This document shows positions 1 through 64,000 of a stretch of DNA of 64,000 nt, piece by piece (positions within the stretch are counted from its first letter, which is position 1; every line of letters starts with the position of its first letter). The notes beneath the pieces are model-generated. The model was not told the origin of the DNA. It ran no database searches and was given only the letters and a program-made list of their open reading frames with translations. The translations under genes were made by a program, and so were the position numbers. This DNA comes from Strongyloides papillosus (lineage: Eukaryota; Nematoda; Chromadorea; Rhabditida; Strongyloididae). Location of the stretch: NCBI GenBank assembly GCA_005656395.1, contig SRSI01000038.1:248001-312000 (forward strand). The letters run 5' to 3'.

Positions 1-859
1 TTTATTGATGTGACCAAATTGATGAACGGATCTTTAAATCATCAATTGTATATAAAATATTATATTTTTTTATTGTTTTTTTTGTTTAAATATCTTGTAT
101 AATCAATAATTTTCGAAAATTATATGATTATTTAATATATACTTTCGTTAAAACAAAAAATTTTTAATCAGTCATTATTAAAAGTCAATTTCAAACGTCT
201 CAGGATATAAATTTTCTCTACACAAATATACTTTTTTAAAAATCTTAATAAAATACGAAATTATACAGAAACTTTGCTAAACTTTCTAACATTATAAGTA
301 AATAATTTATTTTCTAAACTTTTGATGGCATTTGTACATATTAACAAGCCTTTTTATCACTTTTTTATTTCACTTTAACAATGGTTAATGCAACAACTTC
401 ATTAAAATACCATGACAAAGATTTACGTTGTTTCTAATTGTAGAAATTATGAGAAGGACAGTAAATTAGTTGAAGAGGGGTAATGGAAAAATGATTAAAC
501 ACAATTAAAAAAAACTTTTATTTTAGAATTTATAAATATTATTAACTATATTATATGAATATGTTTAATTATCCTTGATATGTTAATTAAAAGTAACAAG
601 TTTACTATTTTAAAAGTCATAAATATCATTTTAATAAAATATCAATATATTATTTTATCATTTTGTTATATTCTTTTTTTAATAATTGTATAGTAGCTTT
701 TTTCTTAAAATTATATATGATAATTTGATATATTACATATAGACAAAATATTAAAAATGAAATATGCAATATATTAATTTGTCTAGGTTAAAAAGAGTCA
801 TCTTGTACAGTGCAAATATCAATAAATGACGGGTTCGAAAATTACCCTTTTTGTTTTCT
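1..859. other. AT-rich stretch without a recognisable gene
   Basis: I see only AT-rich sequence with homopolymer runs and no reading frame resembling a known protein. The end of the stretch leads into a copy of an interspersed repeat. Confidence 0.6.
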
Positions 860-1445
860 GTGTAAATTTTTTTCATAAATGTCTTTTAAAGATCATCTTT
901 AAAAGTCAAACTTTTTAAAAGTTATAAAATAATATAGATTTTTATTTATAGTAAAAAAATAACTTTTACATATTTTAGTTTAAAATAAGAACGAATACTA
1001 AAATAATATTTTTGTATAATAATACTTTGTGTGAGTAAATAATTACTGCTTTTCTTTATTATTGTTGTAAAATTTTTAAACTTATTGTTGTTAATAGATT
1101 GTTTAGAATAATTATCTTTATTAAAACATCAATAATTTTACACGAAATTGACTTTTAATAGCATATTTTATAAAATAAAAAAACAAGTTATGATCTAAAT
1201 GGGCATAATGTCATAAAAAATATCAAAATTAAAAAAAGTAACATTATTTTAAAAAGTTAAACATATATATCTTTGTAAAAAACGGCAAAATATATGCGAC
1301 AACTCAATATTTTGTGTTGTTTAAAAATTTTTGCTATTGCTTGATAATTTTAAAATTTGAATAATATTCAATTTTTTAAAATGGTGGGACATTTTTTTGC
1401 ATTATAGATAGATTTGTCAAAATTTGTCCTTTTTTTTCTGTGTGT
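860..1445 (+). repeat. Interspersed repeat family R1, 5'-truncated copy
   Basis: This block aligns almost without gaps to 51180-51762 on the same strand; by eye most positions agree, including the stretches around TTTGTGTGAGTAAATAATTA and TTGACTTTTAATAGCATATT. Both copies finish in a CCTTTTT...TGTGT tail. The first ~340 bp seen in the longer copy (50835-51179) are missing here. There is no coding capacity, so it is best described as a non-autonomous interspersed repeat. The family name R1 is mine. Confidence 0.8.
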
Positions 1446-1476
1446 AAAGATAGGCTGAATTAATTAATGAAGTTAA

Positions 1477-1653
1477 AAGAAAAATATTTTAATATTAAAA
1501 GCTAATACAAGAACTGGCGTTGTAGAAGTATCACATGAAAGTAGCCGTTACAGAATTCTTGGAGAAAACATTTTAAGTGCTACAATGAATCTTGACAGGA
1601 TGGTTGACAGGATAAATGATGCTGAAAAAAAAAGTAGAAAATATGAAAGATAA
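1477..1653 (+). pseudogene. Short open frame, probable 3'-terminal exon or gene remnant
   Basis: An open frame of 58 codons ends at TAA 1651-1653. It has no ATG near its start, so it must be entered by splicing or is a fragment. The protein is hydrophilic and not low-complexity, containing the stretches TGVVEVSHESSRYRILGEN and MNLDRMVDRINDAEKKS, which looks like real coding composition in such AT-rich DNA. I do not recognise the family. It lies about 30 bp after the end of an R1 repeat copy, so upstream exons may have been displaced. Confidence 0.35.
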
Positions 1654-2372
1654 TACTGGATGAATTTATTAATTTTAATCAGTTGTTTAATTATTTAAAA
1701 AGTTTTTTACTGGTTGTTTATATTTTTTTATGTATTTTTATCTTGTAATAAATAAAATTTTATTATTTTTGTAAATGGTTTTTTTATTAATTTTATTTAT
1801 AAAGTTTAAATTTATGATTGAGTGGAAAATAATACGTTTTCCTATAAACCAACATAGGACATTCTTTTATAAACCAAACCAGTAATTTGTATATGAAACT
1901 TGCACATGATTTTTTTATAAAACCAAAACGTGTAGAAAGGTATAAACTGCATAATATCAGTTTATGCAAAAATGCATGCATTTTTTTACATCAAACCGCT
2001 CTATACATTTTTATTAATTATAGAAGGGTGGTCAAACAAAATGCTCGTGCATTGTATATTGTTTTGTATGGTGGTCGGTCAAAATGAAGTGATTTAGTTT
2101 TGTGTGTTGTCAATTGTTTCTTCATACCAAGAATTTAAATTCCATCCGCATGATAAAGACATCTTTAGAATAAATAAAAGAAATTAATAAAAATTATATA
2201 GCAACTTACTATAATCGTCATTTCTATAACATTGTTGTTGTTTGAAAAATTTGTTAACGCCCTTAAAAGACGTTGACTCCAGAGGAAGATAAAAAGAAAG
2301 AAATTAAGTATAATTTTTACTTCTGATTGTTATTCATATAGTTTAATTTGACATTTAATAAAAGTATATCTA
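1654..2372. other. AT-rich stretch without a recognisable gene
   Basis: Short opposing frames near 1793-2087 are low-complexity overlaps and not convincing. A small inverted repeat (ATAAACTG at about 1942 with CAGTTTAT) could form a hairpin. Nothing else is apparent. Confidence 0.5.
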
Positions 2373-2645
2373 TTATTCCACTACAGAGGATAGCACCTCT
2401 ATAAAAAAGCCAACAAATTCTCCTGATCCAACTAACCTTTCGGAGGTTGATCTTTCATTAATTATAATATTTGTTATAATATCAAAAATCATATTTATAG
2501 AACCATAAGTTATCGACAGGACCAATAAACAATTTTTTGCCAAATCACCGATTGTTTTATTATAATAATGAAGGCGTAATATTTTTAATTTCGTTGCCAT
2601 TGAATGTGTCATCATTTCAATTTCATTTGCTAGAACTTCAACCAT
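2373..2645 (-). CDS. Hypothetical small membrane protein or single exon
   Basis: The minus-strand frame encodes 90 residues, with a start ATG at 2645-2643. A hydrophobic segment around residues 38-62 (LLVLSITYGSINMIFDIITN) could span a membrane once. It might be an exon of a multi-pass receptor, but no diagnostic motif is visible and no clear splice donor follows the stop. I do not recognise the family. The frame has normal codon variety, which makes it more than a chance AT-rich ORF. Confidence 0.25.
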   Translation of the reverse strand: MVEVLANEIEMMTHSMATKLKILRLHYYNKTIGDLAKNCLLVLSITYGSINMIFDIITNIIINERSTSERLVGSGEFVGFFIEVLSSVVE

Positions 2646-3033
2646 TTAGAAGATGTTATTATTTTTAAATTTACCGGTATTTGTGTAGTGTAACTTGCGA
2701 AAAAAGATACATTCAAGTTGCCTTTTTAGTCCTTGTAATACTTAAATACACATATGTAGATTTTGAAGATCTAGAATTATTGGAAATATAACTTGGTAAC
2801 CAGAAAAAATTAAGAAACCAGAAATGGTAATATTTTATCTCTGGTTTTTATATAACATTAGTTAATGTAAAAATTGGAAAAGAGTAAATAATTGTACTCT
2901 TTTGAGATTATCCTGAAAAGAAATTTTATTTTGTTTTACATTTAAAAATTACGATAGCTCTACAAAATTTTATTTTTAATTGTCATGATTTTCCCTGTAT
3001 TAATTATTATATTTTATAGATAAAAAAGTTGGC

Positions 3034-3567
3034 ATGGATGGAAATAAAAGGCAATTTGTTTGTCCTCATTGTCAAGAAAAGATGGATGTAGGCATGATTT
3101 ACCTCCATGTCAAGAAGATCTTCAACGTTCTTCCTTACAGTTGTCAGGAGTGTCAGCTTTCAACAAACGACACTTTCGTCTGTAATCACTATCAATCAAC
3201 AACAGGGCATCAATTCAATGGAAAAAAGAACGTTTTTCCTTGGTTAGGAGAAATAATAAGTTTTACCACTACTACATTCATAAATTCTGTTGTCAAGGAA
3301 GGAAGTTTAACAGTAACAAAAGATACTAGAAAAAGAAAAGGTTCTGCTATTTTTGTTGACAATGAAAGACAGATTTCCTAAATTTATCAAATGAATCTGA
3401 TAATACATGGACTTCTGAAGGTGGAATATCAGAGGGAACACATTACGTCAGAAGCAGAAGAAAAAAAAAGTTATAGGACTGATCAACAAACTGAGTATAA
3501 TGAAAGTACAATTGTCCCCCACATGACAGAAAATCTTAAAAATAGTCAAAAGAGGAAATTTTTTTAA
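3034..3567 (+). pseudogene. Decayed zinc-finger-like gene, 5' part
   Basis: The first frame (3034-3381, 115 residues) starts after a plausible acceptor (TTTTATAG ending near 3020). It has paired cysteines and histidines near residues 10-60: CPHC, later H, then CQEC, C, H and H, arranged like degenerate C2H2 fingers. Reading continues in another frame from about 3383 (NLSNESDNTWTSEGG...) to a stop after a run of nine A at about 3456. A third frame then runs to about 3567. Two frameshifts therefore break one long coding stretch. A similar cysteine pattern (CRKC) appears at 4530-4622, beyond the foldback element, suggesting one gene split by the insertion. DNA binding is likely for the intact family; I cannot name it. 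Confidence 0.5.
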
Positions 3568-3676
3568 AAACAATAAAATTAATCAATAATTTATCTCGTG
3601 ATTATAGATGGGACACCGACAATTCTAAAAGTAAGTTTGAATATATATATGTTTTTTAGCCTTTGAAGTTGTAGAG

Positions 3677-4498
3677 ATATATACCATTTCCCAGTCAAAT
3701 TCAACATTTTCCCAACCAAACTCAACATTTTCCTATTCAATTTCAACATTTTTCCATTCAAATTCAACATTTTATTATTCAATTTCAACATTTTATTATT
3801 CAAATTCAACAATGCTTCAATTTACTTTTATTTTTAATTTTTTAAAGGTAAAAAATGTAATTTTTATAAAATTAAGTACTCTTACTTGTAAATTTTACTT
3901 TAATGAAGAAGTAAACGCGATGAAATTGAAAGAATTACAAGCATGTTTAATTTTAACTTTAAATTTTTTTCACCATATTCATACATGCTTAATCCTATTG
4001 AAAATGCATTTTCTAAGATTAAAAACTGCGTTAGATCAAGATTAAGAAATAATGATAATGGAGTTTTATCAGATGTAATAATGTCTAAGATAAATAATAT
4101 TACATCAACTGATTGTAATGGGTACTTTAGATACATTACAAAAAATATTACAAATTGTGCTGCTGAACTTCCCTATTGCCATAAATGAAATCAAATTTAT
4201 TAATTTTTAAAATTGTATGCTTTTTATAAATTAAAAATTTATTAAAAGTTTTATATAATTTTATATTAATATATAATATTTTAAAAAACATACCTTGTAA
4301 CTAAAAAAATTAAAATTAATCTTTAAGAAGATGATTATAAAGTGTCGAAATTGAATAAAAAAATGTTGTTTTTGAATGGGAAAATGTTGAATTTGAATAG
4401 GAAAATGTTGAATTTGAATGGAAAAATGTTGAAATTGAATAGGAAAATGTTGAAATTGAATAGGAAAATGTTGAATTTGACCGGGAAATGGTATATAT
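3677..4498. mobile_element. Foldback-type element with 21-bp tandem repeats in its inverted arms
   Basis: The left arm (about 3677-3812) starts ATATATACCATTTCCC and continues as about five tandem 21-bp units built on CAACATTTTCCTATTCAATTT. The right arm (about 4340-4498) is the reverse complement: about six such units ending in GGGAAATGGTATATAT. Inverted arms made of short tandem repeats are the hallmark of foldback elements. The roughly 530-bp centre carries a transposase remnant. The element lies between two halves of a zinc-finger-like coding stretch. I could not define a target duplication. Confidence 0.75.
3943..4188 (+). pseudogene. C-terminal remnant of a DDE (Tc1/IS630-like) transposase
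   Basis: Within this frame the segment SPYSYMLNPIENAFSKIKN matches the conserved block around the last catalytic acidic residue of Tc1/mariner/IS630-type DDE transposases (typically PPYSPDLNPIE...W..lK). The following residues (TDCNGYFRYITKNI) resemble the end of DDE_3-type transposases. The N-terminal two thirds, with the first two catalytic aspartates, is absent, so the protein cannot be active. It sits between the foldback arms and is probably the relic of the transposase that moved them, or of one caught inside. Confidence 0.65.
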
Positions 4499-4529
4499 AG
4501 GTGAAAATTTACCCACAAAGAAATTCAAT

Positions 4530-4814
4530 GTACCAATACCATCATCTGGTGGTAACAAAATGATAGAGTGTAGAAAATGTAAGGAAAAGGTCCGTGACAC
4601 CTATCTTAACAAAAGAAATCACGTTTTTTAAAAAAATAAGGATGATATACAACATGAACTGAAAGATTTTATAACATTAGAGAAAAAAGATATCCTCTTT
4701 AAAGGATTTGCTAGCATTCTCGATTATTTTCCTGAATCACAAATTTTTACTGACGTTCAGCGTATTAAATGTGCTACTTTTATATGCACACCAAAAGGTG
4801 TACTTAATCATACT
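4530..4814 (+). pseudogene. Decayed zinc-finger-like gene, 3' part, cut by an LTR element
   Basis: One frame runs from 4530 to 4814 with a single in-frame TAA at about 4629 beside a T/A run. It contains IECRKCKEKV...YLNKRNH and later CATFICTPKGVLNHT, i.e. paired cysteines followed by histidines, like the frame at 3034. The frame stops exactly where the short-LTR element begins (4815). This is probably the distal half of the gene at 3034-3567. The pattern fits a zinc-binding protein of unknown family. Confidence 0.4.
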
Positions 4815-4886
4815 TGTCAGAAAGTTTTAAGTCTAATTTAATATTAAGATACCAACAGTATAAGAACAGGGGTTCCCTTCGGGACA
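4815..4886 (-). repeat. 3' LTR (72 bp) of the short-LTR element
   Basis: The sequence starts TGTCAGAAAGTTTTAAG and ends CAGGGGTTCCCTTCGGGACA on the + strand. It matches 8589-8670 apart from a ~10-bp deletion and a few substitutions, so the copies have diverged since insertion. The GC-rich GGGGTTCCCTTCGGGA end can fold back on itself. Confidence 0.85.
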
Positions 4887-4963
4887 GTCCCCCTCAAAAA
4901 GGATTTTGGGTGCAAAATCATAAAGTGACATATATGTAAATAAAATAAAGTAAAATTTAAATA

Positions 4964-7684
4964 TTATTTAATTATTTCATTAACATGACGAGTTATTATA
5001 GCACCGTTAGAAAGACGAATAGAGTAAATGAAGTCAGATAGTTTATCAATAATTATACCCTCACGCCATTTAGTCCCTGTTTTATGAAAAGCTTTAACTG
5101 TTTGTTTAATTGAAAATTGTCTAACCTTTTCATTAGCGTTCTCAGAAGTTTTCATATTAAGAATCCGATGAAAATTGACAATAGTATTAAAAAACTTATG
5201 ATATGAAGGTTCTTGTCCTAAAGAAATTGTCTCATATCTGTATTTAAAGAGATAGTCATCTAAGATATCAGTGATTTTTGAGCCATAATTTTGTTTAACA
5301 AATTTCTTTAAGTTTTGACAATGACGTTCTACTTTTCCATTACAATGATGAGCTTCTGGTGGAACAATTTTGACATTAAGAAAAACAGATAAAAATTCTT
5401 TACTGATAAATTGACGTCCACTATCAACTATGAAGAATTCAACGAGTCCATAGGTGAGAAGATATTCCTTACAACATGAAATGATAGAAGAAAAAGTTAT
5501 ACTCTTCAACAGCCATGCAGAGGGAAAATCGCTCCAATTATCAACAGCAAGAAGGATTTTATGTCCAAAACAGTAGCAAATGTCCAAATGAATAAATTGT
5601 CGTGGTCGTGAAGCTTTCCAAAAAGAAAAACGAATTGGTGGTTTTCTTCTGGATTGCTGACATTCAGCACAATCTTTCCAAAGCCGCATCAAATCTTTGT
5701 AACAATTCTTTAAATAACCTTCTTTAAGTACCATAGAATACATTGAAGCTATAGAATTGTGATTTTTATGCAATTGTTTTAAAAGTTGTGGGATAAGTTT
5801 TGAAGGAAAATAATAGCGGTCTTTGTAAAAGAGAACATCATCTTTCAACGCAAAATGTTTTTTATTTCTATAAATCTATTTGTCATGTTTTGATAGAGAA
5901 GTGAAAACAGGAAAACCGTCACTAAGAAACTTTTTGATTCTGCCAATATCCACATCTTCAGAAGCTGGCAAACGAAAATCACTTTCTGAGAAAAAGATGT
6001 TGAAGTTAACAGCAGCAAACTCTCTTTCAACACACATTTTCAAAATAACTAACTAAGAAGATGTATCTATCGTAGCAACCATTCTAGAAAGAAGATCCGG
6101 CATGCAAAAATTGGAGGTTGGGATAAAATTAACAGACAGACAATAAGATTGAACAATTAACAATCACCGTTGAAGACGGCCAGAAATATGATCAGGAATT
6201 GGTTTCTTGCCTTGACTGACATCAATCAAATAACAAAGTGCCTTATGGTCTACAAAAACTTTGCAGTTGGAAGCCATGATATAATATTTAAATTTTTGAA
6301 GTCCAGTGATCAGTGCGAAAAGTTCTTTTTCAGTTTGAGAATAATTGATTTGTGACTGACAAAGAGCTTTACTAAAAAATAAAACTGGAACACGGATTGA
6401 CTTTCCACCAATATTAACTTGTTGTTCTAGCACACCTCCAATTGCAATACTTGAAGCATCACATGATAAATAGGTTGGTCGATCTTTCTTAAAAAAATAG
6501 CTATGTGATAATGATAGAATGCTGGCCTTAAATTTTTGAAAAAGTGATTCTAATTTTGAGTTCCATTCAAATTTTGCATACTTACGGTACAGCGGAGAAA
6601 GTAAAGGAATAAAATTCATCAAATTTGGAATAGCATCACCATAATGAGCACAGACACCTAAAATTGTACGTATATCAGCAACATTTTGGGAAGAACGAAT
6701 TGAAAGAATTGAATTTTTAGCAGCATCAGTCCAGTAACGTTTTCCATCTTGTATCTTCCAGCCTAAAAAGCAAACAACATTGGATCCGAAAACTGATTTT
6801 TGTTCGTTTAATACAAAGTTATAACGGTCCAGTTGTTCACAAACCTGGAAGGTAGATTCGGTAAGGGCAGACATATTAGATGCATATATCAAAATATCAT
6901 CATAGTAGATTTTTATAAATTCAACACAATCACGAAGTACCCATGATAAAAATGTTTGCATATGATATGGTGAATTTTTATACCCGAAAGGACAACGTAG
7001 CCATTTGTATGTAGTATCTAAAACTTTAAAGGTCATTATGGATGATAGTGAATTAGATAACCGTAATTGCAAAAATGCTGAGGACAGATCTAAGTGTGTA
7101 AAGAAACAAGCATCACTTAAATCCCTAAAAAGAACATCAAAATTATCCAGTAAAGTGCAGCGAGTACTCGTAACACGGTTAACAGTTGCAGAAAAATCCA
7201 TGCAGATACGTAAGGGCTTTGTTGATGCCTTAACTAAACACAATGGTGTATTCCATTTAGCAATTGAAGTGTGTTTCGTGATAATGTTTTGCTTTTCCCA
7301 ATCTTCTATGATACTTTTAACGTCATTTTCCAGTCCAAGAGGAATACGACGTGGTGGGATAAAAGTTGGAGGATGATTAAGTATATCATCATCAACAACA
7401 TAATCATGAACAGCAGTTTGTTTACCTGAAAGATTAAACAAATTTGGAAATTTCTGCTTGATATTTGAAAGAAGATTAGGATCGTGCTTGATTTCGTCCA
7501 CTCTTGAAGATAAAAGCAATTGAACAGCCATCCAAGCCGCATTACCTCCTAAAAGCGGTCTTGCAACATCAGCAACATAACAAGGATAAGAAACATTGTT
7601 AAATGAAAAATTGAAAAAACCATATATTTTAATAGGAGCATTGGTAGCTGAAGTACAGATTTTTAAACTTTTTTGAAACGGCAC
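4964..7684 (-). pseudogene. pol of the short-LTR element: protease end, RT, RNase H, integrase
   Basis: Read leftward in one frame, it carries the end of the protease (VADVARPLLGG), then reverse transcriptase with the YYDD box (YYDDILIYAS). RNase H follows, with SCDASSIAIGGVLEQ, the NYSQTEKELFAL block and VDHKALCYL. The integrase has HKNH...CAECQQ as its zinc site, LDICYCF and IVDSGRQF for the catalytic aspartates, and NGKVERHCQNLK for the glutamate. The frame is interrupted by TGA at 6164-6166 (where this family has Trp, after GRLQR), TAG at 6053-6055 and TAG at 5876-5878. Its 5' end overlaps gag in a different frame (-1 relative to gag), with a run of six A in the overlap. Confidence 0.85.
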
Positions 7685-8535
7685 ATTCTAGAGATTCTTT
7701 TGTAAAAGGAAAAGGGTAGAACAGAATCATCAGCACCTGTATCAACTTTCATATTACATGAAACCTTAGAAGAAAGATTTACAGTAATAAATTTCGAGCA
7801 TGTTGACAAGAAATCGACTGAATCAAAATAGATAGCATCAACATCTTTCTGCTTTGTACCGGAAGATTTTTTACGATAACGTGGGTTCTTTCTTTGACGC
7901 TTTTTTCTGACAACCTTAAATGCATCAATTTGGTTTATAGAACTTGCTAATTGAAGAGTTTCTACATAAGATAAAAAATTTGTGAGATTAAGTTCCTTAA
8001 GCGAAGTGGACTCAACATACTTAATAGATTCAATCTTCAATGGTTCATAGAGCTGAGAGATGACGTCTTTGATAATTACAAGATCACACAATTCTGTACC
8101 AAATTTTGCCTTGAACTGATGAGTCATCGAATGTAAGCGGGAAAACCAGTCGAATAACGTGTCTTGCTTCTTTGAAGTGTCCGACAATCTAGCTATAACA
8201 GAAAAACGAGATTCTTTTTTGTTATAACGCCCTTGCAAATATTCGATCACAGAATCATAGGAAGTTGAAGACATGAATTTAATACCAAAAAATTCAGCGA
8301 GTTCTTTCACGACATCATCCGACAAAGTTTGAATCAATTTGCAAACTTTTTTACTCTCGACCTTTAAAAGAGGAAGGTTACAGAAAAAATGGTGGTTTGA
8401 TAACACAAACAAGTCGAAATCCATTTGATTAGCGAACAGAGACTTAACTTTAGATTGAGTTGAGAGAGTAGATGATAGCAACGATGATAACTCGGCCTTA
8501 ATCATCTTCATTCGCGCATCTGATTTTTCTTCCAT
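7663..8535 (-). CDS. gag and start of protease of the short-LTR element
   Basis: The 290-residue frame starts at ATG 8535-8533, about 50 bp after the 5' LTR. Residues 1-200 are helical and charged, as in capsid/Gag proteins. A basic patch (about residues 208-225) replaces the usual CCHC knuckle, which is absent. The frame ends in the aspartic protease signature VDTGADDSVLPF. The rest of the protease lies in the next frame, so a frameshift at the overlap (7663-7684) is needed. That could be programmed, but a break inside the protease domain is more easily explained as an indel. Confidence 0.75.
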   Translation of the reverse strand: MEEKSDARMKMIKAELSSLLSSTLSTQSKVKSLFANQMDFDLFVLSNHHFFCNLPLLKVESKKVCKLIQTLSDDVVKELAEFFGIKFMSSTSYDSVIEYLQGRYNKKESRFSVIARLSDTSKKQDTLFDWFSRLHSMTHQFKAKFGTELCDLVIIKDVISQLYEPLKIESIKYVESTSLKELNLTNFLSYVETLQLASSINQIDAFKVVRKKRQRKNPRYRKKSSGTKQKDVDAIYFDSVDFLSTCSKFITVNLSSKVSCNMKVDTGADDSVLPFSFYKRISRMCRFKKV

Positions 8536-8571
8536 AATAGGTTAAGAAACAAGTTAAATATTAAAATAACA

Positions 8572-8584
8572 GCCAGGATCGCCA
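8572..8584 (-). promoter_or_regulatory. Primer-binding site of the short-LTR element
   Basis: TGGCGATCCTGGC on the minus strand starts 4 nt inside the 5' LTR. It begins with the TGG that pairs with the CCA end of a tRNA. The same 13 bases occur at 31713-31725 in another LTR element. Confidence 0.75.
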
Positions 8585-8588
8585 CAGG

Positions 8589-8670
8589 TGTCAGAAAGTT
8601 TTAAGTCTGATTTAATTTTATTTAATATTAATATACCAACAATGTAAGAACAGGGGTTCCCTTCGGGACA
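8589..8670 (-). repeat. 5' LTR (82 bp) of the short-LTR element
   Basis: TG...CA-bounded repeat matching 4815-4886. It is unusually short for a Ty3-type element, whose LTRs are typically 150-500 bp. It must still hold promoter, R and polyadenylation signals if it was ever active; none is obvious. Confidence 0.85.
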
Positions 8671-9054
8671 TTTAGAATTTAATTAACTAATTTACGGAAG
8701 CTATATTATGTTTAATAATGCCTTTTGAATATCCAAAACTAACTTGTTTACAAATAATTCAATAAAAAAGGTTTTATTTTACATGGATAGAGATAAAAGG
8801 GAAAAAAATTGTTTTTGGGTTCTCTAAGTTGTATAATTGAATAATTATATTTTATTCTACTATACTTTATTTTAAATCAAACGTATGTAGAATTTTTCAT
8901 AAAGAATTTAATAAATGTTATTTAATAATTATTGTAAATAAATGACTTTAGTGTAATCTTATTTGCGGACAAATATTGTAAAGTTTTTTAAGTATTTCTA
9001 AATATAGGTAAACGGTTTAATTCTTTCTTTTTATATTGTCTTTATATTTCTTAA
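8671..9054. other. AT-rich spacer
   Basis: No gene or repeat is recognised between the LTR element and the 3' end of a secreted-protein pseudogene. Confidence 0.5.
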
Positions 9055-10662
9055 GTTTGTTGCTTCTCTGTCTTAATTTTAATACAACACAAATGTTGCA
9101 AGAATGTTTTGCAATTCCAATTCCAACATTTTTGGCTGTTATTCAAAGTAACTTTACAAAATTTTTATTTATTCCTGTCAGAAGTGGTGATCTATAATTA
9201 TTTTTATTGATTTCATCACACAATTTTTTTCCATAAATGGTATCATAAGCACTTCAGCATAAGCAAACATTTCTTCATATTTTTTATTTAGATCAGAGAC
9301 GAGCTTTTCGATTAAAACTATTTCATCAACACGTCGTTTGGGCCTTTATTGCCATTTTTGTATTTTTAAAAAGTAAAGAAGACTTATGAGACACTCTACA
9401 TGTATTTATTTCTTGTAAAAACTGATAAATAATATTAATACAGACTTTAAAACTTTTTCTTGTTTTTTATAAATGAAAATTATGGCTAGAACAACATTCA
9501 TAATTATATCTATTTTTCCAAACATAGAATTAAACTCTGTCACTAAAAAGTTCTTCTAATGACTTTTCCTTTGGACATATTTGGCCATCTTAAACCGAGC
9601 CTCATCCTTATAAAAACCTTTCGAACACGTGAAACCAAACTTTATTTGGCGTTGCTTTAATGCACATTGAGCTAAATGTTTTAAATTTGGAACTGTTCTT
9701 CTATTACATTTATATGAAGGTTATTCTTTTATATAATATCTTACAAGCTACCATCATTGTAAAATTTGACTTTTTTTAATATTGGCGGTCTTTTCTGTTG
9801 CCGTTGCAGTAAGCATGTTTTGTAAATTTGAGGTGGATTATCTGATTTAAAGAAACCAAATTGATCATAGTAGCCAGTTATTATCACTTCTACTTCTTCA
9901 TGTCTAAGTGTGGGGTGTTTCTCGCATATATATTCTAAAAATTTCACTTGATTATTAAACAATTTATGGTCATGATACCGAAAGTATCTATTTTTTATTG
10001 ATATATGTGAAACTTCAAAAACTACTTTATCAGCATATATTTCAATAACAGTTGGAAAAATATAGATTAAATAATAAATTAAGAATTTAGTAAAAACACT
10101 AGTCCAAACGATTCAGATTCTGGGTCTCGAAGAAGGAGTTGGAATGGCTCACTGACCATTCTCAAAAAACTATTTAACCTGGAACTTATTATAATTAGTT
10201 ATTATATCAGTTTTATGTAATTTTCTAATTGTATTTTATTCCAGGGTTTATATCAATAAAAATTTACTATTTTATTTAAAAGTAGTAAATGATTAATATG
10301 TATCGTTTTTGGTATATATCTATTTACGTATCTTTTCATTTATTTTATAATTTCTAAAAGTTTAAATAAAAGCAAACATAATGGAAATCAATATTTACAC
10401 AATTTTTTTGATTAAATATCTAGTTTATAATATTCAGTTAAATTTTGTTGAAGTAAATTTTTATTGATATAAGCCCTGGAATAAAATACAATTAGAAAAT
10501 TACGTAAAACAGATAGAATAATTAATTATAATAAATTCCAGGTTAAGTAGTTTTTTGGAAATGGTCGGTGAGCCATTCTAACTCTCTCTTCGAGACCCAG
10601 AACTTGATCGTTTGGATTAATGTTTTTACTTTGAAATTCTATAAAATAATGTAAAAAATCAT
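9055..10662 (-). pseudogene. Pseudogene copy 1 of the local secreted-protein family
   Basis: The minus strand parallels the intact gene at 12890-14041 along almost its full length. The signal-peptide-like part is near 10030-10088. ENRYFWYYDY of the intact gene corresponds to KNRYFRYHDH (about 9980). CALKKRHQKFGSTC corresponds to CALKQRQIKFGFTC (about 9640). IWKNRYSYGCFSLHN corresponds to WKNRYNYECCSSHN (about 9490). The exon-2 match LGIGIVKIYC versus VGIGIAKHSC lies near 9110. There is a frameshift near 9745 with a stop just after it, plus further stops. A 542-bp inverted-repeat element sits between a possible start codon (10662-10660) and the rest of the gene. Confidence 0.8.
10089..10630. 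mobile_element. MITE with ~180-bp terminal inverted repeats
   Basis: The left arm starts AGTAAAAACACTAGTCCAAAC and the right arm, reverse complemented, starts AGTAAAAACATTAATCCAAAC. The arms pair for about 180 bp (roughly 10089-10270 and 10450-10630) with about one mismatch in ten. Both carry TTCGAGACCCAGA and the GGCTCAC(C/T)GACCATT block. The ~180-bp centre is AT-rich and non-coding. No target-site duplication is clear. It is a non-autonomous DNA transposon inserted at the 5' end of a secreted-protein pseudogene. Confidence 0.85.
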
Positions 10663-11491
10663 TTTAATTTACTAAATTTCTACACTTTTTAAAGACTTTT
10701 ATATCTACTCACTAACGTATGTATGCAACGGCAAACGCTTTCTTAACTATATTTGACCCTCTAGATTTCAGAATTTGATTCTGAAAATTTGCATGTATAT
10801 AGATTCTAACACGCTCGACCGGAATCTAAAATAAAAATTCCAAAAATGTTTCTCCATCATGGAGAAAAATGAAGCCAAAGTGCCAAAAATGGTGCAAATT
10901 TTGGATTAATGGACGCGCCGCGTTTTAACAAAATATATCGCATACACTAATTACTCAGCAAATGGACGCGCCGTGTTTTAACAAAATATATCACACAAAT
11001 TAGTATGTGTGTGTAAAAATTTGAACTTGACCAACCCAACTAAAGTAAGAAGTGCCAAACCGAGGTTAAATAAAATATTTGCTAACGAATAGTCGGTTTT
11101 ATCGTGCGCTGTGCGGCATCCAAGCTCCAATGAAGTACTTCATAAGACTTTAGACTTCACGATGAATGTTCTGAAGTAATTTTTTAGAGGATTTTCTTTG
11201 GGAAATTGAAATTAAGATGAATCTAAAAGTAAACGTTTATGTGGCATTTTTTTTACTTTAAAGTTATGGGTCGCATTTTTATCTTATATAAATCTACTTT
11301 TTTTAAAATATGAGATGTCGAAAATTTTTTTTAAAAATAGAAATTTACTTACGAGATTTAGAAATTATTAAATAACATAGTTGAAAAGATGCACCTTTAA
11401 ACAACTAATTTAGCAATTTATATTATTAACATTGATAATTACAAAGTTTTTAGATTATTACACTTATTTGTAACGAAAAATAATGAAAATA
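10663..11491. other. Intergenic stretch with a 53-bp direct repeat
   Basis: AATGGACGCGCCG followed by YGTTTTAACAAAATATATC occurs at about 10908 and again at about 10961. These GC-containing blocks stand out in AT-rich sequence. A short palindrome TTTCTCCATCATGGAGAAA lies at about 10850. No gene is visible. Confidence 0.5.
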
Positions 11492-12559
11492 AATAACCAC
11501 ATCAAAAACCTAGGTTTTTGTATTCTAAAGACTTTTATATCTTAATATATTATACGCGCACTTAAATGAAAAAAATAAATTTCGCGAACTTTAAAGAATG
11601 AAAATAAATTTTGCGTACTAAAAAGGATGAAAATAAATTTTGATTCCTATAATATCACTCATCTGTATAAAAGTAGCGTCGTCTAGTAATTTAGATTATA
11701 TCGATGACTACTAGAAAATTATAAATACATAAATATAATATTCCATGTAATTGGAAATGCAAATGTAAAATCAACTTAATCATTAATTTGCCAATAGAAA
11801 TTAAATATTACATGAAATTATATATTATAAGAAAGGTGCACGATATCCTCTTAATGCTAATATTGATAAAATTATTGTTTGGTTACTCTATTTTATTAAA
11901 ATACGACATTCTCATTGTTGTTAAAAATATATTTAAATCTATTTTTTATTTCAACAATAGAACACATATTCGGCATTCTTAAAAAAATAATAATTACACA
12001 ACTTTGATTTAATAAAACTTTTATGTAAACATATACTATGATATATTCTATGTAATCAGAAACCAAATTGTTAAATGTAAATTCTACTTATCAGTGATTT
12101 TTTGCAAATGAAAATAAGTAATACATGTAATTATATATCATAATAAATTTTCACAATATCCATTTACTGCTAATAAGGATAAAATTGTTGTTTAATTATT
12201 ATATTTTATTAACATTATACACTCTTAATATTGTTACAAATATATTAAAATTCGTTTTCTTTTCCAACAATAGAAAACATAATCGTTACCATTAAGAAAA
12301 ACTAAAAAATCAAATGAAAATTGCACAGCTTCGATTTAGTAATAAACGATAATAATCTAAGTCACTAGACGACGCTACTTTTATACAGATGAGTGATATT
12401 ATAGGAATCAAAATTTATTTTCATCCTTTTTAGTACGCAAAATTTATTTTCATTCTTTAAAGTTCGCAAAATTTATTTTTTTCATTTAAGTGCGCGTATA
12501 ATATATTAAGATATAAAAGTCTTTAGAATACAAAAACCTAGGTTTTTGATGTGGTTATT
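11492..12559. mobile_element. 1068-bp element with ~210-bp inverted ends and two internal repeat units
   Basis: The ends (11492-11705 and 12346-12559) are near-perfect inverted repeats starting AATAACCACATCAAAAACC and containing the palindrome AAAAACCTAGGTTTTT. The interior consists of two diverged direct copies of a ~300-bp unit (about 11740-12025 and 12041-12346), each with a ...CAACAATAGAA(C/A)ACAT... block in the same relative place. No transposase frame is present, so it is non-autonomous. The boundary bases give no certain target duplication. Confidence 0.85.
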
Positions 12560-12889
12560 ATTATATCTACTACTCATAGTATGATAAAAAATTAGCCAAC
12601 TAATTTATAGAATGCTTGAATTGTTTTTTTAATTTGGTTATTGGTATTTGTAAGAAACAAGTAAATTTCAGATATTTAACATAAATGAATACTAGATATA
12701 AAATTTTAATCAAATTTTTTAATTTGTAAAAATCAAATATTATTTTTTGTCATACTAACCATCTTTTTCTAATTTTATATCAAAGGAAAATATTTCTTTT
12801 GGTAAACAATTTACTCTCATTATTATAATTTTTTAATAAAAGTTTAAAAGATTTAAATAATCTGTTAAAAAATCTTAATTATATAAAAA
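12560..12889. other. AT-rich spacer downstream of the secreted-protein gene
   Basis: Only AT-rich sequence is seen; it presumably includes the 3' UTR of the minus-strand gene that ends at 12890. Confidence 0.5.
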
Positions 12890-14041
12890 TTATCCATTTT
12901 TTATACGTTTTTTGATATTATTTATATAATTAGTAAATTTTTTTTCTCTTCGTGGAAATTTTATTACAATTATAAGATGGCAATAAATTTTTACGATGCC
13001 AATACCTAATTGAGTTGTATTTTTTCGAATCATTTTTAAAAAATTTTTAGTTCTATTTGAAATTGTAAATCTAAATTTATATTTATTGATTTCATTATAC
13101 CATTTTTTTATCAGAAGTGGAGCTGTAAATAGTTGGCTACTGTCGATAATTTCTTCATAATCTTTTTCTAGATCAGGAGAAAGTTCTCCATAATTTGCAA
13201 GTACCATTGCGCGTGTTTGAGCTAGTTGTGTCAATTTAAAATCTTCAGTAAGTGGAGAAACTTTGTAAAATGATCTATATGCATTTATTTCTCTTATATA
13301 CTAACAACAAAACATATAAAGTTAATGTATAAAACTTACTCTTTCTTTTAATAGGCGGTAATTATGTAGTGAAAAACATCCATAACTATATCTATTTTTC
13401 CAAATACTTGACCAAATTTTATCGCTAAAAGTACTTTTTTTTAAACCTTTTCGGTAGTTAAGTAATTGTATAACATCAATGTTTTCACAAAAAAGTTTAC
13501 TCTTTGTCTTATTTTTCCTGGATTGCTTAATTGTACAAACTAATGCTTCATCTCGATAAGACGTTTTTTGACATGTAGAACCGAACTTCTGATGACGTTT
13601 CTTTAAAGCACATTTTGCTAATTCTTGTAATGTTGGGACTATATGCCCATCACATTCATATGTAATTTCTCCATTTAGAGAATACCTTACAATTACTTCA
13701 TCATTAGAAAATTGAACCCTTTTTAAACCAACACGTGACTTTGGCTTATCCTTTTGTGGTAAACATATTTTACAAAGTTTTACTGGGTCATATCGAATAA
13801 ATTCCCCTAAGACATTAAATTCTCCAGTTATTCTTATGAATATTAATTTGCTGATAAATTCAGGATAAGTTTCACCTATATGTTCTAGAAAATCTTCTTT
13901 TGAAGCAAATGTTGTGTAATCATAGTACCAAAAATATCTGTTTTCTATTGCTTTAAATGCGCTTTCGAAAACAACAATATCACTATTTAATTTAGAAAAA
14001 ATTGAAAAAATATAAAATAAATAGCAATATATTATACTCAT
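12890..14041 (-). CDS. Secreted lineage-specific protein, two exons, intact member of a local family
   Basis: Exon 1 is 14041-13340 and exon 2 is 13300-12890, joined across a 39-nt intron (13339-13301; donor GTAAGT, acceptor GTTGTTAG, phase 0), giving about 370 residues. Residues 1-20 (MSIIYCYLFYIFSIFSKLNS) form a hydrophobic signal peptide. The mature part has about nine cysteines, including CKIC, C...CALKKRHQKFGSTC, and two more in the distal region, so a disulfide-bonded extracellular fold is likely. It ends with a very basic tail (IKKRIKNG). I do not recognise the family. Damaged copies on the same strand at 9055-10662 and 14690-15240 show local duplication. Splice sites are conserved in the pseudogene at 15100. 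Confidence 0.75.
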
Positions 14042-14689
14042 TTTAATTTATTAAAATAATTCATATCAATAATTTTAAGGTTAAATTTACTGATGTATAG
14101 TTGAAATTCAATTTGTAATTATTAAAATTACACACATAAATAAATGTAATGCGAAACATTATTTACATTTTTTTTAATTAAATATTTGGTATATTATATA
14201 AGGATAAATTTTTTAATGCCAGATTTTAAATAACACCATGTAATATTATTTCTACTAATAAATTTTATATATATTTTTTTACTTAAAATTCTACCTCTAT
14301 TTTGAAAAAAAGTAAAAAATTGTTTTACTTATAAAAAGTGCAATATTTTTTGCTTTCTTATATTTGAATATCAATATAAGATTGAATTAGAAGACACTTA
14401 ACAAAATGTTCATATTTTGCTTCGATGGAAATTAATATGAAGGAACATTTTTAAATTCATTAAATTCTAGCTTTTATTTTTTCTAACTTATTTATCTTTG
14501 TTTTACTTTACGATAAACTACTATCGATTCTTTTCGTAAAAAAATTGATCAACTTTATCTTTATAGTTAAAATAAACGAATAGCTAAAATTCTAAACATT
14601 TTTATGAAAGAATAGTTTTCTAAACACTATTAAAAATTTGTTAAATAGAAGATCAGTCTGTCTTTTTAAATGTACTAACATTAGATAAA
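14042..14689. other. AT-rich spacer / upstream region of the secreted-protein gene
   Basis: The promoter of the intact minus-strand gene should lie here. I see no distinctive element other than AT-rich sequence. Confidence 0.45.
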
Positions 14690-15240
14690 TACCTAGTAAA
14701 TTTCCTCTTTCTTTTCATGAATTTTAATACAACATAAAGTTCTTAATTTTTCCTTCAATTTCAAGATTAGTTGTTTTTTTCCAAATCGTTTTATTAACAA
14801 AGTCTTTAGAATTCTTTGTTAGAAATGACATTTTAAAATTATATTTATCGACTTCTTAATACCACTGTTTTACCATAAATGGAAGCCGTAAAGATATCAT
14901 CTACACCAACAAATTCTTGGTAGTCTTCTTTTTTGTCTGTAGCAGTTTTCCCTGGTGAATTGATTTAGTCAGCATAATCATTATTCACTTTTAACAAATA
15001 ATAAACTTCAGTAAAAGACGTGGCTCTGTAAATTGACCTAGATTTAATTATTTTCAACATAATCTAATGAAGAAGGCAATTTGGTAATTGAAAAGCTTAC
15101 TTTTGCTTCAATAAAAAAAATTTCTTCGTCAATAGCATCCATATCTATAATTATTTTTCCAAATTTTTGTCCGAACATTATTACTAAAAGAATAACGTCC
15201 AAATTTTGAATCTAAATTGTTTAAAAAAATAATGCTACAC
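14690..15240 (-). pseudogene. Pseudogene copy 2 of the local secreted-protein family
   Basis: Only the last part of exon 1 and exon 2 remain. IWKNNYRYGCY (about 15150) matches IWKNRYSYGCF of the intact gene and is followed at the equivalent place by a GTAAGC donor. Exon 2 parallels EEIIDSSQLFTAPLL and EINKYKFRF (here EVDKYNFKM, about 14850), then the ...TTNLEIEGKIKNF end. Several in-frame stops and at least one frameshift break it. The 5' two thirds of exon 1 are missing. Confidence 0.7.
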
Positions 15241-15664
15241 ATGATTTACAATCCCTGATTCAAAAGAATTAATTTAACAAAACGTTTATATATTCATTTT
15301 ACAGTAAATAAGACAACGAAAAATAAATAAGCTTATCTTTTAGAAAATTAATTAAATAATATTTCTGATAATTTTAAAAAATTAATTATCTTTAATTTCT
15401 GAGTAAATTAACAGCCTTAAATAACTGAAAAATAAAAAAACTCAATAATACCAATTAAATTTATATTTAAGCTTTTTTTCAAATACCAATTTATTTATAT
15501 GTTAATATGATTTCATTGTTATAAATCTATATTATCATAATTAAATGTTATCATTAGTTTTATAGTTCAATCTTCAATTTGATTAATTTGACTAAAATTT
15601 CGTGCAACGAATGTTTGTAATATATCAATTGTTTACAAATTTAAAATATGTACTTGTTATAGAG
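15241..15664. other. AT-rich spacer
   Basis: Nothing recognisable is seen in this stretch. Confidence 0.5.
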
Positions 15665-15762
15665 TAGATACAAGTGATACTAGCCCACTAGGCTAGTGTA
15701 CATATATACTCGTGATACTAGCCCCCGTAAAAAGAGACCAGTGTACATTTTTTACGTACACT
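15665..15762 (+). repeat. Paired ~45-bp motif (left pair)
   Basis: Two tandem units share GTGATACTAGCCC...AGTGTACAT; the second has CCCCGTAAAAAGAGACCAGTG. The same motif, again as a pair and in the same orientation, occurs at 18427-18535. The two pairs bracket 2.8 kb that includes the frame at 17658-18188. Confidence 0.65.
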
Positions 15763-17284
15763 ACACACAAAAAAAAATTCGGACATTTTCATTGTTTTTT
15801 TTAATACCTATTGCAATGCATTGAGCTATTTATTTACAATGCAATTATTGTTTAATTGCAAAAATTGGAAAAATGTTTTTTTAATTTTTAAATCTAATAA
15901 AATTGAATCGACAATATTAGGCAAAGTATCAATTCTAATGTTTGCAATGGGCAAAAATGCCCGAATACATATATAACAAAATTCGCCTTTAGAAATTGAT
16001 AATACTAAAAATAGGTGTTTCAATATCAAGAAGTATTTACTTCACAGGAATGAATATTTTCGGATATATGCAATTGAATACGGCAAATTCAATGGGATAT
16101 GTTTGGAGTCTAAATCTTGAGGTCTAATTTTCGATAATTGTTGGCCAAATATATTTTTCTAAAATAATTCAATTTTGCCTTATATAAACTCAAATATACA
16201 TATATAGAAGTTTTTTTAGACTTTTTGAGGTTGTTTTCAAGAAATTAGAGTGTCTATGGATTTCATGAAATTCAGGAAATGAAAATCCGGACTTGTTTTA
16301 TAAACTTCAAATTTGTCCAATAGCTTTCATCTTTGGTATGTATGTCTATCATGGTATATGGAGCCTTTGATTGAAAAAACATTAAAGAAATTTTAATCCT
16401 CAAAAATGTTGTGAGCCAATTAGAATTTTAATCATTTTAATGTTAAGATGATGTTCTTTACCTAGTATTTGATAATTTAAATGCTCAAATAATTTATTTG
16501 TAAATTATATATCCACATGGAATATAACTGTTTCAAATAGATTTATAATTAAATGGATATGAAGTACTACATTGTTATATTTATAAAATCTTCTCATATA
16601 TAAAAATTAAAAAAGTAGTGTTATGATAAATCGTATAAAATAGAGTGACTATAAATAAGGTTAGAGAGATTTAAATAAGAGGTCTTGCATATTTCAGAAG
16701 TCGTAAGTATTCATATAATCACAATAAAAATATAAATACAATATATTATTTCTAAAATTAGATAAGTTAACTGACTATTTATTTACTAATTAAAAAATAT
16801 TATACATTAGAAATAATATTCAAACAACTATATAGAAAAAATTGTAAATAAATTATACTAAAAATTTAATTTTTTAGAGAAAAAAATGATTGAATAGGGA
16901 AAAAAATGATGAGATTGTCTCTGTGTGTTGAGTAAAAGATCTGTAAATATCTAGATTCTTCTTTATTAAAGTAAAAATTTGATGACTTTATATTATATAA
17001 GACTCTAAAATTTCAAGTGAAAGATCTTTTTACACTTTTATATTTGTGCTGTTTATAATTGTCTATTGTAGAACTGTCACTAATAACTATTATTGTCCTA
17101 TTTTATTGTCTAGTTATTTTGTTCATTACTGAAAAAATTGGCACCAATAAAACTTTTATTATTCTTATAGTATAAAATTTTACTTTTGATATAAAAATCA
17201 ATCGAAATATCGCTAGCCATATTTTTCATTATAAGCTTTTCTTCCATCTCTCTTTCTATTAAATATAATAATGAAGCACTAAAA
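15763..17284. other. AT-rich stretch without a recognisable gene
   Basis: The stretch contains short AT-rich frames only. The TACACACAAAAAAAAATTCGG at 15764 resembles the ends of the R1 repeat family, but no full copy follows. Confidence 0.5.
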
Positions 17285-17455
17285 ATGGTAATTTTGTTAC
17301 AAATATTTGTGGTAGGTCAACTTTTTAAAGATAAACCGAACGCACTGTTTCTGTGAATTTACCAATGGCTGATAATTGTTGTTATTATAAAACATTTAAT
17401 GTTATGTTAGATTTTAAAGGAAATTGCAAAAAACAAAATTACAGAGCATGTGCCA
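17285..17455 (+). pseudogene. Possible small cysteine-rich secreted peptide, frameshifted
   Basis: ATG 17285 opens MVILLQIFVVGQLF, a signal-peptide-like start, and stops at TGA 17354-17356. In a second frame an open stretch gives MADNCCYYKTFNVMLDFKGNC and a further cysteine, and ends at a splice-donor-like sequence (GCCA|GTAAGT at 17455/17456). One indel would join the two. It could be a broken gene for a small secreted protein, or a real exon pair that I cannot resolve. The family is unknown. Confidence 0.3.
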
Positions 17456-17657
17456 GTAAGTTACATTATTGTAGATATTATTTCTAACACATTATTGAAG
17501 AAAAAAAATCAAATAAAACAATTTTAGTTTTTTGTAAAAAGTCTATAAATATTTAATATTCATTATCGTTAAAAAATTCTTTGTAAGCACTATAATCTTT
17601 TAATTCACTTTTATCAGAATTGTTCGAGTTAGTTAAAGGAAGCGTAGTAGTAGAACA

Positions 17658-18188
17658 TTATAAATTAGAATCAATTGGATTAGATGAAATAGTACTATAA
17701 GGCTTATTGGAACTTAAGCTAATACTATTTTTAATTGGAGTTGATGTACTTGCAGGAGTCTTTGTTGTTATATAATCACCATCAGATTCACCAATAAAAT
17801 TTTTATTCTTTATGGAGAAGATATTGTACTTTTCATCATTAAAAGATTCTCCAACAGAATGTTTATTTACTTTAAGCAAATTTGTTGCGATTAACTTCAA
17901 AGCAGAAACATCATTTTCTTCTATTTTTATTTTAGTAATCCAAACTATGTTTTAAACAATATTAATAAGTTCCTTTTTATCAACATTTTCTCCAAATTTT
18001 AGTGACGAACATACTTTATCATGTAAAAGAAAAGAAGGAACCAATTTTCTCGTGTTACAAAGTTTATTTAACATTTTAAGTATGTAAATTGTTGTTTTTT
18101 GGCAATAATTGAGAGCAATATCTGAATCTACCACAGATAATATTGATGATAAGTTGAAAAAGTTACTATTCATTAGGAAAAAATACAA
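17658..18188 (-). pseudogene. Hypothetical protein with one in-frame stop
   Basis: From ATG 18188-18186 one frame runs to 17658, interrupted by a TAA at 17952-17954 (after ...KKELINIV). The reading frame and protein-like composition continue after it (IVWITKIKIEENDVSALKL...). The N-terminal 78 residues are rich in helical segments; the C-terminal 80 are serine/threonine/proline-rich and probably disordered. I do not recognise the family. It lies inside the 2.8-kb stretch bracketed by paired motifs, so it may belong to a transposable unit. Confidence 0.4.
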
Positions 18189-18426
18189 TAATATATCAAA
18201 TTTTTTTTTGAAAAATACATTTTTTTACTTGAAAACTAGTTTATTTTTATCATATTATTAAAAATGCTAATTATTGTTACATTATACTTATTATTCAATA
18301 AATTTACTTATTAACCATGTTCTCTTATGATTAAAAATTTCGGTAATTATTGTAAATTTTCGTTCGGAGAGACGTTTTAAAAAATACATTGCAAAAACGT
18401 TATTTTTACAGTGTACATACCAAAAT

Positions 18427-18535
18427 GTCAGAAATCGTTTTTGTCTGTAGCCTCCACAAAAATAAGGCCAGTGTACACGTATATAAGTGACACTAGCTTC
18501 CACAAAAATAAGACCAGTATACATATATGCTACTA
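18427..18535 (+). repeat. Paired ~45-bp motif (right pair)
   Basis: Two tandem units, GCCTCCACAAAAATAAGGCC...AGTGTACAC and ACTAGCTTCCACAAAAATAA...AGTATACAT, match the pair at 15665-15762 in orientation and order. Confidence 0.65.
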
Positions 18536-18813
18536 GTTAATTTATTATCTCATTTTCATGTATAAGTGATAAAATCTTTTCTTTTCACTACATTTCATTA
18601 CTTTAGTTATCAAAAACAAAAAAAAAGTTGTAGATTATAAACAATTGATATATAGATTCTTCACTATCTTTATAAAAATCACGTTTAACAAACTCTGTGT
18701 TTTATAAATTTATTATAGTCTAATTTTATATAACAGTAAATAAAATATTGTCTTTTCTTCGTTGTAAAATTGATTTAATATTTCAATTTATTTTTTTTTT
18801 TTGAAATTTTAGA

Positions 18814-19695
18814 ATGACGACTAAGAGCGAGGAAACAAATTCAACACTAGAAAGGCCAAACAATTCTGTAACTTTTTTGACAAGCGATGAAGCCAAGCAA
18901 GCACTAGGAACAATGATAGAAGATGATCCAGTAAAATCAAGGGTCAAATTAAGGTATGTTTGACTATATATTTACCATATATTGTTAACTTTTAAGAACT
19001 TAAAAAATTCGCTGGATTGTTTTACTTTCTGCAGCTTTTGCAAATCTTACAAATACCTAAAGTTGGATTTGTTCTGAATTAATTAATACCATAACAATTC
19101 AGTATTATGGAAATAACTACGCTGGTGTTGTACTGTTAGGAATTTTCATTGCTACTACTATACAATTGAATTAATTGCTATACCATTATTAGATAAAGTT
19201 GGACTAAAAAATTCACTTTGGATAGCAAATGGATGCAATGGTATTGGAAATCTTATTAGAATTGTTTCATATTTTATGGGAGAATACAAAGCTTACGCTG
19301 CATATTTTAGTACTGCACTGGCAGCAATTGTATACCCATGGATTATGTTTACATCACCTAAAGTATCTTCTGTCTGGGTTACATCAAATCAACGCAATCT
19401 TGAAACAACAATCGGTATTATGGCTAATCCATTAGGAGTTATGCTTGCTAGTATTATTTCATCACCAATTGTCTCCGTACCTGAAGATGTTAAGTTGACA
19501 ATATTTATTGGTGGAATACCAGCAGTCATCGGAATGATAGTAACATTTGTCTTTGTTCACAGAAGTGCCTCATTGTTCCCACCTTCTGTTACCTCAGCTA
19601 AAAAAGAAATGCCATATTGGAAGGAAATGAAAGAGACATTTACAAATATCTAATACCTCATTATTGTTTTTATTCTAGGAAGTGGTATCCACTGA
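18814..19695 (+). pseudogene. SLC49/FLVCR-like major facilitator transporter, broken copy
   Basis: A first exon (18814-18953) follows a T-rich acceptor and ends at donor AAG|GTATGT. From about 19035 the translation shows family signatures: YYGNNYAGVVL, then IPLLDKVGL, GNLIRIVSYF, and the strongly diagnostic block SNQRNLETTIGIMANPLGV followed by further membrane segments. In the intact family this 12-helix protein exports haem or carries choline-like solutes at membranes. Here one base is missing near 19165 (frame change after ATTIQLN), a TAA (19651-19653) interrupts conserved sequence, TGA follows at about 19693, and the C-terminal half is absent. Confidence 0.75.
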
Positions 19696-20482
19696 AAAAA
19701 AATTATTCGTCTATTACCTAAAAAAATACATTTTATATATATTTTGAATTTACAGTCTTTTATAAAGAATGTATTTTAAAATTTAAAATACATTCTGTTT
19801 ATGTAAAAAATTTAAAAATTTGTTCTTAACATGTTCATGGATATTTGTAGTAACTGAATTAAATGCAAAATAAAAAATGTATGAATTTTAATTTTTAAAA
19901 CGATAGACATTTTGTATAAATAATGCACACATGGTTTTTAAAGAAAATAAGTACATTTTTATTTTTTAAATTAAAGACAATTTGTATAATTAATGTGTAA
20001 ATGGCTTATTGAAAAAGATGAGTATGTTTTAATTTTTTTGATAAAAAATTTTACGTACTTTACAAATCATTTTTTATAAGAAATTTTATAATTTCTAATA
20101 TTCATATGTTAACATAGTTTATGATATTTATGATAGTATATATAACAAATAAAAACTGTATCATTAGACTTTTTATACAGTTTTGTATGTTCTTAAGTAT
20201 GAAACATTGTTATTTGATAATTATTTTTAATGATTATCTTCTGCTTCAAAGTGGTAAGATATAGTATATTTCATATAAATTTGTTTTTTTTTTTATAATT
20301 TTTGCTGTTATTTAACCAGATTATAATATTATAGTTAAAAGAAATATTATATATAAAGAAATAAAACAAAAGAGTTAAAGCAAAGAAATTAAAATAAAAG
20401 AACCTCAACTATTTTTGAAATAAAATTTCTTGTTATTATCTATTATAAAGAATAAAAACAATATAAAATAACATTAAATATA
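19696..20482. other. AT-rich stretch without a recognisable gene
   Basis: It shows local near-repeats of ...AATTTGTATAA(A/T)TAATG... but no gene. Confidence 0.5.
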
Positions 20483-20692
20483 AGTATTTGATGATTTTAA
20501 AAAAGTAATTGATAATTTTAATGAGGTAATTGATAATTTAAATGAAGTAATTGATAAAAGTATTTGATGATTTCAATAAGGTAGTTGATAAAGTATTTGA
20601 TAATTTTAATAAGAAAGTTGATACATATATTTGATAACTTTTTAAGGTAATTGATATAAGTATTTGATAATTTAAATAAGGTAATTGATAAA
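20483..20692. repeat. Degenerate ~21-bp minisatellite
   Basis: Units based on GTAATTGATAATTTTAATGAG and on GTATTTGATAATTT repeat irregularly about ten times. It lies just upstream of the split host frame. Confidence 0.65.
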
Positions 20693-20769
20693 AAATATTA
20701 AAATTTTGTTTTTAAAAATAGCATAAATAAAATTATAATTTCTTCTGATAATGCTACAATTATTTTGCT

Positions 20770-21760
20770 ATGGATCTTGAAAGCATATTGCTAATGTACT
20801 TGGAAAACATGGACAATAGTTCAAGTATTTCAAATTCATTAAAAATTTTGCTTATTGATACTCCTTTATTTGGAGAATTAAAGTTTAATAGTATCGACAA
20901 AAAATTAGCAAAGGAGACAATTTACCGGAAGATTTCAACATGGCCTTTAGAAAATAAAGCAAATCTCTTCTTGGATCTAATGTGGAAAGGTACACCTGAA
21001 GAAATCATGCCAAAAGTTGAATATATGGCAGAATGTTTAAATTTTGTTGATTATAAAAGTGGTCTACTATTGGCAAAAAAAATTAAAATTTGAAAAAAAA
21101 ATAATTTGTTTGAAATGAAGAAAAATGTGAGCAATATTGATAGTACGACAACAAAAACTGAAGATTTAATGTCACAAATTTCAAATAATAGCAGTAGTTT
21201 ACCTTCTTCAATTCCTATGTCAGAGCCTGTACTGGTGAAAAAAGTAAATGTTTCTTCTCTGATGCTTTCAAATGATACCAGTAATACGTGTTCTTTAGAT
21301 CCTAAATTGCAATCTGCGTCTTTAAAAAATAATAGTACCTCTTCTTTGATATCTTTAATACCATCAAATGATTGTACTGCAAAAATAATTGCTCCTGAAA
21401 ATTTGAAAATAGCAATATTCAAACCAGCCAATAAGATTGAAAAAGAAAATTTTTTGAATAATTCAAAAAATTATATACAAGTTGTAATAAGTGAATGTTG
21501 TTCTCAAGATGCTAAGGGATATATTTACACTTATATTAATGGTTCGAAAGTATGTGTACGAAGGAAAAAAACTGACAATCGCTTCAGTGAAAGTAAAACA
21601 TATTACAATATGATCAGACGATTGTTTACCGAATTGAGTAGTTTAAAACTTACAAAAGTTATTATTACTACACGTGAATCTAAATTTCTACCATACTTCC
21701 AAAGCATTTCAACTAATTCAAGAGAATTAGTAAGAAATTCTGTTGAAGGAATATATGATA
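20770..21760 (+). pseudogene. Unknown host gene, 5' part, split by an LTR retrotransposon
   Basis: ATG 20770 opens a frame that continues to 21760, broken only by an in-frame TGA at 21091-21093. Residues 1-107 are compact and helical. The middle is a serine/asparagine-rich linker (from about residue 113). The last ~100 residues (VVISECCSQDAKGYIYTYING...) look like a folded alpha/beta domain. The frame is cut at GATA 21757-21760, where the LTR element starts, and resumes in phase at 26756 after the duplicated GATA. The in-frame TGA could be a second lesion or separate two genes. I do not recognise the family. Confidence 0.5.
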
Positions 21761-21975
21761 GTGAATGATGTGCAGGTAATTTAGATCAAGTTGGGAGGAA
21801 GGAGTGACCAAAATTAATGGAAGAACGTATCAAACAGAATTTATTAATAAATTTGTTCATTAATTTTAATAAGTGTTCGTGTTTTTAATTTTGCTTATAT
21901 ATAATTTTATTGTTGTAGGGTATTTGTTGGATAAGACACCAGCAATAATAATTTTATAATAAAATATTATTTTCT
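21761..21975 (+). repeat. 5' LTR (215 bp)
   Basis: Starts GTGAATGATGTGCAGG and ends TATTATTTTCT, identical to 26537-26751. It lacks the usual TG...CA termini; the edges are set by the GATA duplication. A TATATATAA at 21897 is a likely TATA box and AATAAA at 21958 a likely polyadenylation signal. Confidence 0.9.
21897..21905 (+). promoter_or_regulatory. Likely TATA box of the LTR promoter
   Basis: TATATATAA lies 61 bp before the AATAAA of the same LTR, a normal promoter/poly(A) arrangement for a short LTR. The assignment is by position and sequence only. Confidence 0.4.
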
Positions 21976-21980
21976 CGATC

Positions 21981-21996
21981 TGGTTCTTGTGTTCAG
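21981..21996 (+). promoter_or_regulatory. Candidate primer-binding site
   Basis: TGGTTCTTGTGTTCAG begins 5 nt after the 5' LTR with the TGG expected to pair with a tRNA CCA end. It differs from the TGGCGATCC site of the other two elements, and I could not match it to a tRNA. Confidence 0.35.
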
Positions 21997-22046
21997 ATAT
22001 AGAAGTTGAGTAGGTATTATTTTCTGGAACCGAAAGACTATACTAT

Positions 22047-25000
22047 ATGAGCAAGGAGATACTGTTTTTGGAACTTAAAGCTATTCTATCGTGTGATACA
22101 TCAGGGATCTTGGTGGAAGACAGTGAGCTACAGGAGGTAGTTGACAATATAAGGGATATTGAGAAGCTGTCTGATAAGAAGAAGAGGTGTATTGCAGAGG
22201 AGATTCTAGAGAAGAAGGTGAAGGAGCTTAAGTTGGACAGTTCACCAGTTGAGAAAATAGAATTGGACGACAAGGAAAAGGAATCTCTTGTCAGGGTTGA
22301 GGATTCTTCTAGCGATATTGAAGAATCTTTTGGTGAGGAAAAAAGATCGCTTCTTCGTACAGAAGGATCAGTTGCTGAAATCAAAGAATCGTTGTTACAG
22401 GTTAAGAAAGTGTTATTAAGTAGAAGGAACTTACTTCTGAAGGAAAGCAATCGTTTATTGAGGGAAAAGAACTTAGCGTTAAAGAGAAAAAGAAGTTTGC
22501 TTCGGTTAAAGAAGAGGAGGAAGAATCTTCTGAAAGTTGACGAGGAAGAGAAGGTGCAGGAGAGTTTCTGCAAGTTAAAAATAGAGACAAGTATCGTAAC
22601 TGAAAAGAAAAAGAGAAACATGAGTCTTTTGAAAGATATAACGAAGTACGATTGCATGAATGGTTCACCCATCAAGGAACATTTAACGATCTTGGAGGAG
22701 ACTTTCATCCTGGAAGATATTGATGCTGATAGGAAGAAATGTTCATATTTGATGTTGACAGTTGATCAATCCTTGAGAGACTATATCCGTAGTCTATCGG
22801 ATGAGTTGAAGTCAGATTGGGTATCATTGACCGCGCATTTGGAGGAGAAGTATCCTGGTGAAATCAGTGTTGTTTCAGCGAAAGGAAAACTGCGTAACAT
22901 GAGGATCAATACTTCTTATCATGGGTTTAGAAATTCTGCTTTGGAGTTGGTGAAGACATACAGAATTGCTTATCCCAAGAGAGGAGATGATGAGATCTTG
23001 GAGAAATTACAAAAGTTGTGTGCCCATTCAGCACCGATCTGGAATATGCTGAACAAAGCTGAAAATAAGGACTTGATTCAAACGATTGCGAAAATTGAAG
23101 CTTATTTGGCTAGTGAATCTAAGAGGAATTCGATCTTGAAAGGAAGTACTGTTGGTGCTGGTAAAGCTAGATGTTTCAACTGTAAAGAAGAAGGACATAA
23201 AGCTGCACAATGTCAGAAGGCTGTCAAGTCTGAAGCCAACATTGAATGTTACAAGTGCAAGCAAAAAGGACATTATGCAAACAAGTGCACGAATGAAGTT
23301 AAATTGGAGTCTAAAGTCAATGCCGTAGTTACTAAAAATGGATCTTCAGTTAAAAAGAATTTATTGTACAGTGATGTTGTCGTTAATAAGGTTGTTAGTA
23401 ACGTTAGTAATACATGTACATCAAATGATATTTTGATTAAGTGTAATATTGCGTATAATGACATTAACGTTTTAGCATTGGTAGACACAGGAAGTGAAAT
23501 TAATATGATTACTCATGATGCTGCAGTAAGATGTGGACTTGCATTGGAACCGACTAATTTCCATATTAGAGGAATAGGTGGTGTTGATTGTGTTAATGCT
23601 GTAACTTCAATCAAATTGTTAGGTGAAGAGTTAGAAGTTTACGTTGGTAAGATTCCGGTTGCTGGTATTGATATTTTACTTGGTGTCAACGCAGTATTGA
23701 ATTTAGGATTTCACAGGCTTTTTGGATTGTCGGAGAGAGCTCGATTGACGTCTCCAGATGATGATCAACCTGTTTTGTTGAGTATTAGTGAAGTAATTGA
23801 GCATAGTCGTGAAACCAAAGTTGAAGGAACTATTGAATCGTCGAAGTCTTGTTATACCAATGATGAAATACTGGCAATGTTATTAGAACGTGATGAAAGA
23901 GTGATGGCTGCAATATCATTTAAGAAAAATGATATCGGTAGATTCAATGAAGAGGTAGATGTTATAGTGATTGACTTTATGAAAGCTAGTAAGGATTTTA
24001 TGCCGTATAAGTTTCCAGAAAAGATGCGTCAAGAAGGCGATAAGCTTATAAATGAATTGTTGTCTACAAATACTATTGTTCCTGGTGGAGCAAAGTTGTT
24101 GCATAATATCATTTGTGTAAGGAAGAAGACTGGTGATATGCGTTCTTGTGTAGATATGAGATATAGCAACAAGTACATGCATAAATGTCAATACCCAATA
24201 CCACGACTTGACCAATTTCTTTATAAGACAAGGGGTTACCGTTATTATTCCGTATTAGACCTGCCTGCTGCTTTTCATCAATTTTTGTTACATTCATCAC
24301 AACGAGATTTATTTGGTATTTACTATCGTGGAAAATGTTATCGTTATCAAACTTTACCACAAGGATGTAAGAATAGTCCAATGTTGATGCAAGAAAAGTT
24401 AAGTTCATTATTTGATGAAGATTTGATTTCATGGTACTATGATGATGGCATTATTTGTAGTTATGAGTTTGATGATCACATGGAAAAGTTGTTGAAAGTA
24501 TTGTTAAAGTTGGGTGAGGTAGGATTGAAGATTTCTCACGAAAAGTCGATTTATTGTTCTTCGGCTGTGGACTTCTTAGGTAATCGTTTGGAAGATGGAC
24601 TTGTTATTACTGAATCAGCTAAACGTACTGTAAATTCAATTCGTCCTCCTTCATCCGTTAGTGAAGTTCGTTCTCTGTTAGGAAATCTCGGTTTTTACTC
24701 AAAGTATGTTCGTAATTATTCTCAAATCTTGTTCCCGATTACACAGTTGTTGAAGAAGTCAGTTGATTTTGTCTGGAGTGAAGCATGTGATGCTGCTCTT
24801 GTTGAACTTAAAAGAATACTTTCCAGTGATGTTGTACTTGCTAGGCTTAGATTGGATCTTCCTCTGATTATTCAATCCGATTCTTGTGAACGTGGTTATG
24901 GAGTAGCTATGTTTCAGGATTTCCCAGGTGAAGGACGTCGACCAGTTTTGTTTTGGAGCATGAAGAGACCAAATAGAGTTAAGTATCGAAATAGTGTTTA

Positions 25001-26540
25001 TTTAGAAGGACATGCTGTGATATGTTTTGTTCGTAAACATTTTCATTTACTTTTGGGTATGGATATTTTTATTGAGAGTGATAACAAACCGTTGGTACAG
25101 GCAATGACAGGTGGAACATCTCATCCTCAACTTAGTGCATGGGCACAGGAGTTGTCTTTTCTTTCAATTACGTGGAGTTATATTTCTAAGAATGTTAACG
25201 ATGTTGCAGATATTCTCAGTCGAGTAGAAAAGGATGAGGAAGGTGATGATGAACCTGATGAAGCTTTAGAAATTTCTCCTTTTAGAGAGGGGGTGGATTT
25301 GGATAAGAAACATGTTTGTGCAATAACTGCTATCGAACTTAAGGACCACCAGAAACAATGGATTACTGATAATGGCACTGATGGACTGACTAAGAGAGTC
25401 AATAGTGATTATTGGGGGAAGGTAAATCCTCAAGGTAAATGGATCCCGTTGGCATCAGATGAATTGGTTGAAAAGGAAGCTTTGCTTGTTCATAGTTTTG
25501 GGCATTTCAATTGGCGTAAAGTTGCTGCAGTTTTGAAACATAAATTTTACAACCCGAAGTTAGAAAGTATTGTTGAAAGATGTATTAGGGCTTGTAAGAC
25601 ATGTCAACAATGTAATGTTAATGGTAAGAAAGTTAAAGTTTCAAATTGGTGTAGTTACATGGTTCCAAGAGAAAATTATGCTGCTGATATTTGTGGTCCA
25701 CGAGAAGGAAAGTATATTCTTCACATGGTTGACAGTGCTACGTTGTTTTGGATGGTTGAAGTTATTCCAAATGTTGAAAGTGATACAGTGATGATGGCTT
25801 CTCTTAAGTTATGTTGGAAATATGGGTTTCCCAATAGTTGGAGATCGGATAATGCTCCATACTGGAATAAGACTATGGAGAAACTTGGAGAATTTGGATG
25901 CGATGTAAGTACAGGGAATCCGTATCATCACAATGGTAATAGTGTAGCAGAGAATGCAATTGGTAATCTTCAGCATGTAATGAGGAAGATTTTGACGGAC
26001 CAAATTAATAGGAACAAGAAACCAATGGATTTAGAGGATGTTGTGGAATGGTCAGTTATATTCCATAACTCTATTGCTGAAGAAGGAGAAAGTCCTAGTG
26101 AACTATTCTTAGGTCACAAGCTCAAGTACCCGTCATATGTGGAGAAGCATTCTTACAGTGAAGAAGGCTCAGATGCTGCAAGAGACGTCGAATTGCTTCG
26201 TTTAGAAATGTTGAGCAAGTCTAGTGCCCAACGGATGATGAAAAAAATAGTAAGAGAAGAAAAAGAAATGAAAAAGAGTAAAGATTCTACTGTTATGAAT
26301 GAAGAGATGTATAAAATTGGAGATCTGGTCCTCACTTCTTCATGTTGGAAGAAACTTAAAGCTAAATGGGAAGGTCCATATGTCATCAAGAAGATTCATG
26401 GATCAACTGCTGTACTCGAGAGAGCTGTTAAAGCTGTTAATGGAAAGAAACGAGGTAGACCACCAAAGAATGTTATCTCAAGGAATCTCGTCCAGTTGAA
26501 GAAATTTAAGGATGGTGATGTTTTAAGGGGTGGTGAGTGA
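22047..26540 (+). CDS. Gag-Pol polyprotein of the recent Ty3-type element
   Basis: One 1497-residue frame encodes everything. The lysine/glutamate-rich N-terminal region is probably coiled-coil (about 1-185). A Gag core is followed by two CCHC knuckles (CFNCKEEGHKAAQC about 375, CYKCKQKGHYANKC about 400). Then come the protease (LVDTGSEINMI about 478), RT (YYDDGIICS about 796) and RNase H (QSDSCERGYGV about 941, IESDNKPLV about 1009). The integrase has a zinc site (HSFGHFN...CKTCQQC about 1148-1185) and the aspartates of ADICGP and WRSDNAP and the glutamate of SVAENAIG. An AT-hook motif (KKRGRPPK) lies about 30 residues from the end. Gag and Pol are fused without a frameshift. The stop (26538-26540) falls inside the 3' LTR. 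Confidence 0.95.
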   Translation: MSKEILFLELKAILSCDTSGILVEDSELQEVVDNIRDIEKLSDKKKRCIAEEILEKKVKELKLDSSPVEKIELDDKEKESLVRVEDSSSDIEESFGEEKRSLLRTEGSVAEIKESLLQVKKVLLSRRNLLLKESNRLLREKNLALKRKRSLLRLKKRRKNLLKVDEEEKVQESFCKLKIETSIVTEKKKRNMSLLKDITKYDCMNGSPIKEHLTILEETFILEDIDADRKKCSYLMLTVDQSLRDYIRSLSDELKSDWVSLTAHLEEKYPGEISVVSAKGKLRNMRINTSYHGFRNSALELVKTYRIAYPKRGDDEILEKLQKLCAHSAPIWNMLNKAENKDLIQTIAKIEAYLASESKRNSILKGSTVGAGKARCFNCKEEGHKAAQCQKAVKSEANIECYKCKQKGHYANKCTNEVKLESKVNAVVTKNGSSVKKNLLYSDVVVNKVVSNVSNTCTSNDILIKCNIAYNDINVLALVDTGSEINMITHDAAVRCGLALEPTNFHIRGIGGVDCVNAVTSIKLLGEELEVYVGKIPVAGIDILLGVNAVLNLGFHRLFGLSERARLTSPDDDQPVLLSISEVIEHSRETKVEGTIESSKSCYTNDEILAMLLERDERVMAAISFKKNDIGRFNEEVDVIVIDFMKASKDFMPYKFPEKMRQEGDKLINELLSTNTIVPGGAKLLHNIICVRKKTGDMRSCVDMRYSNKYMHKCQYPIPRLDQFLYKTRGYRYYSVLDLPAAFHQFLLHSSQRDLFGIYYRGKCYRYQTLPQGCKNSPMLMQEKLSSLFDEDLISWYYDDGIICSYEFDDHMEKLLKVLLKLGEVGLKISHEKSIYCSSAVDFLGNRLEDGLVITESAKRTVNSIRPPSSVSEVRSLLGNLGFYSKYVRNYSQILFPITQLLKKSVDFVWSEACDAALVELKRILSSDVVLARLRLDLPLIIQSDSCERGYGVAMFQDFPGEGRRPVLFWSMKRPNRVKYRNSVYLEGHAVICFVRKHFHLLLGMDIFIESDNKPLVQAMTGGTSHPQLSAWAQELSFLSITWSYISKNVNDVADILSRVEKDEEGDDEPDEALEISPFREGVDLDKKHVCAITAIELKDHQKQWITDNGTDGLTKRVNSDYWGKVNPQGKWIPLASDELVEKEALLVHSFGHFNWRKVAAVLKHKFYNPKLESIVERCIRACKTCQQCNVNGKKVKVSNWCSYMVPRENYAADICGPREGKYILHMVDSATLFWMVEVIPNVESDTVMMASLKLCWKYGFPNSWRSDNAPYWNKTMEKLGEFGCDVSTGNPYHHNGNSVAENAIGNLQHVMRKILTDQINRNKKPMDLEDVVEWSVIFHNSIAEEGESPSELFLGHKLKYPSYVEKHSYSEEGSDAARDVELLRLEMLSKSSAQRMMKKIVREEKEMKKSKDSTVMNEEMYKIGDLVLTSSCWKKLKAKWEGPYVIKKIHGSTAVLERAVKAVNGKKRGRPPKNVISRNLVQLKKFKDGDVLRGGE

Positions 26541-26751
26541 ATGATGTGCAGGTAATTTAGATCAAGTTGGGAGGAAGGAGTGACCAAAATTAATGGAAGA
26601 ACGTATCAAACAGAATTTATTAATAAATTTGTTCATTAATTTTAATAAGTGTTCGTGTTTTTAATTTTGCTTATATATAATTTTATTGTTGTAGGGTATT
26701 TGTTGGATAAGACACCAGCAATAATAATTTTATAATAAAATATTATTTTCT
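26537..26751 (+). repeat. 3' LTR (215 bp)
   Basis: Identical by eye to 21761-21975. Its first bases supply the stop codon of gag-pol. It is followed by the GATA target duplication at 26752-26755. Confidence 0.9.
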
Positions 26752-26967
26752 GATAATATATTAACAATGGTAAAAAATTTTGATAATTTATTTATTATGA
26801 ATACTGAATTGATATCAAAAAAAAAATGGACAAAAAATGAATTGATAAATTACTATTGCTTAAAAAATTATGAAAAAGAATTGAATAGATGTAAAACAAA
26901 AGAAGATGAAGAAGATATTGACATTTCAATATTTACTGACATTCCAAAATCTCAAAATAAATTTTAG
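26752..26967 (+). pseudogene. Unknown host gene, 3' part, downstream of the LTR insertion
   Basis: Removing the LTR element and one GATA copy brings this segment into the same frame as 20770-21760, and it then runs about 70 codons to TAA 26965-26967. It contributes a lysine-rich segment (KKKWTKNELINYY) and an acidic tail (KEDEEDIDISIF). Continuity of frame and amino-acid style across the insertion supports one ancestral gene. Confidence 0.5.
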
Positions 26968-27374
26968 CATCTGCACTTATTAGTAAAACGACATATTTTC
27001 TATATATTAGCAAGAAGAATATTAAAAAAAGTTAAAATTTTTATTAAAGCGAACGAATGAATGAAATAAAATAAGATGAGATGAATAAATTTATGTGAAA
27101 AACTGGGAAATTATCCCTTTAAGAGAGAGATTGGGATAAAATTCCAACTAAAAAATTAAAAAAGATTTTTAGTTAAATATATTTTAGTTCACAGTTTAAA
27201 GCTACATTAAAAAATTTTCTGAATAAATAAATATTCTTATAAATTCCCTTTTCACTTTTGGTTTTTTTTAATATAGAATGATTATTGAAGCATTTAACAT
27301 TATAAGATTATAGTAATAGTAATTTACCAAAAGTACATATACAACATTATCATAATAAAACAAACTTAAAAATA
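26968..27374. other. Spacer between two convergent genes
   Basis: AT-rich sequence without a recognisable gene; it probably holds the 3' UTRs of the two convergent genes. Confidence 0.45.
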
Positions 27375-28489
27375 TTAAAGGCTTTTTAACGTTCGCATAG
27401 CCATATCTTGATCGTCCATATGATCGTCATCTAATATAAGATTTGATAAACTGACAACAATTGGCATTATTTTTCCTCTTCTTTTTTGAGATAATTATGA
27501 TCAATTGATCCAACCAATCCAACTAATTGAAACAAATAATTTGTTTTCCCAGTAAATTGAAATTTTGGCATCATTAAATTTATTTTCATCATATTTTCAA
27601 TAGCTCCCACTAACGAGGAGCAAACATAGAATGTTGATTGTCCAATAACAAAATGATAATCTCTTTTTCCTGATAAATAAGAATAAAAAATTCCATTGGA
27701 GTTTGCTTTTCCCTTTGAAGTGTTTTGAATAAAAGGATTACGTAAATTTAATTTTTCTCTGTAAAATTCAATAGCTGATTCAAATTCATCATCAAATAAA
27801 TTATTTGAACATATTTTGTTATTTTGGTAGTAATTAAAAAGCAATTGAAGTGAATCAGATATTTGTTTAGGTTGAATTTGTGATTTATTTTTATTTTTAA
27901 GAATCGTATTAAAAGTATCAAATATTCCATCGATATTACTTTTTAAGTATTGCATTTTTTCTAAGTTACAACCAAATATTCTAATAAAATCATAACTGTT
28001 TGATATATTCATGAAATGATGTAGTGTAAGCTAAAATATTAATAACAATTGAATATTAAAAAAACATACGAGCTTATCATTGTCACAAATAATTTTTTTT
28101 CATGTTTTATATTATTCCTTTTAATTCTTCCATAGAATATATTTGTAAATTTATTTACACAGGTTTTAAATGAATTTAAAGAAAAAAAATTTTCAATACA
28201 TTCTAAGCATGCTTTTTTACATAAATCTATCTTTCTTGTATTTGTTGGAATTAAATCTCTATAAAAGTTAAAATGATATTTAAATAATCTTACCTAAAGA
28301 TATCACATATAAATCTATAAAATTCTGCTTCATAACGTGTATTAAAGAAACTCAAAACGTCTGTTTGCATTAGTACAATTGATTTAATAGATATTCATTA
28401 ACTTCTGATGCCGTTTGGAATCTCTTGGTCAAACTATTGTTTGATGTAAGATAAACACCTATCGAGGATTTTAACTGTTCAAAATTCAT
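27375..28489 (-). CDS. Unknown protein gene, three exons, with one-base frame breaks
   Basis: Exon 1 is 28489-28294 (ATG ATT-like start MNFEQLKSSIGVYL, donor AG|GTAAGA). Exon 2 is 28258 to about 28066-28070, after a 35-nt intron with acceptor TTTTATAG. Exon 3 is 28030 to 27375 after acceptor TATTTTAG. Exon 3 holds DEFESAIEFYREKL and GRKDYHF-like blocks and a hydrophobic stretch near STFYVCSSLVGAIENM. A frame change is needed in exon 1 (near 28373). Another is needed in a run of five A near 27475, after which the acidic end LILDDDHMDDQDMAMRTL reads to TAA 27377-27375. The donor after exon 2 is also ambiguous. It may be a young pseudogene or a real gene with base-calling errors. The family is unknown. 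Confidence 0.45.
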
Positions 28490-29299
28490 TTGAAATATAA
28501 TAACACTTTTAATGGGTCAATATATATCAATAATTTTATGGTGTAATTACAAATTTCTCTCTTATATATTCCAAGTAAAAAAATTGCAAATCATATTTCT
28601 ATGCAAAAAAAATGTATTTTTTAACTGAGTAAGATGAAAATATTATTATTATGGTGTTAAATAACTAAACTTCATTGAATAAATGTACATGATATTACTT
28701 TATTTATAACTTTATTATTTTTATCTTACATTATTAACTAATTTAACTTGTAGATGCACGTTTAAAACTATTTGTAATATATATATATAGTAAAAATTTT
28801 AAATTCATTATTTATTGTAGAAAAATGAACTATTTAAAAATGCTCGATGTTTAATTAATCACTTACTTTATTATTATATAAGATTGGTAATTATAAAAAT
28901 AATTATACTTTTTTGAAATAACTATTTAATTTTTTTAAAAGTCTTGTTTAAATGAATTTATGAAAATAAACATCAAATAACAAAGCATTGATTGAACAAT
29001 TGGATAAGTTCTATTTAAAGAAATTCTATTAATCAGGTAACGTAACTAAAAAAGTATAATTAATTTTATTAATGATTACAAAGTTGTATTTAATGTGGAC
29101 GATAATAGTATAAAATAATCATTGTCACTTATTGTTGGGATAACAGTACTTTCTTATAGACGCAATTTATTATCTCTTTCTAAAATAATCATTTTAAAAT
29201 GAATTCGTTGTAGAACCTCAGTGTAGCGGTGTGATTGGAGAATTAGAATATAAAAGGTATGTTTAAGAAATATTTATTCTATAACAAAAAGAAATAAGA
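28490..29299. other. AT-rich stretch without a recognisable gene
   Basis: No coding frame or clear repeat is seen before the satellite array. Confidence 0.5.
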
Positions 29300-31400
29300 A
29301 AAAAAAATTTGTCTCTCTCATAACTCCTCTCAAACTTAACCGATTTTTATGAGTAAATAGCCAAAAGATGTGTTTTTTTCTAACTTAGTGGGGAAGATAG
29401 GTCTCAAAAGTTTTTGGGCCATAATTGGCCATGTTATCTTTAAAAAACATCGTTTTTTTAACCTTTTTTAGCATAGATTTGACCAGGGGTAAACGTTATT
29501 TCAAAATAGATAATATATAACAGTTTATATACCATTTGAAAGGTCTACTACCAGAATAGGGGGGAAACACAATTCTATTGAATTTTAACAAAAATTGGCG
29601 GAGTTATGATACAAAGAGTGGTGACCATTTTTAAAAAATGATTAAAAAGTTAAATAGTTATAACTTAGTTAAAACTTGATGAAATGAAATAAAATAGTAT
29701 CTGTTATATAGATATTAGTCTAACTTAAAAAACAAGTATCTAACGAACTTTATAGCTCAACTATGAAAGAAGTTATATTAATTTGAATGTCAACTTTTTT
29801 GCCTTTTTTTCATTTTTATTGTAAAAATCAATTTTGTTCCAGACATAACTCTTTTCAAACTTGATCAATTTTTATGGTCAAGTAGTCATTTGATGTATTT
29901 TTTTTTCAACTTAGGGGGGAAAGGGAGTTTTAAAACTTTTGGTTCATAACTGGCTAAATTATTTTTAGAAAACATCACTTTTTTATACCCTTTTTTGTGT
30001 AGTTTTGTCTTTCGGATAACTTTTGTAAAAGTAAATGGAATGTTTTGATTTATAGCTCATTGGAAAGGTACAAGTATGGAATAAGGGGGAAACACAGCAG
30101 CAAAAAGATTAATAAAGTATCGGCCAAGTTATGGGTCAATAAGTGATGACCATTTTTTCAGCAAATAATAAAAATTTAAATAGTTCTTAAATAATGGAAA
30201 CTTGAACAAATAAAGTAAACATAATTTTTTTAATAGATCTAGGTCTAACTTAAAAAATGAAACTATTGCGAAGTTTATAGCTTATCTAGAAAACGATTTA
30301 TGCCAATTTTAATGTCATTTTCCTTGCATTTTTCCATTTTAATTGTAAAAATCAATTTTGTTCCAGACATAACTTTCTATAAACTTTATCAATTTTTATA
30401 GCCAAATAGTCATTTGATGTATTTTTTTCCAACTTAATGCGGAAAATGAGTCTCAAAACTTTTGGTCTATAAGTGGCCAAGTTATATTTATAAAATACTA
30501 TTTTTTGGAACAATTTTTGCATAGTTTTGTCTTTCAGATAACTTTTGTAAAAGTGGACGGATTTTTTTTGTTTTTAACTCATTTGAAATGTAAAAGTCAG
30601 GAATAAGGGAGAAACTTAATAAAATTTAGATTAATAAAGAATTAGCAAAGTTATTGGTCAATGAGTGATGACCATTTTTTTCGTAAAAATTAAAAAGTTA
30701 GATAGATATTACCTCATTAAAACTTCATAAAACTAAGTTGATATGGTTTTTTACATAGATTTAAGTATAACTTAAAAATAAGACTATTGCGAAGTTTATA
30801 GCTTATATACGAAACGATTTATGCCAATTTTAATTTCATTTTTCTCTCTTTTTTCTATTTCCTTTGTAAAAGTCAATTTTCTTCTAGACATTACTCTTTT
30901 CAAAGTTGATCAATTTTTATGGTCAAATAGTTATTTGATGTATTTATTTTCAACTAATAGGGGAAAATGGGTCTTAAAACTTTTGATCTATAATTGGCCA
31001 ATTTTTTTTTTAAAAATATCACTTTTTAGCCACATTTTTGCATAGTTTTGTTCCAAAAATAACTTTTTTAAAGGTTAATTTAACTCTGTGATTTATGACT
31101 CATTTATAAGGTACAAATATGGAAAAGAGGGAAATTTAATATTAAAATGATCAACAAAAAATTAGTAAAGTTATGGATTAAAATTTGACAATCATTTTTT
31201 TAGCAGAAATAAAAATTTTTAAATATTATAACTTTATAAAAAATTGTTTAAAATGAATAAAATTAAATGTAGAATATAGATCAAAGTCTGATTTTAAATA
31301 TAAAACCATAACAAAGTTTGTAGCTTAAAAACAAAAACTTTTTTTAGGTATTAATTTTTTTGTTTTTTCTCATTTACATATTTGTAAAATTAACGTAAAT
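29300..31400. repeat. Tandem satellite, four copies of a ~522-bp unit
   Basis: The same ordered blocks recur: CATAACT near 29319, 29844, 30368 and (as CATTACT) 30889; TTTTTATGGTCAAATAGTCA; the TTTTGGTCYATAAYTGGCCAA block; and GTGATGACCATTTTTT. Spacings are 525, 524 and 521 bp. Copies differ by roughly 15-25% by eye, so the array is old. No unit encodes a protein. The array ends about 150 bp before the 5' LTR of the next element. Confidence 0.85.
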
Positions 31401-31558
31401 ATGTAGTTAATAGAGCAATATATTAAATTGTTTATACCAATTCAAAGGTATGATGAAAAGTCACTTAAATTGTTACTTGAAAATATTCAAATATACATTT
31501 TCATTTACCTTTTAGATAATAAATGAGATTCTTTTTGTTGGGTAGATTTTTTTTAACT

Positions 31559-31710
31559 TGAATGAAAATTTAAATATTTTAAATTTAAATGTTTTAAATA
31601 TATATTCAAATATATTATTATTTCACGATTATAAATAAGCATGTTTTCTCTTAATAAAATTAATTGTGCTTCACATTTATTTGTGTTTAATTAGCTTTAA
31701 TTTCTAAACA
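31559..31710 (+). repeat. 5' LTR (152 bp)
   Basis: Starts TGAATGAAAATTTAAAT, ends TTTCTAAACA and is identical to 35949-36100. TATAAATA at 31630 is a likely TATA box and AATAAA at 31653 a likely polyadenylation signal. Confidence 0.95.
31630..31637 (+). promoter_or_regulatory. Likely TATA box of the LTR promoter
   Basis: TATAAATA lies in the middle of the LTR, 16 bp before AATAAA. It is assigned by sequence and position only. Confidence 0.4.
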
Positions 31711-31712
31711 TT

Positions 31713-31728
31713 TGGCGATCCTGGCAGG
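31713..31728 (+). promoter_or_regulatory. Primer-binding site
   Basis: TGGCGATCCTGGCAGG starts 2 nt after the 5' LTR and ends directly against the gag ATG at 31729. Its first 13 bases equal the site at 8584-8572 of the short-LTR element, so both probably prime from the same tRNA. Confidence 0.8.
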
Positions 31729-33789
31729 ATGAAGGAAACTCCAACCTGCGAACAACTAGAAATGATGGCTGATAAGACCCATTTTTGTACAATGGTGAAG
31801 CAGAAAGAGATGATCTGGAAGGTGGCTTATCCAAATTCGACCCCTGCAGAACGTCTCTCTTGGATACTTTTACGTCAGTCAGAGGGAATTGTTAGCGGAT
31901 TCATGACTTACTTGGAGAATAAGGTGAAAGAACTCGGGGATGCTGATACGAACGATTTGGTTGAGTTCATGAACATGCGGGCCGAGACTAGGGAAAAGGC
32001 ATACGGGACAAAGGTTCTGGAGTTTTGGAATATGGAAAGGAAAAAAGGAGAGAACACGATGGATTTTGGTGCTCGTCTTCAAACATTGGCAAGACGCGTA
32101 GACAAGATAATTTGGGAAAAACTTGTCATTCAAAAATTATTGATAGAGATCGACGATTACACTTTATTCTTAATCAACTCAACTATTGATGAGACAACTG
32201 ATTTGGCAACTGTTTTGAAGAAGATACTGGATGCTGAAGATGTCACTCATGGGAGAGAGTTTAAGAAAGGAGAGACGAAGAAGAAGGAATTGAAATTAAC
32301 ATGTTGGTTTTGTAAGAAATCAGACCATAAAAAAGAGGAATGCAAGAAGTGGAAGGACGCCGGATCACCGGTCTATAATTTCACTACGAGAACTTGGGAG
32401 ACAGGTCAATTGAAAATTTGTAACAACGATCTTGCAGCTATGAGAGAAATCGAAATCTGTGGTAAGACAAAGGAAGTGTTTTTAGACAGTGGTTCAACAG
32501 AAAATTGGATGAGTCTCGAGAATGCTAAGAACATTGGTGTCGAACTTAAACCAACCAGTGGAGTTTGTGCTTGTATGGCTGATGGGAGTGCATTGAAAGC
32601 AATTGCAATGTTTGACTGTGAGGTTGATTTCAAGAATGGTAAAGGAATCCAAGTACTTCGTTTCTATGTGCCAGTTAAAGGTAATGATATTATCATTGGA
32701 TGGCGTGTTTTGAAGAACAACTGTGACCTGTTTGAAATCGGTAGTGATAATGATACTTCTGTTGAATCATCGTTAACGGCCGACCATTCCGAAAATGAGG
32801 TATTACAGGATTGCAAAGATGAAGGTCACGAGACATCGGTAATGGTTGAAAGAGAAGAAGTCCTGAAGTTCATAGAGCAATGCCAACAGAAGGTTGAAAG
32901 TATAGAAAAGAGAACACCTATTTCATTAGAATTGAGGGATGAACTTAGCATAGAAGACATCCAGTTGAAGAGAGATTACCGAAGAAAGGTGAAAAATATC
33001 TTCAGTGGTGGGTTACAGGCATATTTAGATAAAGAAGAAAGGTCGGGCATGATATCAAGAGTTTATGATATACCCAGAATTGTATCTCCAATCCATATCG
33101 TAAAAAAGAAAAATGCAGATGAACAGGCTGTTGATGATAAGATTCCTTGTGATTTCATGAGAGTATGCGTTGATTATAGTGAACTAAACCAATTCCTGGC
33201 TAAAAAGGAGGTGGACTTGATAAGATTGGAAAGTGTTATTGACATGGTTTCTGGCTCAGAGTATCTTAGTACCATGGACGTATCTGCAGCGTATAAAGCC
33301 TTACCACTGGATGAGCATTCCAAAGAGTTGACGTGTTTCTACACACCTTATGGGATATATAAGGCAGAAACTCTACCATTTGGCTTAGCAACGGCTCCAG
33401 CATTATTTGTAGCCGAGATCCGTAAGTCTTTAAAAATGATTAAAAGTACTAATTTTACCTTTTACATGGACGATTTCTTGTTCTATGGACCTGTAGCACA
33501 GCAGATTCAAGCGATAAAGGAAGTCACTGAAGCTTTGATCAAGAGAGGATGGAGCTGGAATCTTGAAAAATGCGAGATATTAAAGCCACAGGTTCATTTT
33601 ATTGGTTACCTGATTAGCGGTACTGAATGGGAGATACCTGATGAAAAGATCAAGAAATTGTTAGACATGACACCACCAAAAAATGCTAAAGAGCTTGCAA
33701 GTTTGAGAGGGAAATTATTATACTTTTCACGGTTGATCCCAGAGTTTGGTGCAATCACTTCTGTATGGGATGGCTCCAAATTCAGGTGA
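31729..33789 (+). CDS. Gag, protease and RT part of the dual-RNase H element
   Basis: The frame opens at the ATG directly after the primer site. A Gag region (about 1-185) is followed by one CCHC knuckle (CWFCKKSDHKKEEC, about residue 192), the protease active site (LDSGSTENWM, about 251), a linker, and RT with YMDDFLFYG at about residue 578. It stops at TGA 33787-33789 just after the RT, between the RT thumb and the RNase H. The downstream frame is the same frame, and related elements have Trp at this position, so the stop interrupts one polyprotein. Read-through is conceivable, but I see no known stimulatory signal. Confidence 0.9.
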   Translation: MKETPTCEQLEMMADKTHFCTMVKQKEMIWKVAYPNSTPAERLSWILLRQSEGIVSGFMTYLENKVKELGDADTNDLVEFMNMRAETREKAYGTKVLEFWNMERKKGENTMDFGARLQTLARRVDKIIWEKLVIQKLLIEIDDYTLFLINSTIDETTDLATVLKKILDAEDVTHGREFKKGETKKKELKLTCWFCKKSDHKKEECKKWKDAGSPVYNFTTRTWETGQLKICNNDLAAMREIEICGKTKEVFLDSGSTENWMSLENAKNIGVELKPTSGVCACMADGSALKAIAMFDCEVDFKNGKGIQVLRFYVPVKGNDIIIGWRVLKNNCDLFEIGSDNDTSVESSLTADHSENEVLQDCKDEGHETSVMVEREEVLKFIEQCQQKVESIEKRTPISLELRDELSIEDIQLKRDYRRKVKNIFSGGLQAYLDKEERSGMISRVYDIPRIVSPIHIVKKKNADEQAVDDKIPCDFMRVCVDYSELNQFLAKKEVDLIRLESVIDMVSGSEYLSTMDVSAAYKALPLDEHSKELTCFYTPYGIYKAETLPFGLATAPALFVAEIRKSLKMIKSTNFTFYMDDFLFYGPVAQQIQAIKEVTEALIKRGWSWNLEKCEILKPQVHFIGYLISGTEWEIPDEKIKKLLDMTPPKNAKELASLRGKLLYFSRLIPEFGAITSVWDGSKFR

Positions 33790-35955
33790 GAAGAAGATGA
33801 GCAAAAGGCTTTTGAGACCATTATGAGCATATTGAAAAGGAATCCCAAGATCACGACGATACCGGAAGGTGCACAAGTAGTTGTTGTGGTTGTGAATCAG
33901 CATAAAAATTCGATAAGTTCTGCTCTTTACTGGTTTACTGATAAATCTTATGGTGTAGCATGTTGGTGTTCAAGAAAATCGACGGCAACGGAACGAAATT
34001 ACTCTGTATTGGACCGGTGGACTGTAGCGATTTACGAAATGATGAACCAGCCACGTTTGAAACACTGTAAGGTTTTCATACATTGTGATGGCTTAGAGCA
34101 AAGCAGGAGAATCCGGCCACCGTACGATGAAGAGATGTTGGGTCATCCAATGTCTAAGAGAGTATGCGGCATGCTCTTTACGTTATCATTGATGAACTTG
34201 GAGCCAATAAATCTGCCAAAAGCAAAAGACGATGTTGTAGCATTGAGTTTAGGGGTACTAGAGCAGTGTTATTCTATAAAAAAGGATGAAAAAGAAAATA
34301 TTGGACACTTGAAACTTACAACTGTCGAGAATGAGTTGATACAGGAAGCACGTGCTGATCTAGATTATATGAACATGTTTAAGGGAGTTTTTGATGGAGT
34401 CTACAGACACCTAGAGAAGTACCAGCTTTCGTTGACTGGAGAGAGGAATGTTATGGCATTGAATGGTAAATTGATAGTTCCAGTAGGTTCAGGTAAACGT
34501 ATAGTTGCTAAAATACATAAGGATTATCATGAAGGAACGAGAAACCTTACCAATCGGATCAACACCAACTTCATCATCCACGGGCTTACAAAATTGATAA
34601 AAGAAGTAATTGCTGAGTGTAAGATTTGTCAAATGTTCCGGAAGAATGGACCATGTAAGACGTTAATTTGGACACCGGCTGTTGAACCAAGAGAGAGAGG
34701 ACATATGGACTTTTTCTTCTTCTCAGGTAAGACCATTTTTCTACTTACGGATTCTTTCTCGGCCTACCCTTTCGCTAAGGTTATTAAGCGAAAATCGGAT
34801 TTCTTGGAAGTACTGAAGGAGATTGTTGCTTTATTCGGTGATTTTGAGTTGTTGGTATCCGACAATGAACCGGTATTTCAGAGTGAAGAAGTTGCAGGAT
34901 GGCTTGAAGAGAGAGGAACGTTGCATTTTTTTGTGCCAACATATTCACCAAGATCCAACGGTCTTGCAGAAGGGATGGTTAATATTCTGAAAAATAAGAT
35001 GAAAAAAGCACAGGAGGAGATGAATTTAAATGTTGAAGAATCACTTACCTGGGCATTAATAAGTGTAAGAACAGTTTCAGATTACAAAGGAATGTCGCGC
35101 ATAGACAAGTTTGTGGGAAAACGTTCCATGGGGAAGAAATGGTTTCAAGACATTCGTTTCGAAAGTGTGTCTCAACCGGTTTACTTTAAAGTGTCACCCA
35201 ATCAAACATGGACTGAAGGCCAACTGATATGGACCATTGGTCAACGTATTAAGGGAGTACTGGCAGATGGAATAGTCCACATGCTTCCGGCGGAGCGAGT
35301 TCATGGGAGGAAAGAAGATTTAAAAGAGGTTGATGATGATTCTGCAGTTAATGATGAACAGGTTGTCAGTAGTAATCAAGAAATTACCCAATTGTTGAAA
35401 AATGGAGGTTTCAAGTACCCAGCGGGAGTATTTTTTACAGATGGTTCGACTAAACAGGAGAATGGTTACGGGGTTGTAGGTCTCCTCCTTCCTGAAGAAG
35501 GAAAGGTTAAGGTAAAGGTATACGCTCAGAGAGGTATCAAACATGGATCATGTGGTCCGTCAGCAAACAGGCTTGAGATAATGGCTGTTAAAGTAGCACT
35601 GGAGATAGCACAGGACATGAATTTACAACAAGTCTACATTTTTTCAGATTCACGAAACCTTACCGGAGCTTATAGTGAGGGATGGATTGACAACTGGAGA
35701 GACAATGGCTTTTCAAGGTTGTCCAACAGTTCTCTTTACAAAGCCGTTGATGACCTGGTCCAGAAGATCCCCCAAGTTCATATCAAAAGAGTAGCTGCGC
35801 ACAACGGGGTGTTTCTTAATGAATGTGCTGATGAGTTGGCTAAAGGTGGTGATCCTGATGAAATCACTAATAAAGTCAACAACTGGTTGAAGTCTAAATT
35901 ATGTGAAACTTCTCCGGAAGAAGAAGTCGAGGAAGAAAAAGATCCGGATGAATGA
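33790..35955 (+). CDS. Degenerate RNase H, integrase and second RNase H of the same element
   Basis: Reading continues in phase after the TGA; the first ATG is 33823. The RT-linked RNase H fold (ALYWFTDK...SRKSTATERNYSVLD) lacks its first aspartate (VVVVVNQHKN) and has Trp where NYS..EKE has the catalytic Glu, so it is probably inactive. The integrase follows with HKDYHEG...CKICQM and the acidic residues of LLTDSFSAYPF, LLVSDNEPVF and NGLAEGMVN. A complete RNase H comes last: FFTDGSTKQ (Asp at 35440), RLEIMAVKVAL (Glu at 35575), IFSDSRN (Asp at 35647), then AAHNGVFLNECADELAK with the His and final Asp. The stop lies at bases 5-7 of the 3' LTR. Confidence 0.9.
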   Translation, partial: EEDEQKAFETIMSILKRNPKITTIPEGAQVVVVVVNQHKNSISSALYWFTDKSYGVACWCSRKSTATERNYSVLDRWTVAIYEMMNQPRLKHCKVFIHCDGLEQSRRIRPPYDEEMLGHPMSKRVCGMLFTLSLMNLEPINLPKAKDDVVALSLGVLEQCYSIKKDEKENIGHLKLTTVENELIQEARADLDYMNMFKGVFDGVYRHLEKYQLSLTGERNVMALNGKLIVPVGSGKRIVAKIHKDYHEGTRNLTNRINTNFIIHGLTKLIKEVIAECKICQMFRKNGPCKTLIWTPAVEPRERGHMDFFFFSGKTIFLLTDSFSAYPFAKVIKRKSDFLEVLKEIVALFGDFELLVSDNEPVFQSEEVAGWLEERGTLHFFVPTYSPRSNGLAEGMVNILKNKMKKAQEEMNLNVEESLTWALISVRTVSDYKGMSRIDKFVGKRSMGKKWFQDIRFESVSQPVYFKVSPNQTWTEGQLIWTIGQRIKGVLADGIVHMLPAERVHGRKEDLKEVDDDSAVNDEQVVSSNQEITQLLKNGGFKYPAGVFFTDGSTKQENGYGVVGLLLPEEGKVKVKVYAQRGIKHGSCGPSANRLEIMAVKVALEIAQDMNLQQVYIFSDSRNLTGAYSEGWIDNWRDNGFSRLSNSSLYKAVDDLVQKIPQVHIKRVAAHNGVFLNECADELAKGGDPDEITNKVNNWLKSKLCETSPEEEVEEEKDPDE

Positions 35956-36100
35956 AAATTTAAATATTTTAAATTTAAATGTTTTAAATATATATTCAAA
36001 TATATTATTATTTCACGATTATAAATAAGCATGTTTTCTCTTAATAAAATTAATTGTGCTTCACATTTATTTGTGTTTAATTAGCTTTAATTTCTAAACA
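35949..36100 (+). repeat. 3' LTR (152 bp)
   Basis: Identical by eye to 31559-31710 and followed by the TAACT duplication. The end of pol overlaps its first seven bases. Confidence 0.95.
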
Positions 36101-36105
36101 TAACT

Positions 36106-36468
36106 AAACAGTTTCAATAAATGTAAACGTCATGAAATGATTCTCACAATCAGAAATATTTCATATATTATAACAATGTATTGTCGGTTATTTTATTTCT
36201 CCATAAATACGTAATTTAATAAAACAATTTTTTTATACAGATACTTTGATTAATGATTTTGTATAAAAATTCATTATTAAAAAATATGCTCTGCGGACCA
36301 GCTCTGACCTGCCGAAGGCGGGTCTAAGGCTGGTTTCTGTAAAAAATTCTATAACAAAATAACAATTTACATCTGAAAAAAGATAATATTTACTATATTA
36401 GCTTTTAAAAAAATAATAACAATTTACTAGTTTATTTCAGCATCAAAATGGAAAAGACGGGCGCTTGT
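36106..36468. other. Spacer with one GC-rich hairpin
   Basis: AT-rich except for a strong hairpin at 36297-36334, described separately. No gene is seen. Confidence 0.5.
36297..36334 (+). other. GC-rich stem-loop
   Basis: ACCAGC pairs with GCTGGT (outer, 6 bp), and GACCTGCC pairs with GGCGGGTC across a GAA loop (inner, 8 bp with one G.T), separated by a TCT/TAA internal loop. It is conspicuous in AT-rich DNA, lies 135 bp before tRNA-Ala, and could be a structured RNA or a repeat relic. Confidence 0.4.
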
Positions 36469-36540
36469 GGGGATATAGCTCAGGGGTAGAGCGCTCCCTT
36501 AGCATGGGAGAGGGCTGGGGTTCGATTCCCTATATCTCCA
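36469..36540 (+). tRNA. tRNA-Ala (AGC)
   Basis: A complete 72-nt cloverleaf: acceptor GGGGATA/TATCTCC with one G.T, D arm AGCTCAGGGGTAGAGC, anticodon stem CTCCC/GGGAG around loop TTAGCAT (anticodon AGC), and the T arm around GGTTCGATTCC. The discriminator is A. No intron. It supplies alanine-tRNA for GCU (and GCC through inosine). Internal A and B boxes are intact and a T-run terminator follows 7 nt downstream. Confidence 0.97.
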
Positions 36541-36546
36541 AGTACC

Positions 36547-36551
36547 TTTTT
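36547..36551 (+). terminator. Pol III terminator of tRNA-Ala
   Basis: TTTTT starts 6 nt after the tRNA end, the normal Pol III stop signal; a second T5 run follows. Confidence 0.8.
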
Positions 36552-37479
36552 ACTTTTTAAAGTGCTTTTTACCACGTTTCTGTTTTTTTATATTACGTTA
36601 TGACTTTTTTATATTAAAATAGCAAATTAGAGCTTTGTATGTTTGTTTACGAATTTCTTTATATAACAATATAATTTTACTTTTGTAATTGTGATTTAAC
36701 GTGTCTTGACATGACTATAATTTGCAGCGGGTATATTTACGAATATATAAGTTTTAGGAAAATATTTACTTAAATAATACCATATTCAAAGAACAAACAT
36801 AAATTAATATAATGAATAAAAAGATTATTTCATACAATACATAGTACTCTATTGTGGGAATGTATATACTCTTTTTTAATGATCCAAATTATTTTATTAT
36901 TATTACAAATGTTAATGCATCTGAGATATCACGCAAAATATTAAGTAAAGTAAAAAACAATCTAGCTTTTCTTCTAAATAATATAATAACTTTAATCTTA
37001 TTAATTGCAAAATTTCTTATTATCTTAAATAAAATATTTTTATTAATTATCTATTAGCATTTTTCTATCAAATATTACCGCACCAGAACATGAATTCATA
37101 GTCTTTCAACATATTTACTAATTAAAAGAAAAGAAGTTTAACATAAAGTAAAGTTTATTTATCTGTCTCCAATTATCTATAAATAAAATATTTAAATAAT
37201 CTATAGATAAAACTGGCGAAAAAACAAATAGAAATATGATGATAAAAATGTTTAATTTACTATTAAATTTATTAAAAACTTCTTTTAGATTGTATTTTTA
37301 CTATAATAGAATCTAAGCATTACTTTTATATTAAGTTGATCAACAAAAATAATATTTTTTTGATATAATAAAAGTTAATTTTTACTTAAAAATTAATTTC
37401 AAAAAATATCAAATAAACTAATTTTTAAGTAAATTATAAAGAATTGTATTTAGTAAAAAATATAATTTGCGGTCCTTGC
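36552..37479. other. AT-rich spacer between tRNA genes
   Basis: Contains only AT-rich low-complexity sequence; a 67-codon frame at 36854 has chance-like composition. Confidence 0.5.
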
Positions 37480-37566
37480 CCAACCATAGCTCAGTTGGTA
37501 GAGCGGAGGACTGTAGATTTAGTTGCTGATATCCTTAGGTCACTGGTTCGAATCCGGTTGGTTGGA
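37480..37566 (+). tRNA. tRNA-Tyr (GTA) with a 14-nt intron
   Basis: Acceptor CCAACCA/TGGTTGG, D arm AGCTCAGTTGGTAGAGC, anticodon region GGAGGACTGTAG...ATCCTTAGG, T arm ACTGG-TTCGAAT-CCGGT, discriminator A. A 14-nt intron (37517-37530, ATTTAGTTGCTGAT) sits one base 3' of the anticodon, the usual place in nuclear tRNA-Tyr, leaving a 73-nt mature tRNA. It needs the tRNA-splicing endonuclease. It reads UAU/UAC codons. Confidence 0.96.
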
Positions 37567-37571
37567 AAATC

Positions 37572-37575
37572 TTTT
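37572..37575 (+). terminator. Pol III terminator of tRNA-Tyr
   Basis: TTTT five bases after the tRNA end is the nearest T run. Confidence 0.6.
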
Positions 37576-38149
37576 GCAATTTAATTGTTTTAATAACTAA
37601 AACAAATAGGTTACTAGTAAATATTTAAGACAAAAATTACTTTTAGTTTAAATTATTTTACAGAAACAAATAAGACACTTATTTTGATAATAAGTAAAAG
37701 TTAAATATTTATCGTAACATGGATGTATAAGAAATCAAAAAACATGATTAATTATTTAAATTTTTCTTAACGTTTACACTAATTTTTTTTTATTAATTTT
37801 CACGATAATTTGCTTATATTGCTTTACCTAAAAATTAGCTAGTACAAGACACATCTACAACATGCTATCAAATTTATTGGAAAATACAAGTTTGCACAAA
37901 ATTTTAAATGTATAAATCTATTTATAAAGAAAACTACTCTTTACGGACTCTTAATTATTTGTCTTCCATTAATCGTTAGTATAAAAAAAGAAAATTTTTC
38001 GTTGACTATAATAACACCAAACCATAGCATATATTATTCACAATTTACTCTTCTTCATGATAATATTTAATTTTTGTTAATATTTTAAATTTAAAAATTT
38101 TTGTAGCCGATATATTTTTTTTTAGTTTATTTTTTTAATATTTTATTAC
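37576..38149. other. AT-rich spacer
   Basis: No gene is recognised in this stretch. Confidence 0.5.
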
Positions 38150-39010
38150 ATATAAAAAACGGCCATATTTTGGCAATTCTTCATAAAATCCAATAAAATG
38201 TCTAACCTGTTAAAAAATAAAATTTTATTCAAATTTGAAAAATATCAAGCAATAACTTTTTAAATGATGCAAAATATTATACTGTCATATAAATTTCGTT
38301 ATTTTAAGGTAATGTAACTTTTATTTAATCATGCTATTTGTATGATATTATGTTCATGTTAGAGTTTTTTTTGCTTTTTATTTTATAAAATACGTTATTG
38401 GAAGTCGATTTCGTGTAAAGTTGTTACTGTTTTAACTAAAAACATTATTTTAAACAATCTTGTAATGATAGTAATTTCAAAAGTCTTCTTAAAATAATAA
38501 CAAGAAGCAAAGAACTATTGTTTAACTACACAAAGTATTAAGAATTAAAAACATTATTGTAGTATTTACTCTTATTTTAAATTAAAATATTTAAAAATTA
38601 TTTTTAACTTTGAACAAAAATACGTATAATTTTACAACTTTTCATAATTTTTATTTACAAAGATTATCTTTAAAAATAATATAAAAACAATTGTGCTTTT
38701 CAGATGAGTGCAATTTTACCAAAAAAAAGTAATTTACAATAATTAAAAATATTGAAACATATAGAAAAAAATACTGTTATGTTAGTGAATTTTCTTTTAA
38801 AACCACTAACAATTTTATTTTAAATTAGCATTCAATTTTGTATCTTGAAATATATTATATAACACAACTTAAATTTTATGATGAGAATAATATTACAGAA
38901 AAGAAGTAACTTATTTTTACCAACTCTTTAATTGTTACTTTAATTTATGTGCAAATAATTGCGATAAAATTAGTCACTAATAAAAAAAATTGAATCTTAC
39001 TAAGTTTTGT
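38150..39010 (-). repeat. Interspersed repeat family R1, diverged inverted copy
   Basis: Read on the minus strand it follows the 50835-51762 copy from end to end: the ...AAAATATCAAGCAATA... block (about 38245), TTTTATTTTATAAAATACGTTATTG (about 38378), CACAAAGTATTAAGAA (about 38530) and AATAATTGCGATAAAATTAG (about 38955). It is clearly more diverged than the 860-1445 copy. It carries no coding sequence. Confidence 0.65.
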
Positions 39011-39418
39011 GAGTACTATTAATAACATATATATTTTATGAGTATTAGAAATGATTTTTTTTAAATAGAACAAATTGAAAGTTTAATATCTCGTAAAAAA
39101 ATTACTTTTCAGAATTTAAAAAAAACTTTTAATTATTTAAAAGTCCAAAAATCACATTACAACAACTTTGTTGCTATACCATACATTATTTACCATTATT
39201 AGTATAAAATTAGTTGTAAAAGTTAAAAAACAAAAAAAACAATAAAATATATTATTTGCGCATAAAGTTTAGCAATATAAAAAGGATAAAACAATACTTT
39301 AAATTATTTTTAAAATATATTATATTACTATGACTGTTTTTATACAAGTTTTCTCTATAATTAAATGTAATAATATTTTAATATTAACTGAAAGTTGGTA
39401 TTTTTCGGTGCCTTGGTA
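39011..39418. other. AT-rich spacer upstream of tRNA-Glu
   Basis: No gene is recognised in this stretch. Confidence 0.5.
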
Positions 39419-39490
39419 TCCCATGTGGTCTAGTGGTTAGGATTCGTGGTTTTCACCCACGCGGCCCGGGTCCGATTCCCGGCATGGGAA
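39419..39490 (+). tRNA. tRNA-Glu (TTC)
   Basis: A complete 72-nt cloverleaf: acceptor TCCCATG/CATGGGA, A box TGGTCTAGTGG, anticodon stem CGTGG/CCACG with loop TTTTCAC (anticodon TTC), T arm with GGTCCGATTCC, discriminator A. No intron. It reads GAA/GAG. A related copy at 48736-48803 carries an RLE-type LINE in the equivalent of its A box. Confidence 0.97.
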
Positions 39491-39491
39491 A

Positions 39492-39497
39492 TTTTTT
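39492..39497 (+). terminator. Pol III terminator of tRNA-Glu
   Basis: TTTTTT directly follows the tRNA (one A between). Confidence 0.85.
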
Positions 39498-39975
39498 CCA
39501 TTCACTATCACCAAAATATTATTTGTAAAATTTTTGGTTGAAAATATAAAGTTGTCCATAAGTAGTTATCCGGATATTAATATCTATAATTTTTTTTGTA
39601 TTTAATTTAAAATTTATATATCGTAGTCATTTTGCAGCTAAAATTCATACAAATATGATTTTAAAGTTTCACAACGATATTGTAATTCTGAGCGGAGTTA
39701 TAGATCTTCAAAATTCAGCTACGTTCATCAACTTGAATTTAATATAACCCTTTTAAATTGTGGTTATTTAAATGTAAAATTTTATAACAAATAATAGGAG
39801 CTGTAAATCCCAGAGAAGTATGAGTCAAAGGAATACCAAGAGAAAGAGGAGGACATAACTAGGAGGCACAATATATAAAGAACATACTTTTTAACTATAT
39901 CATTATCTTTACTTTTTGTGTATGTTGTAACAGACAACACATATTATTTTATATTATACAATTATCTTATTCTCT
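39498..39975. other. Spacer before LINE A
   Basis: AT-rich; a purine-rich block near 39830-39865 stands out but I cannot assign a role. It may be part of the LINE 5' region. Confidence 0.4.
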
Positions 39976-42900
39976 CTTTTGACTAGCTAGTGAGAGGTGG
40001 TTTTTATATTTCTCTCTTATTTTTGAAAGAATACAATAAATAAAACATCTATTATTTACTGTAGTTGAGAATCCTCCGATACTAAGCTGATTGTGGTGAT
40101 TTCTAACAGCTAAGGAGCTAATCGTAGATGTTATATAGGTGAAAACTACATTAGTGATGTAATATATTTGATTCGAGATTGAAAATTGATACTATTTTTT
40201 CCGGGAAAAATTTTGATGACAATTGTTATTTGTAAATAATGATGACTTTAAACTTAGCAACAATCAATGTAAGAGGTATTAAGGCTTATCCAATAAGAAA
40301 TAATTTATGAAGGAACTGTGTCACAACGAGATTGACATTACTATAATTACCGAAACCAAAGTGAAAGAAGGTATTTCGGAGAAATGTGGGAATTCTCTAA
40401 TTTCATGTGGTAAAAGTAGTGGAAAATGTATTGGTGGTGTGGGGTTTGCAATTTTCAATGAAAACATCATAAAGCATATTAAAGTTATTGAACATATTAA
40501 CTTTAGATTAAGCTACATGATAATAAATATTGATAAAAGGAAATCTCTAGGTATTATTGCAGTCTATGCGCCAACAAATTGCTATGATGTTATAGATAAA
40601 GATGAATTTTATCTATAATTATACTCATTATATCCTAATATAAGACAAATGTCAACAGTAACAATCTTGGAAGGTGTTTTTTATGGAACAATTGATAGTC
40701 AAATAATACCAAAAATAAAGGGAATGTACTCATATGATGAACTAAACGATAACGGAGAGCGATTGATAAATTTCTGCACTCAAAATAGAATAAGCATAGT
40801 CAACTCATTTTTTAAGAAACGTTGGTGGAAAAAGTTTTCATGGATAAAACCCCAAAGCATTGAAGACAATATTAAGGGTAGACTCTGTGTTAAACAACTA
40901 GACTACTTTTGATGCAACATGAAAAGGATTTTTACAGATGTAGAAACATGGAGCCATAAGAAATTTGATGCGACGGTTAGTGATCACAGATTAGTAAAAG
41001 CGACAATTAAATTTCCAAAGAAACTCTGTGATTACATTAAAAAATCTAGATGTCTTCAGAAAAAAGTACTACATTACAACATTAAATATGAAAAATCACT
41101 GAACGAAGTAGGTGAAAAAGAATTGATAATTCCATCAAATGAGTTTAAAAATGTTGAAAAAGAATATTCAAAGTTTATCAAGGAAATTAAAAGAGTAACA
41201 AAGTTAGTTACAGTAGAGAAACAAATTCCTAGTACAAGATACTCAGAACATGTTAAGTCCTTATTTAGTAATAGGAGAAAATTACTAAATTCTATTTCGT
41301 ACAGTGATAACAATGAAGATAAAAAAGAAAGTAAAGTCAAGATTTTAATAGAAATTCGTATGATTAATAAATTAATAAGACAAACAATTAAGAATAAATG
41401 GAATTCACTCGTACATGATAGAATCAAAGAGGCCCTAGAAAATAACAAGAAAATTAAAAGTGTATTTAGAGTCTTGAAAGAAAGAAAGGAAGCACTACCA
41501 GTGAAAGTGGAAAATATCAATAAGTATATGAATGATCTATATCTAATTAAATCCGAAGATATAAAAAGACTGAAAAAATTAGAAATTACAAGATTTATTA
41601 ATAATGATATTACATTACCTTTTCTAGAATCAGAAACAAGAGCTGCTATATATAGCTGTGGTAAAAATAAGATGAAAGGTGTTGATGGACTAAACGCTTA
41701 TGATCTAAGATGTCTGGGTAACAAGGCTATAAGATATTTCACTCTAATCTGCAACATGTGCTTAAAACAGGTTAAACATCCACCTGAGTGGAAGACTGTT
41801 AAATGTCTTTTTTTGTATAAGAAGAAAGGGAATAAAGATTGCTTATCATCATACAGACCTCTTAGTATATGTAGTCATGGGTACAAAATATATGCTAAAA
41901 TGATTTTAAACAGAATTCAAAAGAAAATATTAAATGAAATATCAGAAACACAATTTGAGTTCAGACCAAATTACAGTTGTAGTGATGCAATAATATGTTT
42001 GGAAAACATATTTCATACTCACCATACATATAAATTAAATTTACTAACAGCGTTACTAGATTTTCGAAAAGCGTATGATTTGGTATATAAAGAATATATT
42101 TGGTATAATCTTAATAAAATCGGTATAGAAAAATCTTTAATACTGATTTTAAAAGATTTAAATGTAAACATCAAATGTGTAATAAATCCAGAATATGGAA
42201 GTGATATTACTATTTATCCATCAAGAGGTATTCGGCAGGGTTGTTCAATCAGTTCGCTATTATACAACTTCAATTTAGAAATGGCTATGAGAAATGCCTT
42301 TATGAATAATAATATGGTATTCAAGTATGGTGTGAACATAACAGGCAGTAAAGTACCTAACTTATGCTTCGCAGATGATACATGTTTACTGGCCAATAGT
42401 TGGAATGATTTGAGCTTAATGGTGGACAAATTTATTAGAGCCTGTCAACCTGTGGGCATGAAATTAAATATGAATAAATGCAAAATTCTAATGAGTAAGG
42501 AGCTTTCAATTCAATATGAAAAGAATAAACATGTCCCACTGAATTTGGCAGATATGCAAATTTCAAAAGAAGAAGAATATTTAGGAAAAATGGCGTCTAT
42601 TACGGAAAAAAGATGCTTTTTAAAACAAGTTAGGAATAGAGCTTGGAAAGCTTTCTACAGCGTTAGCAAATATCTCAACATTTCACTAAGGGCTAGGAAA
42701 TTATTATTTGTAACTAGAATAAGATCAAGCATGTGTTATGCAGCTCAATCATGGACTACAACACAAGCTGAAAGGAATAATCTTATATCTGTAGAACGTA
42801 GTATAATTCGCAGATTGAAATTAATACCGGAGGATAAATGGTTGATAAAAGAGGATGATAATACCTTTAAGAAATTGTCAAATGAAGATATGTATAAGGA

Positions 42901-43215
42901 AATTGGTATATGTAATTTAAATCGTCATTTAGCCAAACTTAAGATTAAATTTATATACAAAAAAATTGACAAAAATGGTATAGTGCAAAGATGTCTATGT
43001 TGGTATCCTCATGGCACTAAGAAACGTATTGGCAGACCACGTGATTCTTACTTTGATTGCTTTAAAAGATCTAAATGTGTTGGTAAAAATAGTAGCAATC
43101 TAACTATTACTCATTTAATTAGACACAAGTATAATTTCATTCTTAATAACATTGTTCCCTATATTTATATATGATTAGAACGTATTTAAAATAAAATAAA
43201 AATAAAAATAAAATA
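39976..43215 (+). mobile_element. LINE A (AP-endonuclease type, RTE-like), inactive copy
   Basis: The 5' region from about 39980 (CTAGCTAGTGAGAGGTGG...) resembles that of LINE C (about 56210), so both share a leader. A single endonuclease-RT coding region follows, with no separate Gag-like ORF1. The element ends in an AAAAT simple-repeat tail (about 43185-43213) right after the stop. One protein, a short 3' UTR and a microsatellite tail suit the RTE group; the clade assignment is tentative. Confidence 0.8.
40239..43174 (+). pseudogene. LINE A endonuclease-reverse transcriptase
   Basis: Starts MMTLNLATINVRGIK at 40239, the normal beginning of an AP endonuclease. One base is misplaced near 40305; the frame from 40307 then carries TIITETKVKEG, VYAPTN and DATVSDHRLVKA (endonuclease motifs). 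Stops at TAA 40616-40618 and TGA 40910-40912 interrupt it. From 40919 a 751-residue open stretch holds RT with YRPLSICSHGYKI, LLDFRKAYD, RQGCSISSLL and the FADDTCLLA catalytic box. The C-terminal GRPRDSYFDCFKR motif is shared with the other LINEs here. The RT part looks intact; the endonuclease part is broken. Confidence 0.85.
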
Positions 43216-44000
43216 CAATTATCTTAAATAAAAGTTTGAATAAAACCTCAAGTGTAATTTTTTATATTTGGAACCCCTTTAGGGGTTCCCCAGGATCCAT
43301 CTGGATTACAGAGCATGCAAAATTCAAAAAATTTATAAATTTTTTAAATCGCATTTTTTTTAAATACCCTACGGCTATTAAATAAAATTATTAAACCTAT
43401 GATTTTTACTTTTCTATTGATAGTAAAATAAATTTATATTTTAATTTTCACTATTAACATGTTTATAAATAATTTCAACTAACATTCTATTGAAAAGAAT
43501 AATATTCCACTAATTTAATTAAAACTAAAATATCAAACATTTGAATTAACAATAATATGGCTTTATTAACAAAACATTGTTTAAGTTTTTAAATTGCTTT
43601 GAATTTTAATTAATTTGACATAATTATAAGATTATAATCTAAAATACATTTTTAAGTTGCATTATTTTTTATGTATAAAATTTCATTAAAAGTATTGAAA
43701 TAATATTAAATAAATAAACATTTTTTAATCATGATTAATATTACGCTATCATTAAATGTAGTATATCAATTCTTAATTATTTAATAAAGTGTGAACGGTT
43801 ATTTTTCTACGATTATTGTAAAATAAGGGTAAAAATTTATTTAAATATTAACTTGACTATTATAGTAAGCTACCAGTTGTTTTATTTCAATTTGTTATTT
43901 ACATTTATTAAACTAAAAAATTAGCAGTTTTAAAAAACTATTTACTTCAAATATTTATTATTTCCACAAATAATATAAAAAGACCCCGAAGGTAGCCTTG
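43216..44000. other. AT-rich spacer with one perfect palindrome
   Basis: GGAACCCCTTTAGGGGTTCC (43270-43289) is a perfect hairpin with 8-bp arms, followed by CCAGGATCCATCTGG. Otherwise no gene or clear repeat. Confidence 0.5.
43270..43289 (+). other. GC-rich hairpin after LINE A
   Basis: The arms GGAACCCC and GGGGTTCC are perfectly complementary around TTTA. It lies about 55 bp after the LINE A tail. The role is unknown; it may mark the end of an older repeat. Confidence 0.4.
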
Positions 44001-44932
44001 CACTCAAAGTCAAAGTGTCACCTATAGGTGACAATCTCAACATTGTCACCTACAGGTGACAATATCTCCTAAGTAGATTTTCAATACGTAAATTCTATTC
44101 CAATGTTCATTGTAAAAACAACATAAGAAAGTATTTCAAAACACCTTTGTCTCATTAATTTTATTTAATTTGAAGAGAAAATGTGTAGTTTCTATTGTTA
44201 ATTAGTGTTACTTCTAGAGTTCAAGTATGCTATCAGTAAAAAAATGTCTTACAATTTACCCAAGTAAGTTTAAATTAGTTAAATTTTATAGTCATTTTTG
44301 TTTCTAGATTTTGAAATGATATTAGAATATTAGGTAAGTGTTGCTTTTTATTCTAATGGTCAAATTTAGATTTAACAGCAGTACCAACTGTCAGAATGTT
44401 TCCAGAACTATCAGATAAGTTTATATATCCATATTAAGTTACTGAAGCATTGTTTTAGGAATGTCACTGGCCATTGGAATTGTCTTTCGAGGTATTTATA
44501 CTTTCATTTACATGGGTAAAGTGGCTTCTATCATTTTGATAGTTTAATTTAGATTTAATGATCGTGCTAGTGGATAAAAACAACCACAAATATCAGATAA
44601 GTTTATCATTCTAATAACTTTATATACATATTTTTTAGTATTTGAATTTATTGGTACAATGGGAAATTGGAAAAGAGGGCAGAAAAAGTTTATAGGTATG
44701 CTTTTAATTGTTTATTTATTATATTGTTTTTGTTTATAAATAAAAATATTACCTTAAATATGTGAAGTTTTATTTTAATTTGTGATCTTAAAGAGAATAA
44801 CTTTTGGGACCTAGAAAAAATTCTAGGTGACAATGTCTTTTTTTTTGACTTTGTCACCTGTAGGTGACAATCTCTTAGATTCCTAAAAATTTAAGACATT
44901 GTCACCTATAGGTGACAATCTGACTTTGAGTG
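44001..44932. mobile_element. Inverted-repeat element with terminal arrays of a 16-20-bp palindrome
   Basis: The ends are inverted copies: CACTCAAAGTCA at 44001 and TGACTTTGAGTG ending at 44932. Just inside each end lie two copies of the palindrome GTCACCTAYAGGTGAC, full form TTGTCACCTATAGGTGACAA. They are at about 44017 and 44044 on the left and about 44848 and 44900 on the right. The ~750-bp centre is AT-rich, with GTAAGT-like sites but no transposase frame. I cannot find a target duplication. Its right end directly abuts the tRNA-Glu fragment that flanks the RLE-type LINE. Confidence 0.7.
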
Positions 44933-44948
44933 TATGGTCTAGTGGTTA
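44932..44948 (+). repeat. Left copy of the 17-bp target duplication (tRNA-Glu A box)
   Basis: GTATGGTCTAGTGGTTA is identical to 48736-48752 and corresponds to the end of the acceptor stem plus the A box of tRNA-Glu (compare TGTGGTCTAGTGGTTA in the intact gene at 39425). Confidence 0.9.
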
Positions 44949-47900
44949 TTATTTTATTTGGCAACATAATAAAATCTTACAATATTACAATAATAATAAT
45001 GAAAAGATTTATTAATTGTTAGTGTTGCTATACGGTATTCCCCGCTAATTACTATGAGATGTTGCAAAGTGCCATTTTATGATCCTTGTAGAACCTAATA
45101 CAGCAGCTCTGGAGAGTTGGTGCCATAATCTTCCTCCTTTACCAAAATGACTTTCAAAATTTTCTTTTACTGATTTTAAAATTTCACCCGTAGAACTAAT
45201 AGCTAAACATATAAAAACTGTAGACATTTTCTCTTGGTTTGCTAATACTTCACAGTAATTTTTGTCAGGATTAACATCTTTATAATTCATATCAACTTTG
45301 TCTACTGAGTTTACACAATATCTTACATTTTTAAGTTCAATTTGATTCTGGTAATTTGACCAGTGAGGAATACTTATTTCAATTACATAAATTTTCCTTT
45401 TTATCTTATCCATCCAGACAATATCAGGTAGATGATGGTGTAATTTCTCATCTACGGGCCATGGAGTATCTATTGTATATTTACAGTTATTATTTTCTCC
45501 TATTTTTGCATACTCAACTTTATATTTCTTAGCAAGAAACCTCCCCACAATATGCATAACTCTATTATGTCGTCTTACTTGTAGCGATGACATGTATGTC
45601 GGACAATAATTTAAGATATGTCTTGGAGTTTCTAAAGGGTCTCCACAAGTCCTACATGATTTATCTTTTGATTTGTTTGCTGGATGCCCTTTTAACATCA
45701 ATTGGTCCTCTTGTGCAGCTAATAAGATTTTTGTATTTTTTATCGACATCCCTGAGTTTATGTATAAATGCAATACTTCATCATTTTTACTGGTTTCTTC
45801 TAACCATTTAGGGTAATACATACTTTTAGAGAAATGATCCCACAATTCTTCTTGGTACTTTTCATCAATCAACTTTTTTAAGTATTTTTGAAACTCTTTA
45901 TGAGTGTGGAATTTTAACTTCACATCATCTAATTTTAGAGTAATTGGGATTTCTGCATCTATCTCATGATTTACTTTACAAAATTTTTCAAGATCTATTT
46001 CTATTTTAACTTCATTGTTTGTGAATCTTTGAATTATTGATCTTAAATCATCAATTTTATTTCTACGTTGTTTTTTATATAATGCTAATTGAGTAAAAGT
46101 AAAAGATGCTAATTCCCTCTTCATTAAACAATATACTATAGAACATGCAGTATTTTTCATACATTCTACTCTTAAGTTTTTTATTCCCAACCCACCTTTC
46201 TTTACATCCATAAAAAGTCTTCCAGTGCAATTATTACTTTGTAATAATTTCTTATTACGAAAAATCTTCACTATTTCACTGTCAATACTTCCTATGTAAG
46301 CAAAAGTTGTCATTAATTTACCATTTTGACCAAGGTGTGTTGTGATATATGAAGCTGCTGCAGGGATTATGAGATTATGTAATGTAATAAGATTACCCAC
46401 ATTAAGATCGTAGTCCCATATAGCTTTAGTTTTATCAATCAATTTTTTCTCCAATGATTGTAGAGTTTCAGTAGAATCATCAAAAAATCTCTGTTTGATT
46501 CCAAGATATTTGTATGGATCTTGCGAATCATCTATAAAAGGTATATTTGTTTCATAACATTCAATAGATGATTTGTTTGTTGTAATACCACACTTTTTCT
46601 CATTTAATTGTAGTCCAATTTCTCCAGCTGCACTTCTAATCACTGATAATAACGTATTAAGTTGAGACATGCTTGTAGCAAAGCATTTTAAATCATCCAT
46701 AAAACATAAATAATTTGTAAAGTTTTCTAATTCTTTTACTTTTAAGTTACTTCTACCTATCTTCAATTCTATTTTTGGTTGTTTATCTAACATGTATGTA
46801 ATATATGATGACACCAACACAAATATTGTTGGACTTATAGAATCTCCTTGCAAGATTCCAGACCTTATGCTTACTTTTTTACTTAATTTATTATTAACAA
46901 CATATCTCACTTTCCATCTTTTTTGTGCATTTAACAGAAAATATTTAATTTCTTCCGCTATTGGTAGTGAACTTATCATTGAACTTATGGAATGCGACGT
47001 AATTGAATCATAAGCTTTTTGGTAATCTACCCACGCACAATATAATCTAGAACCCTTAGTTTCATAATCTTTAGTTATAGTAGCATCTATATATTTTGCC
47101 ATACATGTACCCCACCATTGTTTTTTATTTGCAAACTGAAATTTTGGTATCAGGTGATAGCAATATCTCATTACTTGAGCATTTATAGTTGAAGTTGTAA
47201 TTTTATAAAAAACATTGAGAAGGGTAATAGGACGGTAATTTTTTATTTCCTCAGGGTTATTTGATTTATATAATAGCACAGCTTTGCCTTCATATTCTAC
47301 ATCAGGTAAGGTTATTTTCTTTGTAATTATTGTGTATATCATTTTTATCGTCCACTCACGTACACTCTTTAGATTTTTATAAAATGCCCCCGCAATTCCA
47401 TCTATCCCTGGTGTTTTCCAAGGTGATATTGTATCAATTGCAAAATTAATATCTTCTATTAATGTATTACTATCTACCTCTACTTGATTGTCGATTAGGA
47501 AATTTTTTTTCAAAAATTTTTCATATCCATCACATTTAACCGTTTTTTCAGAGTAAAGTTCAGTATAATATTTGTGTACCTCATCTATATTGAGTGGTGA
47601 GTCAAATTTGGTAGTATTTCCTGATAGTCTATCTATTAATTTAAGTGAGGGTGATTTACTAAATGCCAACCTTAATATTCTTCTATGTTCATTTACTTTT
47701 AATCTGTTGACTTCCTTTTGTTTTTCCTCTTTCATCCAGGTCAAAAAAGTGATGTATTCTTTGATCTTATAGTTTGATCTCTTAGGGTATCTTAATCGTA
47801 ATTGTGCAAGCAATTGCGACGCTTTTGCACATGGTTTAGTTTTAACATTCTTTAATAATTCAATTTCACCAGACAATTTAACTATTATTTTTTTTAATCT

Positions 47901-48735
47901 TCTAATACGTTTTTTTTCTTTTCTTTCGAAATCTATTGTAGTAATTTGTTTTATTGTTTCTGCTGCTGCTCTTATTAACCTTTTCCCTTTTAGGAAATCA
48001 TCTATAGTTTCACTGAGTGGCATCAGATCTTCTAGTATACTATCTACAATAGCCCATGCTGGTGCGGTAAATTTGTTTATTACCATTTTTCTAGGAGGTT
48101 TAACGTTCATTAGATTTTTATCATTGTACTTTTTTAAAAGTATATCTTTGATACTATTCTCATCATAACTACGTTTAATTTTACCTAGAAAAGTTTCATA
48201 GTAGTATTTTTCTTTATCATTATAACCTATCTTGTTTTTATTTCTATTTACTCCCATATTTGTTGGTGAAATATGTATACTGTCAATTTTTACATTCTCA
48301 TCACTTTTGATGTCATCATTATCATTCATCATGTTGGCATATGATATGTCATTGATATGATTTTCCTCACTTATCCTCACAGGTATTAGCGAAACTTTTC
48401 TTAGTTCAGCTTCTTTTTCTGCTAATTTCTTTATTCTTTTCCTATTGTATTCGTTATTGGTAAAGTTACAGTTATATTTTGAATTTAGTTCATTAACAAC
48501 ATCTATCCATTTAAATTTAGATCCATCATGATAGCGTTGCGCAACATCGAAAAAAATGGATTTGTCTTGGTTAGTTGGTTTAGTTTTATCGAAGATAGTA
48601 CATTCTGGTGATTTCTTTGCCATTTCAGACATTTTCTTTTCCTCAGAAGTCCACTTCAACAGTTGCTTTAGGTAGAAGAATATTTAGTGACAAAATATTA
48701 CTAAAACGCCTCACCCTAGCTCGCAAAAGTAAAGA
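44949..48735 (-). mobile_element. RLE-type (R2/R4-like) LINE inserted in a tRNA-Glu gene
   Basis: The 3787-bp element is flanked on both sides by the perfect 17-bp duplication GTATGGTCTAGTGGTTA. Its 3' end is at 44949 (short 96-bp 3' UTR after the stop, no poly-A). Its 5' end is at 48735 (about 100-bp leader). The only ORF is open throughout. The right-hand duplication continues straight into the rest of a tRNA-Glu sequence, so the target was inside that gene's A box. A perfect duplication plus an open frame indicates a recent, possibly competent insertion. Confidence 0.9.
45045..48635 (-). CDS. Reverse transcriptase with C-terminal restriction-like endonuclease
   Basis: The first ATG is at 48635-48633, giving about 1196 residues; the frame is open a little further upstream. 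The N-terminal ~90 residues include a SANT/Myb-like helical segment (KFKWIDVVNELNSKYNCNF) that could bind DNA; I see no C2H2 fingers. RT motifs follow: IDGIAGAFYKNL, NYRPITLLNVFYK, AWVDYQKAYDS, LQGDSISPTIF and the catalytic CFMDDLKCF (about residue 650). Near the end come the zinc knuckle CRTCGDPLETPRHILNYC and the endonuclease core PDIVWMDK...YVIEISIPHWSNY. This is the layout of R2/R4/NeSL-type elements that insert at fixed sites. Confidence 0.92.
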   Translation of the reverse strand, partial: KMSEMAKKSPECTIFDKTKPTNQDKSIFFDVAQRYHDGSKFKWIDVVNELNSKYNCNFTNNEYNRKRIKKLAEKEAELRKVSLIPVRISEENHINDISYANMMNDNDDIKSDENVKIDSIHISPTNMGVNRNKNKIGYNDKEKYYYETFLGKIKRSYDENSIKDILLKKYNDKNLMNVKPPRKMVINKFTAPAWAIVDSILEDLMPLSETIDDFLKGKRLIRAAAETIKQITTIDFERKEKKRIRRLKKIIVKLSGEIELLKNVKTKPCAKASQLLAQLRLRYPKRSNYKIKEYITFLTWMKEEKQKEVNRLKVNEHRRILRLAFSKSPSLKLIDRLSGNTTKFDSPLNIDEVHKYYTELYSEKTVKCDGYEKFLKKNFLIDNQVEVDSNTLIEDINFAIDTISPWKTPGIDGIAGAFYKNLKSVREWTIKMIYTIITKKITLPDVEYEGKAVLLYKSNNPEEIKNYRPITLLNVFYKITTSTINAQVMRYCYHLIPKFQFANKKQWWGTCMAKYIDATITKDYETKGSRLYCAWVDYQKAYDSITSHSISSMISSLPIAEEIKYFLLNAQKRWKVRYVVNNKLSKKVSIRSGILQGDSISPTIFVLVSSYITYMLDKQPKIELKIGRSNLKVKELENFTNYLCFMDDLKCFATSMSQLNTLLSVIRSAAGEIGLQLNEKKCGITTNKSSIECYETNIPFIDDSQDPYKYLGIKQRFFDDSTETLQSLEKKLIDKTKAIWDYDLNVGNLITLHNLIIPAAASYITTHLGQNGKLMTTFAYIGSIDSEIVKIFRNKKLLQSNNCTGRLFMDVKKGGLGIKNLRVECMKNTACSIVYCLMKRELASFTFTQLALYKKQRRNKIDDLRSIIQRFTNNEVKIEIDLEKFCKVNHEIDAEIPITLKLDDVKLKFHTHKEFQKYLKKLIDEKYQEELWDHFSKSMYYPKWLEETSKNDEVLHLYINSGMSIKNTKILLAAQEDQLMLKGHPANKSKDKSCRTCGDPLETPRHILNYCPTYMSSLQVRRHNRVMHIVGRFLAKKYKVEYAKIGENNNCKYTIDTPWPVDEKLHHHLPDIVWMDKIKRKIYVIEISIPHWSNYQNQIELKNVRYCVNSVDKVDMNYKDVNPDKNYCEVLANQEKMSTVFICLAISSTGEILKSVKENFESHFGKGGRLWHQLSRAAVLGSTRIIKWHFATSHSN

Positions 48736-48803
48736 GTATGGTCTAGTGGTTAGGATTCGTGGTTTTCACCCACGCGGCCCGGGTTTGATTCCCGGTATGG
48801 GAA
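48736..48803 (+). pseudogene. tRNA-Glu (TTC) copy lacking its 5' end
   Basis: From GTATGGTCTAGTGG onward it matches the intact tRNA-Glu at 39419 (anticodon TTC, same anticodon arm and T arm, 3' acceptor TATGGGA plus A). The first four bases TCCC are replaced by unrelated sequence on the LINE side. Upstream of the left duplication the sequence is also not TCCC, so the acceptor stem cannot form. The gene was therefore probably already damaged when the LINE arrived, or the neighbouring inverted-repeat element removed its end. Confidence 0.8.
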
Positions 48804-49320
48804 TTCCTTTTAGTATTTCTTCCATATTTGGCCATACAGACCATGAAAGTTGAAAAAAATTGCACTTTTGTATGAAATTTTTCATATATAGGTGTCCTTC
48901 CTTTATATCTATAGTTTTTTAACTAATTTGCATTTTTATATATATTTTTGGACTTCCAGCAGACATTAAATAAAGTACCAACACTATATCCAATCACTTA
49001 TTCAATAATGTAAAGTCTAACTTACTTCAAATACTGAGTATTATTTAGATAAGAATAACAACATATGTATAATTGTGCAGTGAGAATAGAGTATTTTAAG
49101 AACACTTTATCTCGTGTTCTTGAGAAAATATACCACAATTGTGTTGAAACATTTCTATAGAAAATTAGTGAAATTATTCTAAAGAACATTAATATGTTTT
49201 TTTAATGATATAAATAAAAAAAATTGATTAAAAAATTTATAGTCTACATATATTCGATTATGGTTACTTAAAATGATTATTTATATTTTGACAAAGTTAA
49301 TTATAAAAAAATATAAGTCG
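48804..49320. other. AT-rich spacer
   Basis: Nothing recognisable apart from AT-rich sequence. Confidence 0.5.
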
Positions 49321-49538
49321 TTATGTCTTCGAATTTTCACTACTCTTTTCAGGAATTTTAAATTCTCCTCTTTTTACACCACGACGATTTAATGCTATAT
49401 TTTCTCCTTGCAGAATTATTAAACTTGTATTGTATGTTAGTAATGCTTTCAAAAGTTCTTTTAATTATCTTTAATAAAAATACCATCATTAAGGCAATGT
49501 TCAGTCACCATGGCATGAATTAGACATTTAAAAATAAG
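49321..49538 (-). pseudogene. Unknown gene fragment with one frameshift
   Basis: The minus strand reads LIFKCLIHAMVTEHCLNDG then, after a one-base shift near 49465 in a T/A run, KELLKALLTYNTSLIILQGEN and RRGVKRGEFKIPEKS to TAA 49323-49321. Amino-acid composition is protein-like and the two halves flow together, so this is probably a terminal exon of a decayed gene. The family is unknown. Confidence 0.35.
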
Positions 49539-50573
49539 TCAGAAACTTAAAAAAAATAAAAATGGTCTTAAAAAAGTAAGGGAATTCACTTTCATGCAAG
49601 CTATGATAATACATTTCATTTTGTATTTCATTCTAAGAATGAAAAAATGTATACTTTTAGCCATAAATTTGTAGTATGTCTAATGAATCTGAAAGTGCAA
49701 TAGAAGATTCTTTGAGTAAGAGTGAATATTTTACAATAATTTGATAAGTGGTACTTATAATTAAATGTAAGTTATCAATTATTAAAACTACAATTATAAA
49801 GAAGTGTTAGATAGTTCTCTTGAAGAAAATTTGACTCAGAAGTTGAAGATATTCACAGAAAACCTAAACATGTCGATTTCACGCATAAATTGTATATAAA
49901 AATGTGTACATTTTGATGCATTTCGTAGCCTACGGCTTTACTCATTTTGCTTATACATTCTAGTTCATTTTTCATAATTGGTCAAAAACGGCACGTTTAG
50001 ATTATTTTTTGAAGATTTAGGATATTTTAATTATCTAAATCAATGATGACTTAGTAATTTTAATAGAAAACCGTATTCAGATAAAATTATAAGTCGTTAG
50101 TATAAACACTGATTTATTTAAAAATTATGTTACAGTTAAATTTATTATTATAAATATAGATAACAACAATTTTACTGGACTGTGACCCTACAATAAAATT
50201 ATCAGTTTATAACTTAAAAGGCAAATATTAGTTAACGGTAGTACAAATTAACATAAAATTTAATGAATGTTTTGGGTCTAGTAATGTCATTATTTGTAAT
50301 TTGTTCCCTCTAATTGTTTCAGGAGGAAAATATATATATATATTTGGGAATATATATAACTATAATATGCAGAATTTAATAAAATATTTTAAAAATTTTA
50401 TGATATATAAGAAATTTGTTTGTCAACATATTAAGTTAGAAAAATAGAGACCTTGGTAATATTAAGAAAAAACATTAATAAATAGCCTTTTTAAATATAA
50501 ATGAATAATTTTTACAAACATAAATAAATTTTTTATCTTAAAGCTTATTTTATGAGTTAATCAGACATTGTAT
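49539..50573. other. AT-rich stretch without a recognisable gene
   Basis: Short AT-rich tracts and a TA-rich run near 50330. No gene is visible. Confidence 0.5.
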
Positions 50574-50574
50574 G

Positions 50575-50676
50575 GAGACGGTAGATATTCGTTTGTCCAT
50601 TATTAACTATATTTTTTTTTATAAAATATTTCGCTTGTCTATGGGTAACCATGGGTAAGATGATTTCCACCGTCTC
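50575..50676. repeat. Short hairpin MITE, copy 1
   Basis: GAGACGGTAGATATTCG at the left is answered by CCACCGTCTC at the right. The internal TTTGTCCAT and CGCTTGTCTATGG motifs match a second copy at 51837-51931. Confidence 0.45.
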
Positions 50677-50834
50677 TTTTTTAATTTAATTAAGATAGGG
50701 TCGCTGCGGAGTACATATTCGTATGTGAAGTAAATTCAATAAAATAATCAAAAATAAGTTACATATAGTAGCAATCTCATCATAATTTTCTTTGAATAAT
50801 TATTTTATTCCTTAAAAAATCATTTTTTTCTCCT

Positions 50835-51762
50835 ACACAGAAAAAAAAAGACGCAGGTTTGCATAAAATGTCATTAATTTTTCTCATCTAATAAAATTTG
50901 AATTTTTTTAATTTGCGACTAATTTTATCGCGATTATTTCGTTTATAAAAATTAAAACAATAATTAGAGAATTATTAAAATAAGTTTCTCTTTTTTAGTA
51001 TATTATTTTTATTTTAGAGTATAAGTTGTTTTCTACAATCCATTTTAAAAAACATGGTTAAAATTTAACTCTATGTAAAATTACAAAAACTTTTATAAAA
51101 GACATTTTTAAAATATTTTTCAATAGTTTGAATTATTAACAAAATTGTATTCTATGAAATTTTCCCATTTGATACTCTAAATTTTTTTATAATGTCTTTT
51201 AAAAATCATCTTTAAAAATCAAACTTATGAAAAGTTATAAAATAATATAGATTTTTACTAATAATAAAAAAAAAACTTTTACATATTTTAATTTAAAATA
51301 AGAACGAATATCAAAATAATATCTTTATTAATGATACTTTGTGTGAGTAAATAATTATTGCTTTTTATTGTTATTTTTATAAAATTTTAAACTTTTTGCC
51401 GTTAGTAGATTATTTATAATAATGATCTTTATTAAAACATCAATAATTTTACAGGAAATTGACTTTTAATAGCATATTTTATAAAATAAAGAAACAAGTT
51501 AAGATCTAAATGTGCGTAATGTCATAAAAAATATCAAAATTAAAAAAATTCACATTAATTTAAAAGTCAAATATATATATCTTTGTAAAAAAACGGCAAA
51601 AAGTAAGCGACAACCTAATATTTTGCTTTGTATAAAAATTTTTGCAATCGCTTGATATTTTTTAAATTTGAATAATATTCAATTTTTTAAAATAGTGGGA
51701 CATTTTTTTCCATTGTAGGTAGAATTGTCAAAATTTGTCCTTTTTATTTTTTGTGTCTAAAA
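50835..51762 (+). repeat. Interspersed repeat family R1, longest copy
   Basis: About 930 bp with short inverted ends: ACACAGAAAAAAAAAGACGC at the left and, reverse complemented, ACACAAAAAATAAAAAGGAC at the right. The right two thirds match 860-1445, the left third matches 55858-56215, and the whole matches 38150-39010 inverted. No coding sequence. The terminal structure suggests a non-autonomous DNA transposon. Confidence 0.75.
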
Positions 51763-51836
51763 AATCATTTTTTTTCTTGAGTGTATATTCTTTGATTTTT
51801 AAAATCATAAATTAATTTGATCATAAAATATTTTAA

Positions 51837-51931
51837 GACAGTGGACATTTGCTTGTCCATTTTACATATACTTTTTTCCTTTTTTTTAAATGCCATTTCG
51901 TTTACTCATGGACAAGCGAATGTTCTCTCTC
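51837..51931. repeat. Short hairpin MITE, copy 2
   Basis: GACAGTGGACATTTGCTTGTCCAT (split here as GACAGTGGACATTT and GCTTGTCCAT) pairs with ATGGACAAGC and GAATGTTCTCTCTC across a ~47-base loop. Copy 1 lies at 50575; the two flank the R1 copy. Confidence 0.5.
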
Positions 51932-52399
51932 CCGAAACTAAAGATTTGAGTAAAAAAAATCCATAATTCAAAAATCATTTTTTGTTTAATTTATTTAGTG
52001 TAATTGTTTAAAAAATGGTTTTTTAACTATGTCAACAATAAAACCGTACTGATTTTTTATTATATTATTTTTTCTCATTATTTGTATGTAAAGTAAATAA
52101 TTGATTACTGAGTAAAAACATTGAAAAATAATACCAGTGAGTATTTTTTTATTGTAAATTAATTAAAGTTGATCATTAATAAAATTTGATAAGATATTAT
52201 TATACTAAAAATTATGTTTATCTCTAAATGTTCAGGTTTAATCATTGTGAAAAAAAATGAAATTATTATTGATACCATATAATAGTTATTTTAAAATAAT
52301 CACAATTTTGATAATTTATTATTCACATAATAGCGTTTTTTAAACGTTTAACTCAGCCAAAATGTAAATTTTTATTTGGAATAATTAAATTAAATTGAT
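51932..52399. other. AT-rich spacer before LINE B
   Basis: No gene is recognised in this stretch. Confidence 0.5.
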
Positions 52400-55300
52400 A
52401 GACTTTCCTAAAATCGTTTTAGAGAGAGGGTGTTTTTTAATATTATTGTAATCATTTTTACAAATATTATACTAAAACAGTCTGAAAGTCCACTACACAA
52501 GGAAGTTCTTGAAAAATGGCAAGGAACAGAGTGGCCAAAGATATTACTATAAAGCTGGGATATTTAAATGCCAGATTTTTAACTTCAAAAGGGAAAATCT
52601 TTGATTTAATTACTGAAATAAAAAACAATGACATTGACATTATATTTATAGCAGAGACTAAATCAAAAATATCATCGAATTTTGATGTAGAGCATGGTAA
52701 ATTATGGATAGGTGAAGGAAAAATGAACAAAATAAATGAAAAATCCACTGGAGTTAGTGGAGGAATGGCTATATACGTCAAAAATAATATTAATATCTAT
52801 AAATTGAAAATTTATAATAATAGAATTGCAGTTGTTCAACAATTAAATAACAAAGTACTTACAACGTATATAGGTATATATGCACCAACAGACGATAACA
52901 ATGATGAAACAAAAAACAAATTTTTTGCAGAAGTAAATGAAGTTATAGAATTAATAATTAATGAAGATAAAAAGAATAAAGATATTATTGTTAGAAAGCC
53001 TGTTATATTAGGTGATTTCAATGGTTATATAGGAAGAAATAAAATGAAGAACATACACGGAGGATATTATATGTGTTCTAAAGATAATGATAATGGTATA
53101 AGATTATTAGAATTGGTAATGAAATTAAACATTAGTGTAATTAATACATACTATAAAAGAAGAAATAGTAGTAGATTTACATGGTCAAATACTTCAAAAC
53201 ACAAAGATCCGAAATTGATTATATTGTAGGAGAAAGAAAATTAATAACCAACATCAGAATTTTAACATTTTCTCAATTCTTCGTAAATTCAGATCATAGA
53301 GCAATATCATGTAAATATCAAATTCCAAAGGTAATATTACGAAGAAGAAAGATGAAATTACATGGTACAGTTGATATAGATGTAGCGAATAAGATTGATT
53401 GGAACTTTACATGTAATTCTACAACACAAAAAGCTGTGGATGAAGAATACATGCAATTAATTCAAAAAATAAAAAGAACATTGAAACCAAAAGACAAAAA
53501 TGAAAAATGTCTTTTTTCAGATAAAATAAAAGAAATGTTAAAGATAAGAAAAGAACTGAAAAGTGGAAATAACTTCATTGAATTCACATAATATGCAAAG
53601 CATGTTAGAAAAACTCTAGAAAATGAAATTAGAGAAAGGAAAAGTAAAAATATCATTGACTACATAGAAAATAATTGTAGAGGCTTCAAAAAAGCTTTCA
53701 AAAATGCTATGTATCTTAGAAAAGGAATGATAAAACTCACAGATTATTTCACGAAAGAAATTGATACAAATGAAAAAGTAATCTGCAATTTTTATACAGA
53801 ACTATATTAAGATGATATTGAAAGTATCAGAAATGATAAGCATAAAATATCAGATCATAGTGAATTCAAACCATTTCTTGAAAGTGAAATCGATTACGTT
53901 GTAGCAAAGTCAAAAAATGAAAAAATGACAGGAACTAATGGTATTTCAAATGAAATGATAAAAAGTCTGTATAAAAATCAAAAGTTTAAAGTAGCTTTAT
54001 TGAAAAGACTTAACTTTTATTTTATGAATAAAATAATACCAAAATGTTGGGGCACTTCAATTTTACTACTGTTGTCAAAGAAGAATAATCTCAATAGTAT
54101 CAGAAATTACAGACCGCTATCTATATTGTCACATTTATTCAAACTCTTTACGGCTTTCATAAATGAAAGACTTAAAAGATATATCAAGTATGAAGTTCAT
54201 GATTATCAAACAGGATTTAGAAATGATATGTCAACAGTAGATGCTATATATACTTTGAAACAAATCATGTTACATACCAAAGAATTCAACATGAGAAAAA
54301 GAGTATTCATATTTCTCGATTTCATGAAATGCTTTGATATGATAAAAAGAGAAATGTTATACCAGAGTATGTATGATTTGAATATAGATGGACACATTAT
54401 TTCTACAGTAGAAACGATACAAAAAGAGACAAAATTTGTAGATATTGATAACAAATACAACATACCTATTCAACGAGGTGTTGGTCAAGGTGATAGCATG
54501 TCACCATCATTATTCTTAATTATTATGGAACATATAGTAAGAGAATTTGCAAGTAAATTGAGAAAAGAAATAATTAAATGTTTTCAAATGAATGGTAATG
54601 ATACAGGAGTTATTGCTTTTGCAAATGATACATGTTTAATTGGTGAATCAGAAGAAGATGCACAAAAAATGTTAGTGTTATTTGAAATAATTGCCAAGAA
54701 ACATGGATTAGTACTGCATCCTATGAAAACTGAATTTATGTGTCTAGATGAAGTTAAGATAAAATCTCCAGATTGTACAAAAATTAAACAAGTTCAACAG
54801 TTCACATATCTTGGAGCTCAATTTAGTTTTTCTAATCAAGAATATAAAGAAGTATTAGTAAGGAAGAAAAAAATGTGATCTGCATATCATTTATATAAGA
54901 ATAAATGGAAAAGACTGAAAGATAAAGATAAAAGAAGACTAACAGTACAAATATTATTTTCAATAGCTACATATGGTGCTCAAGCTTGGCAACTATTGAA
55001 AAATACTCCAAAACAATTACAAGGTACTATAAACCATATATGGAAATGTTTAAATAATAATGACATTAATACCTCAAAATTACCATCAGTAGAAGATAAG
55101 ATACTGAAATTACAACTAAGGTTTATGGGCGATCAAATTCGGAAAAAAGATGGACTAGCCAAAAGAATGGTAGAAGGAATATGGATGTATAAAAACAAAC
55201 CATTAGTAGGAAAAAAGATTAGTTGGAAGACCTCAGAAGCAGTTAGCTGAGTGGTTCAAAAACATTAAAATTAAAAATGACGTAAACAAAAGAAAGAATT

Positions 55301-55410
55301 TAAAATGGTTTCAAGTGGCAAAGTGTAAACATAAATGGAAATATCTTCTGAATAGTAATCAACTTACAAAGTTTTATAAAATATAACTTTAGATTAAGTA
55401 TAATAATAAT
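52400..55410 (+). mobile_element. LINE B (AP-endonuclease type, RTE-like), inactive copy
   Basis: One endonuclease-RT coding region, starting at ATG 52516 and ending at TAA 55383-55385, is followed within about 20 bp by an ATA simple-repeat tail (TATAATAATAATAATAAT, about 55399). No ORF1 is seen. It is more diverged from LINE A and LINE C than they are from each other, judged by the RT blocks. The start of the element is not well defined. Confidence 0.75.
52516..55385 (+). pseudogene. LINE B endonuclease-reverse transcriptase
   Basis: The endonuclease opens with KLGYLNARFL and has IIFIAETKSK, GIYAPTDD and ILGDFNGYIGRN. A one-base shift near 53205 moves the frame to SEIDYIVGER and NSDHRAISCK. 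TAA stops interrupt at 53589-53591 and about 53808. RT from 53925 carries GTNGISNEMI, YRPLSILSHLFKL, FLDFMKCFD, GVGQGDSMSPSLF and FANDTCLIGE, where the usual ADD box reads AND (one Asp lost). TGA at 54876-54878 lies where LINE A has Trp. After another shift near 55216, GRPQKQLAEWFKNI ends the protein. Confidence 0.8.
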
Positions 55411-55857
55411 AATAATTAAATTGTTTTTGTATAAAAATTTGAAAATATTTATAGTAAATTTCACAAACTTTAAAATAATATTAATTTAAGTATAAACAGT
55501 TTTCAAGCCATGCTTTACTTGTTTAAAAAAATCAATCTTTGATCTTAGCAAGAAGGAATGGCTTGAAGATTACATATGAATCATTTGAAAACAAAAAAAA
55601 TTCTCACTAACTGGACTTTATCTATGTTTCATTTTATTATTTAAATTACTTTATTATACCGCATATTAAAATCTACCACACATTCTAAATTATTACTTGT
55701 ATTTCACAATTTATTATTTTGCTCATTTTAAATATTATGATAAGGATAACCACATAGATTGTTTTAATAAACATTTTTTTCATATCATACATGATTACTT
55801 CCCTTTTTTTAATTTATTTCGACATTAGACAAAATTTTAAAAATTTACTCATCTGCT
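55411..55857. other. Spacer with a small inverted repeat
   Basis: TCAAGCCAT (about 55503) and ATGGCTTGA (about 55558) could form a hairpin. No gene. Confidence 0.45.
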
Positions 55858-56204
55858 ACACACAAAAAAAATGGGACACACATTTGCGTAAAATGTAATA
55901 AATTTGTCCCACCCAATAAAATTTGAATTTCCTTGATTTGCAATAATTTTAACGCAATTATTTTGTACAAAAAATTAAGGCAATAATTAAAATAAATTTT
56001 TATATTTTATTGTTTTTATTTTAAAACTTAAGTTATTTTTTACAATACATTTTAAAATACAATATTAGAATTTAACTTATTATAAAATTAAAAAATGCTT
56101 TTATAAAGGGTATTTATCGACATATGATAGTATTTTTTAGATATTCTTCAATTGTTTGAATAACTACAAATAAGATTTTTATAAAAAGTTATATTCATAC
56201 ATCT
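55858..56204 (+). repeat. Interspersed repeat family R1, left-end copy
   Basis: Starts ACACACAAAAAAAATGGGACAC and follows the left third of the 50835 copy (TTGCRTAAAATGT, CCA/ATAAAATTTGAATTT, TTATYGCRATTATTT blocks). It is cut off where LINE C begins (about 56205), so LINE C probably inserted into it. Confidence 0.6.
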
Positions 56205-59200
56205 TTTTGCCCGCTAGCGAGTGGTGCTTTTGTATTTTTCTCTGTTATTGTTGGAAGAAAAATCATAAATTACCTATATTAGGGTGTATTTCCCCGTTTG
56301 AAGCTGTCTGTGGTGGTGTCTAGCAACTTCTGGGTCACCGTAAATGTTATTTCTAAATTCTGTGATTACTAAGTTACTGAATCTCTAGAATATTATCTAA
56401 CTTATCTAAGACATAAATTTATTGTCATCTTTTTTGAATTATGTGTACGAAAAGAATTAGCAGTACAAATACTAATAATAACAAAAATAAAAAAGAATTC
56501 ATTAGAGTTAAAGTGGGTACTCTCAATACCAGAGGCGGTCTAAAATCTTGGACAGTAAAGCAAAAATTGGTAGAAGATCTCAAGTCCCTAAAGATCAACA
56601 TAACGTTTGTTGATGAAACAAAAAACAACCAAACGTATCAGAAAAAGATGAAGGAGTCCTCATCTCAGTAGGAGCTGCTGTCAATTTATCAGGTGGTACT
56701 GGCTTCATTATCATTGGTGATAAATTAATTGAAGCTGTCTCTGAGATTAAGCATATCAACAATCGAGTAGCTGTATGGTGATAAACATTAAGAATAAGAA
56801 ATTAGGATTGATATGTACATATGCACCAAATGAAACTTGTCAGGAAAAAGACAGGGAGGATTTCTATCATGTTCTTCAGTCCAACTTTGATGTTCTTAAA
56901 TTGAAGACAGGTTTTGTTATAATTGGAGGAGATTTCAATGCAACATTGGGTAGAGAGATTGTCGAAAACGTGAAAGGCAAATATAGCTTTAATGAGGAGA
57001 CAAATGAAAATGGATCTGCATTAATAGAATATGCGATTAAAAATAAATTGGTTATTGTTGATTCTTTTTTTCCTAAAAGACCAGGAAAACAGTGGACATG
57101 GGCTAAACCTGGTGCCTTCTCTAACAATCCATTTAAAAGAAGTCATCTTAAGTGCTTGGATTACTTTTTAACAAATAGAAAGCAACTATTTGATAACGTG
57201 GAAAGTGTGTCTTTTAAAAAATTTAATTCTACCTTATCTGACAACCGTCTCAAAATTGCCTCCATACGATGTAGTATCAGCTGGATACCTTATGTAAAGT
57301 TCTCTAGGGTTATTCAAAAGAAAAAAGATCCATTTCAAACTATGAATACTGTCACTACAGTCGCTGATCATCTAGAAAGTAGTCTTGTTATGGGTGATGA
57401 TAACGTAAATAAGCTATACGACATCTTAATTCAATTTTATAAGAACGTTGCTAAGAATGTCACGAATGAAATTGTTATTATGTCAAGAATTCCAGAAGAT
57501 ATTCAGAAATTATTTAGCAAAAGAAGAAAGCTGAAGATTGAATTAGCTGAGTTGACTCTAAATAACTCAGTATTTTCTACTAAAAATATAGAATTGAATA
57601 TTCTGAATAAGTTATTACGGAGAGAATTAAATAACTATCTGGAAAAGGAAAAAATCACTAGACTTAAGGCGAAAGTGGAAAAAGGCAGAGGTGTCAAAAA
57701 AGTGTTTAGAAATTTATTCAATAGAAAACAAGCTGTACCAGTACCAAAGGATGATATCTATAAATTTTACAGTGAACATTATGGATTATCTGAAGAAGCG
57801 AAATCAAGAATGAGAAAGTACTGGAAGCTTGGTAGAAATGTCAAATCTTTTGAACCCGAAATTTTAAAAGACGAAGTTCTAAAAGCTATCAACTGTTCTG
57901 GTAAAGATAAACAACCTGGCCTAGATGAAATTGATGGTTATCTATTGAAATATATGGCTAAATCGGACAAGATACTGGATTTTATCACTCTTCTTTTCAA
58001 CTTGTATTGGAAAACAATGAAATTTCCTAAATCTTGGAGGTTAACTAAAGTGGCTCTTGTTTTTAAAAAGGGATCTCGTCAGAGTATTAAGAATTACCGT
58101 CCAATATCAATTATATCCCATGTTTACAAGAGTTTTATTAGAATTTGGATGGGTAGAGTTAATAATATAGTTAATCCTCAAATAGAATTTTATCAAATGG
58201 GTTTTAGGGAAAAGCGATCTTGTATTGATGCAATTAGTTGTCTAGATAATCTTATAAGTGTGAGGCACGAATTTAATCTTCCTACGATCTTAGGATTTTT
58301 AGATTTCTCCAAAGCTTATGATAGAGTGTATAAGGAAATGTTGTTTAAGATTTTAATTTCTTCATATAACGTTCCATTTCACCTAGTTAAAATTCTGGAT
58401 GGTCTATATTCTAGCAATTATCTTATGTTTGACCCAGAATATGGTAATAAGATTAAATGCAGGGTATGGAGGGGACTAAAGCAAGGATGTCCCGCATCAC
58501 CAATGCTGTTCAATGTTATTCTGGAATTTATATATAGAAATGCTCTTCTAGACGACTCGCTTAATCCCTTACCTAATTTTGGAGTTGCTTTTAATAGGTT
58601 ACGAGTAGTGGGAATTTCATATGCCGATGATACTACTCTTATTGCTGATAGCGATGATAGTTTCAAGGAAATGTTATCTGCTTTTACATATCATTCTGAA
58701 AGAGTTGGACTTGATATTAATTTAGATAAATCTAATTATATGGCTTTAAAATAGAGATAGAAAATTCTTTTGAAATCCCTCCTTGTACTTCTTTCAACTA
58801 TTTGGGTAGAGAATTAAGCTTCCTAGAATGCAGGCCTTTTATTAGACAAATAAAAGTAAGGGGTTATAAAGCACTTAGTATTATTCGTCCCGCTTTACGT
58901 ACTGTTTCATTGAAAGCAAGACGATTTCTATTCTAATCGACAATTAGAAGCTGTTACACGTACGCTTACCAAACATGGACTTTAACTAAAAATGCCCTAT
59001 ATGAGATAGCCTGCTTGGATCGGAAATTCAAATTTTCATGTAAACTATTAGATGCGAAGAAAATTCGTAGTAAAGAAACTATACCCAGTGATGAAAGAAT
59101 CCCAATAGCTCTAATCTATACATATGCTAAGGTGGAACCACTAGAGCAATACGTCTTCAAACTCAGGTGTAGGTTCCTACATAACATTCATTATAACAGC

Positions 59201-59404
59201 TCTCTAGCCTTGAACCTACTGTGGTATTATCCCTATGGATATAAAAGAAAAGTTTGCAGACCTAGAGAAAGATATCTTGATAATATTAAAAAACATAACT
59301 TATTAAAATTTTTTGTCAATTCTGTTAAATTAGATAGAACAGATTTTATTTGTAACATTGTACCCTCACTTATTAAGAATAGTACGTAAATAAATAAATA
59401 AAAA
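56205..59404 (+). mobile_element. LINE C (AP-endonuclease type, RTE-like), inactive copy
   Basis: The leader (CCCGCTAGCGAGTGGTGC...) resembles LINE A's. The coding region is 56441-59389. The element ends in an AAAT tail (about 59387-59404) that abuts a mariner fragment, so it inserted into mariner sequence. Several frame breaks make it inactive. Confidence 0.8.
56441..59389 (+). pseudogene. LINE C endonuclease-reverse transcriptase
   Basis: The N-terminal endonuclease (KVGTLNTRGGL, ITFVDETKNN) changes frame at about 56645 and again at about 56775. It then reads open for 659 codons with [17 protein letters not shown] and LSDNRLKIA (the usual SDH is SDN). RT motifs are [47 protein letters not shown] and the catalytic SYADDTTLI (about 58619). 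A shift near 58752 and a TAA near 58937 break the C-terminal part, which resumes with ALYEIACLDRKF and CRPRERYLDNIKK. Confidence 0.82.
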
Positions 59405-59695
59405 GTGGTTGGAAACAGTTCCAACACTGAAATTCAACTTTCCTGCGAGCTCCCGAACAGTTATTCTTGGATTACGCTCCACCATTCGTTTTAATTTTTC
59501 GTTCTCAAGAACACTTACTCCACGAAAACTCTCCTTCTTTAAAGCTTATATATCTATTGCAAAATTTATAGAATCAGCGTTGTACGATTCGTTTGTTAGT
59601 AGATCATTCACCAAATGCTTCATTAATTTTCCTTAAAGTTTTGGCTGCTTTTGCCCAAGTTTGAACTCGTACAATTAAATTGTTCGGAAATTCAT
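59405..59695 (-). pseudogene. N-terminal remnant of a mariner transposase
   Basis: On the minus strand from ATG 59695 the frames read NFRTI-LYEFKLG, AAKTLRKINEAFGE, IVQR-FYKF and ENEKLKRMVERNPRITVREL followed by AGKLNFSVGTVSNHF. This is the paired helix-turn-helix DNA-binding part of mariner-type transposases. Stops (one TGA where mariner has Trp, after VQR) and frame changes break it. The catalytic domain is missing because LINE C abuts it at 59404. Confidence 0.8.
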
Positions 59696-60166
59696 TTTTG
59701 AAGCAACTTTTTTTTAAAGTAGCAAAATTTTTCTTATAATTGTAAGCAAAATGCAAAAAAATGATAATGATAGTCCTCGATTTGCTCTACAAGATGGTAT
59801 ATATCTTGTAACGATATGTTAACATATAAGAGAATTATCATAATTTTAAAATTGATGATCTTAAAAGCGACATTTTCAATTGAACAACCTAATATTAAAA
59901 TCGGTTAATTTTGAAGAAAGTTATGAGAGAGAAAAATTTTTCTACTTATTTCTTTTCAATATAGATATAAAAAAGTAAATTACAATAAAAAGTGAAAAAT
60001 TATTATATATAAATTATAGAAATTTTTACAAGAAAGATTTAATTTTTGGCTTTTATCAGAGAAGAAAAAAGATCTCTAAATATTATTTTTCAATAATATA
60101 TAGGTATAGTAATTTACATAACGATAATAATATATTTAAATTTTCGATTTATAATTTAGATTTTAC
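59696..60166. other. Spacer, probably includes the 3' LTR of the next element
   Basis: A purine tract (AAATGGAGGAGAAAAG on the minus strand, about 60173-60188) ends near 60173, so the 3' LTR of the pol element should start about here and run leftward. Its partner lies outside the window, so the boundary cannot be set. The block at about 59905-59945 resembles the start of the 522-bp satellite unit. Confidence 0.4.
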
Positions 60167-60172
60167 AATTAT

Positions 60173-60188
60173 GCTTTTCTCCTCCATT
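60173..60188 (-). promoter_or_regulatory. Candidate polypurine tract
   Basis: AAATGGAGGAGAAAAG on the minus strand starts about 10 nt after the pol stop, where plus-strand priming sites of Ty3-type elements lie. Confidence 0.5.
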
Positions 60189-60197
60189 TCTTGAAGA

Positions 60198-63100
60198 TTA
60201 AGAAACGTGGAGTTTTTTAATCTTTGCTTTTGATGTCTCCAAGGATTTGTTACCACTTTTATACAAGACTTTAGTTCTCAAATTCTTGAGTACAACGTGA
60301 GGAGTGTAATTTTTATCAAACTTATGCTCTCTGGAACGCCTGAAGTAAAAGGTGTCTCTAACTTCAAAAGTATCATATTTTTCCTTTTTCTTATTGTTTA
60401 CATTTTGTCTGTATTGAATATATTGATCATTTAGGATTCTGCGAATCATAGTTATTGAGTTCAACCATTCATTTAAATTATCTGAACGATCAATATATTT
60501 TAATATACTATTGTGATCCAAGATGTTAGACAAAGTAGTTCGAGGAGATATCCCAAACATCATCTCAACTGGAGTCATTTGCATACCAATTACTCTAGAA
60601 TTATTTATAAAATGGCTCACTAGATCAAGTAATTGACAGAATGATGTTGTTGGGTAATCTTCCGTCAGAGAATGAATAACTTTGTTAACACTTTTGATCT
60701 TATTTTCCACAATAGCATTTGAGTTGGAGTCATAGGCTGTAGAAAGCTCCAATTTTACATCAAGTTCTTTCATGGCATCAGTAAAGTGTGATCCCCTGAA
60801 TTGACCATCACCATCAGTTCTTATAACACTGGGAAGAGCTCCTTTGGTAAATATATTCTTTATCAATGTATCAATTATTTCACTACCTTCTTTACTGAGC
60901 AAAGGCAGGACCCAGACATACTTAGTACATTCGTCACATACTACAAGTATATATCTGTGGTGACATATTTGGTCAATTGTTCTTGATGTAATAAGATCCA
61001 TCGACAAACGATCGAATGGATAACATGACAAGTCTATTGTTTTATTGCTTGGCTGATGATGGTGACCAGACTTTCTTATAAGACACGTGTTGCAATTATT
61101 TAAAATCTTTTTTATCATTTTCCCAGGCTGAGGTATATAACAAAAATAATTGATGGCGGACAATGTCTTAATGAACGAATAGTGTCCCTGACTATGTGCC
61201 ATCTTTATGACTTTCTCAGCTAAGGAAAGTGGTATTAAAGTTTTCCAATTTTTGTCATCACATGCCTCCCCTTTTTCAAGATTTGTTTTACAAATCTGTA
61301 TAATATCATTATCGTTCACTCGTACATCGTAGTTTAAAAAGTTCCTGTTCTTAACCGCTCTTTGAAAATTATCATCTTTTTCTTGCTCCATTTTTAACTC
61401 ATCAAAAGAAAATAATATGTTACTTCTCAATATCTTATAAAGAGAAGATTTTTCTTTTTTATTTAACTCTGTAATGTGTATATCATTATCATCATCATTT
61501 TTTTCGGTGTTTGACATATCATTTTTTTCATTTAACTCTACGATATTTAACTCATCGTCACTATGTTCTTTCTCTTTATTTGTTACATTAACTTTCTCAT
61601 GACATTGTTTTGTTAGTGAACTTTCACCTTTCTTTGGTTTTCCCACTTTACGTTTAATGAGAATTTCATTGTCCTTTTCCTTCAAAACTCGCGGTCTGCC
61701 ACGGGAATGTTTTACCAATAGGCATGTTAATGAATTAAATTGTTCATTAGAATCATCATACCCTTTTTCATCATCACCACTTTCATCGTCATGTAGCAAC
61801 TTTTCATTCTCAATTCTGCTCAACCAATCCGGCATGAAGTGAAGTTTACCTGGTGAGTATTCAAATATACAGTTAAATTTATCTATATGGGATAGTAATT
61901 CAACGTGTTTTGACATGCTTGCCGTGTATCTTAACTTCTCCAGTGGTTTATGATCGATAAGTATCCTAATTTTTCCAGGACAATTTTCTAACAAGAATTT
62001 ATAGTATTCCAGTACTGACGCAATCTCTTTCAACTCCAAATATGTGCTAGAACGACGACGAACCACTTTTGGTAAACGAAAACTTACAAACCCTAATGGT
62101 ACTTCTCTAATGGTATTGGTCTCAGCATCAAATAAGTTCTGTGATATGGATCCACCAATCTCTGTACTTGAGGCATCTACGCGAATAATGTAGTCTGCAT
62201 TGGGATCTCCAAAATACAGTTTATGGTTAACGTCACATAAGGATCGTGCTATCTTATGGTAAGCATCTAAATGGTGAGTTTGCATTACAAATTTCTTTTT
62301 TGATTTGGTATTGATGAGGTCATATAATGATGAAGCTATTACACTGAAGTTTGGGATACAAATGAAGAAATAATTGCTTGCATAAAGGAATCGTCTCAAA
62401 CTTTCACGAGAGTCAGGTCTACCACGGTTTAAAATTCTATTAACAGATTGTATTGACGGACGCCAACCAGTTCTAGTTAAAGTGAAACCTAGATAACTAA
62501 CAGACTTTTGGAAGAGTTGAGATTTTATCTGTGAAACTTTGACATTCTTGGATTCCATCCGCTGAAAAACCAATTCTAGTAAATCACAATGTTCTTGAGC
62601 TTTCCTGATTTCATCATCTATGGTGAGAGGTGATTGAGAATCAGCATGAGTCATTATCAACATATCATCATGATACCATTGAAGATGCTGTTGCTCAAAG
62701 AGATCTTGAAAAAGATTCATCATCACTATTTTAAAAAGAGTAGCACTATTTCTAGCTCCTTGTGGAAGAGTGAGATAGTTGAATTTCTTATGACCAATAG
62801 TAATGTTAAATGATCTCGTATTTGAAGAATGAAGTTTTATCTGTCCATAGGCAGTCTTGAAATCAAGCTTGGAACAGAACACGAAGGGACGATTAGTCAA
62901 AATACTGTTTGTTATATTCATGGAAATCTCACAATGTTTATGGGTGAATTCGTTGATGCATCTAAAATCGCATACTAGTCTATATCTACTTGTAATATCA
63001 ACATTCTTATTATCATCCGAAGAATCTTTTTGCTTATCAATTAGTTTAACTGGATGTGTGATCCCATTATCTGGTTCACCTTCTTCAATGATTCCAGCGT

Positions 63101-63980
63101 CTTCCCAAGTCTTGGCTAACTGGAGTGCTATAGATTGGTTGTGATAAGATGATCCATAGGTCTCATAGTTCTTATTTTGTTCAGTGAAATTAAAATGCTG
63201 TTCTTCAGCAACCATGGTTGGAACAATTTGACTGTCATTCACTATGAAAACACTCGGGAATTTTTCACGAAGACTTTTATCAGAAGCAGCTATGAATTCA
63301 TCCAAATATTTTTGCTTATCTTGGTCGACGATAACAGATTCAGCACATAAAGCGTAAGTTTTAGATTCTTCGTTTGAATTTATATTGATTCCATACTGGA
63401 ACACTTTTAGATCATTAAAAGTGATGTCATCGTGTGTAGTCGGTGAGAATTCACTGGGTGTGATCAAAAAATTTAAAGAATTAGTGTTTTTAATATTACA
63501 TTTACCTGTTACAGACCAGTTGATCGCTCCGTCTGTATGATCAACAATAGCACCGTACTTCTTAAGCATGTCTCTCCCAAGAAGGATGTCAAAGTTGTGG
63601 TAGTGTGAGTTGAATATCAATGGGTGCTTCAGATAGATCGAATTATCTTCTATCGTTAGAAATCTTTTCTCTTTCGCTCTCTTGACAGCTGTTATTCCTT
63701 CAATTATCTTAATAGGAACTTCAGAACCTTTTTTATCCGACATTTTTAATAGATACTGGAGATTGTCGCTGATCGAAGTGAAGGTTGATCCGGAATCTAT
63801 AGCAATGACAACAGAAATATTTGAAATTTTTCCACTTTTATATATCAGACCTGGGGCGTCACTTAAGCTAGCATCCGAATCACTGTCATCTTGAGAGGAT
63901 TCTAAATATTCATTTTTATCAAATACCGTATTACATTCTTTTTCAACTGAAGTCAATAAGTTATTCGGTGAATCACTCAT
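60198..63980 (-). CDS. Pol polyprotein of a third Ty3-type element, running off the window
   Basis: The 1260-residue frame is uninterrupted. ATG 63980-63978 is the first in view, but the frame is open to the window edge, so gag or more of pol may lie beyond. An acidic N-terminus is followed by protease (IAIDSGSTFTS, about 57) and RT with YHDDMLIM (about 435, His at the variable position). RNase H has IRVDASSTEIGG, SSTYLELKEIAS and ILIDHKPLE. A charged linker follows with AT-hook-like SRGRPRV and VGKPKKG. The integrase has HSQGHYS...CNTCLIRK, MDLITSRT, IRTDGDGQF and NAIVENKIK. It differs clearly from the other two pol types here. Probably recent, since no stop is seen. Confidence 0.92.
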   Translation of the reverse strand: MSDSPNNLLTSVEKECNTVFDKNEYLESSQDDSDSDASLSDAPGLIYKSGKISNISVVIAIDSGSTFTSISDNLQYLLKMSDKKGSEVPIKIIEGITAVKRAKEKRFLTIEDNSIYLKHPLIFNSHYHNFDILLGRDMLKKYGAIVDHTDGAINWSVTGKCNIKNTNSLNFLITPSEFSPTTHDDITFNDLKVFQYGININSNEESKTYALCAESVIVDQDKQKYLDEFIAASDKSLREKFPSVFIVNDSQIVPTMVAEEQHFNFTEQNKNYETYGSSYHNQSIALQLAKTWEDAGIIEEGEPDNGITHPVKLIDKQKDSSDDNKNVDITSRYRLVCDFRCINEFTHKHCEISMNITNSILTNRPFVFCSKLDFKTAYGQIKLHSSNTRSFNITIGHKKFNYLTLPQGARNSATLFKIVMMNLFQDLFEQQHLQWYHDDMLIMTHADSQSPLTIDDEIRKAQEHCDLLELVFQRMESKNVKVSQIKSQLFQKSVSYLGFTLTRTGWRPSIQSVNRILNRGRPDSRESLRRFLYASNYFFICIPNFSVIASSLYDLINTKSKKKFVMQTHHLDAYHKIARSLCDVNHKLYFGDPNADYIIRVDASSTEIGGSISQNLFDAETNTIREVPLGFVSFRLPKVVRRRSSTYLELKEIASVLEYYKFLLENCPGKIRILIDHKPLEKLRYTASMSKHVELLSHIDKFNCIFEYSPGKLHFMPDWLSRIENEKLLHDDESGDDEKGYDDSNEQFNSLTCLLVKHSRGRPRVLKEKDNEILIKRKVGKPKKGESSLTKQCHEKVNVTNKEKEHSDDELNIVELNEKNDMSNTEKNDDDNDIHITELNKKEKSSLYKILRSNILFSFDELKMEQEKDDNFQRAVKNRNFLNYDVRVNDNDIIQICKTNLEKGEACDDKNWKTLIPLSLAEKVIKMAHSQGHYSFIKTLSAINYFCYIPQPGKMIKKILNNCNTCLIRKSGHHHQPSNKTIDLSCYPFDRLSMDLITSRTIDQICHHRYILVVCDECTKYVWVLPLLSKEGSEIIDTLIKNIFTKGALPSVIRTDGDGQFRGSHFTDAMKELDVKLELSTAYDSNSNAIVENKIKSVNKVIHSLTEDYPTTSFCQLLDLVSHFINNSRVIGMQMTPVEMMFGISPRTTLSNILDHNSILKYIDRSDNLNEWLNSITMIRRILNDQYIQYRQNVNNKKKEKYDTFEVRDTFYFRRSREHKFDKNYTPHVVLKNLRTKVLYKSGNKSLETSKAKIKKLHVS

Positions 63981-64000
63981 AACAAGATTGTTCTTTGGGA

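What the first reader, a model, noticed from the sequence alone, without database searches (positions are those of the whole stretch)
33790..35955. LTR element with an inactivated RT-linked RNase H and a second complete RNase H after the integrase
Seen: the RNase H fold directly after RT has Asn for the first catalytic Asp and Trp for the catalytic Glu, while a complete D-E-D-H-D RNase H (FFTDGSTKQ, RLEIMA, IFSDSRN, AHNG...ADELAK) ends the same frame. Known: vertebrate retroviruses have a degenerate RNase H (connection domain) plus a newly acquired one, and plant Tat and some oomycete elements carry an additional archaeal-type RNase H. Inference: this is an independent case of the same replacement, with the new enzyme placed C-terminal to the integrase in an animal element. 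The order RT-dead RNH-IN-RNH is unusual; I cannot say it is undescribed.
Basis: partly seen in the sequence, partly recalled or inferred. Interest (0 to 1): 0.85.

Follow-up and report, generated by a model that had tools for sequence, protein, structure and literature searches.

The report
Retrotransposons with relocated RNase H enzyme
In a parasitic nematode, a diverse group of LTR retrotransposons has lost the active site of the RNase H next to its reverse transcriptase and carries a complete RNase H at the very end of the polyprotein, after the integrase, a swap known from retroviruses and plant elements but here in an unfamiliar position.

Summary
Window 31559-36100 is a Ty3/gypsy LTR element (identical 152-bp LTRs, TAACT duplication, tRNA-Arg primer site) in a nematode close to Strongyloides papillosus. 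After the reverse transcriptase lies an RNase H-fold domain with Asn, Trp and no terminal motif where active relatives have Asp, Glu and Asp. After the integrase the same frame ends with a complete type-I RNase H. It is no chance fusion: two other copies are open throughout, and of 30 RNase_H loci read in this genome 29 are C-terminal ends of element-type frames (7 of them short) and one is host RNase H1. Integrase upstream was confirmed in 16 families. Across 17 families the new enzyme keeps D-E-D-D in all; the old domain has lost its first Asp in 9 of 9 readable families, while 16 of 16 relatives without the extra enzyme keep it. The old domain still models as a retroviral-type connection fold. 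Best reading: RNase H was replaced and the old domain became a tether, convergent with retroviruses, Tat, Chronos and Archon, but in the order RT-tether-IN-RNH, which I did not find in print. Activity, and single or multiple gain, are not shown.

The parts
31554..31558 (.). target-site duplication TAACT (5' copy)
31559..31710 (+). 5' LTR, 152 bp, TG...CA, identical to the 3' LTR
31713..31730 (+). primer binding site, 18 nt complementary to the CCA-ended 3' end of tRNA-Arg(ACG)
31729..33789 (+). first part of the gag-pol frame (gag, zinc knuckle, protease, RT), ending at an in-frame TGA in this copy
32302..32343 (+). CX2CX4HX4C zinc knuckle of gag
   Evidence: read by eye from the translation
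32449..32718 (+). aspartic protease (weak match to gag-asp_proteas, under its cut-off; DSG motif)
33226..33609 (+). reverse transcriptase core (RVT_1), YMDD
33793..34239 (+). RT-linked RNase H fold without a complete active site (tether); Asn 33895, Trp 34018, Asp 34087, no terminal D.LSR
34492..34644 (+). integrase H2C2 zinc domain
34684..34950 (+). integrase core (rve)
   Evidence: D, D, E invariant
35428..35847 (+). C-terminal RNase H (PF00075), D 35440, E 35575, D 35647, H 35800, D 35830
35917..35948 (+). purine-rich stretch before the 3' LTR, also coding for the acidic C-terminal tail
35949..36100 (+). 3' LTR, 152 bp; the stop codon of the frame (35953-35955) lies in it
36101..36105 (.). 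target-site duplication TAACT (3' copy)

Best explanation
This is a recently inserted, now interrupted copy of a Ty3/gypsy LTR retrotransposon from a diverse lineage in Strongyloides in which RNase H catalysis has moved. SHOWN by sequence: the RT-linked RNase H keeps its fold but not its full active site; a complete type-I RNase H follows the integrase at the end of the one gag-pol frame, in many diverged families. INFERRED: the polyprotein is packaged in the virus-like particle and cut by its protease; the old domain acts as a tether or connection holding the RNA:DNA hybrid; the C-terminal enzyme, free or still joined to the integrase, removes the RNA template and the primers, in trans or through RT-IN contact. 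INFERRED: an HI-type RNase H was gained in an ancestor and redundancy then let the old active site decay.
Against: No activity was measured. The window family still has Asp at the third acid position (Asn in P0002) and 5 of 9 families keep the Glu, so decay is incomplete. In the L029 family the three pairs give dN/dS 0.54, 0.76 and 2.84 on 12-16 differences: no constraint on its RNase H is visible there (two of those three copies are in short frames). dS is saturated in L047/L048 and L048/L056. The C-terminal RNH model from one sequence was poor (pLDDT 49) and not used. One clade for all carriers is neither shown nor rejected on RT (p-AU 0.405).
Confidence: 0.8

Rival explanations
1. The RT-linked domain still cuts RNA with a reduced metal site, and the C-terminal RNase H is an auxiliary enzyme (for example for primer removal or for clearing RNA near integration).
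For: The window family keeps the third acid and 5 of 9 families keep the Glu; the fold persists.
Against: The first Asp and the D.LSR motif are lost in 9 of 9 families, while 16 of 16 and 15 of 16 relatives without the extra enzyme keep them. That loss of key acids abolishes RNase H activity is general knowledge (recalled).
Confidence: 0.08
2. The C-terminal RNase H was gained several times, or swapped between element lineages, rather than once.
For: RT tree: two supported carrier groups plus two long branches (L029, L035), not joined. The RNH tree puts L064 (the RNase H of L023) beside the window family (90/89, not starred), whereas RT puts L023 in the other group (100/99) and the integrase tree rejects it beside the window family (p-AU 0.007). 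In the integrase tree L026 lies beside the window family (85/89), unlike in RT.
Against: Same position after the integrase in every family where this could be seen; all element RNHs fall on one side of four cellular RNHs (76/83, weak); on RNH the RT-defined grouping is not rejected (p-AU 0.451) nor on integrase (0.196); on RT one clade is not rejected.
Confidence: 0.35
3. The lineage descends from the Odin/retrovirus branch, and its second RNase H was later moved from behind the tether to behind the integrase.
For: Tether profile matches foamy virus slightly better than Ty3 (115 against 108 bits); the new RNase H is His-type like that of retroviruses.
Against: RT profile: Ty3 150 bits, CaMV 128, foamy 121, MLV 91, HIV about 70; no room for env, as the pol stop lies in the 3' LTR. 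No retroviral or Odin row was in my trees.
Confidence: 0.07
4. A chance fusion or a captured host gene in one broken copy.
For: This copy has an in-frame stop.
Against: Two other copies are open throughout; 29 of 30 RNase_H loci read are C-terminal ends of element-type frames; 16 families have integrase upstream; the host RNase H1 is a separate locus and groups with the other cellular enzymes.
Confidence: 0.01

Closest known systems
Tat LTR retrotransposons of land plants, structures #1 to #5 (PMC10508981; introduction, first of two parts of the results, and the tether section read; figures not held)
   Same: Ty3/gypsy; extra RNase H; degraded native RNase H wherever the extra one stands.
   Different: The extra enzyme is archaeal-type and, as the text describes the five structures, stands next to the native one, before RT, or in a separate frame; none is described with it after the integrase.
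Chronos and Archon of oomycetes (PMC5348765; first three of five parts read)
   Same: Ty3/gypsy; second RNase H with complete catalytic set; native one degraded.
   Different: Archaeal-type enzyme next to the native one; Chronos has a chromodomain after the integrase.
Odin elements of sea anemones and retroviruses (PMC9040795; abstract and passages read)
   Same: Animal hosts; second RNase H, of the Fungi/Metazoa type according to PMC10508981; tether from the old RNase H; Odin also lacks env.
   Different: Second RNase H follows the tether, before the integrase.
Ty3 of yeast (solved RT 4ol8)
   Same: Closest solved RT and same fold of the RT-linked domain.
   Different: Ty3 has one RNase H, active, and nothing of this kind after the integrase (recalled).

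Membership tests
Ty3/gypsy (Metaviridae) LTR retrotransposon | LTRs with TG...CA and short target duplication | tested here: met
   152-bp LTRs, TAACT/TAACT
Ty3/gypsy (Metaviridae) LTR retrotransposon | order PR-RT-RNH-IN and Ty3-like RT | tested here: met
   RT profile best to Ty3
Tat / Chronos / Archon | extra RNase H of archaeal type (Arg at the His position) | tested here: not met
   His in 16 of 17 families; profile best to bacterial HI (98 bits) and RNase H1 (88 bits)
Tat / Chronos / Archon | extra RNase H next to the native one, before RT, or in a separate frame | tested here: not met
   after the integrase in the same frame
Retrovirus / Odin dual RNase H | tether followed by active RNase H, then integrase | tested here: not met
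   integrase lies between the two
Retrovirus / Odin dual RNase H | native RNase H degraded to a tether with the fold kept | tested here: met
Retrovirus / Odin dual RNase H | RT groups with Odin and retroviruses | tested here: inconclusive
   PDB profile ranking favours Ty3; no tree with those rows
Retrovirus | env gene after pol | tested here: not met
   the pol stop (35953-35955) lies inside the 3' LTR
Type-I (HI-like) RNase H | D-E-D-H-D catalytic set and PF00075 match | tested here: met

The most novel reading that the evidence does not exclude
The RNase H works as an integrase-linked enzyme rather than as part of RT, and with it the rules of plus-strand priming changed: in 5 of 8 families whose LTR ends I read, the 20 nt before the 3' LTR hold no purine run longer than 4 nt, but pyrimidine-rich, often C-rich, sequence instead of a polypurine tract. 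This lineage would then be a natural test of whether a retroelement can uncouple RNase H from RT.
Probability: 0.2. Interest if true: 0.8.

Novelty: new variant of a known kind. Interest (0 to 1): 0.66.

Why it matters
Replacement of the RT-linked RNase H is shared by retroviruses, Odin, Tat, Chronos and Archon and is discussed as a stage on the way to retroviruses (PMC5348765, PMC9040795). A further case, in nematodes, with the new enzyme beyond the integrase, shows that loss of the old active site does not need the new one beside it, as plant Tat also suggests (PMC10508981), and makes the tether idea testable: how does an RNase H at the far end of the polyprotein reach the hybrid?

Tried and rejected
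Single-sequence model of the C-terminal RNase H: pLDDT 49, not used. Protein search with the C-terminal RNase H alone: 51 candidates, none at E 0.001. Protein search with the 8-family profile: 56 hits, of which only P0001-P0003 list PF00075 among their precomputed domains (P0001 and P0003 Strongyloides papillosus, P0002 unnamed); only the 7995 candidates sharing most words were scored, so absence elsewhere is weakly tested. Ty3-like targeting of tRNA genes: the window copy ends about 0.37 kb before a tRNA-Ala, but of 12 other element loci scanned only 2 have a tRNA gene in the 7-8 kb read; not supported. SSU rRNA search to check the host: not completed; the host name rests. Conventional RT-linked RNase H matches (best 150 listed of 420-430 candidates): reading the tables by eye I saw none on the same strand within about 5 kb upstream of the 55 RNase_H places; this was not computed, and weaker matches were not listed. 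Papers: nine searches bear on the question (open-licence library only); in no listing, abstract, passage or section that I saw was an RNase H after the integrase of an LTR element described. A tenth was on the polypurine tract. Seen as passages only: PMC8775202, PMC5718144, PMC3248453, PMC6338049, PMC9203780, PMC10676810.

Full report
WHAT IS THERE. The finding's span, 33790-35955, is the second half of an LTR retrotransposon at 31559-36100. Two identical 152-bp LTRs (TGAATG...AAACA) bound it, with a TAACT duplication on either side. Eighteen bases after the 5' LTR are complementary to the CCA-ended 3' end of the host's tRNA-Arg(ACG); ARAGORN recognised that gene in four of the eight short stretches read around matches to the site. 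The frame runs gag with a zinc knuckle (by eye), a weakly matched protease, RT (YMDD), an RNase H-like domain, the integrase zinc and core domains, and a PF00075 RNase H (E 1.2e-18). Its stop codon lies inside the 3' LTR. In this copy an in-frame TGA at 33787-33789 cuts the frame in two. Two other copies, 99.2% and 99.6% identical to it, are open over 1415 and 1414 codons; intact copies thus exist.

HOST. The window is part of a 58.2-Mb assembly. The closest protein, 97% identical over residues 690-1415 of the C1 copy, is named Strongyloides papillosus.

NOT CHANCE. PF00075 has 55 places over its cut-off in the genome. Thirty were delivered as loci: one is host RNase H1 (94 bits to solved RNase H1) and 29 are the C-terminal end of a frame with element-type sequence. 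Of these 29, 22 lie in frames of 392 codons or more and 7 in short ones (L045, L050, L052, L059, L060, L061, L063), of which five belong to families seen in long frames and L060/L061 do not. With Pfam I confirmed integrase upstream of RNase_H in the same frame for the window, for 7 of 7 uninterrupted full-length relatives scanned, for L035, and for 9 of 9 further frames. Counting L046 and L049 with the families of L029 and L047, that is 16 families. Their RNase H domains are 18-30% identical to the window's. The other three Ty3/gypsy elements of the window have the RT-linked RNase H (32-78 bits) and no PF00075 match.

THE NEW ENZYME. In 17 families (the 16 plus L060) D, E, D and D are invariant and His is present in 16. 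The profile is closest to RNase HI chains (98 bits; E. coli 1g15 96), then RNase H1 (88), foamy virus RT (76-77) and p80 RTs of MLV type (45-50) (some organism labels recalled). His there marks the Fungi/Metazoa subtype, Arg the archaeal subtype of Tat, Chronos and Archon (PMC5348765). Codon comparison of this domain: of 14 pairs, one was skipped, two had no synonymous change and one was saturated; the other ten gave 0.06, 0.14, 0.15, 0.19, 0.20, 0.27, 0.41, and in the L029 family 0.54, 0.76 and 2.84. L023/L024 gave 0.14. So most families look constrained; the L029 family does not.

ORIGIN. The RT profile of 8 families ranks Ty3 first (150 bits), then CaMV (128), foamy virus (121), MLV (91) and HIV (about 70). 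In an RT tree of 47 rows carriers form two supported groups and two long branches; one clade is not rejected (p-AU 0.405) and not shown. In the RNase H tree elements and four cellular enzymes separate weakly (76/83), so the donor is unknown. L023 hints at domain exchange: its integrase is rejected beside the window family (p-AU 0.007), its RNase H leans there without firm support.

MECHANISM. Shown: a decayed active site next to RT and a conserved one after the integrase. Inferred: the C-terminal enzyme does the RNA removal of reverse transcription inside the particle, as a free domain or joined to the integrase; the old domain remains as a tether. The variable linker between integrase and RNase H would allow either.

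KNOWN AND NEW. Dual RNase H with a decayed native domain is known in retroviruses and Odin (PMC9040795, abstract and passages), Tat (PMC10508981, several sections; five structures, none described with RNase H after the integrase) and Chronos and Archon (PMC5348765, parts 1-3 of 5). Nine searches of the open-licence library showed me no RNase H after the integrase of an LTR element; subscription papers and Repbase were not searched. I therefore call it a new variant of a known kind.

SIDE RESULTS. L024 is an in-frame deletion derivative: residues 1-426 (gag and protease) match L023 1-428 (85%) and 429-852 match L023 1058-1481 (92%), so RT, tether and most of the integrase core are gone while the integrase C-terminal part and RNase H stay; identical 161-bp direct repeats flank it. 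A second copy with the same junction lies at C28:318054 (95%). In 5 of 8 families (L026, L028, L030/L036, L031, L032) the 20 nt before the 3' LTR show no purine run over 4 nt; the window family, L023 and L029 have runs of 14, 9 and 9.

Noticed in passing
L024 (G000:C8:1951700-1958700) and G000:C28:318054: Non-autonomous in-frame derivative keeping gag, protease, integrase C-terminal part and RNase H but no RT, with identical 161-bp repeats in L024; two places share the junction.
   Followed up: partly
L026, L028, L030, L031, L032, just before the 3' LTR: No polypurine tract at its usual place; pyrimidine-rich, often C-rich sequence instead.
   Followed up: partly
window 22047-26540: Ty3/gypsy element with one open frame of 1497 codons, repeats of about 220 bp 99.5% identical, ordinary RT-linked RNase H, no PF00075.
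   Followed up: partly
window 60198-63998 (-) and 4964-8535 (-): Two further Ty3/gypsy elements without a PF00075 RNase H in the frames scanned.
   Followed up: partly
window 40307-43174, 45045-48659 (-), 52516-54878, 56775-59389: Frames that look by eye like non-LTR reverse transcriptases; none of this kind was recognised among the 30 PF00075 loci read.
   Followed up: no
window 37484-37566: Looks by eye like a tRNA-Tyr gene with an intron; not reported by ARAGORN with its bacterial setting, which lists only Ala and Glu.
   Followed up: no
L023 / L064 and L026: RNase H, integrase and RT point to different nearest families, a possible domain exchange, not firmly supported.
   Followed up: partly
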